From: SAR92 clade bacterium
Lineage (GTDB): Bacteria > Pseudomonadota > Gammaproteobacteria > Pseudomonadales > Porticoccaceae
Direction of reading: 5' to 3'
Assembly: GCA_014381985.1 (NCBI GenBank)
Contig: JACNKP010000052.1
Coordinates: 1-64,000 of the forward strand
DNA length: 64,000 nt
The translations under genes and the position numbers were made by a program. The notes under the pieces are model-generated. The model was not told the origin of the DNA, did no database searches, and saw nothing but the letters and a program-made list of their open reading frames with translations. Shown here in pieces: positions 1-64,000 of the stretch. Position 1 is the first letter of the stretch. Every line of letters begins with the position of its first letter.

Positions 1-1300
1 CCTCTATGCTTTTAGAATGCTTGGGCTATTTATGGTACTACCCGTTCTCGCAATTTCAGTGGGAGGGTATTCAGACTACAGTCCGTTATTGTTGGGGTTG
101 ACTCTAGGTGCTTATGGGTTAGTCCAAGCGATTCTACAAATTCCCTTTGGGCTGTTATCGGATCGAATTGGGCGGCGACCGGTGATTATTGGCGGTCTTT
201 TGTTGTTTATTCTGGGCAGTATTGTTTGTGCTCTTGCTGAGACGATGCAAGGTTTAGTTCTAGGGCGCGCTTTGCAAGGCTCAGGAGCAATAGCCAGCAC
301 TTTAATGGCCATGGTTACAGACCTTACGTCGGAGGAAAACCGGAGTAAAGCGATGGCGATGATTGGCGGGAGTATCGGCTTTTCATTTATCTTAGCCATG
401 GTTCTTGGCCCGCTCATAAGTTTGAACTATGGCCTTTCAGGTGTTTTCTGGACCACCGCTATTCTGGGCGTATTAGGTATACTGATTGTGTGGTTATTAG
501 TGCCAAATAGGGTTCAAGTGCAACATAATCGAGAGACCTTAACGGATGTTAAGCAGATTGTTAAGTTGCTCAAGCAAACCACCCTGTTGCGTCTGAATTA
601 TGGCATTTTTGCACTGCATCTAGCCTTGATGGCCGCCTTTGTCGCTATACCAACGATATTGTCCGAAGAGCTGGGGGTTGAAGGTCAAAATCTTTGGTGG
701 GTTTATCTGCTATTGCTAGGTGGTGGATTTTTCATAATGTTACCGGGCATGATATTAGCTGAAAAATATAACCGACATAAATTGATTTTTTTGGTGTCGG
801 TTGGAGTCATGACGGCAGTGACATTGATGCTAAGTTTTTATCGTGGATCAGTAGTGACTCCTCTGCTTTTGTTGATATTTTTCACTGCATTTAATTTACT
901 CGAGGCGTCATTGCCGTCGTGGATGAGTAAATCTTGCCCTGTTGGAAATAGGGGTACAGCAATGGGCATTTATTCTACGAGCCAGTTCTTGGGTGCTTTT
1001 TTTGGAGGTCTGCTGGGTGGTTGGAGCTTGCAGACATTGGGCATGAGCGGGCTTTTTGTTGTTATTAGTTTTGTCTTAGCGATTTGGTGGTGCGTATGCT
1101 TAGGGTTGGAATCTCCAAGACCCCTAAAAACGTTAGTATTAGCTGTTGGTGGATCAGGGCATGCCGATTTTACAAAAATAGTTTCAAATATAGCGGGTGT
1201 TAAAGATATACTCTTACTAGATGGTGAGCGATTAGCCTATGTCCAAGTTGACCAGCGACAGGTGGATATGTCGAGCTTGCAACCGTACTTAAACCGTTAA
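1..1300 (+). CDS. MFS transporter, YajR-like, 5' truncated
   Basis: This is a major facilitator superfamily exporter of the inner membrane, cut by the left window edge. The reading frame is open from base 2, and the residues before the first internal Met (LYAFRM) continue the usual first-helix motif, so the true start lies upstream. The protein shows repeated hydrophobic helices and the signature loop DRIGRRPVI between helices 2 and 3. A soluble tail of about 60 residues after the last helix resembles the C-terminal YAM domain of YajR. The substrate cannot be read from sequence. An MFS gene directly before ssb is a common gammaproteobacterial order, which supports a core chromosomal locus. 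The stop is 17 bases before ssb, so co-transcription is possible. Confidence 0.85.
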   Translation, partial: LYAFRMLGLFMVLPVLAISVGGYSDYSPLLLGLTLGAYGLVQAILQIPFGLLSDRIGRRPVIIGGLLLFILGSIVCALAETMQGLVLGRALQGSGAIASTLMAMVTDLTSEENRSKAMAMIGGSIGFSFILAMVLGPLISLNYGLSGVFWTTAILGVLGILIVWLLVPNRVQVQHNRETLTDVKQIVKLLKQTTLLRLNYGIFALHLALMAAFVAIPTILSEELGVEGQNLWWVYLLLLGGGFFIMLPGMILAEKYNRHKLIFLVSVGVMTAVTLMLSFYRGSVVTPLLLLIFFTAFNLLEASLPSWMSKSCPVGNRGTAMGIYSTSQFLGAFFGGLLGGWSLQTLGMSGLFVVISFVLAIWWCVCLGLESPRPLKTLVLAVGGSGHADFTKIVSNIAGVKDILLLDGERLAYVQVDQRQVDMSSLQPYLNR

Positions 1301-1317
1301 TAAATTAGGGGAAGAAA

Positions 1318-1800
1318 ATGGCACGCGGAGTTAATAAAGTTATCATAGTGGGTAACTGTGGTCAGGATCCAGAAACGCGGTTTATGCCGTCGGGTGGTGC
1401 TGTAACTAATCTTAGTATTGCGACATCAGAGTCTTGGAAAGATAAAACCAGTGGAGAGCCTCAAGAGCGAACCGAATGGCATCGAGTGGTATTCTTTAAT
1501 CGTCTGGCCGAGATAGCTGGCGAATATGTAAAGAAAGGTTCTAAGCTTTATGTGGAAGGTTCATTGCGAACACGTAAATGGCAAGGCCAAGATGGGCAAG
1601 ACCGTTACACGACTGAAATTGTAGCGAGTGAAATGCAAATGCTTGATAGTCGAGGTGGTCCAGGCGGTTCAGTCGGATACGATTCACCACAAGGATCCAC
1701 TGGGCAGGGTTCAGCTCCAAAGAGTCCCAACCAGCAGGCTCCTCAGCAGCAGGCTCCTCAGCAGCAATCAGGGCCTTTCGATGATGATATTCCATTCTAG
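1318..1800 (+). CDS. ssb: Single-stranded DNA-binding protein
   Basis: SSB coats single-stranded DNA during replication, recombination and repair, and recruits partners through its acidic tail. The 160-residue protein begins [15 protein letters not shown] and carries an OB fold over about residues 1-110, including the NLSIATSE strand and a WHR motif. A Gln/Pro/Ser-rich linker with two near-identical QQQAP repeats follows. The tail ends in DDDIPF, the canonical partner-binding tip. The start is supported by an AGGGGAAG ribosome-binding site a few bases upstream. Length and organisation are typical for proteobacterial SSB. Confidence 0.97.
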
Positions 1801-1899
1801 AATGGCTTGAGTAGCTATATAACTCAGTCCAGATTTTAGTAAAGGGCCATACCTAGGGTGTGGCCATAATATTTTAAACACTAATTAATAGAGGTTGTT

Positions 1900-2376
1900 A
1901 TGACAATTGAAGTGGGTGACAGAGTCCCAGCCGGGATGTTTACAATCATGGGCGCTGAAGGCCCTGCAGGATTAAGTACGGCAGATATTTTCGATGGCAA
2001 AAAGGTTGTTCTTTTTGCTGTTCCAGGTGCATTTACGCCAACTTGTTCGGTGTCTCATTTGCCGGGTTTTGTTGTTCATGTCGATGAGATAAAGGCAAAA
2101 GGCGTTGATACAGTAGCCTGCATGTCGGTTAATGATGTATTTGTTATGCATGCTTGGGGTCAGTCGGCTAATGCGGAGCACCTGATGATGCTTGCCGATG
2201 GTAATGGCGATTTTACTGGGGCTCTAGGTCTTGAGTTGGATGGCACGGGTTTTGGTATGGGTAAGCGCAGCCAGCGTTTCGCTATGATTGTAGATGATGG
2301 TGTGGTGAGTCTGCTAAATGTGGACGAAGGAGCTCTTGAAGGGTCTAGTGCCGAGGCGATCTTGGCTGCACTATAG
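1900..2376 (+). CDS. Prx5-type peroxiredoxin
   Basis: This is a thiol peroxidase of the AhpC/TSA superfamily, Prx5 group, that reduces hydrogen peroxide and alkyl hydroperoxides in the cytoplasm. The 158-residue protein has the active-site stretch PGAFTPTCS with the peroxidatic cysteine at C49, and the Prx5-typical segment VNDVFVMHAWG. Another cysteine near residue 75 (VACMSVND) could be a resolving partner, but this cannot be decided from sequence. A possible ribosome-binding site (AGAGG) precedes the ATG. The gene stands alone and is followed by a hairpin terminator. Confidence 0.92.
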   Translation: MTIEVGDRVPAGMFTIMGAEGPAGLSTADIFDGKKVVLFAVPGAFTPTCSVSHLPGFVVHVDEIKAKGVDTVACMSVNDVFVMHAWGQSANAEHLMMLADGNGDFTGALGLELDGTGFGMGKRSQRFAMIVDDGVVSLLNVDEGALEGSSAEAILAAL

Positions 2377-2388
2377 TGTAGTGATATT

Positions 2389-2427
2389 AAAAGGTTTTCG
2401 CACTTTCGGAAACCTTTTAATTCTTTG
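2389..2427 (+). terminator. Hairpin terminator after the peroxiredoxin gene
   Basis: AAAAGGTTT at 2389-2397 pairs with AAACCTTTT at 2410-2418 around a 12-base loop, and a T-rich stretch follows. It lies 12 bases after the peroxiredoxin stop. The flanking A and T runs would let it also work for transcripts coming from the fabB side. Confidence 0.7.
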
Positions 2428-2642
2428 GCCATAAGCGCTAATAAAGGGTGTAGAAAACTGTAATTCCTTCCCCATTTTTTATCGGTTGCTTAATAGTTAA
2501 TTACCTTATTTTTTCTGCGATTAGGTTTATTTTAGCGTCGGCATTTTCTGATCGATTAGTAAATCTGCCTAAGGGCTTTTTCAACCAATCACCTTTCCCA
2601 TTAAATCGAAAGTGAGTCTGTCCGGCGCAGGTTTCGTAAAAC

Positions 2643-3857
2643 TTATCCCTTAAATCTTTCCATCACTAGTGCGGCATTAGTGCCGCCAAAACCAAAACTA
2701 TTGGACATGACACGATTTAGCTTAGTTTGCTTTGATTCTAATAGTATTGGCAATCCTTTAGCGTGATTGTCAAGAGTGTCGATGTGCGCAGAAGCCGCCA
2801 CGAAATCTGCTTCCATCATCAACATGCAGTATATGGCTTCATGAACACCTGCAGCCCCTAAGCTATGGCCAGATAGAGACTTTGTGGAACTGATGTCGGG
2901 GCAATTTTCTCCAAAAACATTGCGAATAGCGCCTAGCTCAGCCATGTCACCTACGGGAGTGCTCGTGCCGTGAGTATTAATATAATCCATAGGGCCTGAT
3001 GCGGTCTCCATGGCCATTTTCATGCATCTTTCAGCACCTTCACCAGACGGGGATACCATGTCTGCACCATCCGAAGTGGCGCCATAACCTGTTATTTCAC
3101 AAATGATGTTCGCGCCTCTTGCTAGAGCGTGTTCGAGCTCTTCTACAACAACACATCCACCACCAAGGCTGGGAGCAAAACCGTCTCGGCCTGCATCGTA
3201 TGCTCTAGAAGCGATAGCTGGGGTATCATTGTATTTGCTGGTTAAGGCACCCATAGCATCAAACATGGCTGCCATTGACCAATGCATTTCTTCAGCGCCG
3301 CCGGCCAGTAATACGTCTTGTTTTCCGAGTTGAATTAATTCAACAGCATGACCTATACAGTGTGCACTTGTGGCGCAGGCAGAGGATAGCGAGTAATTAA
3401 CACCTTTAATTTTAAAGGGAGTCGCTACACAGGCAGAAACAGTACTTGCCATAATTTGAGTGACTCGATAGGGGCCCGCACGTTTAATGCCTCGAGCTCG
3501 CATCACGTCAACAGCCTCAACAAACATTTCGCCAGAAAGCCCGCCTGAACCCATAATCAGACCGGTTCTGAGGTTAGATACCATCTCGTCAGTAAGGCCA
3601 GCATCGGCAATGGCTCTATCAGTAGCTATGTAACCGTAGGCCGCAGAGTCGCCCATAAAGCGTAATGTTTTTCGGTCAATATGATCTTTTGGGTCGAGAT
3701 CAATAAGACCCCCGACATTACAGCGCAGGCCCATCTCAGCGAAATCTTCTCGCCGTTGAATTCCCGAGATACCATTGCGAAGGGAATGTGTAACAGACTC
3801 TCTATCATTGCCTAGGCAGGATACGATCCCCAGCCCTGTAATTACAGCGCGTTTCAT
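2643..3857 (-). CDS. fabB: 3-oxoacyl-ACP synthase I
   Basis: FabB condenses malonyl-ACP with acyl-ACP and is the elongation enzyme needed for unsaturated fatty acid synthesis. The 404-residue protein is a type I/II beta-ketoacyl synthase with the nucleophile C161 in [10 protein letters not shown], and the two catalytic histidines in [11 protein letters not shown] and GHSLGAAG. Length matches E. coli FabB (406). It lies 39 bases downstream of fabA on the same strand, the classic fabAB operon. That pairing favours FabB over FabF, which normally sits with acpP. Confidence 0.96.
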
Positions 3858-3896
3858 TATGTTTCCTTCTTAAAGGTAGTGCGTTAAAGATAAATA

Positions 3897-4418
3897 TTAA
3901 AAGCTGTCAGTGCTCTCAAATAGTCCCACTTTCAAGTCTTGGGCAGTATAAATTTCACGACCGTCAACTTCTACGGATCCATTGGCGATTCCCATAATCA
4001 GTCTACGTTGGATAAGTCGAGTGAACTCAATTTTGTAGGTGACTTTTTTTGCGGTCGGCAATATCTGACCAAAAAACTTAACATTTCCTGCCCCGAGGGC
4101 TCGGCCACGGCCTTTATTTCCGTTCCAGACTAAGAAGAATCCAACCAGTTGCCATAGAGCATCTAGCCCTAGACAGCCGGGCATTACAGGATCTCCTTCA
4201 AAATGGCAGTCGAAAAACCAGAGGTCGGGCGTAATATCTATTTCAGCTATAATTTGGCCAAGACCATTTTTGCCGCCATGGTTGTTGATTTCGACGATCC
4301 GATCAATCATCAGCATATTAGGGGCGGGGAGTTTGGCGTTTTCCGGTCCAAACAATTCACCGCGAGTGGAGCCTAGTATTTCTTCTTTTGAATATGATGA
4401 TTTGGGCGTAAAGGACAT
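3897..4418 (-). CDS. fabA: 3-hydroxydecanoyl-ACP dehydratase/isomerase
   Basis: FabA dehydrates 3-hydroxydecanoyl-ACP and isomerises the trans-2 to the cis-3 decenoyl product, the branch point to unsaturated fatty acids. The 173-residue hot-dog-fold protein carries the active-site segment [20 protein letters not shown] with H72 and D86, equivalent to the H70/D84 pair of E. coli. Length is typical (about 172). It is the first gene of a fabA-fabB operon and is transcribed divergently from ispB. No clear FabR or FadR site was recognised in the 199-base gap. Confidence 0.96.
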
Positions 4419-4617
4419 GGGTGACTTTTTACTGTGATGAAAGATGTCATTTTAACGATTTATTGGATTAGCGGCAACTTTTACGTTTAATTACAGCGCC
4501 AACTTTTAGTTATAAGCGATTCACTATTTGATTTCTACGATCTTATGAGTTGACAGTAAAGGGCTGTCTGCCTAGCATGCATGCTGTCCCGTAATGAAGA
4601 CACTATAGGAAGTATGA

Positions 4618-5571
4618 ATGCTACCTTTTCAGCAGGCTGTGGAAAATGAGTTTTCCGAAGTCAACAAATTAATCGTTAGTCAGCTTCATTCCGATGTTGG
4701 GCTAGTGGAAAATATCGGTCACTACATTATTGATGCGGGTGGCAAGCGCTTGCGTCCCGTGGTCGTTCTCCTGAGTGCGCTCGCTAATGGTTACCAAGGC
4801 GTAGATCATTTGAAAATGGCTGCGGTCATTGAATTTATTCATACAGCCACATTGCTTCATGACGACGTCGTTGATGTCGCGAGTTTGCGTCGCGGACGAC
4901 AAACCGCTAATGCTCAGTGGGGAAATGCGCCCAGTGTGCTAGTGGGAGACTTTCTTTATTCAAGAGCTTTCCAAATGTTGGTCGAAATAGAGCATATGCC
5001 AATTATGAGCGTGATGGCGAATGCCACCAATGTTATTTCGGAGGGAGAAGTTCAACAGATGGCTAATGCTGGCAATCCAGACATTAGTGAAGAGATTTAC
5101 CGCCAAGTAATTTATCGTAAAACGGCCAAGCTTTTCGAAGCCGCAGCTCAGGTTGGTGCCTGTCTTGCGGGAAAAAATCAAGATGCGATGATTGCTTATG
5201 GAAAGCATCTGGGGTTGGCGTTTCAAATTGCTGATGATGTTTTGGACTATCAAGGTGATATCGAGGTAACGGGTAAGAATATAGGCAGTGATCTTGCTGA
5301 AGGAAAAATGACTCTACCACTTATTTTTGCTCGAGATAACGCTGGATCTGAGCATGCTGATTTGATTCGCAAAGCTATTGCGGGCAAGACCGCAGACGAT
5401 TTTGGGACTATATTACAAGTGGTCAATACTAGCGGCGGCCTTTCCTATAGCCGCCAGCAAGCAGCAAAGGAAGTTGAGCTTGCTAAGCATGCTCTTGTTG
5501 GAATGCCCGATGGTGAGTACAAACATGTATTGCTTGATCTTGCGGAATTCTCAATATCTCGTGTTAGCTAA
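4618..5571 (+). CDS. ispB: Octaprenyl/polyprenyl diphosphate synthase
   Basis: This trans-polyprenyl synthase extends farnesyl diphosphate with isopentenyl units to make the quinone side chain. The 317-residue protein has both aspartate-rich motifs: DDVVD at residues 82-86 and DDVLD at residues 206-210. The GGKRLRP substrate-binding segment lies near residue 43. A ribosome-binding site (AGGAAG) sits just before the ATG. Unlike many gammaproteobacteria, rplU-rpmA is not the divergent neighbour; fabA is. Chain length cannot be fixed from sequence, so octaprenyl is a family-level assignment. Confidence 0.93.
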   Translation: MLPFQQAVENEFSEVNKLIVSQLHSDVGLVENIGHYIIDAGGKRLRPVVVLLSALANGYQGVDHLKMAAVIEFIHTATLLHDDVVDVASLRRGRQTANAQWGNAPSVLVGDFLYSRAFQMLVEIEHMPIMSVMANATNVISEGEVQQMANAGNPDISEEIYRQVIYRKTAKLFEAAAQVGACLAGKNQDAMIAYGKHLGLAFQIADDVLDYQGDIEVTGKNIGSDLAEGKMTLPLIFARDNAGSEHADLIRKAIAGKTADDFGTILQVVNTSGGLSYSRQQAAKEVELAKHALVGMPDGEYKHVLLDLAEFSISRVS

Positions 5572-5984
5572 GCACCTTTTATTGGTATCAAATACCTTTT
5601 GTTCGAGATTGTACTGAACCCTATAGTGTCTAATAGGCGAAGACTTTGATCCCGGACTAATTCGGGTCCAACAAAAGAAACAACATCCATCTAATACCTT
5701 AAACACATTCCTACTTCAGGTTCATATGACTTTTACTTATAGCCCATAAAGACCATGATATTGCCGAATCCCCATCGTACTATATAATTCAAATGAAGTT
5801 TGACGAGATTCTTCGTAAAGCGTCATAAATCATTAAGGCAACTCAGAATTTCTGATAATCTCATTATTTAGTTTGTAATAGTGACTATTTATATTGACGG
5901 TATGGGCCCCATTGTTTTTTTTGGTACTATTCACAGCAGTTATTAATACAAAGATGTTCATATCTAAAATTTAAGGAGAATTGA
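5572..5984. other. 413-base intergenic region before pntA
   Basis: No gene is supported here. The region is AT-rich and contains a small imperfect hairpin (CCTAT/ATAGG around 5621-5637) and another (CCCG/CGGG around 5652-5667). The promoter of the pnt operon must lie in it, but no -35/-10 pair with acceptable spacing could be fixed. The GTG start of pntA is preceded by a good AAGGAG site at 5973-5978. Confidence 0.5.
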
Positions 5985-7208
5985 GTGATAATCGGGATTC
6001 CTTCGGAAATCAAAACCGGTGAGAAGCGCGTCGCCATGTCCCCTGCCAATGTCCAGTCATTAACGGACAAAAGTGTAAAGGTGCTTGTTCAAAAAAATGC
6101 TGGTAGCGCGGCTGGCTATCCAGATGCAGAATATAACGCTGCTGGAGCAACGACTATAGCTGACCGAGCAGAGATATTTGCCACCGCAGATATCATTTTA
6201 CAAGTCCAAAGTTTTGGCTCAAATACTGAAAACAGTGACTCAGACCTAGCGTTGTTGCGTCGTGGTCAGTTGGTGATCGGAATGATGGATCCATTAGCTT
6301 CACCACAGGCTGCCAAGGAGGTCGCTGCAACAGGGGCTAGCGCCATCGCTCTTGAGTTGGTGCCACGTATTAGCAGAGCACAAAGTATGGACGTGCTCTC
6401 GTCTATGGCGACCTTAGCCGGTTATAAATCGGTATTGATTGGAGCCTCGGCTTCTCCACGCATTTTTCCTATGCTGATGACCGCAGCAGGCACTCTTCAG
6501 CCCGCTCGAGTACTCATTATGGGGGTGGGTGTTGCCGGTCTGCAGGCCTGTGCTACGGCTAAGCGGCTAGGAGCTGTTGTTGAGGCCTACGATGTTCGTC
6601 CGGCCGCTAGAGAACAGATTATTTCGGTGGGGGCAAAGCCTGTCGAGTTGGACCTCGATACTGGCGAAACAGAAGGCGCCGGCGGCTACGCTAAAGAGCA
6701 GGGGGAAGATTTTCTTCGTCGGCAGCGCGAATTGATGACTGAAGTGGTTGCCCAGCAGGACATTATTATCACGACGGCAGCCATACCCGGGGCAAAGTCG
6801 CCGATTCTAGTGACAGAAGAGATGGTTATAGCGATGAAGCCAGGTGCTGTGATAGTTGATCTCGCTGCAGAACGCGGTGGAAACTGTGACCTTACTGAGC
6901 AAGGAAAAACTATTGTTGCCCACGATGTAATTATTGTAGGCCCCGAGAACGTTCCTTCAGACTTGGCTTATCATGCCAGTCAGATGTACGGTAAAAATAT
7001 GCAGACTCTTCTCGAACTCATATTGGATGAAAATGGTAGTCTCAATCTGGATCTTAATGATGAAATTGTTGCGGGCACGCTTGTAGCCCATGATGGCGAA
7101 GTTCCTCATGCTCATATGAGGAAGTTACTGGGCCTAACTGAAATAAAGGTTCCTACGGAATCGGAGCAACAACCTACTACCCCCGCTGACGAAAAACAGG
7201 AGAAATAA
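5985..7208 (+). CDS. pntA1: NAD(P) transhydrogenase subunit alpha part 1
   Basis: This is the NAD(H)-binding domain I of the proton-translocating transhydrogenase, which drives hydride transfer from NADH to NADP+ using the proton gradient. The 407-residue soluble protein starts MIIGIPSEIKTGEKRVAMSP, typical of the alanine dehydrogenase/PNT family. A Rossmann motif GVGVAGLQA lies near residue 185, and the RQREL mobile-loop region follows. The GTG start is chosen because AAGGAG lies 6 bases upstream. The alpha chain is split, as in Rhodospirillum, with the membrane part encoded by the next gene three bases downstream. The C-terminal 20 residues are Glu/Pro/Thr-rich linker. Confidence 0.95.
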   Translation: MIIGIPSEIKTGEKRVAMSPANVQSLTDKSVKVLVQKNAGSAAGYPDAEYNAAGATTIADRAEIFATADIILQVQSFGSNTENSDSDLALLRRGQLVIGMMDPLASPQAAKEVAATGASAIALELVPRISRAQSMDVLSSMATLAGYKSVLIGASASPRIFPMLMTAAGTLQPARVLIMGVGVAGLQACATAKRLGAVVEAYDVRPAAREQIISVGAKPVELDLDTGETEGAGGYAKEQGEDFLRRQRELMTEVVAQQDIIITTAAIPGAKSPILVTEEMVIAMKPGAVIVDLAAERGGNCDLTEQGKTIVAHDVIIVGPENVPSDLAYHASQMYGKNMQTLLELILDENGSLNLDLNDEIVAGTLVAHDGEVPHAHMRKLLGLTEIKVPTESEQQPTTPADEKQEK

Positions 7209-7211
7209 TCA

Positions 7212-7493
7212 ATGGAAACCTTAATTTTACTTCTAGCGTTGTTCGTCCTCGCTTTATTCCTCGGGGTTGAGCTAATTACTAAAGTTCCTCCAACCTTACA
7301 CACACCATTAATGTCTGGAACCAATGCAGTATCAGGAATTACCTTGGTCGGGGCTTTATTGGCCGCAGGGACAGGCAGCTCTCCTATGCTGGTTAATTGG
7401 CTTGGCTTTATAGCTGTGACTTTGGCGACTATCAATGTGGTCGGCGGTTATCTGGTGACCAATCGTATGCTTGCCATGTTTAAGAGGAAATAG
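7212..7493 (+). CDS. pntA2: NAD(P) transhydrogenase subunit alpha part 2
   Basis: This 93-residue membrane protein supplies the first helices of the proton-conducting domain II. About three hydrophobic segments are visible (residues 4-20, 36-53 and 59-82), with the conserved stretch HTPLMSGTNAVSGI between the first two. It sits three bases after pntA1 and directly abuts pntB, so the three genes form one operon. The split-subunit arrangement is usual in alphaproteobacteria and many marine gammaproteobacteria. Confidence 0.94.
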   Translation: METLILLLALFVLALFLGVELITKVPPTLHTPLMSGTNAVSGITLVGALLAAGTGSSPMLVNWLGFIAVTLATINVVGGYLVTNRMLAMFKRK

Positions 7494-8942
7494 ATGATGA
7501 GTGGAAGTTTAATTAACCTTATTTATCTGATTGCCGGCATATTATTTATTCTTGGTATCAAAGGACTCACCAAACCAAAAACCGCTGTTCGGGGCAACTT
7601 TCTCTCCGCGCTGGGTATGTTAGTTGCCGTAGTAATAACGCTGTTCACTATTAATGATGTGGATTTTACTTATGTGATAGCGGGTGTTGCCGTCGGTGGC
7701 ATTGTCGGCGCGGTGATGGCTCTGCGGATCCAAATGACGTCAATGCCTCAAATGGTGGCTTTGTTAAATGGATTTGGCGGTGGTGCTTCGCTCTCTATTG
7801 CCCTGGCTGAATATGTTACGCGTACAGGTATAAATCCTACTTCGATCTCTGATTTTTTCCAGCCGACGGTTGTTGCCGCTAGTGCATTTGGCGAGGGAGC
7901 AGAGGCCACTATTGCCTTAGTGTCGATTAGCCTTACCGTCCTTATAGGTGCGGTTACCCTCACTGGTAGTTTGATCGCCTTTAGCAAACTGCAGGAATTA
8001 ATGAAGAAAAGTTATGGACTGCCTGGCGGCCCATTTGGCAATGGAATTTTGTTATTGGGCGCTTTGGCTGCAGTTGCGTTTCTCGTGATGAACCCAGGCA
8101 ACACGATGGCTATGGTAGCCATCCTAGGGCTTGCTCTTTTACTTGGGTTGTTCTTGGTAATGCCTATTGGTGGTGCCGACATGCCAGTAGTGATTGCGCT
8201 GCTAAATTCTTATTCGGGAATCGCTGCAGCGTTGGCAGGCTTTATTTTAGGTAACACTGTATTGATTATTGCGGGTTCACTTGTGGGAACCTCCGGGCTT
8301 ATCCTTACAAGAATTATGTGTGTTGCCATGAACCGCTCTCTGGCTAATGTTTTGTTTGGAAAGATGGCCGCTGGTGGAGAAACCATAGATGCTGACGAGA
8401 TCTATGATGGCAAGGTGACCAGTGCGCAACCTGATGAAGTTGCTATGCTTTTAGAGACTGCTCAGAGAGTCGTTATTGTGCCGGGTTATGGTATGGCAAT
8501 GGCGCAGGCTCAACATGCCGTTCGAGAGCTTGCCGACGCGATGGAATCTAAAGGCGTCGAAGTTGAATATGGGATACACCCAGTGGCGGGGCGCATGCCC
8601 GGCCACATGAATGTGCTGCTTGCTGAGGCAGAGGTGCCTTACGATAAATTAGTTGAAATGGAGAGAATCAATCCCACCTTTGAAGATACTGATGTGGTGA
8701 TTGTTATTGGCGCGAATGACGTGACCAACCCTATGGCTCGTGATGTTGAAGGAAGTCCAATCTACGGCATGCCTATTCTGAATGTTGATAAGGCTAAAAC
8801 TGTAGTGGTGATTAAAAGATCATTAAGTCCGGGTTTTGCTGGATTGCCTAATCCGTTGTTTGCGATGGATCACACTTTGATGGTTTATGGCGACGGTAAG
8901 AAGGCTGTCATAGAAATGACAACAGCGCTGAACCAACTTTAG
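7494..8942 (+). CDS. pntB: NAD(P) transhydrogenase subunit beta
   Basis: PntB contributes most of the membrane proton channel and the NADP(H)-binding domain III. The 482-residue protein has about nine hydrophobic helices up to residue 280. The NADP-binding fold follows, with VPGYGMAMAQAQ and the VIGANDVTNP motif. GIHPVAGRMPGHMNVLLAEA is the typical domain III signature. The start abuts the pntA2 stop (TAGATGATG), and either of two adjacent ATG codons could be used. A strong terminator follows within 20 bases. The enzyme provides NADPH, which would be useful for the many reductive and monooxygenase steps coded further right, although no direct link is shown. Confidence 0.96.
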   Translation: MMSGSLINLIYLIAGILFILGIKGLTKPKTAVRGNFLSALGMLVAVVITLFTINDVDFTYVIAGVAVGGIVGAVMALRIQMTSMPQMVALLNGFGGGASLSIALAEYVTRTGINPTSISDFFQPTVVAASAFGEGAEATIALVSISLTVLIGAVTLTGSLIAFSKLQELMKKSYGLPGGPFGNGILLLGALAAVAFLVMNPGNTMAMVAILGLALLLGLFLVMPIGGADMPVVIALLNSYSGIAAALAGFILGNTVLIIAGSLVGTSGLILTRIMCVAMNRSLANVLFGKMAAGGETIDADEIYDGKVTSAQPDEVAMLLETAQRVVIVPGYGMAMAQAQHAVRELADAMESKGVEVEYGIHPVAGRMPGHMNVLLAEAEVPYDKLVEMERINPTFEDTDVVIVIGANDVTNPMARDVEGSPIYGMPILNVDKAKTVVVIKRSLSPGFAGLPNPLFAMDHTLMVYGDGKKAVIEMTTALNQL

Positions 8943-8960
8943 TTTCTGCGGTTGTTACCA

Positions 8961-8993
8961 ACGCCCTGTCGGCAAACGGCAGGGCGTTTTTTT
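8961..8993 (+). terminator. Rho-independent terminator of the pnt operon
   Basis: ACGCCCTGTCG at 8961-8971 pairs with CGGCAGGGCGT at 8977-8987 (one G-T pair) around a short loop, followed by a run of T. It lies 18 bases after the pntB stop and is a textbook intrinsic terminator. Confidence 0.93.
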
Positions 8994-9025
8994 ATGGGTT
9001 ATATTCAATTTTAGATAATTATTGC

Positions 9026-9052
9026 ATAAGTGAATATTGTATATACACTTAT
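9026..9052. promoter_or_regulatory. Inverted repeat upstream of the orphan membrane gene
   Basis: ATAAGTG (9026-9032) and CACTTAT (9046-9052) form a perfect 7-base inverted repeat with a 13-base AT-rich spacer. It lies about 70 bases before the ATG of the small membrane protein and after the pnt terminator, where an operator would be expected. No regulator can be named. Confidence 0.4.
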
Positions 9053-9120
9053 CACCGTCTTAAACGGATTTTAGGTGAATAAAAAGAGGGAAATAATACT
9101 AATAGAGAAGAGGATATATT

Positions 9121-9531
9121 ATGAATGAGTTAGATATTTGGCAGACTATGTATACGGGTAATATTGGCAACGCAACGTATTTTTTAGGGATTGCATTTTT
9201 ACTGTGGGTTAGTTTCAGAATGGCAATTAATATCCGCACTAATCCAGAATCTAACTTGTTTATACGGTTGGTAGGCACTGCATTTTGTTTGAGCGCGTCT
9301 TATTTTATGCTATTTAACATGGCTATGTCAGAATGGAACATTAATGCGGCGGCTGCGGCATTTTCTTGGCTATCCTCTACTGATGTAGCGATTAGTCCGA
9401 ATGCTCAGATGGTTATTGCTAATACCGACCCTGGTGCAGCGCCCTCTATTATGCCTAATCTAGTTCAAGGTATATTTGTTGCGAGTGCAGTTCTTATGCA
9501 GATGGGTCAAATCTGGATGCCTAAGAAGTAA
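9121..9531 (+). CDS. Small orphan inner-membrane protein
   Basis: I do not recognise this 136-residue protein. It shows three to four hydrophobic segments (about residues 20-37, 50-67, 75-90 and 112-127), an Arg-containing loop after the first (FRMAINIRTNPES), and a short basic tail. It has no signal peptide cleavage motif, no Cys-rich motif and no recognisable catalytic pattern. The gene is monocistronic, bracketed by two strong terminators (8961-8993 and 9564-9602). It is preceded by an inverted repeat, which suggests its own regulated promoter. The ATG at 9121 is preceded by purine-rich sequence AGAAGAGGATA, an acceptable ribosome-binding site. Confidence 0.7.
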   Translation: MNELDIWQTMYTGNIGNATYFLGIAFLLWVSFRMAINIRTNPESNLFIRLVGTAFCLSASYFMLFNMAMSEWNINAAAAAFSWLSSTDVAISPNAQMVIANTDPGAAPSIMPNLVQGIFVASAVLMQMGQIWMPKK

Positions 9532-9563
9532 ACAGTATGTTTCTAAGGCCTTTTGGCCATTAA

Positions 9564-9602
9564 AAGCCCCGGAGCACAAGTCGTTCCGGGGCTTGTTTGT
9601 TT
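9564..9602 (+). terminator. Rho-independent terminator
   Basis: AAGCCCCGGA (9564-9573) pairs with TCCGGGGCTT (9585-9594) around an 11-base loop and is followed by a T-rich GTTTGTTTAT tract. It closes the orphan membrane gene's transcript and separates it from clpB. Confidence 0.92.
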
Positions 9603-9661
9603 ATACGTGTTCATAAATATCCTTGCCTGCGATGCTTTAATTTGGGTTGCTAGGTCGCGCC

Positions 9662-9691
9662 TATTGAAAAGGTGTTAACCAGACCCCAACT
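9662..9691 (+). promoter_or_regulatory. Sigma-32-like heat-shock promoter of clpB
   Basis: TATTGAAA at 9662-9669 and CCCCAACT at 9684-9691 match the RpoH-type -35 (CTTGAAA) and -10 (CCCCATNT) elements closely. The 14 bases between them are inside the known 11-16 range. The pair lies about 40 bases before the clpB ATG. The assignment fits the established heat-shock control of clpB. Confidence 0.72.
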
Positions 9692-9728
9692 TAGTAATAA
9701 CCAACAAAGCTTGAACAAGGAGTAAATC

Positions 9729-12302
9729 ATGCGCATGGAAAAATTAACCAATCAGCTGCAATCTGCGCTGAGCGAGGCTCAATCAATTGCCATTGGTAAT
9801 GACCATACGGCGATAGAGCCAGAGCACTTATTATTGGCCTTGCTTGATCAGCAGGGCGGTAGTGTTCGTCCCATCCTTAATCGTGCTGGTTTTGATGTAT
9901 CCGGATTGCAGCATCAGATCAATGAGCAACTTGAAAAATTAGCCCAAGTGAAGACGCCCACAGGGGAGGCCAGCATGTCTCAAGGCCTTGGAAGATTGTT
10001 TAATTTGGCCGACCGCGCTGCCCAAAAGAACCACGACCAGTACATCTCCAGCGAAACACTTTTAAAAGTGGCACTGGAAGATACTGGCCATCTAGGGAAA
10101 ATACTTAGCAGATTTGGGGATATTAAAAAAGCAAACGAGGTCATTGCTAATGTCAGAGGTGATGGCAGCGTTGAGCATGCTGATGCTGAAGAGCAGCGTG
10201 AGGCGTTAAATAAATACACCATTGACCTAACTGAACGTGCCGAAATGGGAAAGCTCGACCCTGTAATTGGGCGTGATGACGAGATTCGGCGAACGATTCA
10301 GGTGCTGCAACGTCGCACCAAAAACAACCCTGTACTTATCGGTGAACCGGGAGTCGGGAAAACAGCAATCGTTGAGGGTTTAGCGCAACGTATTATTAAT
10401 GGCGAGGTGCCAGAGGGTTTAAAAAATAAGCGCGTTTTAACACTTGATCTTGGCGCGCTTCTAGCGGGCGCTAAGTTTAGAGGTGATTTCGAGGAGCGCC
10501 TGAAGGCAGTACTTAAAGATCTCTCCAATCAGGAGGGGCAGATTATTTTGTTCATCGATGAGATACATACGATGGTCGGAGCGGGTAAGGCCGAAGGGTC
10601 CTTAGATGCAGGCAATATGTTAAAGCCAGCGCTGGCCCGAGGCGAATTACATTGTGTTGGTGCCACGACGTTAGATGAATACCGTAAATTCATAGAGAAA
10701 GACGCGGCACTTGAACGTCGTTTTCAAAAAATATTAGTCGAAGAGCCTAATCAGGAAGATACGGTCGCTATATTGCGTGGGCTAAAAGAACGTTATGAGG
10801 TGCACCATGGCGTTGAAATCACCGATAGTGCAATTATTGCCGCCGCCCATCTATCTGCGCGGTACATTACAGATCGTCAATTGCCCGACAAGGCTATCGA
10901 TTTGATTGACGAAGCGGGTAGTCGTATTAGGATGGAAATTGACTCCAAGCCAGAGCAGTTAGATCGGCTCGAACGGCGCCTTATTCAACTAAAGATTGAA
11001 CGCGAAGCATTGAAGAAAGACAGTGACCACGCCTCTAAAAAGCGCAGGACTAAACTCGACGAGGATATTTCGAGCCTAGGAAAGGAATACGCAGATCTTG
11101 AACAAATTTGGGTTGCCGAAAAAGCGTCGATGCAGGGGTCCACGCACATCAAAAGTGAGCTGGAGGACGCCAAGATAGATTTGGAAGTGGCTCATCGCTC
11201 GGGCAATTTGGAGAAAATGGCACAAATTCAATACAGCGTAATCCCCGAGTTAGAAAAACAGCTTATTGAGGCGAGTAATTCAGCCGATATAGAAATGCAA
11301 CTGCTCCGTAACAAAGTCACAGAAGAAGAAATCGCCGACGTCGTTGCTAAGTGGACGGGCATTCCTGTGGCTAAAATGCTCGAAGGAGAGCGCGATAAAT
11401 TACTGCGTATGGAGGATGCCTTGCATCAACGAGTGATGGGGCAGTCTGAAGCTGTAGTGGCGGTATCTAATGCCGTTAGACGAGCTCGTGCTGGGCTCGC
11501 TGACCCTAATCGACCGAACGGTTCATTTCTATTTCTTGGTCCAACTGGGGTTGGCAAGACCGAACTGTGCAAATCTCTCGCTGAATTTCTATTTGATAGC
11601 GAGGAGGCTATGGTCCGTATCGACATGTCCGAGTTCATGGAGAAGCATTCTGTGGCTCGATTGATCGGCGCCCCTCCAGGTTATGTTGGGTATGAGGAGG
11701 GCGGTTATCTTACTGAAGCGGTCCGACGTCGGCCCTATTCGGTATTGCTCTTGGATGAGGTTGAAAAAGCGCACCCTGATGTGTTCAACCTGCTACTGCA
11801 AGTGCTTGATGATGGCCGCCTTACCGATGGACAAGGCCGCACAGTGGATTTCAAAAATACTATTATTGTGATGACGTCTAACTTGGGCTCTGATGTTATT
11901 CAACTGTTGTCAGGCGAAGAAAACTACGACGTCATGAAAACGGCGGTTATGGACGTGGTGAGCCTGAACTTCAGACCCGAGTTTATTAACCGGGTTGACG
12001 AGGTAGTTGTGTTTCATCCCTTAGATAAATCGGAGTTGCGAGGTATTGCTAACATCCAATTAGGGTTGTTGCAGCGTCGTTTGTCATACCATGATCTAAA
12101 TTTAAGTTTGGATGTTGAGGTTCTAGACCGGGTGCTGGAAGCGGGCTTTGATCCTGTTTACGGTGCGCGACCCCTAAAAAGAGCTTTGCAACAGCTTATT
12201 GAGAATCCCTTAGCAGAGCGAATTTTGGCGGGCGACTTCGCTCCTGGTAGTCATATTGTAGCTAACTTAGAGGGCGATGCAGTTGCCTTTGATATAGTTT
12301 AG
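9729..12302 (+). CDS. clpB: ATP-dependent disaggregase ClpB
   Basis: ClpB is a hexameric AAA+ chaperone that, with DnaK, pulls polypeptides out of aggregates after heat stress. The 857-residue protein has the Clp N-domain (about 1-145) and a first AAA+ module with GEPGVGKT at 205-212. The coiled-coil middle domain covers about 400-530, and the second AAA+ module has GPTGVGKT at 604-611. Length equals that of E. coli ClpB (857), and the start [11 protein letters not shown] matches the family start. An AAGGAG site precedes it. It lacks the IGF/L ClpP-docking loop expected of ClpA. The stop overlaps the stop of the convergent LuxR gene by 4 bases. Confidence 0.97.
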
Positions 12303-13126
12303 AGATAACCCACCAAAGGGTCTCCACTAGAATACTGGGTAAGGCTAGCGAGGGAGTCGATAAAGAGATAAAAAAGTTCTGCCTGTGAGGATACGTCTAA
12401 TTTGGCGTAACTATTTTTACGGTGTAATTTAACGGTCTCAGGCGATATGCCTAGGCGTTCGGCAATCGATTTGGTTGAGTGGCCATGCAAGAATAGCTGC
12501 ACTACTTGGCTTTCACGATCTGTTAGGTAAGCCGTTCCAAAATATTTAAGGGCGCTGTCTAGTTGGCCTGGCAATTGGTTGCTAGTATCCACCTCTGATT
12601 TTTCGGTGCTGGCCCATTGAATTTTGCAGATGCTTTCTATGATCGGCGCAATATCCTCAAGAATTGTTAGTTGAGTGCGATTAAAGCGCTGAGCCATACT
12701 TAAACGACCGACAGAAATATGAATAAACTGTTTGTTGTCAAGATGGACAATATAGCCAGCCTCATCTTTGATCTGAGTAAACTTGAAATAGCTACGGTAA
12801 TATTCGGTCTTTTTAAAACCTTCGGGCGCCAAGTCACTTAGTCTGTGAAGACCTGAAATACCTCGATCAACGGCAGCTCGATAAAAAGGGTCAAGTAAAA
12901 AAGCTCCATTTACAAAACCATCTATCTGACTTTCACGGTCCAGAGGGGGAATATCATTGTAATGTATTTGAGGCTGATGCCCTTCTTGAAAGTGGACGAT
13001 AACGGCATTATCAAAAGGGACCAGACCCTTTAGCATGGTGACCAATAACGGAGGCAATCGCTTACTACCGATTTCAGGCATAATGGCGGCAAGGCGTTGG
13101 CTAAAGGCTAAAAGATGGCTCGTCAT
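12299..13126 (-). CDS. LuxR-family transcriptional regulator
   Basis: This 275-residue protein has a C-terminal LuxR-type helix-turn-helix (about residues 205-265) with the signature [22 protein letters not shown] and the recognition-helix region [11 protein letters not shown]. The N-terminal 190 residues form an uncharacterised sensor region. It does not show the conserved Trp/Tyr/Asp pattern of acyl-homoserine-lactone binding domains clearly enough to call it a quorum receptor, and no luxI is nearby. It is divergent from the cox operon, so the shared 322-base gap could carry a site through which it acts on cox or on itself. That is inference only. Confidence 0.85.
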
Positions 13127-13448
13127 AGTCTAGGCACTTCATAAAGTAAGCTACAGTTCCGCATGATACTGAACAAACTCTCTATATGTCACAAGATTTA
13201 TCGAATCGCCATGTACCAGCTTTGACGAAGATAACCTAATGAAGCTTTTCTGCACAATTTATTTTATGTGCTAGACTAAAATCAAAGGTATAAAAAGATA
13301 GAGCACTTGATAGTAATTATAAGAACTATGGTGACTCTCTAAAATACCCGCCGGAAGGCAATAAGAACACTGCGAGCGCAATGCGTTCGCCTTACTGGCA
13401 GAGTGCCATGATAAGGCACCTGCCCTTAGTAAACGGGGTCGAATCCAT
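13127..13448. other. Divergent promoter region between luxR-type gene and cox operon
   Basis: No gene is supported in these 322 bases. The cox-proximal third contains two potential hairpins (13373-13391 and 13397-13424) described separately. Promoters for both flanking transcripts must be here; none was fixed with confidence. Confidence 0.5.
13373..13424 (+). promoter_or_regulatory. Two tandem hairpins in the cox leader
   Basis: The first, GCGAGCGCAATGCGTTCGC (13373-13391), folds as GCGA-CGC / GCG-TCGC with a single G/T bulge pair. The second has GTGCC (13403-13407) pairing with GGCAC (13415-13419), and can extend to GGCA/TGCC on the outside. They end about 25 bases before the coxB start and lack a T tract, so they look like leader structure or a protein-binding region rather than a terminator. 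Confidence 0.4.
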
Positions 13449-14582
13449 ATGACTTTTGCAGTTATTTTGGTCGCTATTGTTGTGGTATCTGTTTTATTTC
13501 ATTTTCTCAGTCCGTGGCAGGCGACGCCACTAGCATCAAACTGGGGATCTATCGATACAACCATCACTATTACGCTGGTTATTACCGGCATTTTCTTTGT
13601 GGCCATAGTTCTGTTTATGGCCTACTGCGTGTATAAGTATAAAGCGGTTCCAGGGCGCAGATCGGAGTATCGACCGGAAAATAAAAAACTCGAGTGGTGG
13701 TTGATCGGTATTACGACAGTCGCTATTTGTGCGTTATTGGCGCCTGGTTTGATCGTCTATAACGACTTTGTGCATGTTCCTGCCAACGCAGTAGAGTTCG
13801 AAGCTGTTGGAGAGCAGTGGCGCTGGAGCTATCGGTTACCTGGTAAAGACAAAACGTTTGGACGCACTAGTGTAAAGAGAATTGATGAAAACAATACCTT
13901 TGGCATTGATCCTAGTGATGCCGCGGGGCAGGATGACATTTTAATTGCTGGCAACCAAATACATGTGCTGATCAATCAGCCGGCTAAGGCTCTTCTTCGA
14001 TCCAAAGACGTGCTCCATGATTTTTATGTGCCGCAGTTTAGAGCCAAAATGGATTTGATTCCTGGTCAAGTAACTTATTTTTGGTTTACCCCGACAGTCC
14101 TAGGTACCTTTGATATTCTCTGTGCTGAGTATTGTGGAATTGGCCATTATAATATGCGTGGACAGGTCGTAGTCGACAACGCAAGCTCTTACCAAAAATG
14201 GCTCTCCTCTCAGGTGACTTTTGCTGATGTACTTTCCGGTGGCACGGTCGAGGGTCTAGTAGATCAAGGTCAACGCTTAGCCTCTAGCCGTGGCTGCATA
14301 GCCTGCCATAGTATCGACGGGGCCCCGAGTCTTGGGCCCGGGTGGCTAGATCTCTACGGTAGTCAGGAAACGCTTTCTGATGGCAGCCAAGTAAAGGTCG
14401 ATGGTCCTTATTTGATCGAATCGGTTATTGATCCGGCTGCCAAAATTGTTGCTGGGTATCCGCCGGTGATGGTTGCATATCAAATGAGTGATGAACAGTT
14501 AGATAGTTTGGTCGCCTATATCGCCTCGCTGTCGTCTGATCCTGATAATTCAATGTCCATTCAACCGTCAATCGAGGAGTGA
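13449..14582 (+). CDS. coxB: Cytochrome c oxidase subunit II with fused cytochrome c domain
   Basis: Subunit II of the heme-copper oxidase takes electrons from cytochrome c through its CuA centre. The 377-residue protein has an N-terminal hydrophobic segment and a second membrane helix (about 33-57, 80-100). The periplasmic cupredoxin domain carries the CuA ligands C225, C229, H233 and M236 in CAEYCGIGHYNM. A C-terminal cytochrome c domain has C283-I-A-C286-H287 and a likely axial Met in the YPPVM segment. The fusion marks a caa3-like subunit II. It heads a cox operon with coxA three bases downstream of the stop. Confidence 0.95.
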   Translation: MTFAVILVAIVVVSVLFHFLSPWQATPLASNWGSIDTTITITLVITGIFFVAIVLFMAYCVYKYKAVPGRRSEYRPENKKLEWWLIGITTVAICALLAPGLIVYNDFVHVPANAVEFEAVGEQWRWSYRLPGKDKTFGRTSVKRIDENNTFGIDPSDAAGQDDILIAGNQIHVLINQPAKALLRSKDVLHDFYVPQFRAKMDLIPGQVTYFWFTPTVLGTFDILCAEYCGIGHYNMRGQVVVDNASSYQKWLSSQVTFADVLSGGTVEGLVDQGQRLASSRGCIACHSIDGAPSLGPGWLDLYGSQETLSDGSQVKVDGPYLIESVIDPAAKIVAGYPPVMVAYQMSDEQLDSLVAYIASLSSDPDNSMSIQPSIEE

Positions 14583-14585
14583 TTT

Positions 14586-16334
14586 ATGGCCTACGCAGAT
14601 GATGTAGAAAACGAAGAACTCCACGAACCCACCGGTTTTATTTGGAAGTATGTTTGGAGTCAAGATCATAAGGTCATCGCCATTCAGTACTCGACCACTG
14701 CAATTCTGGTAGGTCTTGTCGCCTTGGTGTTGTCTGGAATGATGCGTATGCAGATTGGCTTCCCTGGCAGTATAGATATGGATGCCACAGCTTACTACCA
14801 AGCTATGACTATGCACGGCATGATCATGGTTATTTATCTACTTACGGCTATTTTTTTGGGGGGATTCGGGAATTACTTGATTCCACTAATGGTCGGCGCA
14901 AGGGATATGGTTTTCCCCTTCGTCAATATGCTTAGTTTTTGGTTTTATTTGGTCTCAGTATTGGTCTTATTGGCGAGCTTTTTTGTCCCTGGAGGGCCTA
15001 CGGGTGCTGGGTGGACACTGTATCCGCCACAAGCTATTACCGCCGGTACGCCTGGGTCTGAGTGGGGCATTATTCTAATGCTAGTGTCGTTAATTATATT
15101 TATAATCGCCGCCACTATGGGCGGTCTTAATTACGTGACTACGGTGCTGCAGGCACGTACTCACGGTATGACTATGTTTAGAATGCCTCTGACTGTTTGG
15201 GGTATCTTTGTAGCAACAATTCTTGCTTTACTGGCTTTTCCCGCCTTGTTCGTGAGCGGTGTGATGATGTTATTAGATCAGACTATAGGTACCAGTTTTT
15301 TCATGCCCGATATGATGCAGTTTGGCTCCCAGCTAGACTACAGCGGCGGTAGTCCTATTTTATTTCAGCACCTGTTTTGGTTCTTTGGCCACCCCGAAGT
15401 TTATATCGTTGCACTTCCAGCCTTTGGCTTAGTCTCTGACCTTATTAGTATTCATGCTCGCCGCAGTATTTTTGGTTACCGCATGATGGTCTGGGCGATT
15501 GTTTCTATTGGCGTACTTAGCTTTGTTGTCTGGGCGCATCATATGTATGTCAGCGGGATGAACCCTTATTTTGGCTTTTTCTTTGCTACGACTACGCTAG
15601 TGATTGCCGTACCTACGGCGCTTAAAGTCTATAACTGGCTGCTAACGCTGTGGCGGGGCAATATTCATCTAACTGTTCCTATGTTGTTCTCACTCGCGTT
15701 TATTGTGACCTTCTTAGTGGGTGGTTTGACGGGTCTATTTTTGGGCAACGTGGTGGTAGATATCCCACTTTCTGATACTTATTTTGTGGTGGCGCACTTT
15801 CACATGGTGATGGGCGTAGCGCCTATTCTGGTGGTGTTTGGTTCTATCTATCATTGGTACCCAAAAATGACCGGTCGCATGTTGCATGATGGTATCGGTA
15901 AGTTACACTTTTGGATCACCTTCTTGGGCACCTACCTCATTTATTTCCCTATGCATTACCTAGGCTTCCTGGGTATGCCACGGCGTTATTATGCATACGA
16001 GGACTATCCATTTATTCCTGAGTCTGCTCAGAGTCTTAATGCCTTTATTACCGTCGTTGCCATAGTGGTTGGGATTAGTCAGTTATTATTTTTGTTTAAT
16101 CTGGTGTATAGCTATTTTAAAGGAGCTCCCTCAGGCGGGAATCCCTGGCGCGCTACTTCACTTGAATGGTTGACACCAGAGACTCCGCCAAAACACGGTA
16201 ACTGGGGATCATCGTTGCCGGTAGTGCATCGCTGGGCTTATGACTATGGCGTTCCTGGAGCTGAGTTGGATTATGTCCCTCAGACTACTTCAGCCGAAGA
16301 AGTGCCCGTGCATGAGAGTGATCATGATGAATAG
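14586..16334 (+). CDS. coxA: Cytochrome c oxidase subunit I
   Basis: This is the catalytic subunit holding heme a and the heme a3-CuB centre, which reduces oxygen to water and pumps protons. The 582-residue protein has about twelve membrane helices. The CuB ligands lie in GHPEVYI and AHHMYVSGM, and the heme histidines in VVAHFHMVMG. The Glu in HPEVY is the D-channel residue of type A1 oxidases. The first heme ligand is in AMTMHGMIMV. An upstream GGAG supports the start. It is co-transcribed with coxB and the subunit III genes. Confidence 0.97.
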   Translation: MAYADDVENEELHEPTGFIWKYVWSQDHKVIAIQYSTTAILVGLVALVLSGMMRMQIGFPGSIDMDATAYYQAMTMHGMIMVIYLLTAIFLGGFGNYLIPLMVGARDMVFPFVNMLSFWFYLVSVLVLLASFFVPGGPTGAGWTLYPPQAITAGTPGSEWGIILMLVSLIIFIIAATMGGLNYVTTVLQARTHGMTMFRMPLTVWGIFVATILALLAFPALFVSGVMMLLDQTIGTSFFMPDMMQFGSQLDYSGGSPILFQHLFWFFGHPEVYIVALPAFGLVSDLISIHARRSIFGYRMMVWAIVSIGVLSFVVWAHHMYVSGMNPYFGFFFATTTLVIAVPTALKVYNWLLTLWRGNIHLTVPMLFSLAFIVTFLVGGLTGLFLGNVVVDIPLSDTYFVVAHFHMVMGVAPILVVFGSIYHWYPKMTGRMLHDGIGKLHFWITFLGTYLIYFPMHYLGFLGMPRRYYAYEDYPFIPESAQSLNAFITVVAIVVGISQLLFLFNLVYSYFKGAPSGGNPWRATSLEWLTPETPPKHGNWGSSLPVVHRWAYDYGVPGAELDYVPQTTSAEEVPVHESDHDE

Positions 16335-16364
16335 AATCCCAGCTAACAACCGGCGGAGACAATT

Positions 16365-17045
16365 ATGCTAACCCAAGCCCGAACCACACCACTACCTTTT
16401 GTCGCCTCATCTGGTTATTTCGATCAACGTAGTGCCAGCGCTAAAACAGGCCTTCGTTTTTTAATGGCGGCTATGAGTTCGATGTTTTTCTTGTTTTTAC
16501 TGTCCTATATTTTACGTTCCCAAGTGTCTGATTGGGAGGCGCTATCAGAACCTTGGCAACCGCTCGCTCAAACAGGACAGTTGTGGTTCAACAGCGCTTT
16601 GTTAGTCGTTGCTAGTATCTCTTTAGAATTGGCACGTCGAAGTATTCGGCAGCCCGATCATGGCCATAGTCGTGAGCTTCTGCTGCTAGCGGGCCTATCT
16701 TCTTTTGGCTTTTTAGTAGGTCAGGTAGCATTCTGGAATTTCTTAACTAGCCGAGGATTTTTTGCGGATAGCAACCCTGCAAATGCATTTTTTTTCTTGC
16801 TTACTGGCTTGCATGGTTTGCACGTCGTTGGGGGCTTAGTGGCCTGGATCGCTGCTACAGTCAGACTATCGCGTGAACGCCGTCAACCCACAGAGAAAGG
16901 TTTAGCGCTCACAAAATTAAGCATAGAACTGTGCGCCACCTATTGGCACTTTTTATTGGTGGTCTGGATGTTATTGTTTGCGTTACTGTCCAGCTCTCCG
17001 GGTACCTATGCAGCCATTGCTAAGTTTTGCGGACTGGGAGACTAA
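16365..17045 (+). CDS. Heme-copper oxidase subunit III, first copy
   Basis: This 226-residue membrane protein of the cytochrome c oxidase subunit III family has about five to six helices. It carries the family pattern FFLLTGLHGLHVVGGLVAW and a C-terminal CATYWHFLLVVWMLLFALL helix. Subunit III supports assembly and proton uptake of the aa3 complex. The first 25 residues are a soluble segment. It lies 30 bases after coxA with a GGAG site before the ATG. A second, differently diverged subunit III gene follows at once, so the operon has two such subunits, which is less usual than one. Confidence 0.88.
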   Translation: MLTQARTTPLPFVASSGYFDQRSASAKTGLRFLMAAMSSMFFLFLLSYILRSQVSDWEALSEPWQPLAQTGQLWFNSALLVVASISLELARRSIRQPDHGHSRELLLLAGLSSFGFLVGQVAFWNFLTSRGFFADSNPANAFFFLLTGLHGLHVVGGLVAWIAATVRLSRERRQPTEKGLALTKLSIELCATYWHFLLVVWMLLFALLSSSPGTYAAIAKFCGLGD

Positions 17046-17050
17046 AGACT

Positions 17051-17722
17051 ATGGATAATACGACCCAACCAACCACGAGTGGCATGACCGGTCTCATTGA
17101 AGACTGGGTTTCTGACAAGGACGCATTTAAAAACGTCTCTTGGGGGAAAACCATGATGTGGATTTTCCTACTTAGCGATACGTTTATCTTTAGCTGTTTT
17201 CTAGTCGGTTATATGTCGGTACGTATGACTACTGACGTACCCTGGCCTAATACTAGTGAAGTTTTTGCCTTAACCATTGCGGGGGAACATATACCTCTGA
17301 TCTTAATCGCCATTATGACCTTTGTTCTTATTACCAGCAGTGGCACCATGGCAATGGCGGTGAACTGTGGTTATCGCCGCCAACGCAAGCAGGCAGCTGT
17401 CCTAATGTTAGTCACAGCATTTTTTGGCGTTTGTTTCGTTGGGATGCAGGCGTTCGAGTGGACTAAGTTAATTGAAGAGGGAGTCCGGCCATGGGGGAAC
17501 CCCATGGGTGCTCCTCAGTTTGGAGCTGCCTTTTTCATGATCACAGGATTTCATGGGGTTCATGTCTCGATCGGCGTTATTTATCTAACGGTAGTGGCGT
17601 TAAAAGTACTGCGCGGTGATTACGAAGAAAGGGGTTATGAGATTATTGAGATTACTGGCCTCTACTGGCACTTTGTTGATTTAGTCTGGGTATTTATTTT
17701 TGCCTTCTTTTATTTGTGGTAG
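17051..17722 (+). CDS. Heme-copper oxidase subunit III, second copy
   Basis: This is a second subunit III-family membrane protein of 223 residues. It has the conserved FFMITGFHGVHVSIGVIYL and ITGLYWHFVDLVWVFIFAFFYLW segments. I place the start at the ATG at 17051 because GGGAG lies 10 bases upstream and the alternative TTG at 17027 would overlap the previous gene. The two subunit III copies share the fold but differ widely in sequence, so they are not a recent duplication. They may serve as N- and C-terminal-type partners or as alternative subunits. Confidence 0.9.
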   Translation: MDNTTQPTTSGMTGLIEDWVSDKDAFKNVSWGKTMMWIFLLSDTFIFSCFLVGYMSVRMTTDVPWPNTSEVFALTIAGEHIPLILIAIMTFVLITSSGTMAMAVNCGYRRQRKQAAVLMLVTAFFGVCFVGMQAFEWTKLIEEGVRPWGNPMGAPQFGAAFFMITGFHGVHVSIGVIYLTVVALKVLRGDYEERGYEIIEITGLYWHFVDLVWVFIFAFFYLW

Positions 17723-17733
17723 GGGAATCAAAC

Positions 17734-18057
17734 ATGCAAAATAACACTGACACACAGCCTCAACAGCACCCGATTAGTCTTTACTTTAAAGTTTGGGGGC
17801 TGCTCTTTGTCCTAAGTAGTTTTTCTTATTTGGTTGACTACATGCAGTATCAGGGGCTGCTTCGCTGGACTCTTATTCTAGTGTTTATGTTTTTAAAAGC
17901 CGGACTTATTGTCGCCGTATTTATGCATATGGTGTGGGAACGGATCGCGTTTACGCTAGCAATTTTGTCACCACCGCTTTGCATTTTAGTGCTTATAGCC
18001 CTAATGGCTAGTGAGGCGAGCTACACTAACCTTAACCGTTTAATATTCTTTGGTTAA
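17734..18057 (+). CDS. Cytochrome c oxidase subunit IV family protein
   Basis: This 107-residue membrane protein closes the cox operon. It has three hydrophobic segments, with the middle pair containing FMFLKAGLIVAVFMHMVWE, the signature of the prokaryotic cytochrome c oxidase subunit IV family (the H-M in this helix is typical). I choose the ATG at 17734, since AGGGGAA lies just upstream; the in-frame GTG at 17716 would overlap the previous gene. Its role in such complexes is structural. The operon contains no assembly genes (cox11, ctaG, surf1), which must lie elsewhere. Confidence 0.85.
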   Translation: MQNNTDTQPQQHPISLYFKVWGLLFVLSSFSYLVDYMQYQGLLRWTLILVFMFLKAGLIVAVFMHMVWERIAFTLAILSPPLCILVLIALMASEASYTNLNRLIFFG

Positions 18058-18060
18058 AAC

Positions 18061-18618
18061 TTAGGGCATCACTTTCACAAAGCGTTTGAACCGCTCTTGC
18101 ATGCGAATAAACCAATGAGGGACAGATGGCCCTTCGCCGGCCATTTCAAGCGTTGGGTGGTGGCTGATGATGTCAGATAAAAGCTGTTCTTTTTCGGCCT
18201 CGATATCAACAAAAAACAGATGTTTCCCAGCCTTCAGTTCTTTATCAAAACGCGCAAACCGCTTGTTTTTAATTTGAATTCCAAAAAACCCGCCTTCCCA
18301 TGTACAGAACCCTAGAACTACAATAGATAGGAATACAAAAGGTATCCATGTCGGTCCTTGCGCCCAACCAGAGAAGTGCGCAACCGCTATTACGGTAGCT
18401 GAGCCGGCGACCCCAACTAGAGCGCCTATTTCGGTGCCGTGCACCACATCGGTTCGCAGTACAGCCTCGACCTCATGCAATTTAGTGTGGAGTGCGACCT
18501 CGCCATCATTCAAGCTTAAGACATGGATGTGTGGCGTTGAGATACCGTGACTTTCAAGCTCTTTTTCTACATTTTCCAGCTCATCGAGATTATTACTGAT
18601 ATAAAAATGACGTCTCAT
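18061..18618 (-). CDS. Uncharacterised membrane-associated protein
   Basis: I do not have a function for this 185-residue protein. It has a soluble N-terminal part (MRRHFYISNNLDELENVEKELESHGI) that looks like a small ferredoxin-like sensing fold. Two hydrophobic segments follow (about residues 72-87 and 94-112), with a Gly-rich GALVGVAGSA stretch. The C-terminal region is soluble, with ARFDKELKAGKHLFFVDI. This layout resembles proteins annotated in Pseudomonas as NAD/FAD-utilising enzyme or as a magnesium transporter-like protein, but those names rest on weak evidence. The ATG at 18618 is preferred because GGGGGTT lies upstream. It converges with the cox operon, stop to stop. Confidence 0.7.
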   Translation of the reverse strand: MRRHFYISNNLDELENVEKELESHGISTPHIHVLSLNDGEVALHTKLHEVEAVLRTDVVHGTEIGALVGVAGSATVIAVAHFSGWAQGPTWIPFVFLSIVVLGFCTWEGGFFGIQIKNKRFARFDKELKAGKHLFFVDIEAEKEQLLSDIISHHPTLEMAGEGPSVPHWFIRMQERFKRFVKVMP

Positions 18619-18671
18619 TACTCTAACCCCCAACCTTTTTGTTATAAGTTATGGAGAAGGTCGAGCGAGAC

Positions 18672-18702
18672 TCTAGGCGCGCTGAACTACTTAGCGCCTA
18701 GA
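18672..18702. repeat. Inverted repeat between two uncharacterised genes
   Basis: TCTAGGCGC (18672-18680) pairs with GCGCCTAGA (18694-18702) around a 13-base loop. It lies downstream of the minus-strand gene ending at 18771 and upstream of the one starting at 18618. No T tract follows on either strand, so it may be a factor-dependent terminator, an operator or an mRNA-stabilising stem. Confidence 0.5.
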
Positions 18703-18770
18703 ATCTGCAAGCGCCTTCTATTTTAGTATAGAGCAGAGATTTAACTGTGTCGAATGGCGCTTTGCTTAGG

Positions 18771-19247
18771 TTAAGCCTGAAACTGTTTAGGGTTCATAAA
18801 CATAAGTTTCACGATCAAATGTTCATCTAGAGGTTCGACTGCCATCATGAGGACATTTAGGTCTTCGCCTATCTGCACACCCGTGGGTAAATTAAATAAA
18901 AGGCCACCCGTAGCTTCATTTGTTAGGGTGCGTAGGTCTTTAAGATCCTTGTCTTTACGGCCCTCTGTTTCAAACTTCTCCAGCATTGTGCGTAGCGAAA
19001 TGTCGAAATTTGGATAGTTGAATTGACCACAATATTCACTGCGATCTAGCTCGAGCTTAATAGGGATGACCATCCCACTTTCCTTTGCTGTCAATTCTCC
19101 TGATTGAACCTGATTGCCCTGCTTAAGCTCTTTAAAGAGTTTCTTAGCATCTTCAGGTTTTTGCCGAATGAATCCGGCCACTAAAATATTTACACCCATG
19201 TTAAACAGTTTTCGTGAATCGATGTTAATAGATTGTTCTTCGCTCAT
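18771..19247 (-). CDS. Hypothetical cytosolic protein
   Basis: I do not recognise this 158-residue protein. It is acidic-to-neutral and soluble, with no signal peptide or membrane helix. It begins MSEEQSINIDSRKLFNMGVN, and contains a helical KKLFKELKQGNQ stretch and a C-terminal beta-rich part ending HLIVKLMFMNPKQFQA. Codon use and composition match the neighbours, and a start with reasonable spacing supports it as a real gene. It may be co-transcribed with the gene ending at 18061, although 150 bases and a hairpin separate them. Confidence 0.65.
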   Translation of the reverse strand: MSEEQSINIDSRKLFNMGVNILVAGFIRQKPEDAKKLFKELKQGNQVQSGELTAKESGMVIPIKLELDRSEYCGQFNYPNFDISLRTMLEKFETEGRKDKDLKDLRTLTNEATGGLLFNLPTGVQIGEDLNVLMMAVEPLDEHLIVKLMFMNPKQFQA

Positions 19248-19554
19248 TTTTATACGCCATTTTGTTTTCTTTGAACTCTAACTTAAACGCTGATGAATTG
19301 TAATAGCTGGAGTTTTTTTCTTGGTCTACTTGTTAGTTTTTATGCTTTTGGCATAGCTTTAAGCTGCTAGTCGTTGCTGATTATGGCGGGTTCGCTTTTA
19401 AAACATTGTATTTTCACGATAAATGCGACTATGAAGCTTATTCGTTTCACCTATCAAAATCTCAGTACCAATATAGTCGATCTGACGCTGTTTTACTCCG
19501 CTTCTGGTTGATAGTTTGTTATGAGTCGATACTAAGTTAAAAAGGCAGTGATGT
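19248..19554. other. 307-base intergenic region before sdaA
   Basis: Divergent promoters are expected here. I see no gene, no clear terminator and no striking repeat. The short minus-strand open frame that enters this region overlaps the sdaA start and lacks support. Confidence 0.45.
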
Positions 19555-20949
19555 ATGGCAATTAGCGCACTTGATTTGTTTAAGATAGGCATCGGGCCCT
19601 CAAGTTCGCATACTGTCGGACCCATGCTGGCAGCTGCTCAATTTGCTGCCCATTTAAAAGATGTTGGCGTCTTAAGTTCGGTGACTCGCGTGGTTGCCGA
19701 AATGTTTGGGTCTCTCGGTGCAACGGGCAAGGGACACGGCACACCAAAAGCTGTATTACTTGGTTTGGAGGGAGAGAATCCTGAATCTATAGACATTGCG
19801 AGCATAGCCACTAGGGTGGCTAATATTCGAGAAAATCATTGTTTAAATCTCTGTGGGAGCCATGTCATAAACTATGACCATGAAACAGATTTTTTCCTAC
19901 ATCGACGGAAAAGTTTACCCTTCCACCCCAACGGGATGACATTTTCTGCATTTGATGTGCAGGGTAATAGCCTGAGTAAAAAAACATTCTATTCGGTTGG
20001 CGGTGGTTTTGTTATCGACGGCAATGCGCAGTCTGCTGACTGCCTTATCGAGGATAGTAGGAAGTTACCCTACGAGTTCGATTTTGGGGCAGAGATACTT
20101 ACGTTATGTGCCACACATAATATGACTATTGCTGAGTTGATGCTGGCCAATGAAAGCGCGTGGCGACCGGCTGCTGCGACTAGGGCAGAGCTTTTGAAGC
20201 TCTGGCATTTCATGAAGGAGTGTATTGACAACGGTATAGCCAATAGTGGAATACTACCTGGCGGATTACAGGTGCCAAGAAGAGCTAAACATTTACATCT
20301 TCAGCTTGTTGCTAGATCTGAGTCGGTTGACCCTTTGGCAGTATTAGATTGGGTTACTCTCTACGCACTGGCAGTTAACGAAGAAAATGCGGCTGGCGGT
20401 AGAGTAGTCACGGCACCAACGAATGGTGCGGCAGGTATTATTCCGGCGGTACTTAATTATTATCTTGAGTTTGTCCCCGGGGCCAATACAGATGGCGTGG
20501 TGGACTTTTTGTTAACAGCGGCAGCTATCGGTATTCTCTATAAAAAGAATGCGTCTATTAGTGGTGCAGAAGTAGGTTGTCAGGGCGAGATAGGGTCTGC
20601 CTGTTCTATGGCTGCCGGAGCCCTTACGGCTGTGCTGGGTGGCACTCCAGAGCAGGTTGAAAACGCGGCTGAAATTGGTATGGAGCACAATCTTGGGTTG
20701 ACCTGCGATCCGATTGGAGGCCTAGTCCAGGTGCCTTGCATTGAACGTAACGCAATGGGTTCTATTAAAGCCATTCATGCTTCACGCATAGCTTTACATG
20801 GCGATGGCAATCACTTTGTGTCATTGGATAAGGTCATTAAAACGATGCGTAAAACCGGTGAAGATATGCACAAGCACTACAAAGAAACCTCAAGAGGAGG
20901 TTTAGCCACTCAGGTTTTGGAGGTGCCTGTAAATATCATCGAATGCTAA
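19555..20949 (+). CDS. sdaA: L-serine ammonia-lyase, iron-sulphur type
   Basis: This cytoplasmic enzyme deaminates L-serine to pyruvate and ammonia with a [4Fe-4S] cluster. The 464-residue single-chain protein has the beta domain up front ([16 protein letters not shown]) and the alpha domain behind. The cluster cysteines are in [15 protein letters not shown] and [29 protein letters not shown] is a further family signature. Length matches E. coli SdaA (454). An AAAGG site precedes the ATG. The 3' end overlaps the convergent purC gene by 4 bases. Confidence 0.95.
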
Positions 20950-22049
20950 TCGACCAAGCCGTACTTTTCCCTCAGGACAGCTAAGATTTCGGCCTTAGGA
21001 TTGTCGGAAATTTCAAGGGTTTGCCCAGTAATTTTTTCTGCCAAACTGACGTAGGTATTCGACACAGCCATCATTACTGATTCGGGCAAAGGGTTATCTC
21101 TTGCCAAGGCAGTTCGCTCATCCATACGGTTTTTATCTAGTAATATTTCGGGTTCGGGGAAGTGTCCGAGCAATAATTGACGAAAGCTCTCCTTAGAGTT
21201 TTCAACCACTTTTCCGTCGCGGTAGCTGGGCCCATCCCATATTCTTGAAGAGTCAGGAGTGCCCACCTCGTCCATATAGATTAGCTTGTCATTGCCAGCC
21301 CGATCAGTCACATAACCGAACTCAAACTTGGTGTCGACAAAGACCTGATCCAGTTTGGCTAGTTCTTCACTGATCACCGCAAAGCCTTCGCCTAGAAGTT
21401 TCTCATAGGTATCAATATCCCCGGGATTACTAAACTTAAAGGCAACATAATTGTTTTCAATATCCGCTCTTGAGACGTTAACATCATCGACCTCAGGAAC
21501 ACCTGGAATACCGGTTAAGATTCCTTTAGTTGAGGGGGTAATGAGCAGCTCTGGTAATTTTTCGTCGCGCCCCAAGCCATCTATCATTTGGATACCACAA
21601 AATACTCGCTCTCCTTTCTCATAGGCGCGCCACATAGACCCAGTAATATACTGCCGACAAATGGCTTCAATCATTACTGGTTTGGCTTTTTGTACAATCC
21701 AGACGAGAGGGTGGGGGACATCTAAAATGTGGCTCTCGGCAAGACCTTGCTCGCGAAACAGTTTAAACCAATGATTTGAGATGGCGTTCAAGGCGGCTCC
21801 CTTACCGGGAACTCCGCGCATGCCGCCTTCCGCTTGCCATATGCATTCAAAAGCCGAGATACGATCACTAATCACCATGATCGCTAGAGGTGCATCTGGG
21901 GCTACATCATAGTTATTTTCTTCGATTAGTCGTCGACTATCGCAGTCGGTGAGCCAATACACAGATCGCACTTTGCCGCTATGGACAGGTTTATCCGTGC
22001 GAATTGGAAGGTTATCGTTTACTGCTAATACTTTGTCCGCAAGACTCAT
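20946..22049 (-). CDS. purC: Phosphoribosylaminoimidazole-succinocarboxamide synthase
   Basis: SAICAR synthase joins aspartate to CAIR in purine biosynthesis. The 367-residue protein has the N-terminal [10 protein letters not shown] nucleotide-binding loop. It also has the family motifs [28 protein letters not shown] and [13 protein letters not shown] near the active site. It belongs to the longer (about 300-370 residue) form rather than the 237-residue E. coli form; such long forms are common in several marine gammaproteobacteria. An AGGTAA site precedes the start. It is divergent from the SDR39U1 gene. Confidence 0.93.
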
Positions 22050-22208
22050 AAGTTGTTACCTAGCTTGTTGCAATGTAAGTTGGTATGGGAAAATTAACAA
22101 GTCGACGATTCTAACAATTCGTAAACCGCGGAGCAAAGGAAAGATTAGTCTAATATCGGTTATTATGGCGCGTCGAGTTTGTAATCTACAACAGGAAAGG
22201 ACATCTTT

Positions 22209-23105
22209 ATGCAGACCGTTTTGGTTACCGGAGGCAGTGGTTTTATCGGGCGACACTTTTGCCATGCAGCAACGCTGCTTGGTTGGGAGCTTATCGTACT
22301 CAGCCGTAATCCCGTGGCTGCAAAGATGGTTTTACCTGGGGCTGCGCAGATAGTCTCTAACCTAGCTCAAATTAGTTCTGATCTAGCCATAGACTCAATC
22401 GTTAATCTTGCCGGTGAACCGCTTGCCGAACATCGTTGGACAGGTCATCGAAAAAAACAGTTCTATGCCAGCCGCTCAGGGTTGACAGATAGCCTCTATG
22501 ATTTCTTTTGCGGGCGCCAGTCCCCACCCGCCACATTAATTAGCGGTTCTGCTATTGGCTACTACGGTTCCGGTTCAGATCCGAGGCACGAGGGAAGTGC
22601 CGCTGCCGATGGCTTCTCTCATCAGTTGTGCGATAGCTGGGAAAAAAGTGCCAGGCAGTTCGAATCTCTGGGTACACGGGTCTGCATGGTACGAACTGGC
22701 ATTGTTCTTGGCGGTCAAGGAGCCTTGGCGAAAATGCTATTGCCCTTTAATCTTGGTCTTGGTGGGCGAATTGGGGATGGTCGGCAAATAATGTCTTGGG
22801 TTCATATTACTGACATGGTCAATATTTTATTACACTGTATAACCGACGCAGAGCTGTCCGGACCGATTAACGCAACGGCCCCGAATCCGGTGGACAATAA
22901 AACCTTTGTCCAAGCTCTGGGTAAGATATTACATCGCCCAACACTAATACCAATGCCCGGTTTAATGGTCAAATTACTGTTTGGCGAGATGGGTGTTGAA
23001 TTACTTCTCCAGGGGCAGTGCGTGATACCTAAAAAGCTCCAACAAAGCGGCTTTGAATTTAAATACCCAACACTTCCTCAAGCGCTTGAAGATTTGCTAG
23101 GCTAG
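22209..23105 (+). CDS. TIGR01777-type SDR39U1 epimerase family protein
   Basis: This 298-residue protein is an atypical short-chain dehydrogenase of the SDR39U1/YfcH group. It has the Rossmann motif TGGSGFIGRHFC at the N-terminus, the INLAGEPLAEHRWT-like segment near residue 62, SGSAIGYYGSG near residue 113, and a C-terminal DUF1731-like region rich in Pro/Leu. The substrate in bacteria is unknown; an NAD(P)-dependent sugar-nucleotide-like role is only inferred from fold. An AGGAAAGGA site precedes the ATG. It appears monocistronic. Confidence 0.88.
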   Translation: MQTVLVTGGSGFIGRHFCHAATLLGWELIVLSRNPVAAKMVLPGAAQIVSNLAQISSDLAIDSIVNLAGEPLAEHRWTGHRKKQFYASRSGLTDSLYDFFCGRQSPPATLISGSAIGYYGSGSDPRHEGSAAADGFSHQLCDSWEKSARQFESLGTRVCMVRTGIVLGGQGALAKMLLPFNLGLGGRIGDGRQIMSWVHITDMVNILLHCITDAELSGPINATAPNPVDNKTFVQALGKILHRPTLIPMPGLMVKLLFGEMGVELLLQGQCVIPKKLQQSGFEFKYPTLPQALEDLLG

Positions 23106-23215
23106 TTGCGGTAGAGCCACAAAAGTCTAGATCAATTAAGCGTAATAAGTATACTAGACGGCTTTGTCATCACGATCGACAACAACTATAAAAAAATGCC
23201 AAAAGGAGTCTGGCG

Positions 23216-24043
23216 ATGAATGAACGTTTTAGCGGCAAAACAATTATTATCACAGGTGCGTCTGCCGGTGTTGGTGCCGCCTGTGCACGCGCCTTTGCTA
23301 CACAGAAAGCTAATCTGGTGTTGGTGGCCAGAGGTCAGCAAGGACTGGACATTATTGAGGAAGAGCTCTCAGCGCAGACTAAGGTACTTACAGTCGCAAT
23401 GGATGTCTCAAACGTCGAGCAATGTTTGGCACTGTTGGTCAAGGCTGAGGAGGAGTTTGGTACTGTTGATGTTCTGGTCAATAATGCTGGCATGCACAGC
23501 CGGGGCGACCTAGAAACTGTGGATCCTGCAGACGTGGGTGCCATGGTCGATATTAATATCCGCGCGCCCCTTGTATTATCCTGTGCAGCTATTCCCTATT
23601 TACGTCGCTCCGGTGGTGGCGGGATTGTTATGGTCGGGTCACTTGCAGGCATGGCTCCCCTACAGGGCGCGGCAACCTATTCTGGTACTAAAGCAGGATT
23701 GCGAGCATTTGCATATGCCTTGGCGGATGAGATGCGCGGCACCCGAATTCATGTTGGGGTGGTTTCTCCCGGACCAATTGATACGGGTTTTATTATGGAT
23801 GAGATCGACAAGGTTGAAGACATTGTCTTTTCTCAGCCGATGAGCAGTCCTGGAGACGTAGCAGACGCTGTGCTGAAGATAGCAGCCGGAGATAAATTAG
23901 AGATTCCCATGCCAGCTGCCAGTGGTAAATTGACTAATCTAGGGTATCTGTTCCCCAGACTTCGACGTTACCTTCGTCCTAAGCTTTACGCTAAGGGTCG
24001 AAAGAATAAAGATAAGTACCGTAATCGGCAGGTTAACGAATAA
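23216..24043 (+). CDS. SDR family NAD(P)-dependent oxidoreductase
   Basis: This is a classical short-chain dehydrogenase of 275 residues. It has the cofactor motif TGASAGVGAACA, the structural NNAG motif, the catalytic serine in VMVGSLAG and the YSGTK catalytic Tyr-Lys pair, followed by VSPGPIDTGF. The C-terminal tail is rich in Arg/Lys (RRYLRPKLYAKGRKNKDKYR), which is unusual and could associate with membranes. The substrate is not readable. It lies 15 bases before an alpha/beta hydrolase gene and probably forms an operon with it. AAGGAG precedes the start. Confidence 0.88.
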   Translation: MNERFSGKTIIITGASAGVGAACARAFATQKANLVLVARGQQGLDIIEEELSAQTKVLTVAMDVSNVEQCLALLVKAEEEFGTVDVLVNNAGMHSRGDLETVDPADVGAMVDINIRAPLVLSCAAIPYLRRSGGGGIVMVGSLAGMAPLQGAATYSGTKAGLRAFAYALADEMRGTRIHVGVVSPGPIDTGFIMDEIDKVEDIVFSQPMSSPGDVADAVLKIAAGDKLEIPMPAASGKLTNLGYLFPRLRRYLRPKLYAKGRKNKDKYRNRQVNE

Positions 24044-24058
24044 TTCTGGAGGCCTATA

Positions 24059-24820
24059 ATGAAGCTAAATTATATTGACCAAGGCACGGGACAACCTATC
24101 GTTTTATTGCATGGTATGTTTGGCTCTTTATCTAATTTAGGTAATATCGCTCGCGAGCTGGCCACCGGTTATCGAGTGATTAGTGCAGACCTGCGCAATC
24201 ATGGAGATTCCCCCCATGAACAGGAAATGGATATTCCGTGTATGGCCGACGATATCATCGAGCTTTTAGACGATCTTGGCTTGTCCTCAGCGAGTCTAAT
24301 CGGTCACTCCTTGGGCGGTAAGATTGGTATGCAGGTGGCGCTCAATTATCCATCGAGAATAACCAAGTTAGTAGTGGCGGATATTGCGCCAGTCGCCTAC
24401 ATGCCCCGCCAAGACGCGGCATTTAATGGGTTGCGGACGCTGTCTGGTCTTGAGATCAATAGTCGTGGACAAGCTGATACTGCCATGGCAGCGCATGTTC
24501 CGGAGTCTCAGACACGATCTTTTCTGCTAAAAAACCTCATGCGTAAAGTCGATGGTAGCTATTGTTTGAAGATCAATATGTCTGCCATTATAGAAAACTA
24601 TGAGAGTGCCTTGGTGGCTGCCCCAGAGGGCAATTCTTACTTTGGTCCGACGTTGTTTCTGAAAGGTGAAACGTCGGCCTATATTCAGACTAAGCATCAA
24701 TCTAGGATGATCGAACTATTTCCGAATATGAAACTGGATATCATAAAAGACGTTGGTCATTGGTTACATGCTGAAAACCCAGTCGAATTTAATCGGCGGG
24801 TGACAGATTTTCTCATCTAA
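24059..24820 (+). CDS. Alpha/beta hydrolase, YbfF-like esterase
   Basis: This 253-residue cytoplasmic alpha/beta hydrolase has the oxyanion-hole segment LLHGMFGS, the nucleophile elbow GHSLGG and the catalytic histidine in VGHWLHAENP near the C-terminus. The pattern DLRNHGDSPH after the first strand is typical of E. coli YbfF, an acyl-CoA/ester hydrolase. The precise substrate is unknown. It follows the SDR gene with a 15-base gap and is likely co-transcribed. A GGAGG sequence is placed just before the ATG. Confidence 0.88.
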   Translation: MKLNYIDQGTGQPIVLLHGMFGSLSNLGNIARELATGYRVISADLRNHGDSPHEQEMDIPCMADDIIELLDDLGLSSASLIGHSLGGKIGMQVALNYPSRITKLVVADIAPVAYMPRQDAAFNGLRTLSGLEINSRGQADTAMAAHVPESQTRSFLLKNLMRKVDGSYCLKINMSAIIENYESALVAAPEGNSYFGPTLFLKGETSAYIQTKHQSRMIELFPNMKLDIIKDVGHWLHAENPVEFNRRVTDFLI

Positions 24821-24890
24821 CCCCTGAACAATTTGTCTAAATGGGTTAGAATCTCGCCCATACAAATCATCGCATCAGGAATTTCCTAAA

Positions 24891-26087
24891 ATGTTCGAAT
24901 CCCTAAAGCCCGTTGCCATTGACCCTATTCTTGGTTTAATGATCGCCTTTAAAGCTGACCCACGTTCAGAGAAAATTGATCTTGGTGTGGGTGTCTATCA
25001 GGATGATCGTGGTCGCACCCCCGTGATGGAGGCCGTAAAGACCGCCGAGGCACGGCTTATGGATCTAGAAACAACCAAATCATACCAAGGTATGGCCGGG
25101 GATCCTGACTACAACCACCGGATGTTAAGACTACTGTTTGGTGAGCAGCACAGCATACTGAATTCCGGTCGGGTAAAGAGTATTCAGGCGCCTGGTGGGT
25201 CAGGTGCGCTAAGAGTCGGTGCAGAAGTTATTTGTCGCGCTAGACCTGAGTCAAAACTGTGGGTGGGCGTCCCTACATGGCCTAATCATATACCATTGTT
25301 AGGTGGTGCTGGTTTCGAGATAAAAGAATATCCCTACTACGACATGGTCAACCATAAAATTGACGTCCAAGCTATGATGGACGCCTTGCGTAGTGTCCCT
25401 GCTGGAGATATGGTCTTGCTTCATGGGTGCTGCCACAACCCGACGGGCGCAGACTTGTCTCATGAACAGTGGGATCAAATTGCCGACTTGGCATTGGAAC
25501 GCGGTTTTATTCCATTTATCGACACGGCCTATCAAGGTCTTGGTGATGGATTAGATGAGGATGGCTACGGCATGCGCATGATGGCTGAGCGACTTCCTGA
25601 GTTGGTCATTGCCTCCTCTTGCTCAAAGAATTTTGGGCTTTATCGTGAGCGTACCGGCTCCATTACCTTTATCGCTGAAACGCCGGAGCAAGCTGATATT
25701 GTCGTGAGTCAGGCGATGTCTACCGCTAGGTCCATTTATTCTATGCCACCAGCCCATGGTGCGTTGTTAGTGTCTATGGTGTTGGGCGATGATCAGTTGC
25801 GGGCTCATTGGCAAGCTGAGCTTGAGACAACGCGGTTGCGCATTAAATCTATGAGAACACTGTTGTGCGACAGTATTCAAGATAACGAAGCGGGTCTGGA
25901 CTTTAGTCACATTAAAGAGCAAAAGGGCATGTTTTCATTTCTGGGTATCACTTCGTTGCAACTTGAGCGGTTACGTGATGAGTTCGGTATTTATATAGTG
26001 TCATCCACCCGCATTAACCTTGCTGGTGTTAACTCTAACAATATCGATTATCTCAGCCAGTCAATGCTCAGGGTATTAAAGCCGTAG
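24891..26087 (+). CDS. tyrB: Aromatic amino acid aminotransferase
   Basis: This PLP-dependent class I aminotransferase of 398 residues belongs to the AspC/TyrB family. The PLP lysine is K246 in SSCSKNFGLYRERTG. HGCCHNPTGADL is the cofactor-binding Asn motif, and ARPESKLWVGVPTWPNH lies before it. It transaminates aromatic amino acids and probably aspartate. The neighbouring convergent aroK gene (shikimate pathway) fits an aromatic assignment, although the aspartate/aromatic distinction cannot be settled by eye. The ATG follows a GGAATTTCC sequence. Confidence 0.88.
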   Translation: MFESLKPVAIDPILGLMIAFKADPRSEKIDLGVGVYQDDRGRTPVMEAVKTAEARLMDLETTKSYQGMAGDPDYNHRMLRLLFGEQHSILNSGRVKSIQAPGGSGALRVGAEVICRARPESKLWVGVPTWPNHIPLLGGAGFEIKEYPYYDMVNHKIDVQAMMDALRSVPAGDMVLLHGCCHNPTGADLSHEQWDQIADLALERGFIPFIDTAYQGLGDGLDEDGYGMRMMAERLPELVIASSCSKNFGLYRERTGSITFIAETPEQADIVVSQAMSTARSIYSMPPAHGALLVSMVLGDDQLRAHWQAELETTRLRIKSMRTLLCDSIQDNEAGLDFSHIKEQKGMFSFLGITSLQLERLRDEFGIYIVSSTRINLAGVNSNNIDYLSQSMLRVLKP

Positions 26088-26099
26088 TTCGGAGAAGCC

Positions 26100-26627
26100 C
26101 TAGCTTATATAGGGCCGTGTGGCTGCAATCACTTGCTGAAGGCACTCTTCGATGTCATGACCGCTGCAATCAATGCGTATATCCGCGTAACGGAGATAGA
26201 GCTCTCGGCGCTCAGCAAAAAGTTCAGTGAGCGACTGGCCGGGCTTTCTCACGATTCCGCGGGTGTTGAAGTCTTTGATGCGGCGCGTTAACTCGTTAAT
26301 GTCGACATCCAAAAATACAGTTACTGCATTAGCAGTTAAATGCGCCATTCCAGCGGAGGAATACACTGCGCTACCGCCAGTGGAAACGACTTTCTTTTGC
26401 GCTTGTTCTTTTAGTAACACCGCCTCTTCAACTGCACGTACTGCCTGGTAATCACTCTGATCAAGAAGCTCTTGTATGGGCTTTCCGCACTCGAGTTCGA
26501 TACTTTTATCGGTATCCACAAAATCCAGACCAAGATTATCCGCGATTAGCACACCTATAGTACTTTTCCCTGCACCAGGCATGCCGATGAGGACTATGCT
26601 GGATATTGATTTATTTAAGGTGACCAC
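26100..26627 (-). CDS. aroK: Shikimate kinase
   Basis: Shikimate kinase phosphorylates shikimate at the 3-hydroxyl in chorismate synthesis. The 175-residue P-loop protein has GMPGAGKST at residues 15-23, the shikimate-binding DTDK motif, and VVSTGGSAVY (GGG-like motif, here GGS), then RRELYLRYADIRID. The usual GGG shikimate-binding loop is replaced by GGS, which is a mild oddity. Length is normal. It converges on the aminotransferase with a 12-base gap. Here it is not linked to aroB, unlike the common aroK-aroB pair. Confidence 0.86.
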   Translation of the reverse strand: MVTLNKSISSIVLIGMPGAGKSTIGVLIADNLGLDFVDTDKSIELECGKPIQELLDQSDYQAVRAVEEAVLLKEQAQKKVVSTGGSAVYSSAGMAHLTANAVTVFLDVDINELTRRIKDFNTRGIVRKPGQSLTELFAERRELYLRYADIRIDCSGHDIEECLQQVIAATRPYIS

Positions 26628-26732
26628 TAATACTTGAACTCTAATAAGATTATCTGGATATTATGCCTGAAATAGAGAGAAATGATCTTACAGTCTGTAT
26701 AATTACAGTAAATCATTCGGATGAGACGTTAG

Positions 26733-27629
26733 ATGGCACATTTTCAGCGTATTGGATTGCTTGGCAACCTTGATTTACCTGCAGTTAAGGAGTCTCTGTA
26801 TAAACTAGAGAGCTTCTTAGTTAGCCAAGGTCGAGACGTCGTGTATGAAGAGCAGACGGCTAACTTGGTCGATAGAGCGGTCGATAAGACACTACCTATT
26901 GCTCAATTTTCCGGTGAAATAGACCTCGGTATTGTAGTTGGAGGTGACGGCAGTATGCTCAGTGCTAGCCGCAAAATGGCTTCATTAGGCATCCCTCTTT
27001 TGGGTATTAACCGCGGCAAGTTAGGCTTTTTAACTGATATCTCGCCTGATGAAATTGAGGCTAGAGTTCTTACCGTGTTATCAGGTGAATACAAACAAAC
27101 ACGCCGATTTATGCTGGAGACATCTGTCACCCGTAATGGAAAGATCATCGGTACTGGTACTGCGCTTAACGACATCGTGCTGCACCCCGGTATGTCGGTT
27201 CGGATGATGACTTTTGAATTATATGTGGATGGTGAGTTCGTCTATAGTCAACGATCCGATGGTCTGATCGTTGCCACACCAACAGGCTCCACTGCTTACG
27301 CCTTGTCAGCAGGTGGGCCACTGTTATTTCCTGAGCTGGATGCCATGGTTGTAGTGCCCTTGAATCCTCACACACTGAGTAGTCGACCTATAGCATTACA
27401 TGGTAGTGCTCAGATTGAGCTAAAAGTGAGCACGCGCAATGAATTGCGCCCACTAATCACCTGTGATGGGCACAATGATATTGTGACCGAACCTGGGGAT
27501 GTTATTACGATTCAAAAGCATGCCCATGATATTTTGTTGATACACCCTAAAGATAATAATTTTTACGGGGTTTGTCGCTCAAAATTGGGCTGGGGTAGCC
27601 GCCTCGGCGTAGTCACAGAAAACGATTAA
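26733..27629 (+). CDS. nadK: NAD kinase
   Basis: NadK phosphorylates NAD+ to NADP+. The 298-residue protein has the diacylglycerol-kinase-like GGDGSML motif with D72, the ALNDIVLH segment and TPTGSTAYALSAGGP, all diagnostic of NAD kinases. Length matches E. coli NadK (292). It starts a run of genes on the plus strand (nadK, rhomboid, DUF1315, DUF2797, pepN) that is often conserved in gammaproteobacteria. Confidence 0.96.
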   Translation: MAHFQRIGLLGNLDLPAVKESLYKLESFLVSQGRDVVYEEQTANLVDRAVDKTLPIAQFSGEIDLGIVVGGDGSMLSASRKMASLGIPLLGINRGKLGFLTDISPDEIEARVLTVLSGEYKQTRRFMLETSVTRNGKIIGTGTALNDIVLHPGMSVRMMTFELYVDGEFVYSQRSDGLIVATPTGSTAYALSAGGPLLFPELDAMVVVPLNPHTLSSRPIALHGSAQIELKVSTRNELRPLITCDGHNDIVTEPGDVITIQKHAHDILLIHPKDNNFYGVCRSKLGWGSRLGVVTEND

Positions 27630-27659
27630 CGTTTCGTTTGTAACGGATATTCTTAATTT

Positions 27660-28268
27660 ATGTCTCAAGAGCCGAATTGGTATAGAGTTGCCAGGCAGTA
27701 CCCAGCTGTCACTTCGCTAGTAATCCTTAGTGCTCTAGGCGGGATACTGGTCAGCGTAGACTACTCTGCGGCGATACAGAACCTGAGCTTCAGTGGTATT
27801 ACAAACAATCAATATTGGCGCCTTATTACCCCTATATTTTTACATTTTGGCATGCTGCATTTTGTTTTTAATAGTCTTTGGTTGTCTATGCTGGGGTCGC
27901 GTATAGAGCAGTCTATGGGGTCGTTGCATCTTATTATTGTGGTGCTAGTCAGCGGGCTAGTCTCAAATATTGCACAATATAGTTGGTCTGGAACTGTAAA
28001 CTTTGGCGGCATGTCCGGAGTGGTATATGCGTTACTGGGCTATATTTGGATAAAAAACACATTGGTCCCTCAACGGTTATTGTCTCTACCTAAAGGCATA
28101 GTCGGGTTTATGGTTGGATGGTTGTTTTTGTGTATGACTCCGGTGGTGACGTTTTTTATTGGCGTTGGCATCGCTAATGCGGCCCATTTAGGTGGACTAT
28201 TAGTGGGGCTTTTATTAGGTTTGGGATTTGGTTTGGTGCAACGATTAAAGGGTGAGCATGGATCTTAA
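27660..28268 (+). CDS. Rhomboid family intramembrane serine protease
   Basis: This 202-residue polytopic membrane protein cleaves transmembrane substrates. It has about six helices, the catalytic serine S119 in GGMSGV and the catalytic histidine H176 in NAAHLGGLLVG. The HFGMLHFVFNSLW segment provides the H/N oxyanion residues. It resembles the short rhomboids seen after nadK in gammaproteobacteria. The 3' end overlaps the next gene by 11 bases. Confidence 0.93.
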   Translation: MSQEPNWYRVARQYPAVTSLVILSALGGILVSVDYSAAIQNLSFSGITNNQYWRLITPIFLHFGMLHFVFNSLWLSMLGSRIEQSMGSLHLIIVVLVSGLVSNIAQYSWSGTVNFGGMSGVVYALLGYIWIKNTLVPQRLLSLPKGIVGFMVGWLFLCMTPVVTFFIGVGIANAAHLGGLLVGLLLGLGFGLVQRLKGEHGS

Positions 28269-28503
28269 GCAGTTATTGAATAGTATCACCCCTGAGGTTT
28301 ATGACAGCCTTAAACGGGCGGTAGAAGTTGGTAGGTGGCCTGATCGCCGATCGCTAACACATGAACAACTATCCCTTTGTATGCAGGCCATTATTGCGTA
28401 CGAAGAGTCTATGCCAAAGCATCAGCGTACGGGTTATGTGCCGCCAAAAAATACGGCTTGCGAGCCGCCCGATCAGGAGCAAACTATAGTGTGGAAAGAA
28501 TAA
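28258..28503 (+). CDS. DUF1315 family protein (YeaC-like)
   Basis: This small cytosolic protein of 81 residues begins MDLKQLLNSITPEVYDSLKRAVE and contains GRWPDRRSLTHEQ, the hallmark of the DUF1315/YeaC family. The function is unknown. The ATG at 28258 is preferred over the in-frame GTG at 28252 because it gives the family's usual start. It overlaps the rhomboid gene by 11 bases, and its stop overlaps the ATG of the DUF2797 gene by one base (TAATG), so translational coupling is likely. Confidence 0.88.
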   Translation: MDLKQLLNSITPEVYDSLKRAVEVGRWPDRRSLTHEQLSLCMQAIIAYEESMPKHQRTGYVPPKNTACEPPDQEQTIVWKE

Positions 28504-29333
28504 TGGCGTTAAAAGCCTCAGGCCACCTGGCTAAAATGGATGTTAAATTAGATGATACAGTGAGCTATCAGCTTCCCCTTGACGATGAACGAGTTGCCTT
28601 AAACGGGCTGATAGGTGAGCATATTAGCATCGAGCACTTAGGTGATATCCACTGCGTACACTGTGGTCGTCGTTCAAAGAAGAGTTTTAGTCAGGGCTAC
28701 TGTTATCCATGTTTTATCAAATTACCTCAATGCGACACCTGTATTATGAGCCCGGAAAAATGTCACTTTCATCAGGGTACATGTCGGGATCCAGAATGGG
28801 GTGAAAAATATTGTTTTACTGACCACTTCGTATATTTGGCAAATAGCTCAGGCGTAAAGGTGGGCATTACCCGTGGCGATCAGTTGCCCACCCGTTGGAT
28901 TGACCAAGGGGCGACACAGGGTCTGCCGATCTTTAGAGTCCAAACGCGATACCAGGCGGGTCTGATCGAAGACTGTCTGCGAGAGCATGTGGCGGACAAA
29001 ACCCATTGGCAGAAAATGCTAAAAGGTAATGCTGAACCGGTAGATTTGCCTACTATACGAGATGAGTTAATGGCGAAATCCGAATCTGGATTAGAATTTT
29101 TAGAGCAAGAGTTTGGTTTGCAGGCATTGCAGCGTCTTTACAATGAGACCACTACAGAGATTAATTTCCCTGTTCATGAGTTTCCCGAAAAAGTGAAGAG
29201 TTTTAATCTAGACAAGCAACCCCTTGTTGAGGGTGTGTTGAAAGGTATTAAAGGGCAGTATCTTATTCTCGATACCGGCGTGATCAATATTCGCAAATAT
29301 ACTGCCTATAACGTGCAGTTTTCAGTTAATTAA
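28503..29333 (+). CDS. DUF2797 zinc-binding-like protein
   Basis: This 276-residue protein belongs to the DUF2797 family. It shows a cysteine-rich region (CVHCGRR, CYPCF, CDTC, CHFHQGTC) between about residues 50 and 95 that looks like a metal-binding site. A region around NSSGVKVGITRGDQLPTRWIDQGA then resembles a GIY-YIG-like nuclease fold; that resemblance is inference. The longer open frame begins at 28377, but the ATG at 28503 is favoured by the one-base stop-start overlap with the upstream gene. The cellular role is unknown. Confidence 0.85.
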   Translation: MALKASGHLAKMDVKLDDTVSYQLPLDDERVALNGLIGEHISIEHLGDIHCVHCGRRSKKSFSQGYCYPCFIKLPQCDTCIMSPEKCHFHQGTCRDPEWGEKYCFTDHFVYLANSSGVKVGITRGDQLPTRWIDQGATQGLPIFRVQTRYQAGLIEDCLREHVADKTHWQKMLKGNAEPVDLPTIRDELMAKSESGLEFLEQEFGLQALQRLYNETTTEINFPVHEFPEKVKSFNLDKQPLVEGVLKGIKGQYLILDTGVINIRKYTAYNVQFSVN

Positions 29334-29349
29334 TTCAAGGACATTACTA

Positions 29350-31980
29350 GTGAAAGACGCTTTACCGCAAACTATTTATTTAAAGGATTATAAAGTTTCT
29401 CCCTTTTTGATTGAGACTACAGACTTGGTTTTTGATCTGGGTGACCAGCAGACCTGTGTGACGACCCGCTTGGTTGTTAGGCGTAATCCCGCCAGCGCAG
29501 AACAGTCAAACTCACTGGAACTCAACAGTAAAGGCGACGTGCAGTTGCAGTGGATAGAGATAGATGGACAGCGGTTAAATGACAGCGATTACACGTTGAG
29601 CGATAACATGCTGATATTGCCGAATTTGCCCGCTAGCTGCGTTATCACTACCGAAGTACTGATCCAGCCTCAGCTCAATACATCCATGATGGGCCTATAT
29701 CGATCGCGCACCATGTTCTGCACTCAGTGTGAGGCGGAGGGGTTCCGAAGGATAACTTACTTCCCCGACCGCCCCGACATTATGTCCATCTTTACGGTCA
29801 AAATTGTGGCCGATAAAGCCAACTACCCAATATTACTATCCAACGGCAATGCTATTGAGCGTGCTGATCTGGAGGGTGGTCGGCACTCCATAACATGGCA
29901 CGACCCATTTAAAAAACCATCTCATCTCTTCGCTCTAGTCGCAGGCACTCTGGCCGTCGTTGAAGATAGCTTTACCACCGTATCAGGCCGTGAAATACCA
30001 TTACAGATTTTTGTTGAAGAAAAAGATTTGGATAAATGCGCTCATGCTATGTTGTCATTAAAGAAATCAATGCGTTGGGATGAGGACGTTTATGGTCGTG
30101 AGTACGATTTGGATATCTTTATGATCGTGGCGGTCGACGATTTCAATATGGGTGCGATGGAAAATAAAGGTCTCAATATCTTTAATACTTCAGCGGTATT
30201 AGCTAACCCTAAAACTACGACCGATGCTTCATTTTTGCGTGTTGAAGGCGTGGTGGCCCATGAGTATTTCCACAACTGGTCAGGGAATCGCGTAAATGTT
30301 CGTGATTGGTTTCAGTTAAGCCTCAAAGAGGGTTTTACTGTATTCCGTGACTCCCAATTTTCATCTGATATGAACTCACCCACGGTAAAACGTATTGAGG
30401 ATGTTAGCTTTTTACGTACCCATCAGTTTGCCGAAGATGGCGGCCCAATGTCTCATCAAGTACAGCCAGATGCCTATATGGAGATCAATAACTTTTACAC
30501 CTTGACCGTGTATGAGAAAGGCTCTGAAATCGTACGCATGTATCACACCTTGTTGGGAGCTAAAACTTTCCGCAAAGGCAGTGATCTATATTTTGATCGC
30601 CATGATGGCGAAGCCGTCACTATCGAAGAATTTGTAGCGGCGATGGAAGATGCCAGCGGTCGCGACCTTACGCAGTTCCGCCGCTGGTACAAACAGTCGG
30701 GCACACCTGTACTTAAAGTGCGCTCTGAATATGATGCTACAGCAAAGACCTATAAACTTAACTTCGATCAGAGCTGCCCTCCGACACCGGGGCAAAGTGA
30801 AAAGCTTCCTTTTGTTATTCCGCTCAAGCTTGGTCTCGTCAGTGACGATGGGGTGGACATACAGCTTAATAGTGCAGGTGAGACTGAGATCATTATTGAA
30901 ATCACTGAGCCTCACCATCATTTGGTGTTTGAAAATGTTGATGCTGAACCAGTACCGTCTTTATTGCGTGGTTTGTCGGCACCGGTAAAATTGGACTATC
31001 CCTATAGTACTGAGCAATTGGCTCATCTGATGGCCAATGACAGCGATGGATTTAATCGCTGGGACGCCAGTCAAACACTGAGCCTGACAGTATTAAATCA
31101 ACTCATGCACGACAGCCTGCACGATCGACCCATGGTTCTCGATGGAGAGTTAGTTGAAGCTTACAAAGCACTGCTGTCTGATGAATCTCTAGATTCTGCG
31201 ATGGTGGCGCTGATGTTGCAGCTGCCGACTGAGGCATTGCTCCATGAAGAGGCGGATGCTATTCATATCGCTGCTATCCATGACGCCAGATCATTTCTGC
31301 GTACCGCTTTAGCAGGTTGTTTGGCTGTTGAGTTGGAAGCCATATATGAACGCCATAATACCCAACAAGCTTATGCCCCAAATGTGGAGCAGATGGGAAA
31401 CCGTAGTCTTAAAAATGCTGCATTGGGCTATCTGATGCTTGTGGATAGCGGAGTAGAGTTGGCTTGGGCTCAATTCCAAAATGCTGACAACATGACGGAT
31501 CAGTCCGCGGCGCTTAGTGCGCTAGTAAATTGCCCAGCTGCTGCTGACTATGCAGCTAAAGCGTTGGCGCTGTTCCTAGAAGAATTTAAAGATGAAGCCT
31601 TGGCCATGAATGTTTGGTTACAAATTCAGGCAGCCAATAGCCAGCCTAATGCCTTAGACCGCGTTAAGGCTCTGTTGGAGCATTCAGCATTTAGCATGAC
31701 TAATCCGAATAAAATTCGCAGCTTGATCGGCGGATTTGCCAATGCCAATCATGTTAATTTTCATGCGACTGATGGTTCGGGATATGTCTTTTTAACTGAA
31801 CAAATTTTGGCGTTAAATACAGTTAATCCGCAGATCGCGGCTAGGTTAGTTACGCCACTAACTCGATGGAAGAAGTTCTCCGAGCCCAACCGTAAACTGA
31901 TGCGAGATGCATTGCAAAACATCGCTAATGAGCCTAATTTGGTTAAGGACGTTTATGAAATCGCGACAAAGTCACTTTAA
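29350..31980 (+). CDS. pepN: Aminopeptidase N (alanyl aminopeptidase)
   Basis: PepN is a zinc metallopeptidase of family M1 that removes N-terminal residues from peptides in the cytoplasm. The 876-residue protein has GAMEN at residues 268-272, the zinc motif H304-E305-Y-F-H308 in HEYFHNWSGNRV, and the third ligand Glu downstream in LKEGFTVFRD. Length matches E. coli PepN (870). The start is GTG with AAGGA about ten bases upstream. The four-domain layout is intact. A strong terminator lies about 190 bases downstream. Confidence 0.96.
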   Translation: MKDALPQTIYLKDYKVSPFLIETTDLVFDLGDQQTCVTTRLVVRRNPASAEQSNSLELNSKGDVQLQWIEIDGQRLNDSDYTLSDNMLILPNLPASCVITTEVLIQPQLNTSMMGLYRSRTMFCTQCEAEGFRRITYFPDRPDIMSIFTVKIVADKANYPILLSNGNAIERADLEGGRHSITWHDPFKKPSHLFALVAGTLAVVEDSFTTVSGREIPLQIFVEEKDLDKCAHAMLSLKKSMRWDEDVYGREYDLDIFMIVAVDDFNMGAMENKGLNIFNTSAVLANPKTTTDASFLRVEGVVAHEYFHNWSGNRVNVRDWFQLSLKEGFTVFRDSQFSSDMNSPTVKRIEDVSFLRTHQFAEDGGPMSHQVQPDAYMEINNFYTLTVYEKGSEIVRMYHTLLGAKTFRKGSDLYFDRHDGEAVTIEEFVAAMEDASGRDLTQFRRWYKQSGTPVLKVRSEYDATAKTYKLNFDQSCPPTPGQSEKLPFVIPLKLGLVSDDGVDIQLNSAGETEIIIEITEPHHHLVFENVDAEPVPSLLRGLSAPVKLDYPYSTEQLAHLMANDSDGFNRWDASQTLSLTVLNQLMHDSLHDRPMVLDGELVEAYKALLSDESLDSAMVALMLQLPTEALLHEEADAIHIAAIHDARSFLRTALAGCLAVELEAIYERHNTQQAYAPNVEQMGNRSLKNAALGYLMLVDSGVELAWAQFQNADNMTDQSAALSALVNCPAAADYAAKALALFLEEFKDEALAMNVWLQIQAANSQPNALDRVKALLEHSAFSMTNPNKIRSLIGGFANANHVNFHATDGSGYVFLTEQILALNTVNPQIAARLVTPLTRWKKFSEPNRKLMRDALQNIANEPNLVKDVYEIATKSL

Positions 31981-32164
31981 GGGCTAATTAGCGTCTATTA
32001 AATTAATGCGATAGTGATTAGATAATAACGATTTTATAGACTAGCCTTATAGTATCAGTCTAGTGGCAGTAATCTCTGCAGCTAGTACTGCTGCTCATTT
32101 TATTAGGCGCATTGATCTAGATTGATGTGTTCTGCCGGTGAGCTACATCTGACCCTAAACTTTT

Positions 32165-32192
32165 AGGAGGCTTTCACAAGCCTCCTTTTTTT
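32165..32192 (+). terminator. Rho-independent terminator after pepN
   Basis: AGGAGGCTT (32165-32173) pairs perfectly with AAGCCTCCT (32178-32186) around a 4-base loop, followed by seven T. It is the last element of the conserved region. Confidence 0.93.
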
Positions 32193-32502
32193 GTCCTCTA
32201 ACTTTGGTGATCGCCCTGTAACAGAATACTCGATTGCCTTTGATGGCTGCAAATAAATGCATATCAAGTACAGATATGGAAAGGCGTTTTATTGACCCTA
32301 TATCTCACCATTAACTGGTATTTCATGATAGATTCTGGGCGATTCAACGACCAATCTAGAGAGGTAAACGTGGCTACCTATAGGACGCCTGGCAGAGATA
32401 CAAGCTCGCTCAAGCACTAAATCTATCGCAGAGCAGGCGAGGCGTGCGCCTGCTGAAAAGTCGGTGGTTAATCCGAATGGACGAAGCGACAATTCAGCCA
32501 TA

Positions 32503-32560
32503 GCCCTAGACTTAGGTTTAGACTTACGAGCAAGCCTAGGCTTCGTCAGGCTAGCCTAGA
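32503..32560. repeat. CTAG-rich repeat block upstream of the 5-alpha-reductase gene
   Basis: Within 58 bases there are two direct copies of TAGACTTA (32507-32514 and 32519-32526) and a perfect 12-base palindrome AAGCCTAGGCTT (32532-32543). Further CTAG tetramers occur (CCCTAGAC, GCTAGCCTAGA). CTAG is generally rare in gammaproteobacterial genomes. The block ends about 14 bases before the ATG of the steroid 5-alpha-reductase-like gene and may be its operator or promoter region. Confidence 0.5.
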
Positions 32561-32573
32561 TTAGTCTTCACAC

Positions 32574-33389
32574 ATGTCATTTAGAGATCTTGTTATGCAA
32601 TGGTATACCGGCAACGTTTTTTACGACACATTACTAATTGTGGGCTTTATTTATGCAGCCTTGATTTTGGTCAGTAGTTTTTTTGGCACGGCTCAGTATG
32701 GCGGTCGATTTGGCGGCCGAGGCAAAGGAATGAAACTTGGCTCTAAGCTTGGCTGGGTTGTTATGGAGGCACCTGGCCTACTAGTATTTCCTTTAGTGTA
32801 TATGGTGGGCAGCAATGCACTAGAACCTGTACCTCTTTTCTTTTTGTGTATTTGGATGATTCACTACACTAATCGTGCGCTCGTCACGCCATTACTTATG
32901 CGTGTGCAACCCGGCACTCAATCGTCATTCGCCCTCAACGTGGTTTTTGCCGGATGGTTTACATTATCGCTACATGGCTACTTTAATGCGGCGTACATAT
33001 CTGAACTAGGCGACCAATACACGATAGGGTGGTTTAGCGACCCACGCTTTATTGTTGGGCTGATTATTTATTTACTTGGCTTTTTGCTCAATATTTACTC
33101 AGACACCATTCTACGCAATTTGCGCTCATTGCACCCAGATCCAAACGAGCCTCGCTATAAAATACCGTATGGCGGCTTATTTAAATGGGTAAGTTGCCCT
33201 CAATATCTTGGCGAAATAATATCATTTGTTGGCTTTGCCGTTATGACTTGGAACTTAGGCGCCGTATTTGTATTGGCAATGACTGCTGGAAATCTTATTC
33301 CTCGAGCGATATATACTCACAAATGGTTCAACAAAAACTTTGAGGATTATCCGGCAGAACGCAAAGCGATAATTCCATTTATTGTGTAG
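32574..33389 (+). CDS. Steroid 5-alpha-reductase family membrane protein
   Basis: This 271-residue integral membrane protein belongs to the 3-oxo-5-alpha-steroid 4-dehydrogenase (SRD5A/DET2) family, which reduces the delta-4 bond of 3-ketosteroids with NADPH. It has six to seven hydrophobic helices. The segment WVVMEAPGL aligns with the catalytic region that reads WFFMESP in plant DET2. The C-terminal PYGGLFKWVSCPQYLGEI and NKNFEDYPAERKAIIPFI match the cofactor-binding end of the family. It stands at the edge of a steroid degradation cluster, convergent with the tesR-like gene, so a steroid substrate is plausible. No clear ribosome-binding site precedes the ATG. Confidence 0.85.
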   Translation: MSFRDLVMQWYTGNVFYDTLLIVGFIYAALILVSSFFGTAQYGGRFGGRGKGMKLGSKLGWVVMEAPGLLVFPLVYMVGSNALEPVPLFFLCIWMIHYTNRALVTPLLMRVQPGTQSSFALNVVFAGWFTLSLHGYFNAAYISELGDQYTIGWFSDPRFIVGLIIYLLGFLLNIYSDTILRNLRSLHPDPNEPRYKIPYGGLFKWVSCPQYLGEIISFVGFAVMTWNLGAVFVLAMTAGNLIPRAIYTHKWFNKNFEDYPAERKAIIPFIV

Positions 33390-33560
33390 TCTGCAAACAC
33401 GACTTTTAGCTAACCAACACTCACTTTAATGCGCGCTTTGAACATCTGCGGAATGGGACGTGCAAGGCAACAACGCGTCTCAATGACGGGATTGGACAGT
33501 AAGTAGACGTTGTGTTGACTATAACGGCATTAAACGGTGGCCAGTCGATTTTACTGTTTT

Positions 33561-34706
33561 TTAAGAAAATGTTGCTAAGCTTTTCAAGATCAAACTTACC
33601 AGCATAGACTGTTGGGTGGCGCCAGTTTTGGCAAATATTGATCGTAATTGAGCGCGTGCTGTATTGCGTGCAATGCCGAGAAAAGCCGCACTCTGATCAA
33701 GCGTCTCTCCTGCAGCTAAGTGCTTGGCCAACATAGCTTCGGCACGAGTTAGTTTATACAGAGAGCGCAGCATCTTAATGTCAATTTCGTATTTTTTGGC
33801 CGGGTCGCTAATAAAGATCATCAAGTGTGGAGTTTTAGCCGATTCGACCGTTTGGTCGACCGTTAATGGTTTGATTAACAGCTCTAAATGCACGGCCCCC
33901 GAAGGTCTCTCAACCGTCATTGCATTGACAGGTGGAATGGTTTGCTTGCGCTGTGCGTCGATAACCTCAGAGATGTAATCGTTCAGCTTATGTTTGTCAT
34001 TTGTGTTATCTAGATGCAACTGGTCGTTAATATTATAGATTCCGTCTTTCTGGGAGAGAAAATTCTCGGCGGCTCTATTTTGATTAATGACCTTGCCTCT
34101 TTCATCCAGAGTAATGATGCCAATGGAAAGCCCTGATATGGTATTGGAAAAAAGCTTTCGTTCGCTGTCGAGCTGAATTAGTTGCATCCCGTTGGCAACC
34201 GCGCGCTGTATATGCTGGCCAATTTCGGCCACAAAAGCCTTTTCTTCCTTATTAAAATTAGGTGCAGTTTTGGGGCGACAAAATCTGACTGTAAAGCGCT
34301 GGCCGTTGGCGTTTCTTAGGTCTAGGCCCATCATGTGATAGATATTAATGGGGGCCATACACATCGTATATAACTTGCTGCTTTCAAGGAACTTATAGGA
34401 TATGCATTCATCCAGAGTTACCGCTTTGCCCCAGGGTAGTTTATGCATGAGATCTGATGTGTAATACCTGTCGGTATAGGGATTCTCGTGATCGTCAATT
34501 AGGGTCTTCTGAAGTATATCGCAAGAAATAAAGAGGAGGCCACCATCATCACCTATGGGCTCTCTAAGGGTCATTGATGCAAAGTTAAGCTTCAGAATTT
34601 TCCTTATATTTTCAAGGAAACTGTTGTACGGATCTTCTTCAATATGGCCATCATAAATGTAGCCAAGAAGTTTACTAAATTCTGCAATTGATAGGTGTTC
34701 AAGCAT
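33561..34706 (-). CDS. tesR: LuxR-type regulator, TesR/TeiR-like
   Basis: This 381-residue protein has a C-terminal LuxR-type helix-turn-helix (about 315-375) with LTRAEAMLAKHLAAGETLDQSAAFLGIARNTARAQL. Two sensory-looking regions precede it. The first covers about 1-165, and the second, about 180-310, is PAS-like (NTISGLSIGIITLDERGKVINQN). Size and layout fit the steroid-responsive activator TeiR/TesR of Comamonas. It is the last gene behind hsaF on the same strand, 180 bases downstream. That position makes a regulator of the hsa operon likely. The ligand and exact targets are inference. Confidence 0.8.
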   Translation of the reverse strand: MLEHLSIAEFSKLLGYIYDGHIEEDPYNSFLENIRKILKLNFASMTLREPIGDDGGLLFISCDILQKTLIDDHENPYTDRYYTSDLMHKLPWGKAVTLDECISYKFLESSKLYTMCMAPINIYHMMGLDLRNANGQRFTVRFCRPKTAPNFNKEEKAFVAEIGQHIQRAVANGMQLIQLDSERKLFSNTISGLSIGIITLDERGKVINQNRAAENFLSQKDGIYNINDQLHLDNTNDKHKLNDYISEVIDAQRKQTIPPVNAMTVERPSGAVHLELLIKPLTVDQTVESAKTPHLMIFISDPAKKYEIDIKMLRSLYKLTRAEAMLAKHLAAGETLDQSAAFLGIARNTARAQLRSIFAKTGATQQSMLVSLILKSLATFS

Positions 34707-34886
34707 AAAGAATTGTAAAACCTTCGTTTGATAGTGGGCTTAAAAACCGTAGTTACACCTTGATATTAGACGCGATCGCATACTATAAGTCGATAATCTT
34801 AGAATACGCAAGAAAATAAAATCTAGAGAGAGCTATTCAAGTTGAATCTTAGGATAACTCTGGAATGGATTTAGGTGAAATAACGT

Positions 34887-35912
34887 TTAGTGCTTTGCCG
34901 CAGCGGCCATTTCGATGGCAATGTCCTCAATCAAATCTTCTTGGCCGCCAACGGTCCTTCGTCGAGCCATTTCTAATAAAATTTGATGGGAGGGCACGCC
35001 GTATTTTAATTCGGCTCGCTTAGCGAAGAGCAGGAATGAAGAATAGGCCCCAGCATAGCCCAGCACTAAAGCATCACGGCCTAGCCTTACAGGCTCATCC
35101 ATTATCGGAATCACCTGCTCCTCTGCGGCATCCATGAGCTTGAATATATCGATACCGGTTGTGGCTCCCATGCGGTCTAAGACGGCAGCCATGACTTCAA
35201 GTGGCGTATTGCCGGCGCCAGCACCCAGGCCTGCGGCAGAGCCGTCAATGCGGTCCGCGCCAGCTTCCAGGGCCGCCAGAGAGTTTGCCACACCCATAGC
35301 TAGGTTATGATGCCCGTGGAACCCAATCTGGGTGTCTTGGTTTAATTCGGAACGCAACAGTGCAATTCGCTCAGTGACATCATCTGGGAGCATATAGCCG
35401 GCTGAATCGGTGCAGTAAATACAGTTTGCGCCGTAGGACTCCATCAGTTTTCCCTGTTCTAATAGCTGTTCGGGAGTGACCATATGAGCCATCATCAAAA
35501 AGCCGACCGTATCAAGCCCCATCTGCTGGGACAGGTTGATGTGCTGGCGAGACACATTAGCTTCGGTGCAATGCGTGGCTACTCTAATTGTTGTTACACC
35601 ACACCCAGCTGCCATGCGCAAATGATCTACAGTACCTATACCGGGGAGTAATAAGGCCGATATTCTAGCTTTTTTAACCCTATTCACTACTGCTGTCATA
35701 TATTCTTCGTCTGTGTGAGCCGCAAAGCCATAATTGAGTGAGGCACCACCCAGCCCATCGCCGTGGGTCACCTCAATCAGTGGCACACCAGCATCATCCA
35801 GCGCACCCGATATATTAATCATTTGCTCTATGGAGATTTTGTGTTGCTTGGGATGCATCCCCTCGCGCAGACACATATCATGGAGAATGACGTTTTTACC
35901 TGAAAGATTCAT
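34887..35912 (-). CDS. hsaF: 4-hydroxy-2-oxoacid aldolase of steroid A-ring catabolism
   Basis: HsaF splits 4-hydroxy-2-oxohexanoate to pyruvate and propanal and channels the aldehyde to HsaG. The 341-residue DRE-TIM metallolyase has the N-terminal [11 protein letters not shown] with the metal-binding Asp and catalytic Arg. The metal ligands are two histidines in [15 protein letters not shown]. The C-terminal communication domain is present. The protein resembles BphI, so the biphenyl pathway is the alternative family name. The hsaA/B/C neighbours decide for steroid A-ring catabolism. AAGAG lies before the ATG, and hsaG ends 21 bases upstream. Confidence 0.92.
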
Positions 35913-35933
35913 AAGAGCACTCTTTACTAAAAA

Positions 35934-36833
35934 TTAATGCCAGTGGCATGATTTGGTAGGCTGCTGAGCCAGCATTTCCGCTGTGCGCAGTCCCGCCGCA
36001 GTCATAATGTCGAGATTACCTGAGTATTTTGGCAGAAAGTCTCCCAGACCTTCGACCTGAACTGAAATAGTGACCTTATTGCCGTTAAAAAGAGGAGTGT
36101 TGAGCATAATAAAGCCCGGGACATACTTCTGAACCTCCGCAATCATGTTTTCAAAAGAAGCAGTGATAGCGGGTTGGTCAGGAGTGTCGACAGTTAAGCA
36201 ATGCACCGTATCACGCATGACTAGAGGTGGCTGTGCAGGGTTAATAATGATAATGGCTTTACCTTTACCCGCCCCGCCGACACTTTCAATGGCGGATGAT
36301 GTCGTGCGGGTGAATTCGTCGATATTATCCCGGGTGCCCATACCTACTGATTCAGATGCGACAGTGGCCACAATTTCAGCATAAGATACGGCCTGCACAC
36401 GGCTCACAGCCGCCACTAACGGTATCGTCGCTTGGCCGCCACAAGTCACCATGTTTACATTGCTGTGATGACCTTCTTTGAGCAACTGTTCAAGATTGAC
36501 CGGGGGCACGCAATAAGGGCCAATGGCCGCTGGAGTTAGATCGATCATTATGACGCCGCGAGAGGTTAATTTCTGAGAATTTTCAGCATGCACATAGGCT
36601 GAAGTAGCGTCGAATGCGATCCTTATGTTGTCTGCTTCAATAAAATCGAGCACACCGTCTACGCCATCAGTGGAGACCTTAAGTCCGTAGTCGCGAGCAC
36701 GCTGAATGCCGGGTGATTCGTCAATGCCCACCATCCAAACAGGCTCTATCCAGTCGCTGCGCAGCGCCTTCATTAAAAGGTCTGTGCCTATATTGCCTGG
36801 CCCGATAATTACAGCACGTAGTTTGTTTGTCAT
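35934..36833 (-). CDS. hsaG: Acylating aldehyde dehydrogenase of steroid A-ring catabolism
   Basis: HsaG oxidises propanal (or acetaldehyde) to the acyl-CoA with NAD+. The 299-residue protein has the Rossmann motif [10 protein letters not shown] at residues 11-20 and the catalytic cysteine C131 in [11 protein letters not shown], the same position as in BphJ. It forms a channelling complex with HsaF, whose gene follows 21 bases downstream. The hsaE gene lies 26 bases upstream. Order E-G-F follows other proteobacterial and actinobacterial clusters. Confidence 0.93.
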
Positions 36834-36859
36834 AAACAGTTCCTTAGTTGCCTATCTCG

Positions 36860-37666
36860 CTACAGGAAGAAACAGGTAGCGGTACAGGTATCAATGTCGA
36901 TTCCAGATAGCTCTAGATACATATGGTCGCCAGCCTGAACCGGTTCTAAGGGCACCAGCGAGCCGGAAAGAATGATTTCCCCTGCAAGAAGGGGGATATC
37001 GAAAGCCCCGAGGGTATTAGCCAGCCAAGCCACGGCAGTAAGTGGATTGCCTTGGACCGCTGAACCCTTTCCTTGACTAATAAGTGTTGAGTTTTTATAG
37101 ACTTTAATTTCGAGGTTAGCCAAATCAATACCCTTTGGATCTATCTCAGTACTACCCAGCACATAAACACCGCAGGAGGCGTTGTCAGAAATCGTGTCCT
37201 GTATCTTTATTTGCCAATTCTCAATTCTCGAGTCGACAATTTCAAAGCAGGGCATAATGCATTGGGTTGCATTAAGTACATCGAGTTCAGTTACCCCAGG
37301 CCCTTTAAGGTCTGATTTTAGTCTAAATGCGATCTCGGCTTCAGCGCGGGGCTGAATTAGGTTGCCTCGAACGTGAATCTCGGCGTGGTCGGCGTAGGCC
37401 ATGGTATGGGTAAGAAAGCCAAAGTCAGGCTGGAATACGCCCAGCATATCTTGCACCGCGGCTGAGGTAACGCCAATCTTTTTGCCAACCACCAACTCGT
37501 TATTGTTGTCCATGCGCAATTGCAGGACCTGTCGAGAGATATGGTAGGCGTCGTCAATAGAAATATCAGGGTACTCTTCAGTTAAGGGAGCAATGGTAGC
37601 TCCCTGCTTTAAGGCAGTATAAAGTTGCGATGCGATGGACTCAATTAAAGCGCTCTGTATAGCCAT
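36860..37666 (-). CDS. hsaE: 2-hydroxyhexa-2,4-dienoate hydratase
   Basis: HsaE hydrates the C6 dienoate released from the A ring to 4-hydroxy-2-oxohexanoate. The 268-residue protein belongs to the 2-keto-4-pentenoate hydratase (MhpD/FAH) family. Visible motifs are VGKKIGVTS near residue 61, IQPRAEAEIAFRL with the metal-binding glutamates near 104-110, and PCFEIVDSR. Length is typical (about 260). It sits between hsaD (15-base gap) and hsaG in one minus-strand operon. Confidence 0.92.
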   Translation of the reverse strand: MAIQSALIESIASQLYTALKQGATIAPLTEEYPDISIDDAYHISRQVLQLRMDNNNELVVGKKIGVTSAAVQDMLGVFQPDFGFLTHTMAYADHAEIHVRGNLIQPRAEAEIAFRLKSDLKGPGVTELDVLNATQCIMPCFEIVDSRIENWQIKIQDTISDNASCGVYVLGSTEIDPKGIDLANLEIKVYKNSTLISQGKGSAVQGNPLTAVAWLANTLGAFDIPLLAGEIILSGSLVPLEPVQAGDHMYLELSGIDIDTCTATCFFL

Positions 37667-37681
37667 GGCAGGGTACCCTGA

Positions 37682-38518
37682 TTAATTATCCTGCAAAAAT
37701 TCAATGCACTGTTTGTTAAAATAGGTGCTGTGCTCCACCATTACCCAGTGACCACATTGGCTGAGCATGTTCATTCGAGCATCATTACACTGGCTTATAA
37801 CAGTGTGTGCACCTGAGATGGGGCAAAATTTGTCTTGATAGCCCCAAAATCCCAAGACAGGAATGCTAAGCTCCGCCAAACGATCACTTAGGTTTGGTAT
37901 CTGCATGGTAGCTAATACTTGGGGGTTTTGTAATTGCAAGATTTCCCAGCGTTCAGTAACAAGTTGCTCGGTCACATGTTTTGGATCAAAAACCAATAGT
38001 TTTAACAACTCACCGAGTACATCTTTGGTAAATTCGGGTGACCCCATTGGATATTTAACCATCGCTTGGATACCTTGAGTGGCAAAGTAGACCTCGCGTT
38101 CTTCAACCCCGCCGGTAGCCATCAATATTAAATGGCTTACTTTTTCTGGGTGCTCTAATGCATAACCAATCGCGATAGCCCCACCCAAAGAGTTGCCCAC
38201 GAGAATCGCGCTATTGATACCTTTGTGGATCATAAACTCATCTAAATACTGGGTGAAGTAATCTAAGCTATAGATCGCATCAGTGGGCTTGCTGGTATAT
38301 CCGTAGCCAGGTATATCGATAACAATGGTGGTGTATCCAGCTTTGTGAAATGCCTCAGTGTTTTGTTTGAAATTACTCCAACCACTGGCGCCAGGGCCGC
38401 TACCATGAATAAAGACAACCGTAGGTGCATCCGCATTACTTGAGTGCAACTCAAGATAATGAAGGTTCATTCCATTACTAAGGGTTGCGTAACTGCCTTC
38501 TGGAACCGTCCCTGCCAT
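37682..38518 (-). CDS. hsaD: C-C bond hydrolase (4,9-DSHA hydrolase)
   Basis: HsaD hydrolyses the meta-cleavage product 4,9-DSHA to a C6 dienoate and the C/D-ring acid HIP. The 278-residue alpha/beta hydrolase has the nucleophile S110 in GNSLGG, D229 in GYQDKFCPI and H257 in QCGHWVMVEH. The HGSGPGASGWSNF segment is the MCP-hydrolase oxyanion signature. I set the start at the ATG at 38518, which has GAG eight bases upstream. The GTG at 38560 would add 14 residues without support. Even this start lies only 13 bases after the hsaA stop. Confidence 0.92.
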   Translation of the reverse strand: MAGTVPEGSYATLSNGMNLHYLELHSSNADAPTVVFIHGSGPGASGWSNFKQNTEAFHKAGYTTIVIDIPGYGYTSKPTDAIYSLDYFTQYLDEFMIHKGINSAILVGNSLGGAIAIGYALEHPEKVSHLILMATGGVEEREVYFATQGIQAMVKYPMGSPEFTKDVLGELLKLLVFDPKHVTEQLVTERWEILQLQNPQVLATMQIPNLSDRLAELSIPVLGFWGYQDKFCPISGAHTVISQCNDARMNMLSQCGHWVMVEHSTYFNKQCIEFLQDN

Positions 38519-38531
38519 AATAAATTCTCGA

Positions 38532-39647
38532 TTAAATAAAGAAGTCAGAATTTTCAACACCTAAGAGTGTGGCGCCTAGGTTTCGCGCGAACATCGCAGG
38601 ACTATTGGCAACATGAGCACGGGCAATATGGATGTCATTCCATATTTGTTGGAGAGCGTGTCCAGCATACACTGAGCGTCCGCCTGCCACATCAAACAGC
38701 CTGTCGATACCTTCAATACATTTTTCTATTACCAAACTTGACTGATAACGATAGAGAATTCGCTGATTGATCGAAGGCTGCCAATCATTACTTTGCATCT
38801 CATCGAAGTTTTTAAACATAATGGTTTGGCATTCATCAATAATATTACTAACAAACGCAATTCGCGTCTGAGTTTCAACATCTCCAGCAAGCTTTGTCAT
38901 GTCAGTACTAGCGGTACTTCGGTCTGACAAGAATAACTCTAGCCCCTTACTTAGCGCACCAATAGCGGGGGTGCAGACCACTCGGATAAAGACTTGGGCC
39001 CATGGCATTTGATACATTGGGTTGGGTTGACTTTGCACACAATTGAAGCCGTCCATTTGCTTGTGAGTGCGATGATCAGGAATAAATACGGGTGTATCTA
39101 TCACTACGTCATTAGAGCCTGTTCCCTGCAACCCCATCACATGCCAGGTATCTTCGATGTCATAATCATCTCGTGGAATCAAAAAGGTGCGATAGCCTTC
39201 GGTAGGAATTACGCCACCGAGAAGCGCCCAGTTGCAGTGATCTGACCCAGAACTCCAACCCCAGCGGCCACTCACCATAAAGCCACCGTCAACGATTTCA
39301 ACTTTCGCGCCGATGGGGTTATATGAGCTACTGATGAGGGTGGTGGGATCATCTGAAAACACGTCTTGTTGAGCTTGCGGGTCCATCAGTGCAATTTGAT
39401 AGGGATGCACGGCGACAATCCCGCACGCCCAAGCAGTACTCATGTCCGCCTTGGCAATGGCGAGATGATCCTGGAAGAATTCTTGAGGGGTATGTTCAGA
39501 ACCTCCTAATGATTTAGGTAGAAGCATCCCAAAGAAACCACAGTCCTTTAACGCCTGAATATTCTCAGCGGGTATTTTGCGATTTGTCCTGCCTTGATCG
39601 GCATTTTTGACAATGATATCTAATACGTCTTGGTTCACAGTGTGCAT
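38532..39647 (-). CDS. hsaA: 3-HSA hydroxylase, oxygenase component
   Basis: HsaA is the flavin-dependent monooxygenase that converts 3-HSA to the catechol 3,4-DHSA with reduced flavin from HsaB. The 371-residue protein has the acyl-CoA-dehydrogenase fold used by group D flavin monooxygenases, not a dehydrogenase active site. Typical segments are FGMLLPKSLGGSEHTP, STAWACGIVAVHP and SGRWGWSSGSDHCNWALLGG. HsaA from Mycobacterium is of similar length. hsaB lies 51 bases upstream. The pairing with hsaB and hsaC makes this assignment firm at family level. Confidence 0.92.
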   Translation of the reverse strand: MHTVNQDVLDIIVKNADQGRTNRKIPAENIQALKDCGFFGMLLPKSLGGSEHTPQEFFQDHLAIAKADMSTAWACGIVAVHPYQIALMDPQAQQDVFSDDPTTLISSSYNPIGAKVEIVDGGFMVSGRWGWSSGSDHCNWALLGGVIPTEGYRTFLIPRDDYDIEDTWHVMGLQGTGSNDVVIDTPVFIPDHRTHKQMDGFNCVQSQPNPMYQMPWAQVFIRVVCTPAIGALSKGLELFLSDRSTASTDMTKLAGDVETQTRIAFVSNIIDECQTIMFKNFDEMQSNDWQPSINQRILYRYQSSLVIEKCIEGIDRLFDVAGGRSVYAGHALQQIWNDIHIARAHVANSPAMFARNLGATLLGVENSDFFI

Positions 39648-39698
39648 TTTCTAGCCCCCTAAAGGATTGCTTATACGTGTCATTACTTAATTATTTAG

Positions 39699-40199
39699 CT
39701 ACGCGACCTCGGTGTATTTCCCTCGGTAGAACAGCAGTGGATTGGTGTGTGATTCACGCTCGTTATTGTCAAAATCTAGGACTCTGCCGACAATAATTTC
39801 ATGATCTCCTCCATCATATTTATGCTCTACAGAACATTGAAAACAGGTGTTGTAATCGGCAAGAATAGGAACACCCTCTATTCCTGACCTCCATGCTTCG
39901 TTGGCAAACTTATCGGCATTACGAGTTGCACAAATAGACGATAGCTCCCTCTGACCTCCGTGTAGAATATGTACGGCAAAATGCTCTGACTTAGAGAAAG
40001 CGTCAAAACTTTTGGCTTTCTTATCAATGCTCCACAGTACTAGAGGGGGGTCAAGGGACACTGAGCAAAAGCTGTTAGCGGTCATTGCCACTGGAGTCTT
40101 AGCCATCAAGTCAACGTTACACAGTGTGGTGACAACGGTCACTCCTGTAGCGAAGGAACCAAACGCGTCACGTAAATCTCGAAGGTCAATGTCAGACAT
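39699..40199 (-). CDS. hsaB: 3-HSA hydroxylase, flavin reductase component
   Basis: HsaB reduces FMN/FAD with NADH for the HsaA oxygenase. The 166-residue protein is a flavin reductase-like domain with FATGVTVVTT near the N-terminus, MTANSFCSVSLDPPLVLWSI (flavin-binding) and EHKYDGGDHEIIVGRVLDF (NADH-binding GDH motif). I prefer the ATG at 40199 (MSDIDLRDLRDAFGS), with AAGAGA 11 bases upstream. The open frame extends to 40274 but the added 25 residues look non-homologous. It lies between hsaC and hsaA. Confidence 0.9.
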   Translation of the reverse strand: MSDIDLRDLRDAFGSFATGVTVVTTLCNVDLMAKTPVAMTANSFCSVSLDPPLVLWSIDKKAKSFDAFSKSEHFAVHILHGGQRELSSICATRNADKFANEAWRSGIEGVPILADYNTCFQCSVEHKYDGGDHEIIVGRVLDFDNNERESHTNPLLFYRGKYTEVA

Positions 40200-40300
40200 A
40201 AAACAGCATTCTCTTTGTAGAAATTGGTATGGGGAAAGCGATGCCATAGTCGCAATATTAGGAATTTTGCGCATACCCCATTTGAATTAAGCTGTATCTA

Positions 40301-41209
40301 TTAACCCTGCCCGACACTGAAATCATGGCCCCAAAAGCTAGGAACTGTACTTTCAAATACGCTAAATTTCTCCCAATCTTCAATGGTTCTGCCTTCAGCG
40401 CCATACTCGATGTCAAAATTACCTGGCGATCGCATATAAAATGACAGCATATGGTCATTGGTGTGGCGGCCAAGAGTACCCGAGAGGTTTACCCCTTGAG
40501 CAATACGCCGATCATTAGCCAGTCCAACCTCATCAACTGATTCAACTTCAATCATTGTATGCACGCATCCTGCGGGGAAGTCCATTTCAAATAAACCGAT
40601 CGTGTGATGACGTTGATTGCAATGCATAAACCAAAGCCTCTTATTAGGCTCTGCTGGATCGTCGCTGAACTTTATGTTCATTAAATCGGAGAGGCCAAAG
40701 CCTAGGACATCGGTAAAAAATGCACTTGTTTCATCGAAATTAGGGGCAGGCAGTACGACATGGCCCAAGCCCATTTCGCCGGTTACAAAACCACTGACTC
40801 CAGCCGGCGAAACCAGTCTTTTAGAATTGGACACTGGGCCCCAGTAGAGCTCATGTTGATTCCCTGCAGGATCGGTAAATCTAACCAATTCGGTGACGCA
40901 ACGTTGCTGGGTTAGCTCAGAGTTGGCAATGGTGACGTCGACACCAGCTGCATTCAATGAGGCAACTGTATCCGCCATATTTTCTTGACTCGTTGCTTCC
41001 CAGCCGCAAAAGCCAAACCCATCGACGTCTGATTTTTCGATAATCATACGAAAAGGACGTTCGTCCATTTTCAGCAAGAGGCTGTTACCATCCTTTGAAT
41101 ACTGGTCAGTGACATCTTGTAAGCCTAATACCTGGGTGCCGTATGTTTGCCATTGACCGAGGTCTGTGCTGTTTACGCCGATGTATCCAAGGCTTTGTAT
41201 TGTCATCAT
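40301..41209 (-). CDS. hsaC: 3,4-DHSA extradiol dioxygenase
   Basis: HsaC cleaves the catechol 3,4-DHSA in the meta position, opening the aromatised A ring. The 302-residue type I extradiol dioxygenase has two vicinal oxygen chelate modules. The iron ligands are H150 (GLGHVVLP), H217 (GCVHTMIEVES) and E268 (FDIEYG), and the active-site HH pair is at 201-202. Size and ligand spacing match HsaC/TesB. Two adjacent Met codons make the exact start uncertain by one residue. It follows the ligase gene by 25 bases. Confidence 0.94.
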   Translation of the reverse strand: MMTIQSLGYIGVNSTDLGQWQTYGTQVLGLQDVTDQYSKDGNSLLLKMDERPFRMIIEKSDVDGFGFCGWEATSQENMADTVASLNAAGVDVTIANSELTQQRCVTELVRFTDPAGNQHELYWGPVSNSKRLVSPAGVSGFVTGEMGLGHVVLPAPNFDETSAFFTDVLGFGLSDLMNIKFSDDPAEPNKRLWFMHCNQRHHTIGLFEMDFPAGCVHTMIEVESVDEVGLANDRRIAQGVNLSGTLGRHTNDHMLSFYMRSPGNFDIEYGAEGRTIEDWEKFSVFESTVPSFWGHDFSVGQG

Positions 41210-41234
41210 ATTTCTCCATCGATTCTATTGTGGT

Positions 41235-42842
41235 CTAGTGTTTTTGATCGGTTACAAGACTGCGCAACTGCATTTTTAATACTTTGCCAGAGGCATTTAG
41301 CGGAAGACTGTCGATTATCTTGACCTGCCGAGGAACCTTGTAATTGGCAATACGTTCACGACTCCAGCTAATTAATTCTTGTTCGATTAAGGCGCAGTTT
41401 CTCTCTAAAACAACCCATGCCATAGCAACCTCTCCTAATCGCTCATCGGGGATACCTATGACTGCGCAACTCGCGATAGAGGGGTGTTGTGATAATTGGT
41501 TTTCAATTTCAGCGGGATAACAATTGAACCCGCCGGTAATAAACATATCTTTAAGACGGTCGGTGATTGATAGGTTGCCTTCGGCATCCAGATAGCCTAT
41601 GTCACCGGTGTGCAACCAGCCATCGCTGTCGATGGATTCTGCAGTTGCCGCTGAGTTTTCAAAGTAACCAAGCATGATGTTAAACCCTCTAACGACGATC
41701 TCGCCGGCTTGGCCTACCTCTAAAGGCTGGCCTTTTTCGTTCACGCATCTAAGTTCAATGTCTGGGATAGCACGACCAGAGGTAGTTGCTACTATTGCGT
41801 CACTGTCTTCATGGCGACACATACTTACCAACCCGCAGGACTCTGTTAAGCCATAGGCAGTTAACACGGTGTTAATTCCGAGTTCTTTTCGCATTTTAGT
41901 AATCAACTCTATCGGAATAACAGCCGCGCCAGTGGTGGCCTTGGATAAACTCGAAATGTCGAATTTATCGAGGTTTTCTGATGATAAGATTGACTGAAAT
42001 AGTGTGGGAGGTCCAGGCATCATGGTTATTTTTTCACGCTCAATACGCTCCAATATCAACTCCGGATCAAACACCTGGTGGGGCAGCAGCGTGGTGCCAC
42101 GCATTAGGCCTGCAAGAATCCCCGCCTTGTAGCCAAAACTATGGAAAAAGGGGTTTATGATCAGATAGCGATCGTTTTCATTAAGGCCCAGTAACTCGGT
42201 CCATACCTTAAATGTTCGAATGTTTTGCTCGTGAGACGTCATCACGCCTTTGGGTGCGCCTGTAGTGCCAGAGGTAAATAGAATATCTGACAGATCAGTT
42301 GGCTGGATTTCGGCTATCCGTTGCTCTAAGGCATCACTGCCATACTTGGTGAGATGTTGCTCGCCGCGGCCATAGAAGTCATTCCATGAAAGCGAGTCAT
42401 TAGCCGTAGAGTTAAAAACCACAATGTCATTAATCGAACCAATATCTTCGTTGGCGAGCATTTGAGTGTAATCAGTGTCGAGAAAATCGCCCACACTAAA
42501 TAAAATAGATGCAGAGGCGCGGCGCAATATATCAGCCGCCTCGCTTCCTTTGTATCGAGTATTTATCGTTACCAGTACGCCACCGGCGGTCTGTATGCCC
42601 ATTGCTGCGATGACCCATTGGTATATGTTGGGGGCCCAAATGGCGGCTTTATCACCGAGTTTAAAATCCCGCGACATAAGTGCGGCAGCTACATTGCGTG
42701 ACTGCTCCTGAAGCTGCCGGAAAGTGATCGTGTAACCATTGTCATCGATAAACACACGATCATCAAAATGGGCTGCGGCTGCGTTGATAAGCTGCGGGAT
42801 GGTTTTGCTGTTGCAGGGGCTATCAGCAGTATTGTTGACCAT
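41235..42842 (-). CDS. fadD3: Acyl-CoA ligase, probable HIP-CoA synthetase
   Basis: This 535-residue ANL-superfamily adenylating enzyme has the P-loop TSGTTGAPKG, AYGLTESCG, and the C-terminal DRLKDMFITGGFNCYPAEIE plus the catalytic Lys segment ASGKVLKMQLR. As the first gene of the hsa operon, its likely job is CoA activation of HIP, the C/D-ring acid released by HsaD, as FadD3 does in actinobacteria. The assignment as fadD3 rests on context and family. A medium-chain or side-chain ligase role is the alternative. The promoter region is shared with ipdA on the other strand. Confidence 0.78.
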   Translation of the reverse strand: MVNNTADSPCNSKTIPQLINAAAAHFDDRVFIDDNGYTITFRQLQEQSRNVAAALMSRDFKLGDKAAIWAPNIYQWVIAAMGIQTAGGVLVTINTRYKGSEAADILRRASASILFSVGDFLDTDYTQMLANEDIGSINDIVVFNSTANDSLSWNDFYGRGEQHLTKYGSDALEQRIAEIQPTDLSDILFTSGTTGAPKGVMTSHEQNIRTFKVWTELLGLNENDRYLIINPFFHSFGYKAGILAGLMRGTTLLPHQVFDPELILERIEREKITMMPGPPTLFQSILSSENLDKFDISSLSKATTGAAVIPIELITKMRKELGINTVLTAYGLTESCGLVSMCRHEDSDAIVATTSGRAIPDIELRCVNEKGQPLEVGQAGEIVVRGFNIMLGYFENSAATAESIDSDGWLHTGDIGYLDAEGNLSITDRLKDMFITGGFNCYPAEIENQLSQHPSIASCAVIGIPDERLGEVAMAWVVLERNCALIEQELISWSRERIANYKVPRQVKIIDSLPLNASGKVLKMQLRSLVTDQKH

Positions 42843-43056
42843 AGAGGCTTCAGTTTTCTTTAATTGGCTTTCAATATATTTGAGTGAGGCAATTTTGTCA
42901 TAGTCCTAATGGATGATGATTGCCCAAGGACCACCTCACATAATCTGGTTTCTGCATTTATACTATTGCTTCGACGTCTATTGATGGCCTTGAATAATTT
43001 TGGGGCGAGCCAATGTTCCCGCAGCGTTATTTTTAATCAGGTTTTGGAGTTGCCCC
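42843..43056. promoter_or_regulatory. Divergent promoter region of hsa and ipd operons
   Basis: These 214 bases separate the starts of the two divergent steroid operons and must contain both promoters. Visible inverted elements are GTGAGG/CCTCAC (42884-42889 and 42934-42939), GGCAAT/ATTGCC (42888-42893 and 42919-42924) and GTCCT/AGGAC (42903-42907 and 42927-42931). They overlap in order and cannot all form one hairpin, so protein-binding sites are more likely. No KstR2-type CAAG/CTTG operator is seen. Confidence 0.5.
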
Positions 43057-43932
43057 ATGAACAAGATAATGTCCGCTGAGCAGGCAATTGCACAGATTAG
43101 TGATGGCATGACTGTCGGTATTGGCGGTTGGGGTCCTCGACGAAAGCCAATGGCACTGATACGAGAGATCCTTCGCTCAGATTTAACTGATCTAACCATC
43201 GTTGCCTATGGCGGGGCTGATGTCGGTATGCTGTGTGCAGCGGGTAAGGTTAAAAAGGTCATCTTTGCCTTTGTCTCCCTTGATTTCATTCCTCTTGAAC
43301 CCTATTTCCGGCAAGCTCGCCAGAATGGCAGCATCCAAGTGATGGAAGTTGATGAAGGTATGCTTTTGCTGGGTCTTCGAGCAGCGGCGTGGAAAATACC
43401 CTTTATACCAACCAGCGTTGGCCTAGGTACCGATGTGATTAAAAACAACAGTGAGCTGGCTATTATCACCAGCCCTTATGATGAAAAAGACTGGGTCGCT
43501 ATGCCGGCATTGAAACTGGACGTATCGCTAGTCCATGTCGATAAGGCAGATACTCGAGGTGTATGCCAAATAAAAGGTCCAGATCTTTACATGGACGATT
43601 GGTTTGCCCGCGCTGCAGAGGTGACCATTGCTAGTTGCGAAGATATCGTCGATTCGGACTATTTTTCGCCCTCAGATGAAGCTAGGCATGTTCATTGGGA
43701 GCGATCTGAAACGACAACTGTAGTGCATCTTCCCTGCGGGGCTCACCCGACGTCTTGTGCTCCATTTTATGGTTTTGATGTGGCGCACTTCGAACTCTAC
43801 AACGCGACAGCTAAAGAGGGTGGCTTCGACCATTATAGTGAAACCTATATTGCTGGAAAAGATGAGCAGGAATACCAAGAAGCGGTGGGAGGGGAGGATA
43901 AAATCAAGTCTATTCCCTTGCCAGTTTATTAA
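43057..43932 (+). CDS. ipdA: HIP-CoA ring-opening hydrolase subunit IpdA
   Basis: IpdA is one half of IpdAB, which opens the last (C) ring of the COCHEA-CoA intermediate in steroid C/D-ring degradation. The 291-residue protein has the class I CoA-transferase fold with GMTVGIGGWGPRRKPMALIRE at the N-terminus. E97 and E100 in VMEVDEGM are the candidate catalytic glutamates; published IpdA work named one essential Glu in this region. I choose the ATG at 43057 with GGAG eight bases upstream. The longer frame from 43000 has no ribosome-binding site. ipdB follows after 27 bases. Confidence 0.9.
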   Translation: MNKIMSAEQAIAQISDGMTVGIGGWGPRRKPMALIREILRSDLTDLTIVAYGGADVGMLCAAGKVKKVIFAFVSLDFIPLEPYFRQARQNGSIQVMEVDEGMLLLGLRAAAWKIPFIPTSVGLGTDVIKNNSELAIITSPYDEKDWVAMPALKLDVSLVHVDKADTRGVCQIKGPDLYMDDWFARAAEVTIASCEDIVDSDYFSPSDEARHVHWERSETTTVVHLPCGAHPTSCAPFYGFDVAHFELYNATAKEGGFDHYSETYIAGKDEQEYQEAVGGEDKIKSIPLPVY

Positions 43933-43959
43933 TAATTATTTTGTAATGGACTAAAGTTA

Positions 43960-44763
43960 ATGACGACAACGGCCGCAGAATACAGACTATGTGAACTGAT
44001 GATTTGCGCAGCTGCCGAGACCTTTAGAGGAAATGGCGAGGTGCTAGCGACGGGTATTGGGGTTATTCCCCGTTTGGCGGCGAGTCTTGCAATGAAATCC
44101 TGTAATACCGATTTGATGATGACTGATTCTGAGGCTTGGATGCTAAGTGCACCCAATGCAGTGAGCGGAAGGCATTTTGGGGAAGGGCAGAAACAAGAAT
44201 CTTGGATGGGCTTTTCTCGGATATTTGACAACGTTTGGGGTGGTAAGCGCCATGCGCTAGTTGGCCCTAGTCAGATCGATCGATTCGGGCAAACTAACAT
44301 TTCGGCTTTGGGTGGTACTTATGAACAACCTAAAGTTCAAATGCTGGGTGTTCGAGGCTTTCCCGGTAACTCTATTAGTCACGCTAACTCATTTTATGTC
44401 CCCGCACACAGTAAGCGCGTATTCGTTGAAGGTGAGTGCGACGTGGTCTGCTCTATAGGTTATAACGCCGAACGTTTGCCTAGAGGCTATAGCTTTGATG
44501 ATATTGATATCCGACGGGTGGTTACAGATCTCTGCGTCATGGATTGGTGTGGTCCTAATCATCAATTGCGGCTGGTGAGTCTACATCCTGGTATTACTGT
44601 ACAGCAGGTGACCGACAATACCGGTTTTGAAGTGCATGTCGGTAATGAACTGACCACCACGGCAGCGCCTACTCTTGAACAATTGGCCATAATCACTGCC
44701 TTAGACCCGGTTGGGACACGTCACAAACAGTTAGCGGACAACCCCATGGGTGATCGACGCTAA
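43960..44763 (+). CDS. ipdB: HIP-CoA ring-opening hydrolase subunit IpdB
   Basis: IpdB pairs with IpdA as a heterodimeric, CoA-transferase-like ring-cleaving hydrolase. The 267-residue protein has the class I CoA-transferase beta fold. The glutamate-containing motif used by true CoA-transferases (the S-E-N-G loop) is not seen; the stretch is EAWMLSAPNAVSGRH. That fits the known loss of transferase chemistry in IpdAB. DLCVMDW and HPGITVQQVTDNTGFEV near the end are family-typical. The Comamonas equivalents are ScdL1/L2. It lies between ipdA and the enoyl-CoA hydratase gene. Confidence 0.9.
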   Translation: MTTTAAEYRLCELMICAAAETFRGNGEVLATGIGVIPRLAASLAMKSCNTDLMMTDSEAWMLSAPNAVSGRHFGEGQKQESWMGFSRIFDNVWGGKRHALVGPSQIDRFGQTNISALGGTYEQPKVQMLGVRGFPGNSISHANSFYVPAHSKRVFVEGECDVVCSIGYNAERLPRGYSFDDIDIRRVVTDLCVMDWCGPNHQLRLVSLHPGITVQQVTDNTGFEVHVGNELTTTAAPTLEQLAIITALDPVGTRHKQLADNPMGDRR

Positions 44764-44801
44764 CCTCATTTGGATTTGAGTAAAAATACGAGAGAGAACC
44801 T

Positions 44802-45677
44802 ATGATTGACAACCAAACTACTGAAATTGAAGTCGATATCGTGCTCTATTCTGTCGCAGAAGGTATTGCCACAATCACTATGAATCGGCCGAAATATAAT
44901 AATGCTCAAAATGGGCGTATGACCTATGAGTTAGACGCTGCTTTTCAGCGTGCGGTAGCTGATGATGAGGTTAAGGTAATAGTGCTTAAAGGCAACGGTA
45001 AGCACTTCTCCGCGGGCCATGATATTGGCACTCCAGGGCGGGACATCAACGAAAGCCAAGATCGGGTTACTCTTTGGTATGACCACGCCAATAAAGAAGG
45101 GGGTGAGTTTTTGTATGTGCGCGAAGCAGAGGCCTACTTAGGTATGTGCCGTCGCTGGAGAGATATTCCCAAACCAACCATCGCGGCAGTGCAGGGTGCC
45201 TGTATAGCTGGAGGACTCATGCTGGCATGGGTCTGTGATCTTATTGTTGCCACTGACGATGCTTTCTTTTCAGATCCAGTGGTACGAATGGGTATTCCTG
45301 GGGTTGAATACTTTGCTCACCCCTTTGAAATGCACCCTCGCATTGCCAAAGAGTTTCTCTTTTTAGGTGATCGCATGTCGGCCCAACGGGCCGAGCAGAT
45401 GGGGATGGTTAATCGACTGTCGACCAGAGAAAATCTGGAGGCTGATGTAAATGCCATCGCAGCAAAAATAGCCACCATGCCGCGCTTGGGATTAGCCTTA
45501 ACTAAGCAGTCTATTAATAATATTGAAGACTTACAGGGCAAGCGCACCGGTATGGACGCTGCTTTTGCTTGGCATCATTTTGCCCACAGCCACAATGAAT
45601 TAGTGTCTGGAGACAAACTTGGTGGTTTTGACGCAAAGAAAATGGCTGAAGAGAACAAAAAACAGAGCAAAACTTAA
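44802..45677 (+). CDS. Enoyl-CoA hydratase/isomerase family protein
   Basis: This 291-residue crotonase-fold protein has the oxyanion-hole segment GKHFSAGHDIG and the second hole AAVQGACIAGGLMLAWVCDLIVA. It carries an insert of about 30 residues (NESQDRVTLWYDHANKEGGE) between the two and a His-rich tail (AWHHFAHSHNELVSGD). It is longer than EchA20 (about 247) and differs in sequence, so I do not call it EchA20. A role like ScdN/ScdY or EchA13-type hydratases of steroid clusters is likely from context. GAGAG precedes the ATG. The true substrate is a C/D-ring CoA ester by inference. Confidence 0.82.
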   Translation: MIDNQTTEIEVDIVLYSVAEGIATITMNRPKYNNAQNGRMTYELDAAFQRAVADDEVKVIVLKGNGKHFSAGHDIGTPGRDINESQDRVTLWYDHANKEGGEFLYVREAEAYLGMCRRWRDIPKPTIAAVQGACIAGGLMLAWVCDLIVATDDAFFSDPVVRMGIPGVEYFAHPFEMHPRIAKEFLFLGDRMSAQRAEQMGMVNRLSTRENLEADVNAIAAKIATMPRLGLALTKQSINNIEDLQGKRTGMDAAFAWHHFAHSHNELVSGDKLGGFDAKKMAEENKKQSKT

Positions 45678-45732
45678 GGCTGATTATTGCAGGCTAAGGT
45701 TTACCCAAACAGGGGTCAAAGGTACCTACACT

Positions 45733-46899
45733 ATGGAATTGACATACACCGATGAAGAGCAGGCATTTCGTTTACAAGTCCGTCAATGGCTAGTGGGCAA
45801 TCTACCCGAAACTCCCCTTAAGTCCTTTGACACTCAAGAAGGATTTGAACAGCACCGGCAGTGGGAGAAAACTCTCGCCTCGGGTAACTGGGGAATGGTT
45901 ACCTGGCCAAAAGAATATGGCGGCAGAGGCTGTAATCTTATTGAGTGGCTTATTTTTGAAGAAGAATATTATCGTGCAGGTGCACCCCTAAGGGTTAATC
46001 AAAATGGTATTTTCTTGCTTGGTCCAACGTTAATGGAATATGGCACTGACGAGCAAAAGCAGCGATTTATTAGTGCGATGGCCAGCGGTGATGAAATTTG
46101 GGCGCAAGGCTGGTCGGAACCCGGTGCCGGTTCTGATATGGCGGCGATAAGATCCAAGGCAACTCGAGATGGTGATGAGTATGTCATTAATGGCCAGAAA
46201 ATCTGGTCAACTCGAGCAGTATTTGCTGACTGGGTCTTTTGTATGTTTCGCACTGACCCAGATTCAAAGCGACATCACGGGTTGTCATTTGTGTTTGTTC
46301 CATTGGACGCAGAAGGTGTCACTGTTCGTCCCATCGACCAACTTAACGGCCTACCAGGGTTTGCTGAAATTTTCTTTGATAACGTTAGGGTTCCTGTATC
46401 CAATCGCCTCGGCGAGGAGGGAGATGGCTGGAGTATTGCAATGTCTACTGCAGGCTTTGAGAGAGGTTTGATGTTGCGAAGTCCTGCACGTTTCCAGCAA
46501 GCGGCAAAAAATCTGATGGGACTTTATCGCGCAAAACGCAATGATATTCTTGATTTATCGATAGAGGATGCCGTCGTGCGTTGTTACATGGACGCTGAAG
46601 CTTACGCGCTTTCAACCTATCAAACGGCATCAAGACTCATGAGCGGCGGCCAGATAGGGGCCGAATCTAGCTGTAACAAGATATTCTGGTCAGAATTAGA
46701 TATAAAAATTCATGACACAGCCATGCGGTTACTCGGAGCAAGGGGAGAGTTGGAACCCGATTCAGAAGATGCCAGTGCAGAGTTAGGTAGTTGGCTAGAC
46801 GGCTTTTTATTCGCCCAGTCAGGGCCTATTTACGCCGGAACTAACGAGGTGCAACGCAACATTATCGCTGAGAGAATGCTCGGCATGCCACGTAAATGA
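45733..46899 (+). CDS. Acyl-CoA dehydrogenase, pair 1 first subunit
   Basis: This 388-residue FAD-dependent acyl-CoA dehydrogenase has the flavin motif WSEPGAGSDMAAI, the WSTRAVFADW segment and a Glu in AGFERGLM that is the candidate catalytic base. The C-terminal YAGTNEVQRNIIAERMLGMPR is family-typical. I choose the ATG at 45733; the open frame reaches upstream into the hydratase gene, but the family start is MELTYTDEEQAFR. In steroid degraders such enzymes often work as alpha2beta2 heterotetramers from adjacent genes. The next gene is the likely partner. Confidence 0.88.
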   Translation: MELTYTDEEQAFRLQVRQWLVGNLPETPLKSFDTQEGFEQHRQWEKTLASGNWGMVTWPKEYGGRGCNLIEWLIFEEEYYRAGAPLRVNQNGIFLLGPTLMEYGTDEQKQRFISAMASGDEIWAQGWSEPGAGSDMAAIRSKATRDGDEYVINGQKIWSTRAVFADWVFCMFRTDPDSKRHHGLSFVFVPLDAEGVTVRPIDQLNGLPGFAEIFFDNVRVPVSNRLGEEGDGWSIAMSTAGFERGLMLRSPARFQQAAKNLMGLYRAKRNDILDLSIEDAVVRCYMDAEAYALSTYQTASRLMSGGQIGAESSCNKIFWSELDIKIHDTAMRLLGARGELEPDSEDASAELGSWLDGFLFAQSGPIYAGTNEVQRNIIAERMLGMPRK

Positions 46900-46948
46900 G
46901 GGTCTTTGATATTAAGTGTCTTGACCTAACTAACCATAGGTAATCAAC

Positions 46949-48064
46949 GTGAACTTCACTTACTCAGAAGATCAGCTAACCTACCGAGATACAGTCGCCG
47001 CTTTATTAGCTGGCGAGGTGACAGCCGAGTCTATTCGCACTCGCTGGGAAAGCGCGCAAGGTATTGATGCCAACTTAACCCAGCAGCTGTCAGACATGGG
47101 GCTTAACGCTATGTTGGTGCCAGAATCCTGTGGTGGCTTAGGCTTGTCCGAGCTGGACTTTATTCTGCTGGCCCAAGAGTGCGGGCGAGTAGCGATGCCA
47201 GAGCCTTTGGTTGAAAATGCAATGGTGGCCACCGCTATGTTATCTGACATCGCCGGCTCAGGACTAGTCGCGGCCAATCAATGCCAAGATGTTTTAGAAA
47301 AGATCGCCACAGGTAATGTCTCTGTTGCCTGCGGTCATTGGATTAACCCCTACATTAATATGGCAGATACAAATCAGTGGTTGCTTTTACCTCACGGTGA
47401 AGAGGTGCATCTAGTGGGCTCTCAGGCGGTGGATTTGATCGCCCAACGCAGCTCAGACCCCAGTCGTCGAATTTTCAAAGTTAACTGGCAGCCAAGTAGC
47501 AGGACCAAGATAGCTGACGGGCAGTTGGGGACAGACCTGTGGCGTAGTGCGCTAAATCGAGGTGCATTGGGGGTGGCAGCTCAGTTAATTGGCTTGGCCG
47601 AAAATATCTTACAGCGCGCTGTCATTTTTACCACTGATCGAGAGCAATTTGGTCGGCCTGTGGGCGCCAATCAGGCAGTCAAACACCTACTAGCTGATTG
47701 TGCTGTCAGTCTAGAATTTGCTAAACCGGTTATCGCCAGAGCGGCCTATGCTGTTGCAACTGCTCCCACACGCGCTGACTGGGCTGTATCTCACGCTAAG
47801 GTAGCCGCGAGTCAGGCCGCATTGCTGAGTGTCCGTCACGGCATGCAAGTGCATGGTGCTATGGGATATACCTGGGAGTGCGATTTACAAATTTGGATGA
47901 AACGTTGCTGGGCTATCGACAAGACCTGGGGCGACGCAGGATTCCATAAAAACAGAATTCACGAGTGGCTGTTAAACCCCAATGCCTTAATGGGTGCTGA
48001 ACATACGTTTGGCAAAAGCATGTCGCTAAATGATGAAACTATTTTAGAACAGGGAGCAGTTTAA
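46949..48064 (+). CDS. Acyl-CoA dehydrogenase, pair 1 partner subunit
   Basis: This 371-residue acyl-CoA dehydrogenase-like protein has a GTG start preceded by AGGTAA. It has the C-terminal FAD-domain segment REQFGRPVGANQAVKHLLAD and HGMQVHGAMGYTWECDLQIWMKR. The Glu-containing FERG motif of its neighbour is absent (ALNRGALGVAAQ instead). The middle domain is shortened relative to typical enzymes. It is probably the subunit that contributes flavin-binding elements to the dimer with the gene just upstream. Its stop overlaps the fadA6 ATG by one base (TAATG), so translation is coupled. Confidence 0.86.
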   Translation: MNFTYSEDQLTYRDTVAALLAGEVTAESIRTRWESAQGIDANLTQQLSDMGLNAMLVPESCGGLGLSELDFILLAQECGRVAMPEPLVENAMVATAMLSDIAGSGLVAANQCQDVLEKIATGNVSVACGHWINPYINMADTNQWLLLPHGEEVHLVGSQAVDLIAQRSSDPSRRIFKVNWQPSSRTKIADGQLGTDLWRSALNRGALGVAAQLIGLAENILQRAVIFTTDREQFGRPVGANQAVKHLLADCAVSLEFAKPVIARAAYAVATAPTRADWAVSHAKVAASQAALLSVRHGMQVHGAMGYTWECDLQIWMKRCWAIDKTWGDAGFHKNRIHEWLLNPNALMGAEHTFGKSMSLNDETILEQGAV

Positions 48065-49218
48065 TGGCTTTAAATCAGGCTTATATAGTGGATGCTATTC
48101 GCAGTCCAACCGGTCGGCGTAAAGGTGGACTTGCCGATGTTCATGGTGCCGATCTTGGCGCCCATGTGCTAAAAAGTATTGTCCAGCGCAGTGGTATTCC
48201 AGAGGTTGACTACGACGACGTTATTTTTGGCTGTGTTGATGCTATCGGACCTCTCGCCGGAGATATAGCGCGGACTGCTTGGCTGGCTGCAGGTCTTTCA
48301 GATGAAGTTCCTGGTACCACAATAGATCGGCAGTGTGGCTCTTCTCAGCAAGCGGTCCATTTTGCAGCTCAGGCTATTATGTCAGGCACTATGGATGTCG
48401 TCGTTGCTGGGGGTGTACAAACAATGACCCAGATCCCGATAGGCTCAGCAATGACCTCAGCACAGCCCCTGGGGTTTTCAGATCCATTCTCAGGCAGCAA
48501 GGGCTGGGTTGATCGCTATGGCGATGTTATTGTCTCTCAGTTTAATTCTGCCCAAATGATGGCAGATAAGTGGAAATTATCTCGCGCAAAAATGGAAGCT
48601 TTTGCATTACGCTCCCATAATCGCGCATTAAACGCCATCGACAAAGGTTATTTTGATCGAGAGATAGTGCCCTTAAATGGTGTAATGATGGACGAAACAC
48701 CCAGAATTACCTCCCTTGAAAAAATGGCCGAATTACAACCCATAGAAGAGGGCGGCAGTATTACAGCGGCAGTCTCCAGTCAAACCTGCGACGGTGCTTC
48801 TGCGATTTTATTGGTTTCAGAGGAAGCATTGAAGCGTTACAACTTAACGCCGCGAGCCCGTATTGTTCATATGTCAGTTCGCGGTGCAGACCCTATCTGG
48901 ATGTTAACTGCGCCGATTCCTGCCACGGCTCATGCCTTAAAGAAATCCGGGATGAGTATTCATGATATTGATCTAGTAGAGATTAATGAAGCCTTTGCGC
49001 CAGTGCCCATGGCATGGCTTGCAGAGACGGGTTTTGATCCAGAGAAAACCAATGTTAACGGTGGGGCAATTGCACTGGGGCACCCCTTGGGGGCTACGGG
49101 TACCAAGTTAATGACCACTCTGCTTCATGAGTTAGAACGCAGTAAAGCGCGCTATGGACTACAGACCATGTGTGAAGGTGGCGGCCAGGCTAACGTGACC
49201 ATTATTGAGCGCCTCTAA
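48064..49218 (+). CDS. fadA6: Steroid-catabolic thiolase FadA6
   Basis: This 384-residue thiolase carries out CoA-dependent carbon-carbon cleavage in C/D-ring degradation. The nucleophilic cysteine lies in DRQCGSSQQA, NEAFAPVPMAW and the His in GGAIALGHPLGATG, and the second Cys in LQTMCEGGGQANVTIIERL. The segments GCVDAIGPLAGDIARTAWLAAG and AGGVQTMTQIPIGSAM match what I remember of actinobacterial FadA6 closely. The comparison is from memory and not computed. It overlaps the upstream dehydrogenase gene by one base. Confidence 0.88.
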   Translation: MALNQAYIVDAIRSPTGRRKGGLADVHGADLGAHVLKSIVQRSGIPEVDYDDVIFGCVDAIGPLAGDIARTAWLAAGLSDEVPGTTIDRQCGSSQQAVHFAAQAIMSGTMDVVVAGGVQTMTQIPIGSAMTSAQPLGFSDPFSGSKGWVDRYGDVIVSQFNSAQMMADKWKLSRAKMEAFALRSHNRALNAIDKGYFDREIVPLNGVMMDETPRITSLEKMAELQPIEEGGSITAAVSSQTCDGASAILLVSEEALKRYNLTPRARIVHMSVRGADPIWMLTAPIPATAHALKKSGMSIHDIDLVEINEAFAPVPMAWLAETGFDPEKTNVNGGAIALGHPLGATGTKLMTTLLHELERSKARYGLQTMCEGGGQANVTIIERL

Positions 49219-49278
49219 ATATGCTGCCTTGGGTCAGCAACGACAAATTGATTTGACACTTTTATAGGGATTGAACAG

Positions 49279-50160
49279 ATGAGTGGTATTTGTGATGGAC
49301 GCGTGATTATTATCACTGGCGCGGGTGGCGGTTTAGGTCGTGAGTACGCTCTAGCGTTTGGCGCTGCAGGGGCCAAGGTACTAGTTAATGATATTAATGC
49401 TCAGGCCGCGGCAGACACCGTAGCCGATATTGAAGGCGCAGGTGGACATGCTTTAGCTAACACCCAAGATATCACTAATTACGAACAGTCAGAATCAATC
49501 GTGCGCACAGCCATCGATCATTTTGGCGATCTTCATGTTGTTATTAACAACGCGGGTGTATGCCGTGATCGAATGTTCGCCTCAATGACTGAAACTGAGT
49601 GGGATCAGGTGATTTCAGTGCATTTGAAAGGTCATTTTTGTATAAGTAGTCATGCCGTTCAGTACTGGCGAGACCAATTCAAACAGGGCCATCAGGTAGA
49701 TGCTCGAATTATTAATACTTCTTCAGGCGCGGGATTGAATGGTTCTATTGGCCAGAGCAACTACGCAGCGGCGAAGGGCGGTATTGCCTCTCTCACTTTA
49801 AATCAAGCAGCCGAATTGAGACGCTATGGTATTACTGTAAATGGTCTAGCCCCGGCAGCCAGAACCGGTATGAGCGAAGATGCTTTTGCAGATATGATGA
49901 AAAAGCCGGAGGATGGCAGCTTTGACCACTATAGTCCTGCCAATGTCGCACCATTAGTTGTTTGGCTTGGGTCTAAGCATTCAGCAGACTGCACAGGACG
50001 TTTATTTGAAGCCGTCGGTGGAGAGATATCCATGGCTGATGGTTGGCGTTCAACCCCATCGGTGGACAAAGGTGCCAAGTGGCAAGCAGAAGAAATTGGT
50101 GAAGCGGTGCAGGTGTTGATGTCACGTGAAATTCCAGCGCAAAAAGTCTATGGCACCTAA
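49279..50160 (+). CDS. SDR, 3-hydroxyacyl-CoA dehydrogenase-like
   Basis: This 293-residue classical SDR has TGAGGGLGREYALAFGAAGAKV, NNAGVCRDRMFASMTETEWD, catalytic NTSSGAGLNGSIGQSNYAAAKGG and LAPAARTGM. The NNAG-x-RDRMF pattern is typical of multifunctional-enzyme type 2 3R-hydroxyacyl-CoA dehydrogenases and of Hsd4-like proteins in steroid clusters. The likely job is oxidation of a hydroxyacyl-CoA intermediate of the side chain or the C/D rings. It stands between fadA6 and the second acyl-CoA dehydrogenase pair. AGGGA precedes the ATG. Confidence 0.85.
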   Translation: MSGICDGRVIIITGAGGGLGREYALAFGAAGAKVLVNDINAQAAADTVADIEGAGGHALANTQDITNYEQSESIVRTAIDHFGDLHVVINNAGVCRDRMFASMTETEWDQVISVHLKGHFCISSHAVQYWRDQFKQGHQVDARIINTSSGAGLNGSIGQSNYAAAKGGIASLTLNQAAELRRYGITVNGLAPAARTGMSEDAFADMMKKPEDGSFDHYSPANVAPLVVWLGSKHSADCTGRLFEAVGGEISMADGWRSTPSVDKGAKWQAEEIGEAVQVLMSREIPAQKVYGT

Positions 50161-50212
50161 TATTAGAGTTCTCAATAGGGTGTTTAAGTGATCGGAGTAC
50201 AGCCAGACTATT

Positions 50213-51382
50213 ATGAATTTTAAGTTTACCGACGAACAGATGATGATTCGCGATATCGCTGAGGCTTTTCTGGCACAGACAAGCACCAGCGCGGCTGTGC
50301 GCCAGGCAATGAGCACCGAGTTGGGTTATGACCTTCAGTTGTGGCGGCGTATCTGTGATGAGATGTGCTGGCAAGGAATGCATATTCCAGAGGCTTATGG
50401 TGGTCTGGGGCTTGGTTATGTCGAACTGGTGGCGACACTAGAGCAAATGGGACGCTATCTTTGTTGCTCTCCGTTTTATGCCTCAGTCTGTTTGGCCGCC
50501 AATGCGCTCTTGGTTGCTGGTACAGAAGATCAGAAGTTAACCTACTTACCACAGATTGCTGTGGGTAAGACCGCCACCTTAGCCTATACCGGTGAGTCTG
50601 GAGGTTGGGACTCTAACAGCGTGAAGGTCACTTACCAGAAACAGGGCGATAGCTACCGGCTGAATGGCAGCTATCGCTTTGTGCCAGATGGCCACAGTGC
50701 CGAAATTTTGGTGCTGGCAGCGCGAGATCAAGATACCCAGGGAGACGAGGGTATTAGTTTATTTGTCGTGCCCGCCAACACCCCAGGAATAAGACGCGAG
50801 TGGCTACCAACGATGGATCAGACACGCAGGCAAGGACAATTACAGTTAGATGATTTAGTGCTTAATAGCGATGCCGTAATGGGTGATGTGGGTCAATCTT
50901 GGGCGCAACTTGAGCAAATTTTAGATCTAGGTCGAATCGCAGTGGCAGCAGAACAATTAGGTGGATCTCAGCAATGCCTTGATTCGACCGTAGCTTATAT
51001 TAGTGAACGAGTGCAATTTGGTCGATCAATAGCCTCTTATCAATCGGTAAAACATAAGTGTGCAGATATGATGGTTAAAGTCGAAGCCTCTCGCTCGGCA
51101 GTCTATTACGCGGCCTGTGTTGGCGATCAATTTTTCAATCAAACCTCGGACGCTGTAGGCTTAGCAGAAGCTGCTAGCATAGCTAAGGCCTATAGCAGCG
51201 AAGGCTTTTTCCATAATGCTGGGGTAGGCATCCAACTTCATGGTGGCGTCGGCATTACTTCAGAATACGATATTCAGCTATATTTTAAGCGAGCTAAGTC
51301 GACCGAGACGTTTCTTGGTGCCGCCGACTATCATCGTGAACGACTGGCGACACTATTGTTAGATACTCAGGTGGCCTTATGA
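50213..51382 (+). CDS. Acyl-CoA dehydrogenase, pair 2 partner subunit
   Basis: This 389-residue acyl-CoA dehydrogenase-like protein has MNFKFTDEQMMIRDIAEAF and the C-terminal ERVQFGRSIASYQSVKHKCADM and GVGIQLHGGVGITSEYDIQLYFKRA. Where the neighbour has FERG it has LDLGRIAVAAEQ, so the catalytic Glu seems to be supplied by the other chain. It overlaps the next gene by four bases (ATGA), which supports a fixed stoichiometry. Mycobacterial counterparts would be among FadE30-FadE33, but the exact match cannot be assigned by eye. Confidence 0.86.
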   Translation: MNFKFTDEQMMIRDIAEAFLAQTSTSAAVRQAMSTELGYDLQLWRRICDEMCWQGMHIPEAYGGLGLGYVELVATLEQMGRYLCCSPFYASVCLAANALLVAGTEDQKLTYLPQIAVGKTATLAYTGESGGWDSNSVKVTYQKQGDSYRLNGSYRFVPDGHSAEILVLAARDQDTQGDEGISLFVVPANTPGIRREWLPTMDQTRRQGQLQLDDLVLNSDAVMGDVGQSWAQLEQILDLGRIAVAAEQLGGSQQCLDSTVAYISERVQFGRSIASYQSVKHKCADMMVKVEASRSAVYYAACVGDQFFNQTSDAVGLAEAASIAKAYSSEGFFHNAGVGIQLHGGVGITSEYDIQLYFKRAKSTETFLGAADYHRERLATLLLDTQVAL

Positions 51383-52569
51383 AGTTAGATTTTAGTCCTG
51401 AGGATGAGTTGTTTCGGGAAGAAATTGCCAGCTGGTTGGCCGCTAATCTCTGTGGGAAATTTGATTCTATTCGTGGTCGAGGAGGACCCGGTGATCAGCA
51501 TATGTTTATCGACGAGCGCAAGGCCTGGGAACAAAAGCTTTATCAGGGAGGTTGGACCTGTATTGGTTGGGCACCTGAATACGGTGGCCGTGGCGCGACC
51601 ATAGAGCAACAGGTTATTTTTAACGAAGAATATGCAAGAGCTCAGGGGCCGGGTAGAGCGGGACACATTGGTGAGACTCTTGTTGGCCCAACACTTATCG
51701 CTTTTGGGGATCAGGAACAAAAAGATCGTTATTTGCCAGAGATTTTACGTGGTGAGGCTTTTTGGTGCCAAGGTTATTCAGAACCTGGCGCAGGCTCAGA
51801 TTTAGCCAATGTAAAAACGAGCGCTAAATTTGATGATACTAATCAGCAATGGCAGATTAATGGCCAAAAAGTATGGACCTCCTTGGCTCGTGAGTCAGAT
51901 TATTGTTTTGTTATTGCACGTACCGATTCTAAATCTGTTGGTCATCGCGGTTTAGGGTTCTTTTTGGTGCCCATAGATCAGCCTGGAGTAACTGTTCGTC
52001 CAATAGAGCAGTTAACGGGCACCAGTGAGTTTAACGAAGTATTTTTTGATGATGCTCACTGTTCGATTGATGACATTGTTGGTGAGCCAGGAGATGGCTG
52101 GAAGGTTGCCATGGGCTTATTGGGCTTTGAGCGTGGTGTCTCTACGTTGGGTCAGCAAATGCTGTTTCAAAATGAACTTGATGAAATTATTGTATTGGCT
52201 AAGGCCAATGGCTCAGCCCAAAACCCTCAGATTCGGCAACGAATCGCGGAGGCGCATATAGGCCTTAGAATTATGCGTTTTAATAGTATGCGTGTGCTCT
52301 CCTCCAAAGAAACCGACGGCAGCTTGCAAAAAGAAGCGATGATTTACAAGTTGTACTGGTCTAGCTGGCATCGAAATTTAGGTAAGCTGGCCATGGACGT
52401 AATGGGATCTGAGAGCGAAGTGCTTGAGGATGGACCCTACCAACTAAACCGATTGCAATCGATGTACCTATTTTCTCGCGCTGACACTATTTACGGTGGA
52501 ACCAACCAAATTCAACGAAACCTTATTGCTGAGCGTGCCCTAGGTATGCCTAAAGAGCCAAGAGGTTAA
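51379..52569 (+). CDS. Acyl-CoA dehydrogenase, pair 2 FERG subunit
   Basis: This 396-residue flavoprotein has YSEPGAGSDLANVKTSA, GQKVWTSLARESDYCFVIART, the candidate catalytic Glu in LLGFERGVSTLG, and the C-terminal YGGTNQIQRNLIAERALGMPK. The chain is full length. It forms a translationally coupled pair with the gene before it. In this pair the Glu-bearing chain comes second, in contrast to pair 1. Dehydrogenation of a C/D-ring CoA thioester (FadE30-33-like) is the most likely role. Confidence 0.88.
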   Translation: MKLDFSPEDELFREEIASWLAANLCGKFDSIRGRGGPGDQHMFIDERKAWEQKLYQGGWTCIGWAPEYGGRGATIEQQVIFNEEYARAQGPGRAGHIGETLVGPTLIAFGDQEQKDRYLPEILRGEAFWCQGYSEPGAGSDLANVKTSAKFDDTNQQWQINGQKVWTSLARESDYCFVIARTDSKSVGHRGLGFFLVPIDQPGVTVRPIEQLTGTSEFNEVFFDDAHCSIDDIVGEPGDGWKVAMGLLGFERGVSTLGQQMLFQNELDEIIVLAKANGSAQNPQIRQRIAEAHIGLRIMRFNSMRVLSSKETDGSLQKEAMIYKLYWSSWHRNLGKLAMDVMGSESEVLEDGPYQLNRLQSMYLFSRADTIYGGTNQIQRNLIAERALGMPKEPRG

Positions 52570-52599
52570 AAGCATAATGCTTAGTTTAGGAGTAATAAA

Positions 52600-53391
52600 A
52601 TGGCTTTAAAATCACCACCGCCCTATGTAAAAGGGCACAACTTACTCGAGAGGAAGTCGGTATTGATTACAGCCGCAGCAGGTGCCGGTATTGGTCTGGC
52701 CGCAGCTAAACGTGCCGCAGAGGAAGGTGCTAGGGGCATTGTTATCAGTGATATTCATCAAGGTCGCCTGACCAAGGCAGTGGCGGCTCTAAAATCTGAA
52801 ACCGGCTTAGATGCCATATACCCTAAGCTGTGTAATGTCACCATAGAGGCCGAGGTTCAGGAGCTTGTGAACTATGCTGAAGATGTGCTCCAAGGCGTTG
52901 ATGTGCTGATTAACAATGCCGGACTCGGTGGTACAGTCTTGCTGACCGATATGAATGATGAGCAATGGTCCAGCGTTTTAGATGTGACCTTAAACGGCAC
53001 TATGCGCATGATGCGTGCGATGCTCAAAGAAATGCAGCCTCGCGGTGCTGGTGTCATTGTTAATAACGCCTCAGTGTTAGGTTGGCGGGCGCAAAAAGAG
53101 CAGTGCCACTATGCTGCAGCTAAGGCCGGGGTGATGGCGTTGACACGCTGTGCTGCGCTGGAAGCGGCTGATTTTGGTGTGCGTATCAATGCGGTGTCTC
53201 CTTCTATTGCGTTCCATGATTTTCTCAAGAAGACCACACCTATCGAATTGTTGGAGGAACTGGCGTCCAAAGAGGCTTTTGGTCGAGCAGCCGAAGTATG
53301 GGAGGTGGCTAACGTGATGATGTTCCTGGCCTCCGATTATTCCAGTTATATGACCGGTGAAATTGTGCCTGTGTCTAGCCAAAGAGCTTAA
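52600..53391 (+). CDS. ipdF: 5-hydroxy-HIP-CoA dehydrogenase-like SDR
   Basis: IpdF oxidises the 5-hydroxyl group of 5-OH-HIP-CoA in C/D-ring degradation. The 263-residue SDR has a PPPYVKGHNLLERK leader, TAAAGAGIGLAAAKRAAEEGA, NNAGLGGTVLLTDM, and NNASVLGWRAQKEQCHYAAAKAG with the catalytic Ser, Tyr and Lys. AVSPSIAFHDFLKK follows. The stretch from VIVNNASVLGWRAQ to RINAVSPSIA is nearly the same as I recall for mycobacterial IpdF (Rv3559c). The comparison is from memory. AGGAG precedes the ATG. Confidence 0.9.
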   Translation: MALKSPPPYVKGHNLLERKSVLITAAAGAGIGLAAAKRAAEEGARGIVISDIHQGRLTKAVAALKSETGLDAIYPKLCNVTIEAEVQELVNYAEDVLQGVDVLINNAGLGGTVLLTDMNDEQWSSVLDVTLNGTMRMMRAMLKEMQPRGAGVIVNNASVLGWRAQKEQCHYAAAKAGVMALTRCAALEAADFGVRINAVSPSIAFHDFLKKTTPIELLEELASKEAFGRAAEVWEVANVMMFLASDYSSYMTGEIVPVSSQRA

Positions 53392-53441
53392 TAACCTAAG
53401 AAAAAATAACAGATTTCAAATCCCCTTTAAGAGACTGAATT

Positions 53442-54644
53442 ATGAGAGAAGCCGTTATCGTTTCCACCGCGAGAACCCCAATAGGTAAAGCCTTTCGTGG
53501 GGCTTTTAATAACACCGAAGCACCGGCCATGGGAGGCCATGTGGTTCAACAGGCTGTGGCGCGGGCGGGTATCGATCCTGCGCGAGTGGACGACGTGCTC
53601 ATCGGTGCGGCTTCGCAGCAGGGTACCCAAGCTTATAATTTAGGGCGCCTGTGTAGTGTTGCTGGAGGATTACCTGACACCACTTCAGGGATGACTATGG
53701 ATCGACAATGTTCATCTGGGTTAATGAGCATCGCTACGGCAGCTAAATCAATCATGTGTAATGAATATGATGTCGCGGTGGCTGGCGGATTAGAGTCAAT
53801 ATCTTTGGTTCAAACTAAACATAAAAATAGTCACAGGCATGTCTCTCAAACGGTGTTAGATATAGCGCCCAAATCCTATATTCAGATGATCGAAACAGCT
53901 GAAATCGTTTCTAAACGATATGGTATCTCTCGCCAAGCCCAAGACGATTATTCGTTGCAGAGTCAGATGCGCACTGCTGCGGCACAGCAAGCAGGAGCCT
54001 TTGACGATGAAATAGCACCGATGAGTACGGTAAAAGCAGTTTATGACCGTGAGACAAAAGAAACTAGTTTTGCAGAGACATTACTGATGGGGGATGAAGG
54101 CAATAGAGCCTCTACTACCATTGAGGGGCTACAAGGCCTGCAACCCGTATTTAAAGACGGCCAGTTTATTGCACAGGGTGAGTTTATTACCGCAGGTAAC
54201 GCCTCACAACTATCTGATGGCGCGTCAGTGTCAGTGTTAATGGATGCTAAGTCCGCAGAGCAGCAGGGCCTAAACCCGTTGGGCGCCTACCGGGGTTTGG
54301 CAGTGGCAGGCTGTGCTGCGGATGAAATGGGTATTGGCCCCGTGTTTGCTATTCCTAAACTGCTAAAACGCCACGGGCTCAGTATTGCTGATGTAGGTCT
54401 GTGGGAGCTTAATGAAGCCTTTGCCTGTCAAGTTATCCATTGTAGAGATACGCTGGGTATAGATAATGACCGGCTCAACGTTAATGGAGGGGCTATTTCT
54501 ATTGGGCATCCCTTTGGTATGAGTGGTGCACGTATGGTTGGCCACGCCTTGATTGAGGGTAAGCGCAGGGGGGTTAAATACGTGGTCATCACCATGTGTA
54601 TTGGCGGTGGTATGGGTGCGGCGGGCCTGTTTGAGGTTTTTTAA
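53442..54644 (+). CDS. Thiolase (acetyl-CoA acetyltransferase family)
   Basis: This 400-residue thiolase has the nucleophile in [13 protein letters not shown], the NEAFACQV motif, [19 protein letters not shown] and the second cysteine in [13 protein letters not shown]. It differs from the FadA6-like thiolase upstream and looks more like general biosynthetic/degradative acetyl-CoA acetyltransferases. It could act on side-chain 3-ketoacyl-CoA or in the last steps of the ring pathway. It is the last gene of the ipdA-led transcript, followed by a 114-base gap with the kstD promoter. AAGAGA precedes the ATG. Confidence 0.88.
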
Positions 54645-54679
54645 ACTAGGCTTTGGGGTGTAAAAAATGGCATTAAAAT

Positions 54680-54701
54680 AAACATTGCAGCAGAAATGTT
54701 T
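54680..54701. promoter_or_regulatory. Candidate operator in the kstD promoter, AAACATT-N8-AATGTTT
   Basis: AAACATT (54680-54686) and AATGTTT (54695-54701) form a 7-base inverted repeat with an 8-base spacer, 58 bases before the kstD ATG. The same arms with the same spacing occur in front of the amidohydrolase gene at 63681-63702. Two independent copies in a short stretch of one gene module point to a common regulator, possibly TetR-like, that is not coded in the window. Confidence 0.65.
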
Positions 54702-54758
54702 TGTATGCTAGATTGGACCTTATAGGCCCATATTGACAGGTTTTAATGGGGGTAAAAA

Positions 54759-56495
54759 ATGACAATGGAGAATTCTGCAGTGGATCATCAGGGTGCTAAT
54801 TGGGATCATTCAGTAGATGTTTTGGTGGTTGGGTCCGGTAACGGTGGTTTGACTGCTGCAATTGCTAATCATGAGATGGGTAGCCAAGGTATTTTGGTTA
54901 TTGAAAAAGCTGACAAAATCGGTGGCACTAGCGCCACTTCCGGGGGAGGTATTTGGATTCCCTGTAACAGGTACTCCTTGGAAGCGGGGGCTGAAGATAG
55001 TCTCGACGAGGCGCGCGAATATCTCAAGCACACTCTCGAGGGAGAAGACATTCCTTCAGAGCTGGTAGAGACCTACTTAGAAAACGGCCCGAAAATGGTC
55101 GACTTTTTGCACAAATGCTCCCATGTGCGTTATGAGACTTTAGGTCACTATCCCGATTATTACTCAAGTCTGCCTGGTGCTAAGCCCGGCCATAGATCAT
55201 TAGAGCCCTCACCCATTAATGCCTCGACACTTGGCCCCGACTACAAAAGAATGACATACAGCCATCACATGATGAGATTGTTTGGTGTTATTCACTTCAC
55301 CCAAGTAGAAGCCCAAGTGTTAATGCTAAAACTACCGGGTTGGGGAAAACTCACCATGAGCATGGTGATGAATTACTTGCTGGATATTCCTTGGCGGCTG
55401 CGTACCAGTATCTCAAGACGCCTAGCCTGCGGTAGTGCAGGTGTAGCACGACTCTACCTTTCGGTGAAAGAGCGCAATATTCCGGTGTGGTTTGACAGTC
55501 CAATGGTTGATTTGATTCAAGAGGATGGTCGTGTGGTGGGGGCAATTGTCCAGCGCGATGGCAAGACTCTTAGAGTACAGGCTCGCAAAGGCGTTGTACT
55601 TGCTGCTGGTGGTTTTGAACGCAACCAAGAACTGAGAGAAAAGTACCTGCCGAGCCCAACTAACGCAGATTGGAGCGCAGGTGCCTATACCAATACTGGC
55701 GACCCACTGACTGCGGGACTTAAATTAGGTGCCGCAACACGACTTATGAACGACGCCTGGTGGACAACAACCCTTTGTGTCCCCGATGAGCCTATGCCGC
55801 GACTGAGTATTATGGAAAAATCTTTTCCGGGATCTTGCGTTGTGAATACCAAGGGTGTTCGTTTTGCCAATGAGTCGCAAAACTACATGGCTTTTCAAAA
55901 GCGACTCTTTGAAGCCCACAGCGACGAGAACCCCTGCGCGCCGGCATATCATATATTTGATGCCAGATTTCGGCGAGACTACATTGTGGGACCTCTAATG
56001 ACCGCCTCCATGAAACCTGACTGGACCATTCCGAAAAAATGGTACGACCAAGGATTTGTCGGTAAGGCTAATTCTATTGGCGAACTGGCAAACCAAATGG
56101 GTATCGATCCAACCGGTCTTGAAGATACCGTCAAAAAGATGAACCACTACGCCGAAACAGGTATAGATGAAGACTTTCAACGTGGCGATGCAGAATACGA
56201 CCGCTACTACGCTGACCCAGAGATTAAACCAAACCCTTGTTTAGCGCCAATCAGCGAAGGGCCCTACTATGCAATGCGCATTGAGGCCGGCGACTTTGGC
56301 ACGCTAGGTGGTTTAGCCACAGACGTTAACGCACAGGTCAAGTATGAGAAAGGGGGCTTAATTGAGGGTCTTTATGCTGTGGGCAACTGTTCGGCGGCTA
56401 TACTTTCTACCTACCCAGGACCAGGCGCTACACTGGGGCCTGCAATGACCATGGCGTACCAGTCAGCTAAACACATTAACAACTACCAAGATTAA
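54759..56495 (+). CDS. kstD: 3-ketosteroid delta-1-dehydrogenase
   Basis: KstD introduces the 1,2 double bond in the A ring of 3-ketosteroids, a step needed for aromatisation and B-ring opening. The 578-residue FAD protein has the dinucleotide motif VDVLVVGSGNGGLTAAI, then KIGGTSATSGGGIWIP. The family-specific EGPYYAMRIEAGDFGTLGGL contains the catalytic Tyr-Gly neighbourhood, and the C-terminus has GLYAVGNCSAAILSTYPGPGA followed by TLGPAMTMAY. Length is slightly above the usual 510-570. Its own promoter carries an inverted repeat. It is first in a module with a SnoaL-fold gene 11 bases behind. Two Met codons allow a start two residues later. Confidence 0.88.
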   Translation: MTMENSAVDHQGANWDHSVDVLVVGSGNGGLTAAIANHEMGSQGILVIEKADKIGGTSATSGGGIWIPCNRYSLEAGAEDSLDEAREYLKHTLEGEDIPSELVETYLENGPKMVDFLHKCSHVRYETLGHYPDYYSSLPGAKPGHRSLEPSPINASTLGPDYKRMTYSHHMMRLFGVIHFTQVEAQVLMLKLPGWGKLTMSMVMNYLLDIPWRLRTSISRRLACGSAGVARLYLSVKERNIPVWFDSPMVDLIQEDGRVVGAIVQRDGKTLRVQARKGVVLAAGGFERNQELREKYLPSPTNADWSAGAYTNTGDPLTAGLKLGAATRLMNDAWWTTTLCVPDEPMPRLSIMEKSFPGSCVVNTKGVRFANESQNYMAFQKRLFEAHSDENPCAPAYHIFDARFRRDYIVGPLMTASMKPDWTIPKKWYDQGFVGKANSIGELANQMGIDPTGLEDTVKKMNHYAETGIDEDFQRGDAEYDRYYADPEIKPNPCLAPISEGPYYAMRIEAGDFGTLGGLATDVNAQVKYEKGGLIEGLYAVGNCSAAILSTYPGPGATLGPAMTMAYQSAKHINNYQD

Positions 56496-56506
56496 GGGAA
56501 ATAAGT

Positions 56507-56965
56507 ATGCTGGATCTTGAAGCCATTGAACTGATAAAACAACTGAAAGCACGTTACTTTCGATTTTTAGACACTGCAAACTATGAAGGGCTAGAAACCT
56601 GTTTTACTGCAGATGCTGCGGCTTATTTTAAGGGTGGCAATTACGAATTTACCCTCAATGGCTGGACTGAACTAGAAACCTTTTATCGTCGCTCGATTAC
56701 TGAGAAAAAGTTTGGCGTGCACAATGGCCATCATCCAGAAATTACCGTTACAAGTGACTCGGCCACTGGTATTTGGTACCTCACTGACACCTTTATCAAC
56801 CTCAAAGACAATACTACCTTGCGTGGCACTGCGCTTTACACCGATGACTACACTCGTGTCGACGGCGAATGGAAGATACAGCGTACAGCTTACGACCGTC
56901 TTTTCGAAGAAACAGAACCCAGAGGCGAACACCTGCAGGTGACGGTTAATCCTATCAGTAGATAA
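56507..56965 (+). CDS. SnoaL-like NTF2-fold protein, first copy
   Basis: This 152-residue protein has the SnoaL_4/NTF2-like pattern: LIKQLKARYFRFLDTANYEGLETCFTADAAAYF at the N-terminus, HNGHHPEITVTSDSATGIWYL in the middle and the final strand VDGEWKIQRTAYDRL. This fold includes ketosteroid isomerase, bile-acid 7-alpha-dehydratase (BaiE) and polyketide cyclases. It follows kstD by 11 bases and so probably handles a steroid-like intermediate as an isomerase, hydratase or dehydratase. The specific reaction cannot be read. AAGGGAAA precedes the ATG. Confidence 0.8.
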   Translation: MLDLEAIELIKQLKARYFRFLDTANYEGLETCFTADAAAYFKGGNYEFTLNGWTELETFYRRSITEKKFGVHNGHHPEITVTSDSATGIWYLTDTFINLKDNTTLRGTALYTDDYTRVDGEWKIQRTAYDRLFEETEPRGEHLQVTVNPISR

Positions 56966-57145
56966 GGGTTTTTTTTCACCTGTTAATGGGTGTGGGAGCA
57001 AAAAAGTCAGAGCATTTTATTTAAGTAACAGCTTTTAGGCGTGAGGTTAGGCTCGCATAGATAATTTCAATGTGTTGCTTCAATCTCCCGCGGTACTGAC
57101 TTTGTGAAATTGAAAAGTCTATTTAATTGGCTTGATAAAATTGTT

Positions 57146-57169
57146 TAACTACAATGTTTTTTGTTACTT
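57146..57169. promoter_or_regulatory. Degenerate relative of the AAACATT/AATGTTT operator
   Basis: The right arm AATGTTTT is intact (57162-57169), while the left side keeps only AAAA plus scattered matches at the expected position. It lies about 53 bases before the start of the second KstD-like gene. It may be a weak half-site or chance in AT-rich sequence. Confidence 0.25.
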
Positions 57170-57221
57170 TAATTCAACAAACTCACAGTAATCGGTTACT
57201 AACTCTGACAAAAAGGTACCA

Positions 57222-58718
57222 ATGCCAATGCCAACTAACAAAGTATCGCCAATTAGTCCCATCAAAGCGTCCAGCGTTAACCACTGGGACTATGAGACTG
57301 ACGTTGCTGTTATTGGCTGTGGTGGTGCAGGCGCCTGTGCCGCCATTAGTGCGCATGATGCAGGGTCCAGAGTGCTGATTTTTGAGTTAGCATCTGGCAT
57401 TGGCGGTTCAACAACTTTGTCTTCTGCTGAGGTTTATTTAGGCGGAGGTACAAGAGTACAGAAGGCAACAGGTCATAGAGACACTAAGCGCGCCATGACC
57501 GATTTTCTAACTGCAGCGGCTGGGCCTCAGGCTGATAAAGCGAAAATAGTGGCTTACGTAGCGGGTAGCACAGATCATTTTGATTGGTTGGTTGAGCAAG
57601 GCGTGGTGTTTAAGGATTCTGAATATCCACATCGTGCCATTATGGCTCTGACCGACGATTGCTTACTGTACACCGGCGGCGAGAATGCTCACCCCTACAA
57701 CAAACTTGCTCCGCCAGCGCCCAGAGGACATAACCTCAAGGTAGTAGGGGATAATGGCGGACCGCTGTTAATGAAAACTCTTGGCGCCAAAATTGATGAG
57801 AAATCTATTCCTGTTGAACTTAATAGTCGTGCTTTAGCACTCATTGTTGACGACTCTGATGACCAGCAGTCGGTTATTGGTGTGCAAGTGCGTATCGACA
57901 TGCAAGAGAGATACGTTAAAGCTCGTTCTGGAGTGATTTTAGCTTCTGGAGGCTTTGTGATGAATGATCAAATGGTCAAACAATATGCACCTGAATTAAC
58001 CAGATGTACGGTACCCATTGGCAACCCAGGTGACACCGGAAGTGGCATTTTAATGGGCATGGGAGTTGGTGGCGCGGCCATTAATATGCATGAGGGATTT
58101 GTTAGTTTGCCCTTTTATCCGCCGGCGTCGCTTACTTATGGCATCTTTATTAATAGTCAGGGCCAGCGATTTGTTAACGAAGATAGCTACCACGGACGTG
58201 TTGGAGCTTTTATTTTACGCGAGACTGGCGGTCCTGTGTATTTGGTGCTCGCAGTTGAGGACTATGGTAAATACGAGACAGAGTCGTACCTAAATGCTGA
58301 CGTCGCAGCCACAGCTGAGTCTATAGTTGAGTTGGAATCTGACCTAAATCTCCCCCCTGGGGAGTTGCAAGCCACCATGAGTGACTACAATAAACATGCG
58401 AAAGCAGGAAACGACGAGCTATTTCATAAAGACCCCGTGTGGCTAAAACCTCTAGAACCACCTTTTGTGGCACTAGACGTTACCCCAGGGCGGGGCGCGT
58501 TTTATCCTTATTTCACTCTGGGTGGCTTAGATACCCTGCCAACCGGAGAGGTGCTTAAAGCCAGCGGTGATGTGATTACAGGTCTTTACGCCGTTGGCCG
58601 AACGGCCTGCGGTATACCAAGGCGCGGAGAGGGTTATGCGTCGGGCATGTCAGTTGGCGATGCAACATTTACTGGGCGTCAGGCCGGTATGGCAGCGAGT
58701 ACAAGAACCACGACATAG
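57222..58718 (+). CDS. KstD-like FAD-dependent oxidoreductase, second copy
   Basis: This 498-residue flavoprotein of the succinate dehydrogenase/KstD superfamily has DVAVIGCGGAGACAAISAHDAG, SGIGGSTTLSSAEVYLGGG and the C-terminal GLYAVGRTACGIPRRGEGYASGMSVGDATFTGR. It differs strongly from the first KstD: the EGPYYAM-like block is replaced by KPLEPPFVALDVTPGRGAFYPYFTLGG. Family members include KstD3-type, fumarate-reductase-like and delta-4-dehydrogenases, so the reaction is open. It has its own promoter region after a 256-base gap and is followed 10 bases later by a second SnoaL gene. AAGGT precedes the ATG. Confidence 0.8.
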   Translation: MPMPTNKVSPISPIKASSVNHWDYETDVAVIGCGGAGACAAISAHDAGSRVLIFELASGIGGSTTLSSAEVYLGGGTRVQKATGHRDTKRAMTDFLTAAAGPQADKAKIVAYVAGSTDHFDWLVEQGVVFKDSEYPHRAIMALTDDCLLYTGGENAHPYNKLAPPAPRGHNLKVVGDNGGPLLMKTLGAKIDEKSIPVELNSRALALIVDDSDDQQSVIGVQVRIDMQERYVKARSGVILASGGFVMNDQMVKQYAPELTRCTVPIGNPGDTGSGILMGMGVGGAAINMHEGFVSLPFYPPASLTYGIFINSQGQRFVNEDSYHGRVGAFILRETGGPVYLVLAVEDYGKYETESYLNADVAATAESIVELESDLNLPPGELQATMSDYNKHAKAGNDELFHKDPVWLKPLEPPFVALDVTPGRGAFYPYFTLGGLDTLPTGEVLKASGDVITGLYAVGRTACGIPRRGEGYASGMSVGDATFTGRQAGMAASTRTTT

Positions 58719-58728
58719 GGAAACACTA

Positions 58729-59352
58729 ATGGATAAAGATTTGACCTCCAGAATAGACCGCCTGGAGTCCTTAGACGAAATACGACAGCTTGCAGCAAAG
58801 TATTCACTGTCATTGGACATGCGTGACTTAGATGCCCACGTGAACCTCTTTGCTGAAGATATTAGGGTCAGTCGGGAGAGGGTGGGGCGGTCCTATTTGA
58901 AAGGCTGGCTAGATGACACTCTACGATTACAGTTTACCGGCACCTCTCACCATATTGGTAACCACGTTATTGAGTTTAAAGATCCAGACCACGCCATTGG
59001 CGTGGTTTATTCCAAAAACGAACATGAAACTAACGGCGAATGGGTGATCATGCAGATGATCTACTGGGACGACTATGAACGCATCGATGGACGTTGGTAT
59101 TTTCGCCGTCGATTACCCTGTTACTGGTACGCAACAGATCTCAACAAACCACCGATTGGCGACAATAAAATGCGTTGGCCAGACCGAGAACCCTATGCAG
59201 GGGCCTATCATGATCTATGGCCGAGCTGGCAACGATTTTGGGATAAACCACCTAACAGTGAAGAGCCTGAGGTGGCAGTTCCAGCGCCATTAAATGAGTT
59301 TTTAACCACCATGCGTGGGACGACAGATGTCCCCAAAATAAAAATTAGATAA
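58729..59352 (+). CDS. SnoaL-like NTF2-fold protein, second copy
   Basis: This 207-residue protein has IDRLESLDEIRQLAAKYSLSLDMRDLDAHVNLFAEDI, the SnoaL_4 helical opening. The body is a cone of strands with TSHHIGNHVIEFKDPDHAIGVV and WVIMQMIYWDDYERIDGRWYFRRR. It has a C-terminal extension of about 50 residues (WPSWQRFWDKPPNSEEPE) not present in the first copy. The start at 58729 is favoured by GGGAA upstream. It repeats the flavoprotein-plus-SnoaL arrangement seen at 54759-56965. The reaction (isomerisation or hydration) is inferred from fold only. Confidence 0.8.
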   Translation: MDKDLTSRIDRLESLDEIRQLAAKYSLSLDMRDLDAHVNLFAEDIRVSRERVGRSYLKGWLDDTLRLQFTGTSHHIGNHVIEFKDPDHAIGVVYSKNEHETNGEWVIMQMIYWDDYERIDGRWYFRRRLPCYWYATDLNKPPIGDNKMRWPDREPYAGAYHDLWPSWQRFWDKPPNSEEPEVAVPAPLNEFLTTMRGTTDVPKIKIR

Positions 59353-59362
59353 TAACTAGCGA

Positions 59363-60439
59363 GTGAGTACTTTGACTAATTCTACAACCCTCTTCACCCC
59401 TACAAAACTTGGGCGCATAGCCTTGGCTAACCGCATTGTTATGGCGCCAATGACCAGAAGTCGAGCCGAGACTGACGACAGAGTCTCTCAATTGCATGTT
59501 GACTACTATAGCCAGAGAGCGTCGGCAGGTTTAATTATTACTGAGGGCACTCACCCAAGTGTCAATGCCAAGGGTTATTGCCGCACACCTGGAATCTACA
59601 ATCAGGCACAAATCGATGCCTGGCGTCTTGTGACAGACAAGGTTCACGCCAATGGTGGCAAAATAGTCTGCCAAATTATGCATTGTGGTCGTGTTGCTGG
59701 CGTCAGCAACAAAGCTATAGGAGCCGAAACCTTGGCGCCCTCGGCTATTCACTGTAATGAAAAAATATTTACCGAAGAGGGTATGGTAGACATGCCCCCA
59801 CCAAGAGCGCTACGCTTGGACGAGATGCCGGGGATTATTGAAGAGCACCGGCAGGCCACAGAAAATGCCTTTATTGCAGGATTCGATGGAGTTGAGCTGC
59901 ACTGCACGTCTGGCTATCTGATGGCTCAATTTTTGTCGACTGGCACTAATCATAGACAGGACGAATACGGAGGCAGTTTGCAAAATCGACTGAGGCTGGT
60001 ATTAGAGGTTTTGCAAGCCATGGCTAGTGTTGATGGGGCTGATCGAGTAGGCATGCGAATCTGCCCCGGTAATCCTTTTAATGATTTATATGATGACAAC
60101 CCCTCAGAGACATTTATTGCCTTGTTAAAACAGGTGAACGCTCTAAGCCTGGCTTATTTGCATGTGATTCGCATGAAGGCCACCGGTATTGACAATGTAG
60201 CCCTTGCCAAAGCTCATTTTACGGGCCCAATTGTGGTCAATGATAGCTATAAACTAGAAGAAGCTCAGCAAGTCGTAACGACTAACGGCGCAACAGCGGT
60301 ATCTTTTGGTCGCTGGTTTGTGGCAAATCCCGATTTGGTCGAGCGACTGCGCAGTGGCGCAGAATTAAACAGAATGGATGGCAGGACACTTTACAGTCCA
60401 GGTCCAGAAGGCTATGTAGATTACCAGATGTTAAGTTAA
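59363..60439 (+). CDS. Old Yellow Enzyme family reductase with altered active site
   Basis: This 358-residue FMN protein has the OYE TIM barrel: ANRIVMAPMTRSRA, IMHCGRVAG, GFDGVELHCTSGYLMAQFLSTGTN, DEYGGSLQNRL and the C-terminal AVSFGRWFVANPDL. The catalytic pair His-Asn (or His-His) of the family reads H180-x-x-S183 here, with Tyr185 kept, so the second hydrogen-bond donor is changed. OYEs reduce activated alkenes; a delta-1 or delta-4 3-ketosteroid or a dienone could be the substrate by context. The start is GTG with a weak ribosome-binding site. Confidence 0.87.
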   Translation: MSTLTNSTTLFTPTKLGRIALANRIVMAPMTRSRAETDDRVSQLHVDYYSQRASAGLIITEGTHPSVNAKGYCRTPGIYNQAQIDAWRLVTDKVHANGGKIVCQIMHCGRVAGVSNKAIGAETLAPSAIHCNEKIFTEEGMVDMPPPRALRLDEMPGIIEEHRQATENAFIAGFDGVELHCTSGYLMAQFLSTGTNHRQDEYGGSLQNRLRLVLEVLQAMASVDGADRVGMRICPGNPFNDLYDDNPSETFIALLKQVNALSLAYLHVIRMKATGIDNVALAKAHFTGPIVVNDSYKLEEAQQVVTTNGATAVSFGRWFVANPDLVERLRSGAELNRMDGRTLYSPGPEGYVDYQMLS

Positions 60440-60455
60440 CCATGAGAGTTAAGTC

Positions 60456-62024
60456 ATGAATATGGATTTTGACAAACAGCTAGGTTTCTGGAATTTTGCT
60501 CAGCAGGCGCCAGAAAAAATTGCATTGATAGACCCTCTTGGCAGGGAGTGGAGTCGGGGCGAGTTACTTCATCGGTGTAACCAAATTGTTCATGGCTTGC
60601 GTGCCATGGGTCTTGAACCAGGTGACTCTATTGCGGCTCTGTTACCTAACTGTGCAGAGTACATTGCTCTTAATTTAGCGGTCACCCAGGCTGGATTTTA
60701 CTTGGTTCCTCTCAATTGGCATCTTGCTGAGCCTGAAGTGGCTTATATATTAGAAGACAGCAACGCTAAGGCTTTTTTCTGTGCCGAGTCTGTTGCGGAT
60801 GTCGCCATAGGCGCTATTAAAACTGTTAAGTTTCCTGTGCAAAATGTGATCGCACTGGGGGATGTCGGCGGCTACAAAACATTTGAAACCCTCATTGCAG
60901 GGCAGTCGGGAGCTACGCCCATTGATCGACGTGCTGGCATGGTGATGTTTTATACTTCTGGTACCACTGGAAAGCCAAAAGGCGTGCGCAGAGCCATGAT
61001 GCAGGTCGACCCAGACATGGCCGCCACCATGATGACCATGTTGCTGATGTTATTTGGTATAGAGCCAGAAGGGGACAACGTACATTTTTGCGGATCGCCT
61101 CTTTATCACACCGCGGTAATGAACTGGTCATCCAGTTCATTACATTACGGGCATACTGTTGTGTTACATGAAAACTGGGATGCTGAAAAGATGTTGCAGG
61201 CGGTGGATCATTACCGTATTACTACCGCCCATGTGGTGCCAACCCAGATGGTGAGGTTACATAAATTACCAGCAGAAATTCGGGCAGCTTATAATGTTTC
61301 CAGTATGCGCCATATGTTGCATACCGCGGCGCCCTGCCCGCCCGATGTAAAGTTTGACATTATTGATTGGTGGGGACCCTGCGTTTATGAGTATTACGCA
61401 TCAACTGAAGGTGGTGGAACGCTGGTGAATTCGGAAGACTGGTTAAAATATCCAGGCACTGTGGGCCGACCTTGGCCGACAGCAGACATTAAAATATTTG
61501 ACGATCAAGGCCATGAAAAGCCGACTGGAGAACAAGGCACTATTTATATGTTGATGAGTGAGCTAAGTCGGTTTGAATACAATGGCGACAAAGAAAAGAC
61601 ATTGAAGGATCGCTTTGGAGATTATTTTACGGCGGGTGATATTGGTTACCTAAATAATGACGGGTTTCTGTTTCTGAGCGATCGAAAAATTGACATGATC
61701 ATTAGTGGAGGGGTCAATATTTACCCTGCTGAAATTGAGAATGTGTTGATAACACATCCTTCAGTGGCCGATTGCTCCGTATTTGGAGTTCCCAACGATG
61801 ATTGGGGTGAGGAGGTAAAGGCTGCTGTGCAGTTGACACCCACGGTTCAGCAATCTGCTCAATTGCATGACGAAATTTTGGCCTATTGCGCTGAGCGCTT
61901 GGCAAAGATGAAGTTACCCAAGAGTATTGACTATATGGAGGTCTTACCCAGAGACCCCAATGGCAAACTTTATAAGCGAAAGTTACGCGACCCCTACTGG
62001 GCCGGGCGAGACAGACAGGTATAG
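60456..62024 (+). CDS. AMP-dependent acyl-CoA ligase, second copy
   Basis: This 522-residue ANL-superfamily enzyme has the P-loop YTSGTTGKPKGVRR, YEYYASTEGGG in place of the usual YGxTE, and SDRKIDMIISGGVNIYPAEIE. The C-terminal catalytic Lys lies in DPNGKLYKRKLRDPYW. It is distinct from the ligase that heads the hsa operon. The STEGGG form and the length recall steroid side-chain ligases of the FadD17/FadD19 type, but this is an impression, not a computed match. The stop abuts the GMC gene's ATG, so the two are co-translated. Confidence 0.85.
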   Translation: MNMDFDKQLGFWNFAQQAPEKIALIDPLGREWSRGELLHRCNQIVHGLRAMGLEPGDSIAALLPNCAEYIALNLAVTQAGFYLVPLNWHLAEPEVAYILEDSNAKAFFCAESVADVAIGAIKTVKFPVQNVIALGDVGGYKTFETLIAGQSGATPIDRRAGMVMFYTSGTTGKPKGVRRAMMQVDPDMAATMMTMLLMLFGIEPEGDNVHFCGSPLYHTAVMNWSSSSLHYGHTVVLHENWDAEKMLQAVDHYRITTAHVVPTQMVRLHKLPAEIRAAYNVSSMRHMLHTAAPCPPDVKFDIIDWWGPCVYEYYASTEGGGTLVNSEDWLKYPGTVGRPWPTADIKIFDDQGHEKPTGEQGTIYMLMSELSRFEYNGDKEKTLKDRFGDYFTAGDIGYLNNDGFLFLSDRKIDMIISGGVNIYPAEIENVLITHPSVADCSVFGVPNDDWGEEVKAAVQLTPTVQQSAQLHDEILAYCAERLAKMKLPKSIDYMEVLPRDPNGKLYKRKLRDPYWAGRDRQV

Positions 62025-63635
62025 ATGGCACAGGATAGCTTTGATTATATTATTGTAGGCGCGGGTTCGGCGGGTTGCGTGTTGGCCAACCGATTATCTG
62101 CCGACAAAAAGTGTTCGGTGCTATTAATTGAAGCTGGGGGGGCAGACAGTCACCCCCTAGTAAAACTGCCCATTGGCTGGACACAAATTTCCTATCACGA
62201 CAACTACAACTGGGGCTACCGTATCGCACCCTCAGAGATGACAGCACAGCGAGCTATGGTTTGGCCGCGGGCCAAAATGATGGGTGGCTGCAGTTCTACC
62301 AATGGCATGATTTATATTCGAGGACAAAGTCTAGACTACGATCATTGGGCTCAGTTAGGTAATAATGGTTGGGGTTGGGATCAGGTCTTACCCTATTTTA
62401 AGCGCTCTGAGGATTACTCAGGCACCGCCGCACAAGCTGATGTGTATCATGGCGTGGGAGGTGCATTGCACGTCTGTACCGTTAAACCTACGGCAATCTG
62501 CGATATGTATTTAAAAGCCTGCGCAGATCAGGGCATAGCCACGGTAGACGATTTAAATCGTGGTAATCAAAAAGGCGCTGCTTACTTCGATATTACGGTT
62601 AAAAAAGGGCGCCGTCACAATACCGTAAGTGCTTTTTTAAAACCGGTTAGGTCGCGTAAAAACCTTACAATCATGAAACATAGCCTAGTTAAACGCGTGT
62701 TATTTAAGGGTAAGGCCGCGGTGGGCGTTGAGGTTGTATGTAAGGGCAAGGTGTCTAATATTTTGGTTCGTCGTGAGGTTATTATTTCTGCTGGAACTAT
62801 TAATTCTCCCCAGTTGCTGCAGTTGTCTGGTATTGGCAATAAGAACCTACTAGACCTCCATGGCATAAATACAGTGGTTGACCTGCCCGGGGTGGGTGAA
62901 AATCTGCAGGATCACCTAGGATCCGTTGTTGCCAACCATATTAGGGCACCCTTGGGGTTGAATGCAGAACTCAAGCCCCATCGTTTAGCCTATAACCTTT
63001 ATCTATATCTTACCAAAGGGGAGGGTATTTTAAATTTTCCGGCGGCAGAGGTAGGGGGTTTCTTTTGTTCAGATCCAAGCCTGGACCGCCCCGATTTACA
63101 GATGCATTTTACTCGAGTTAGTGGTGATCGAGATATAGACAATAACTCTACCCTTGATGACTTGCCAGGGGTTACCAGCATTGCCTATCTGACAAGGCCT
63201 GAAAGTCGCGGAAGTGTGAAAATAACAAGTAATGACAGTGCTGAGCCACCGCTTATTGATGCTAATTATTTGGCCACTGAAAATGATCGTATAGCACTGA
63301 TTGCTGGGGTTAAAAGGCTGCGAGATATATTCGCGAGTGCGTCATTGGCTACCGTTATAGGCCAAGAATTGCGACCAGGTGTCGCGGTGGAAAGCGATGA
63401 AGATATTTTGGCTTATATTCAACAGCATGGCACCACAGCTTTTCACCCTGTGGGCACTTGCAAAATGGGCAATGATGATCTGGCCGTAGTTGATGACAGA
63501 CTCCGCGTGCATGGAGTGTCAAATCTTAGGGTGGTGGATGCATCTATAATGCCAACACTTATTTCCGGCAATACCAATGCAGCGACTATTATGATTGCAG
63601 AAAAGGGCGCAGACCTAATTTTGGGAGTAAAATAG
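62025..63635 (+). CDS. GMC family oxidoreductase
   Basis: This 536-residue FAD-dependent alcohol oxidase/dehydrogenase has the N-terminal FDYIIVGAGSAGCVLANRLS, the signature GGCSSTNGMIYIRG and the second PROSITE-like motif GTINSPQLLQLSGIG. The catalytic H474 is in TAFHPVGTCKMG with N518 in SGNTNAATIMIAEKGADL. The His/Asn pair is that of choline-dehydrogenase-type members. The cholesterol oxidase of class I is a distant GMC relative, so a hydroxysteroid or an alcohol of a terpenoid are both possible substrates. Its ATG directly follows the ligase stop. Confidence 0.88.
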   Translation: MAQDSFDYIIVGAGSAGCVLANRLSADKKCSVLLIEAGGADSHPLVKLPIGWTQISYHDNYNWGYRIAPSEMTAQRAMVWPRAKMMGGCSSTNGMIYIRGQSLDYDHWAQLGNNGWGWDQVLPYFKRSEDYSGTAAQADVYHGVGGALHVCTVKPTAICDMYLKACADQGIATVDDLNRGNQKGAAYFDITVKKGRRHNTVSAFLKPVRSRKNLTIMKHSLVKRVLFKGKAAVGVEVVCKGKVSNILVRREVIISAGTINSPQLLQLSGIGNKNLLDLHGINTVVDLPGVGENLQDHLGSVVANHIRAPLGLNAELKPHRLAYNLYLYLTKGEGILNFPAAEVGGFFCSDPSLDRPDLQMHFTRVSGDRDIDNNSTLDDLPGVTSIAYLTRPESRGSVKITSNDSAEPPLIDANYLATENDRIALIAGVKRLRDIFASASLATVIGQELRPGVAVESDEDILAYIQQHGTTAFHPVGTCKMGNDDLAVVDDRLRVHGVSNLRVVDASIMPTLISGNTNAATIMIAEKGADLILGVK

Positions 63636-63676
63636 ATCTCTAATAAAAGGGTTTGGACCGGCATTTTTTGAGGTAT

Positions 63677-63706
63677 AATAAAACATTTGAATGCAAATGT
63701 TTTATT
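63677..63706. promoter_or_regulatory. Perfect 13-base inverted repeat, candidate operator over the amidohydrolase promoter
   Basis: AATAAAACATTTG (63677-63689) and CAAATGTTTTATT (63694-63706) are perfect arms with a four-base spacer. The core AAACATT-N8-AATGTTT is identical in spacing to the one before kstD. A TATAAT box at 63674-63679 overlaps its left edge and a TTGGAC lies at 63653-63658 with a 15-base spacing, so binding would block transcription. A weak terminator for the GMC gene is the alternative reading, but no T run follows. Confidence 0.72.
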
Positions 63707-63800
63707 GAATTAATAGTCGCTGTCACCACAGTTCGTGTGCAGTGGTAAACTAAATTGGGTTGGTATCTATAGGTGCCATCAACACAGGGAATTTAAAACC

Positions 63801-64000
63801 ATGGCTATGCCTGAGAATATTGGAATCATCGACTTAATGTTGGCGGTCCCTAATCAAGAAACCTCTGACTATTACGACTTCATAAAGCCATTATTAATGG
63901 ATGAAGAGAGTCGGCAGATGTTCAAGATGCCTGCTCAGTATATGTTCAAGGATATTCCTAATACGGGCCTGCAAGACGACTATCTGGCCTACACCATTGA
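63801..64000 (+). CDS. Amidohydrolase family protein, 3' truncated by window
   Basis: The frame starts MAMPENIGIIDLMLAVPNQE and runs open to the window edge, including QMFKMPAQYMFKDIPNTG. It resembles the N-terminal part of the amidohydrolase_2 (TIM-barrel metal-dependent hydrolase) proteins found in steroid-degrader gene sets. The metal site is outside the window, so the function is not shown. AGGGAA precedes the ATG. The promoter carries the shared inverted repeat, which ties it to the kstD module. Confidence 0.7.
   Translation, partial: MAMPENIGIIDLMLAVPNQETSDYYDFIKPLLMDEESRQMFKMPAQYMFKDIPNTGLQDDYLAYTI

Follow-up and report, generated by a model that had tools for sequence, protein, structure and literature searches.

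What does a pair of flavoprotein genes, each followed almost immediately by a gene for a SnoaL-fold protein, do within a steroid-degradation cluster? The window, i.e., the whole 64,000-nucleotide stretch of DNA that was analysed, comes from a Porticoccaceae genome, and the stretch studied here probably forms the 3′ portion of a steroid-degradation cluster of the 9,10-seco type. A sequence-only reading had presented it as a redox module in which the two pairs are joined to an Old Yellow Enzyme (OYE), an acyl-CoA ligase, a GMC oxidase and an amidohydrolase, an interpretation that our analysis partly supports.

Gene content and setting of the locus

The genes are present as that reading described them, all on the forward strand, and their families are confirmed by Pfam. 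The first pair consists of KstD, a 3-ketosteroid Δ1-dehydrogenase (54759..56495), and SnoaL1 (56507..56965), whose open reading frames are separated by 11 bp. After a further 256 bp comes the second pair, flavoprotein 2 (57222..58718) and SnoaL2 (58729..59352). The SnoaL2 frame was listed from an upstream TTG; with its start placed at the ATG at 58729, as read from the sequence, the gap is 10 bp, so that both SnoaL frames do lie within 12 bases of their flavoproteins. The OYE (59363..60439), the acyl-CoA ligase (60456..62024; AMP-binding domain), the GMC oxidoreductase (62025..63635) and an amidohydrolase of the PF04909 family follow; the last starts with an ATG at 63801, runs to the window end (63801..64000) and continues to contig position 64670.

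In a comparison of the 11 readable orthologous clusters, the amidohydrolase is a conserved part of the cluster (11 of 11; 81–96% identical in the ten relatives). It is also 59–62% identical to proteins on sphingomonad plasmids (among the 12 of 15 records listed). The ligase, on the other hand, follows the OYE in three of these clusters and the GMC gene is at its place in two; hence, we regard both as variable neighbors and dropped them as module members. One of the neighbor-gene comparisons removed matches covering less than 40% of the query and also left those below 80 bits off the list, while a second, which included Comamonas testosteroni, applied the 40% query-coverage rule alone.

The rest of the cluster (33561..54644, listed without a strand) was recognized with Pfam and NCBIfam models. 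It codes for an aldolase, an acetaldehyde dehydrogenase, a hydratase, an alpha/beta hydrolase, HsaA-like and HsaC-like proteins, a flavin reductase, a FadD3-type ligase, a CoA-transferase with a second frame beside it, an enoyl-CoA hydratase, acyl-CoA dehydrogenases, SDRs and thiolases. The FadD3 model scores 694.5 bits, above its cut-off, and the best models for HsaA and HsaC reach 301.6 and 293.3 bits, both below the cut-off of 450. This gene order is largely kept in six relatives; in two relatives (G066 and G067), tesE/F/G-like genes are not beside the cluster. Downstream of the stretch are a 3α-HSD (1fjh, 1.2e-48), a long OYE (contig 72434–74638) whose best model is BaiCD at 428.7 bits versus a cut-off of 825, and a sulfatase lying inside the cluster or close to it; the flanks retrieved for the Halieaceae loci contained no such sulfatase. 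KshA is encoded elsewhere in the genome, with KshA_C over its cut-off at C81 and C1, as compared to none of 14 control genomes.

The second pair and the known C12-dehydroxylation system

Both flavoproteins had been called KstD-like, which holds for the first, as it matches 7p18, but not for the second, the best solved relative of which is the 3-ketosteroid Δ4-5α-dehydrogenase 4at0 (E 4.3e-104). Residues Y323, Y472 and S474 of flavoprotein 2 align with Y319, Y466 and S468 of 4at0, which we took as test positions, presumably telling for a Δ4-(5α)-dehydrogenase. Its best NCBIfam match, above cut-off, is NF005510, a model for an FAD-binding subfamily that carries no functional name. Thus, flavoprotein 2 resembles, by sequence, a 3-ketosteroid Δ4-(5α)-dehydrogenase of the TesI/Kst4D type and not KstD.

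SnoaL2 shares 72% identity over 204 residues with the gene occupying the steC place in C. testosteroni ATCC 11996, the comparator used instead of the TA441 SteC sequence; the search that gave this match covered 19 of the 34 loci L132–L165 (L145 being among those left out). In the tree, SnoaL2 joins the steC-place gene and two other homologs with 100/100 support (four SteC/Hsh1-type rows in total), and homologs are also present on named plasmids. Its structure model was poor (mean pLDDT of 52 from a 7-row alignment) and was excluded from the fold search. The adjacent OYE is of the short NemA/alkene-reductase type, is 48% identical to the OYE adjoining the steC-place gene, and stands directly after SnoaL2 in all 10 scanned loci carrying the latter. 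SnoaL2 is, therefore, a SteC/Hsh1 ortholog and a predicted 12β-hydroxysteroid dehydratase, and the OYE beside it is its predicted SteD/Sor1-like partner.

In the steABCD/hsh1-sor1 systems of C. testosteroni TA441, Pseudomonas stutzeri Chol1 and Sphingobium Chol11, SteC and SteD strip cholate-type bile salts of their C12 hydroxyl. As in these, SnoaL2 and the OYE are adjacent and in the same order; however, a pair of SDRs precedes the C. testosteroni genes, whereas here a Δ4-dehydrogenase-type gene does so. Two SDRs of the same cluster (contig 65324–66136 and 66188–67012), which do not adjoin SnoaL2, are candidates for the SteA/SteB pair. The C. testosteroni order at the steC place, SDR-SDR-SnoaL2-OYE-hsaC-like-CoA-transferase pair, fits both the consecutive tags SteA, SteB, ORF7 and ORF6 in a table of PMC8399759 and the steABCD genes of the steA–tesR cluster in the available text of PMC13101464. 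ORF7 and ORF6 are given as homologs of hsh1 and sor1 needed for C12-hydroxylated steroids in the available text of PMC4810484. Likewise, the gene order in S. herbicidovorans is that implied by the Chol11 numbers Nov2c12–19.

The locus also shares with C. testosteroni the joint presence of the two dehydrogenase types, KstD (TesH) and Δ4-5α-KSTD (TesI). According to PMC8399759 these are directly adjacent there, whereas here a dehydratase-type gene follows each. The bai operon of gut Clostridium offers a further parallel, with its CoA ligase, OYE and SnoaL dehydratase types for bile acids. The bai pathway is reductive; since the context here is one of oxidative ring degradation and the OYE beside SnoaL2 is of the short type, we set a bai-like reductive operon aside. 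The combination had also been thought undescribed. SnoaL2 with the OYE belongs to a known system, and at most the KstD–dehydratase operon might be new: a literature search (few subscription papers) found no description of it. Part of this search used loose terms and was judged by titles and abstract starts; none of the papers it listed dealt with this locus, which is weak evidence of absence.

The first pair and the alternatives to a proposed C7 dehydratase

KstD shows full-length homology to solved Δ1-dehydrogenases, with residues 18–573 aligning with the 3-oxosteroid 1-dehydrogenase 7p18 (E 1.9e-152); its best NCBIfam model is 3-ketosteroid-Δ1-dehydrogenase, at 543 bits below the equivalog cut-off of 789. 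SnoaL1 displays the NTF2/SnoaL fold (SnoaL_4, 6.8e-27), and BaiE is its closest solved relative both by sequence (2.6e-25) and by fold. Its alignment (A3) comprised 28 rows chosen among 92 SnoaL1-type frames, and the structure model was built from 27 rows, with L093, which contains an X, left out. In a Foldseek search with this model, the top four entries are all BaiE (E 3.3e-15 to 5.3e-15; next 2.2e-9). SnoaL1 thereby resembles the 7α-hydroxysteroid dehydratases Hsh2 (Sphingobium Chol11) and BaiE (Clostridium), and its Y17, D22, H72 and R131 align with Y30, D35, H83 and R146 of BaiE, all four of which, being in our assumption the positions that matter, are kept. It is most likely a BaiE/Hsh2-type dehydratase targeting the C7 hydroxyl.

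SnoaL1 differs from these enzymes in sharing only 39–45% identity with BaiE and with the sphingomonad Hsh2 candidates, which stood in for the characterized Chol11 Hsh2 in the identity and tree comparisons, and in its adjacency to KstD. In the tree, which has long branches, it forms no single exclusive clade with those candidates, which cluster among themselves. Closer relatives (48–54%) occur in Pseudomonas and Comamonas in another gene context, yet P. stutzeri Chol1 and C. testosteroni lack Hsh2 according to a table of PMC8399759; hence, the function of SnoaL1-type proteins may have shifted. The available text of PMC12175502 reports Hsh2 kinetics with 7α-HADD, by its name a 1,4-diene and hence a KstD-type product, as well as homologs of Hsh2 in metagenomes of marine and aquaculture origin.

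The pair genes co-occur more than expected by chance. In line with the sequence-only reading, which had coupled the two pairs, the same 10 genomes out of the 112 in the family carry orthologs of all four genes (at least 61% identity), the source genome of the window included; at this identity the count is 10, while any match at E ≤0.001 is found in 41 (SnoaL1) and 37 (SnoaL2) of the 112. The neighborhood counts cover the best 80 of 435 candidates, yielding 74 loci, some from the same genomes as the family search. KstD directly precedes SnoaL1 in 35 of the 40 loci from Porticoccaceae and related gammaproteobacterial groups (L092–L131), as against none of the 34 others (L132–L165, where L155 has just 257 bp upstream). 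These figures leave a chance neighborhood of steroid genes without joint function a negligible probability, even though the two pairs are 41–53 kb apart in genus g8 and SnoaL2 falls inside the fetched flank of SnoaL1 in just 9 of the 40 loci, several of these flanks being short.

It had further been suggested that the SnoaL proteins play a ketosteroid isomerase (KSI)-like role, moving ring double bonds for KstD. The shared NTF2-like fold is consistent with this, and by Z score alone the C. testosteroni KSI (17.3) comes close behind BaiE (18.1 to 20.2) against the SnoaL1 model, with other NTF2 folds nearly tied. Nevertheless, the seven sequence matches that each SnoaL protein has at E up to 0.1 include no solved KSI, BaiE heads the Foldseek ranking, and SnoaL2 groups with the steC-place gene. 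A KSI identity, which neither sequence nor that ranking favors, is accordingly very improbable. We also consider it unlikely, albeit less so, that SnoaL1 is a BaiE-fold dehydratase acting on a hydroxyl other than C7α or on a ring-opened intermediate, in which case KstD–SnoaL1 would belong to the general breakdown of the steroid nucleus and would not be specific to bile salts. Its position at the end of an acyl-CoA dehydrogenase/SDR/thiolase operon in the majority of related-group loci, its placement apart from the Hsh2 candidates and growth of related-family members on cholesterol (available text of PMC5790920) point this way. So do four of the 36 SnoaL1-bearing genomes of these groups (36 of the 40 loci), assemblies of unstated completeness, in which no SnoaL2 match was found. 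Conversely, the conserved Y/D/H/R positions and the C12-type dehydratase in the other 32 of the 36 argue for the C7 assignment.

Proposed pathway and its implications

Accepting the C7 assignment for SnoaL1, we posit with fair assurance that the stretch serves dehydroxylation within a cluster for bile-salt degradation, combining ring-A oxidation with a C7 step by SnoaL1 and a C12 step by SnoaL2 and the OYE. The best interpretation is thus that ring hydroxyls are removed from bile-acid-type substrates, two points that the sequence-only reading had raised, with SteC/Hsh1- and BaiE/Hsh2-type dehydratases as the probable agents. Which substrate is used, which carbon SnoaL1 acts on and in what order the steps run we infer as follows. 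The A ring would be oxidized by the 3α-HSD, a Δ4-dehydrogenase and KstD, with flavoprotein 2 serving 5α substrates and the long downstream OYE 5β substrates in the Δ4 step. SnoaL1, made together with KstD, would eliminate the 7α-hydroxyl as water, giving a 6-ene conjugated with the 3-keto-4-ene (or 1,4-diene). Once ring A is gone, SnoaL2 would eliminate the 12β-hydroxyl and the OYE would then reduce the double bond left behind. Bile salts need not be the sole substrate because sponge isolates of Halieaceae and Spongiibacteraceae grew on cholesterol (available text of PMC5790920).

More tentatively, it is possible that a gammaproteobacterial group of probably marine habitat (Porticoccaceae, Halieaceae/Luminiphilus and relatives; habitat judged from taxon names and record titles) possesses its own lineage of BaiE-type dehydratases, which shares an operon with KstD, acts on the KstD product and merges the Δ1,4 and Δ4,6 variants of bile-salt degradation into a Δ1,4,6 route. 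In Porticoccaceae, this might serve to break down the sulfated bile alcohols that fish and sharks produce, given the sulfatase inside the cluster or close to it, the alcohol-oxidizing enzymes and the 5α-type dehydrogenase.

Steroid degraders are already known among Halieaceae and Spongiibacteraceae (PMC5790920) and OM60 and SAR86 (PMC4810484); the available portions of these two papers and of PMC12175502 name no gene that removes the C7 hydroxyl in these groups of marine bacteria. Most parts of the locus are known from other bacteria, which makes it a variant of an already known pathway. Its KstD–dehydratase operon offers a testable unit, and the whole suggests that probably marine gammaproteobacteria with small genomes are equipped with dedicated enzymes for each of the two nuclear hydroxyls of cholate-type bile salts.

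Layout and conservation of the two flavoprotein–SnoaL pairs

Open frames and Pfam matches bear out the gene positions of the sequence-only reading for seven complete genes and a truncated amidohydrolase; since the contig runs on to 81,751 bp, the latter could be read to its end (contig 63801-64670, PF04909). Each SnoaL gene had been placed within 12 bases of its flavoprotein gene, and the distance is indeed 11 bp in the KstD–SnoaL1 pair and 10 bp in the flavoprotein 2–SnoaL2 pair; 256 bp separate one pair from the other. The host genome (2.5 Mb, 82 contigs, 98% complete) is presumably that of a marine organism, judging by the group it belongs to and by how the records of its relatives are titled.

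Across 112 genomes of the family, orthologs of KstD, SnoaL1, flavoprotein 2 and SnoaL2 with at least 61% identity are found in the same 10, the host's own included, and the proposed co-occurrence of both pairs is thereby borne out. Below this identity, weaker NTF2 homologs are common, and two more genomes carry a KstD-type protein (40–41%), one of which encodes a homolog of flavoprotein 2 (42%) as well. A wider scan (best 80 of 435 candidates, giving 74 loci) recovered, as its closest named record, a Porticoccaceae MAG with a 99% identical SnoaL1 (L092). In 35 of the 40 scan loci from this and related gammaproteobacterial groups (L092-L131), 3 to 56 bp lie between the end of the KstD match and SnoaL1; the exceptions are L096, L104 (217 bp from the end of its contig), L115, L124 and L127. 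None of the 34 other loci (L132-L165; Pseudomonas, Comamonas and others) has KstD directly before a SnoaL1-type gene, L155 offering only 257 bp upstream. For 9 of the 40 loci, the sequence retrieved around SnoaL1 also contains SnoaL2, always preceded by flavoprotein 2 and followed by the OYE. In genus g8 the pairs are 41–53 kb apart on the same contig.

The pairs had also been joined to a ligase, a GMC oxidase and an amidohydrolase. Eleven clusters are readable from OYE to amidohydrolase (the window, G026, L093, G066, G067, G036, G035, G056, L109, L111 and the related isolate HTCC2080): the amidohydrolase is present in all, but the ligase occupies this place in only three and the GMC gene in two. 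The amidohydrolase belongs to the best-conserved proteins in the cluster (81–96% in ten relatives) and, among the matches listed, is 59–62% identical to sphingomonad plasmid relatives. An excerpt of PMC12882949 describes a C. tardaugens amidohydrolase that is induced by cholate and might cleave conjugates. The record of L093 is titled Rhodospirillaceae, which may be wrong, its cluster being mostly 75–92% identical to the window.

SnoaL2 and OYE, a probable pair for C12 dehydroxylation

SnoaL2 and the OYE correspond to the known pair for C12 dehydroxylation, for which the available part of PMC8399759 describes a two-step reductive process. The solved relatives of SnoaL2 are all weak, namely 3ef8 (E 3.7e-7) and LinA; on plasmids, 37 records match it, 24 of them at 60–80% identity. 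In S. herbicidovorans an NTF2 protein is followed by an alkene reductase, three SDRs, an FAD oxidoreductase and an NAD(P)/FAD oxidoreductase, and then, on the opposite strand, by an FAD oxidoreductase matching the long OYE. The numbering in the table of PMC8399759, as far as seen, implies the same gene order (Nov2c12 Hsh1, 13 Sor1, 15 SteA, 16 SteB, 17 5alpha-KSTD, 19 5beta-KSTD). In C. testosteroni ATCC 11996, an SDR pair precedes and an OYE (48%) follows the SnoaL2 homolog (72%); an hsaC-like gene and the CoA-transferase pair come next. The arrangement agrees with that table, where SteA, SteB, ORF7 and ORF6 have consecutive tags, and with steABCD of the steA-tesR cluster in an excerpt of PMC13101464; ORF7 and ORF6 are homologs of hsh1 and sor1 and needed for C12-hydroxylated steroids, according to the accessible text of PMC4810484.

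A search of 19 of the 34 loci L132-L165 (genomes from Pseudomonas, Comamonas, Halopseudomonas and Croceicoccus) found SnoaL2 in all 19, and a search of 36 of the 40 loci L092-L131 (Porticoccaceae/Halieaceae-type groups) found it in 32 of 36 genomes. Plasmid pVa1 of the fish-associated Vibrio alfacsensis (L083) encodes homologs of SnoaL2 (69%) and OYE (51%), a KstD-type enzyme (44%), and Rieske and beta-oxidation genes, making it a possible plasmid-borne steroid-degradation cluster.

SnoaL1 and the flavoproteins

The two flavoproteins had both been read as KstD-like. By its sequence, the first gene encodes a KstD (7p18, E 1.9e-152), but flavoprotein 2 has the delta4-5alpha-dehydrogenase 4at0 as its best solved relative (E 4.3e-104) and retains the residues at Y319, Y466 and S468 of 4at0, which we take to be catalytic.

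SnoaL1 finds BaiE, a 7alpha-hydroxysteroid dehydratase, among solved relatives (E 2.6e-25) and retains the residues at BaiE Y30, D35, H83 and R146, presumably the functionally important ones. A fold search with its structure model (mean pLDDT 95) places four BaiE entries on top (E 3.3e-15 to 5.3e-15), with LinA next (2.2e-9); by Z, the NTF2 folds hardly differ (BaiE 18.1 to 20.2, 3rob 19.6, KSI 17.3). Plasmids of S. herbicidovorans MH and N. aromaticivorans DSM 12444 carry NTF2 genes that are 42–45% identical to SnoaL1; PMC8399759, in the part seen, names S. herbicidovorans MH and N. aromaticivorans F199 as users of the delta4,6 variant. In a tree of 103 rows (100 different) with several long branches, SnoaL1 and the sphingomonad Hsh2 candidates do not form one exclusive clade. 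An excerpt of PMC12175502 reports Hsh2 kinetics on 7alpha-HADD, whose name points to a 1,4-diene of the kind that KstD makes, and a KstD–dehydratase operon is therefore chemically sensible. We infer that SnoaL1 acts at C7.

Two tandem SnoaL1-like genes (about 48–54% to SnoaL1) occur in Comamonas testosteroni (L143:6675-10465) and Pseudomonas alkylphenolica (L139:8004-12294), where they flank SRPBCC-like and SDR-like frames and adjoin sulfotransferase-like and cysD/cysN-like ones, all labeled by eye; among the aligned rows, one copy of the pair has no Arg where BaiE has R146. For C. testosteroni, Hsh2 is marked as absent in the table of PMC8399759, as far as available.

Steroid-degradation context

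Upstream of the pairs are genes for a tesG/F/E-type aldolase, acetaldehyde dehydrogenase and hydratase, an alpha/beta hydrolase, HsaA-like and HsaC-like proteins, a flavin reductase, a FadD3-type ligase, an enoyl-CoA hydratase, acyl-CoA dehydrogenases, SDRs, thiolases and a CoA-transferase subunit (PF01144). The adjacent frame has no Pfam match with an E-value of 1e-10 or less and is called ipdB-like from position alone. Downstream lie MaoC, DUF3604, AraC and TonB-receptor proteins, SDRs, a 3alpha-HSD (1fjh, 1.2e-48) and the long OYE (contig 72434-74638), whose best model, BaiCD, scores 428.7 bits against a cut-off of 825. A 1057-residue protein joining GMC and aldehyde dehydrogenase domains (L003:7238-10411, a downstream stretch) may turn side-chain alcohols into acids; a similar frame in G026 encodes 1039 residues. 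The contig ends within the gene of a sulfatase bearing the CSPTR signature (PF00884; contig 80432-81751, L178:8932-10251). All six relatives read have a homolog in their cluster stretch, placed between SnoaL1 and flavoprotein 2 in three of them; of the 74 scan loci, only L098, L099 and L100 showed such a sulfatase, and none was found in the 20-kb HTCC2080 stretch.

Another contig (C81) encodes KshA, a family III CoA-transferase, a nitronate monooxygenase-type protein and an enoyl-CoA hydratase. Beside KshA are a sulfotransferase and a rubredoxin–rubredoxin reductase fusion (L187:5798-7030 and 7034-8704); the fusion might be the electron donor replacing KshB.

The module had been called undescribed. 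Mostly this does not hold, SnoaL2 and OYE being an hsh1/sor1-type pair; the KstD–BaiE-type operon is a variant for which we found no description in the literature searched. The module is real and conserved; for the most part it is a known system, here in a group for which that literature does not describe it explicitly. Together, the upstream, downstream and C81 genes make a complete aerobic steroid pathway in the host likely, if not proven.
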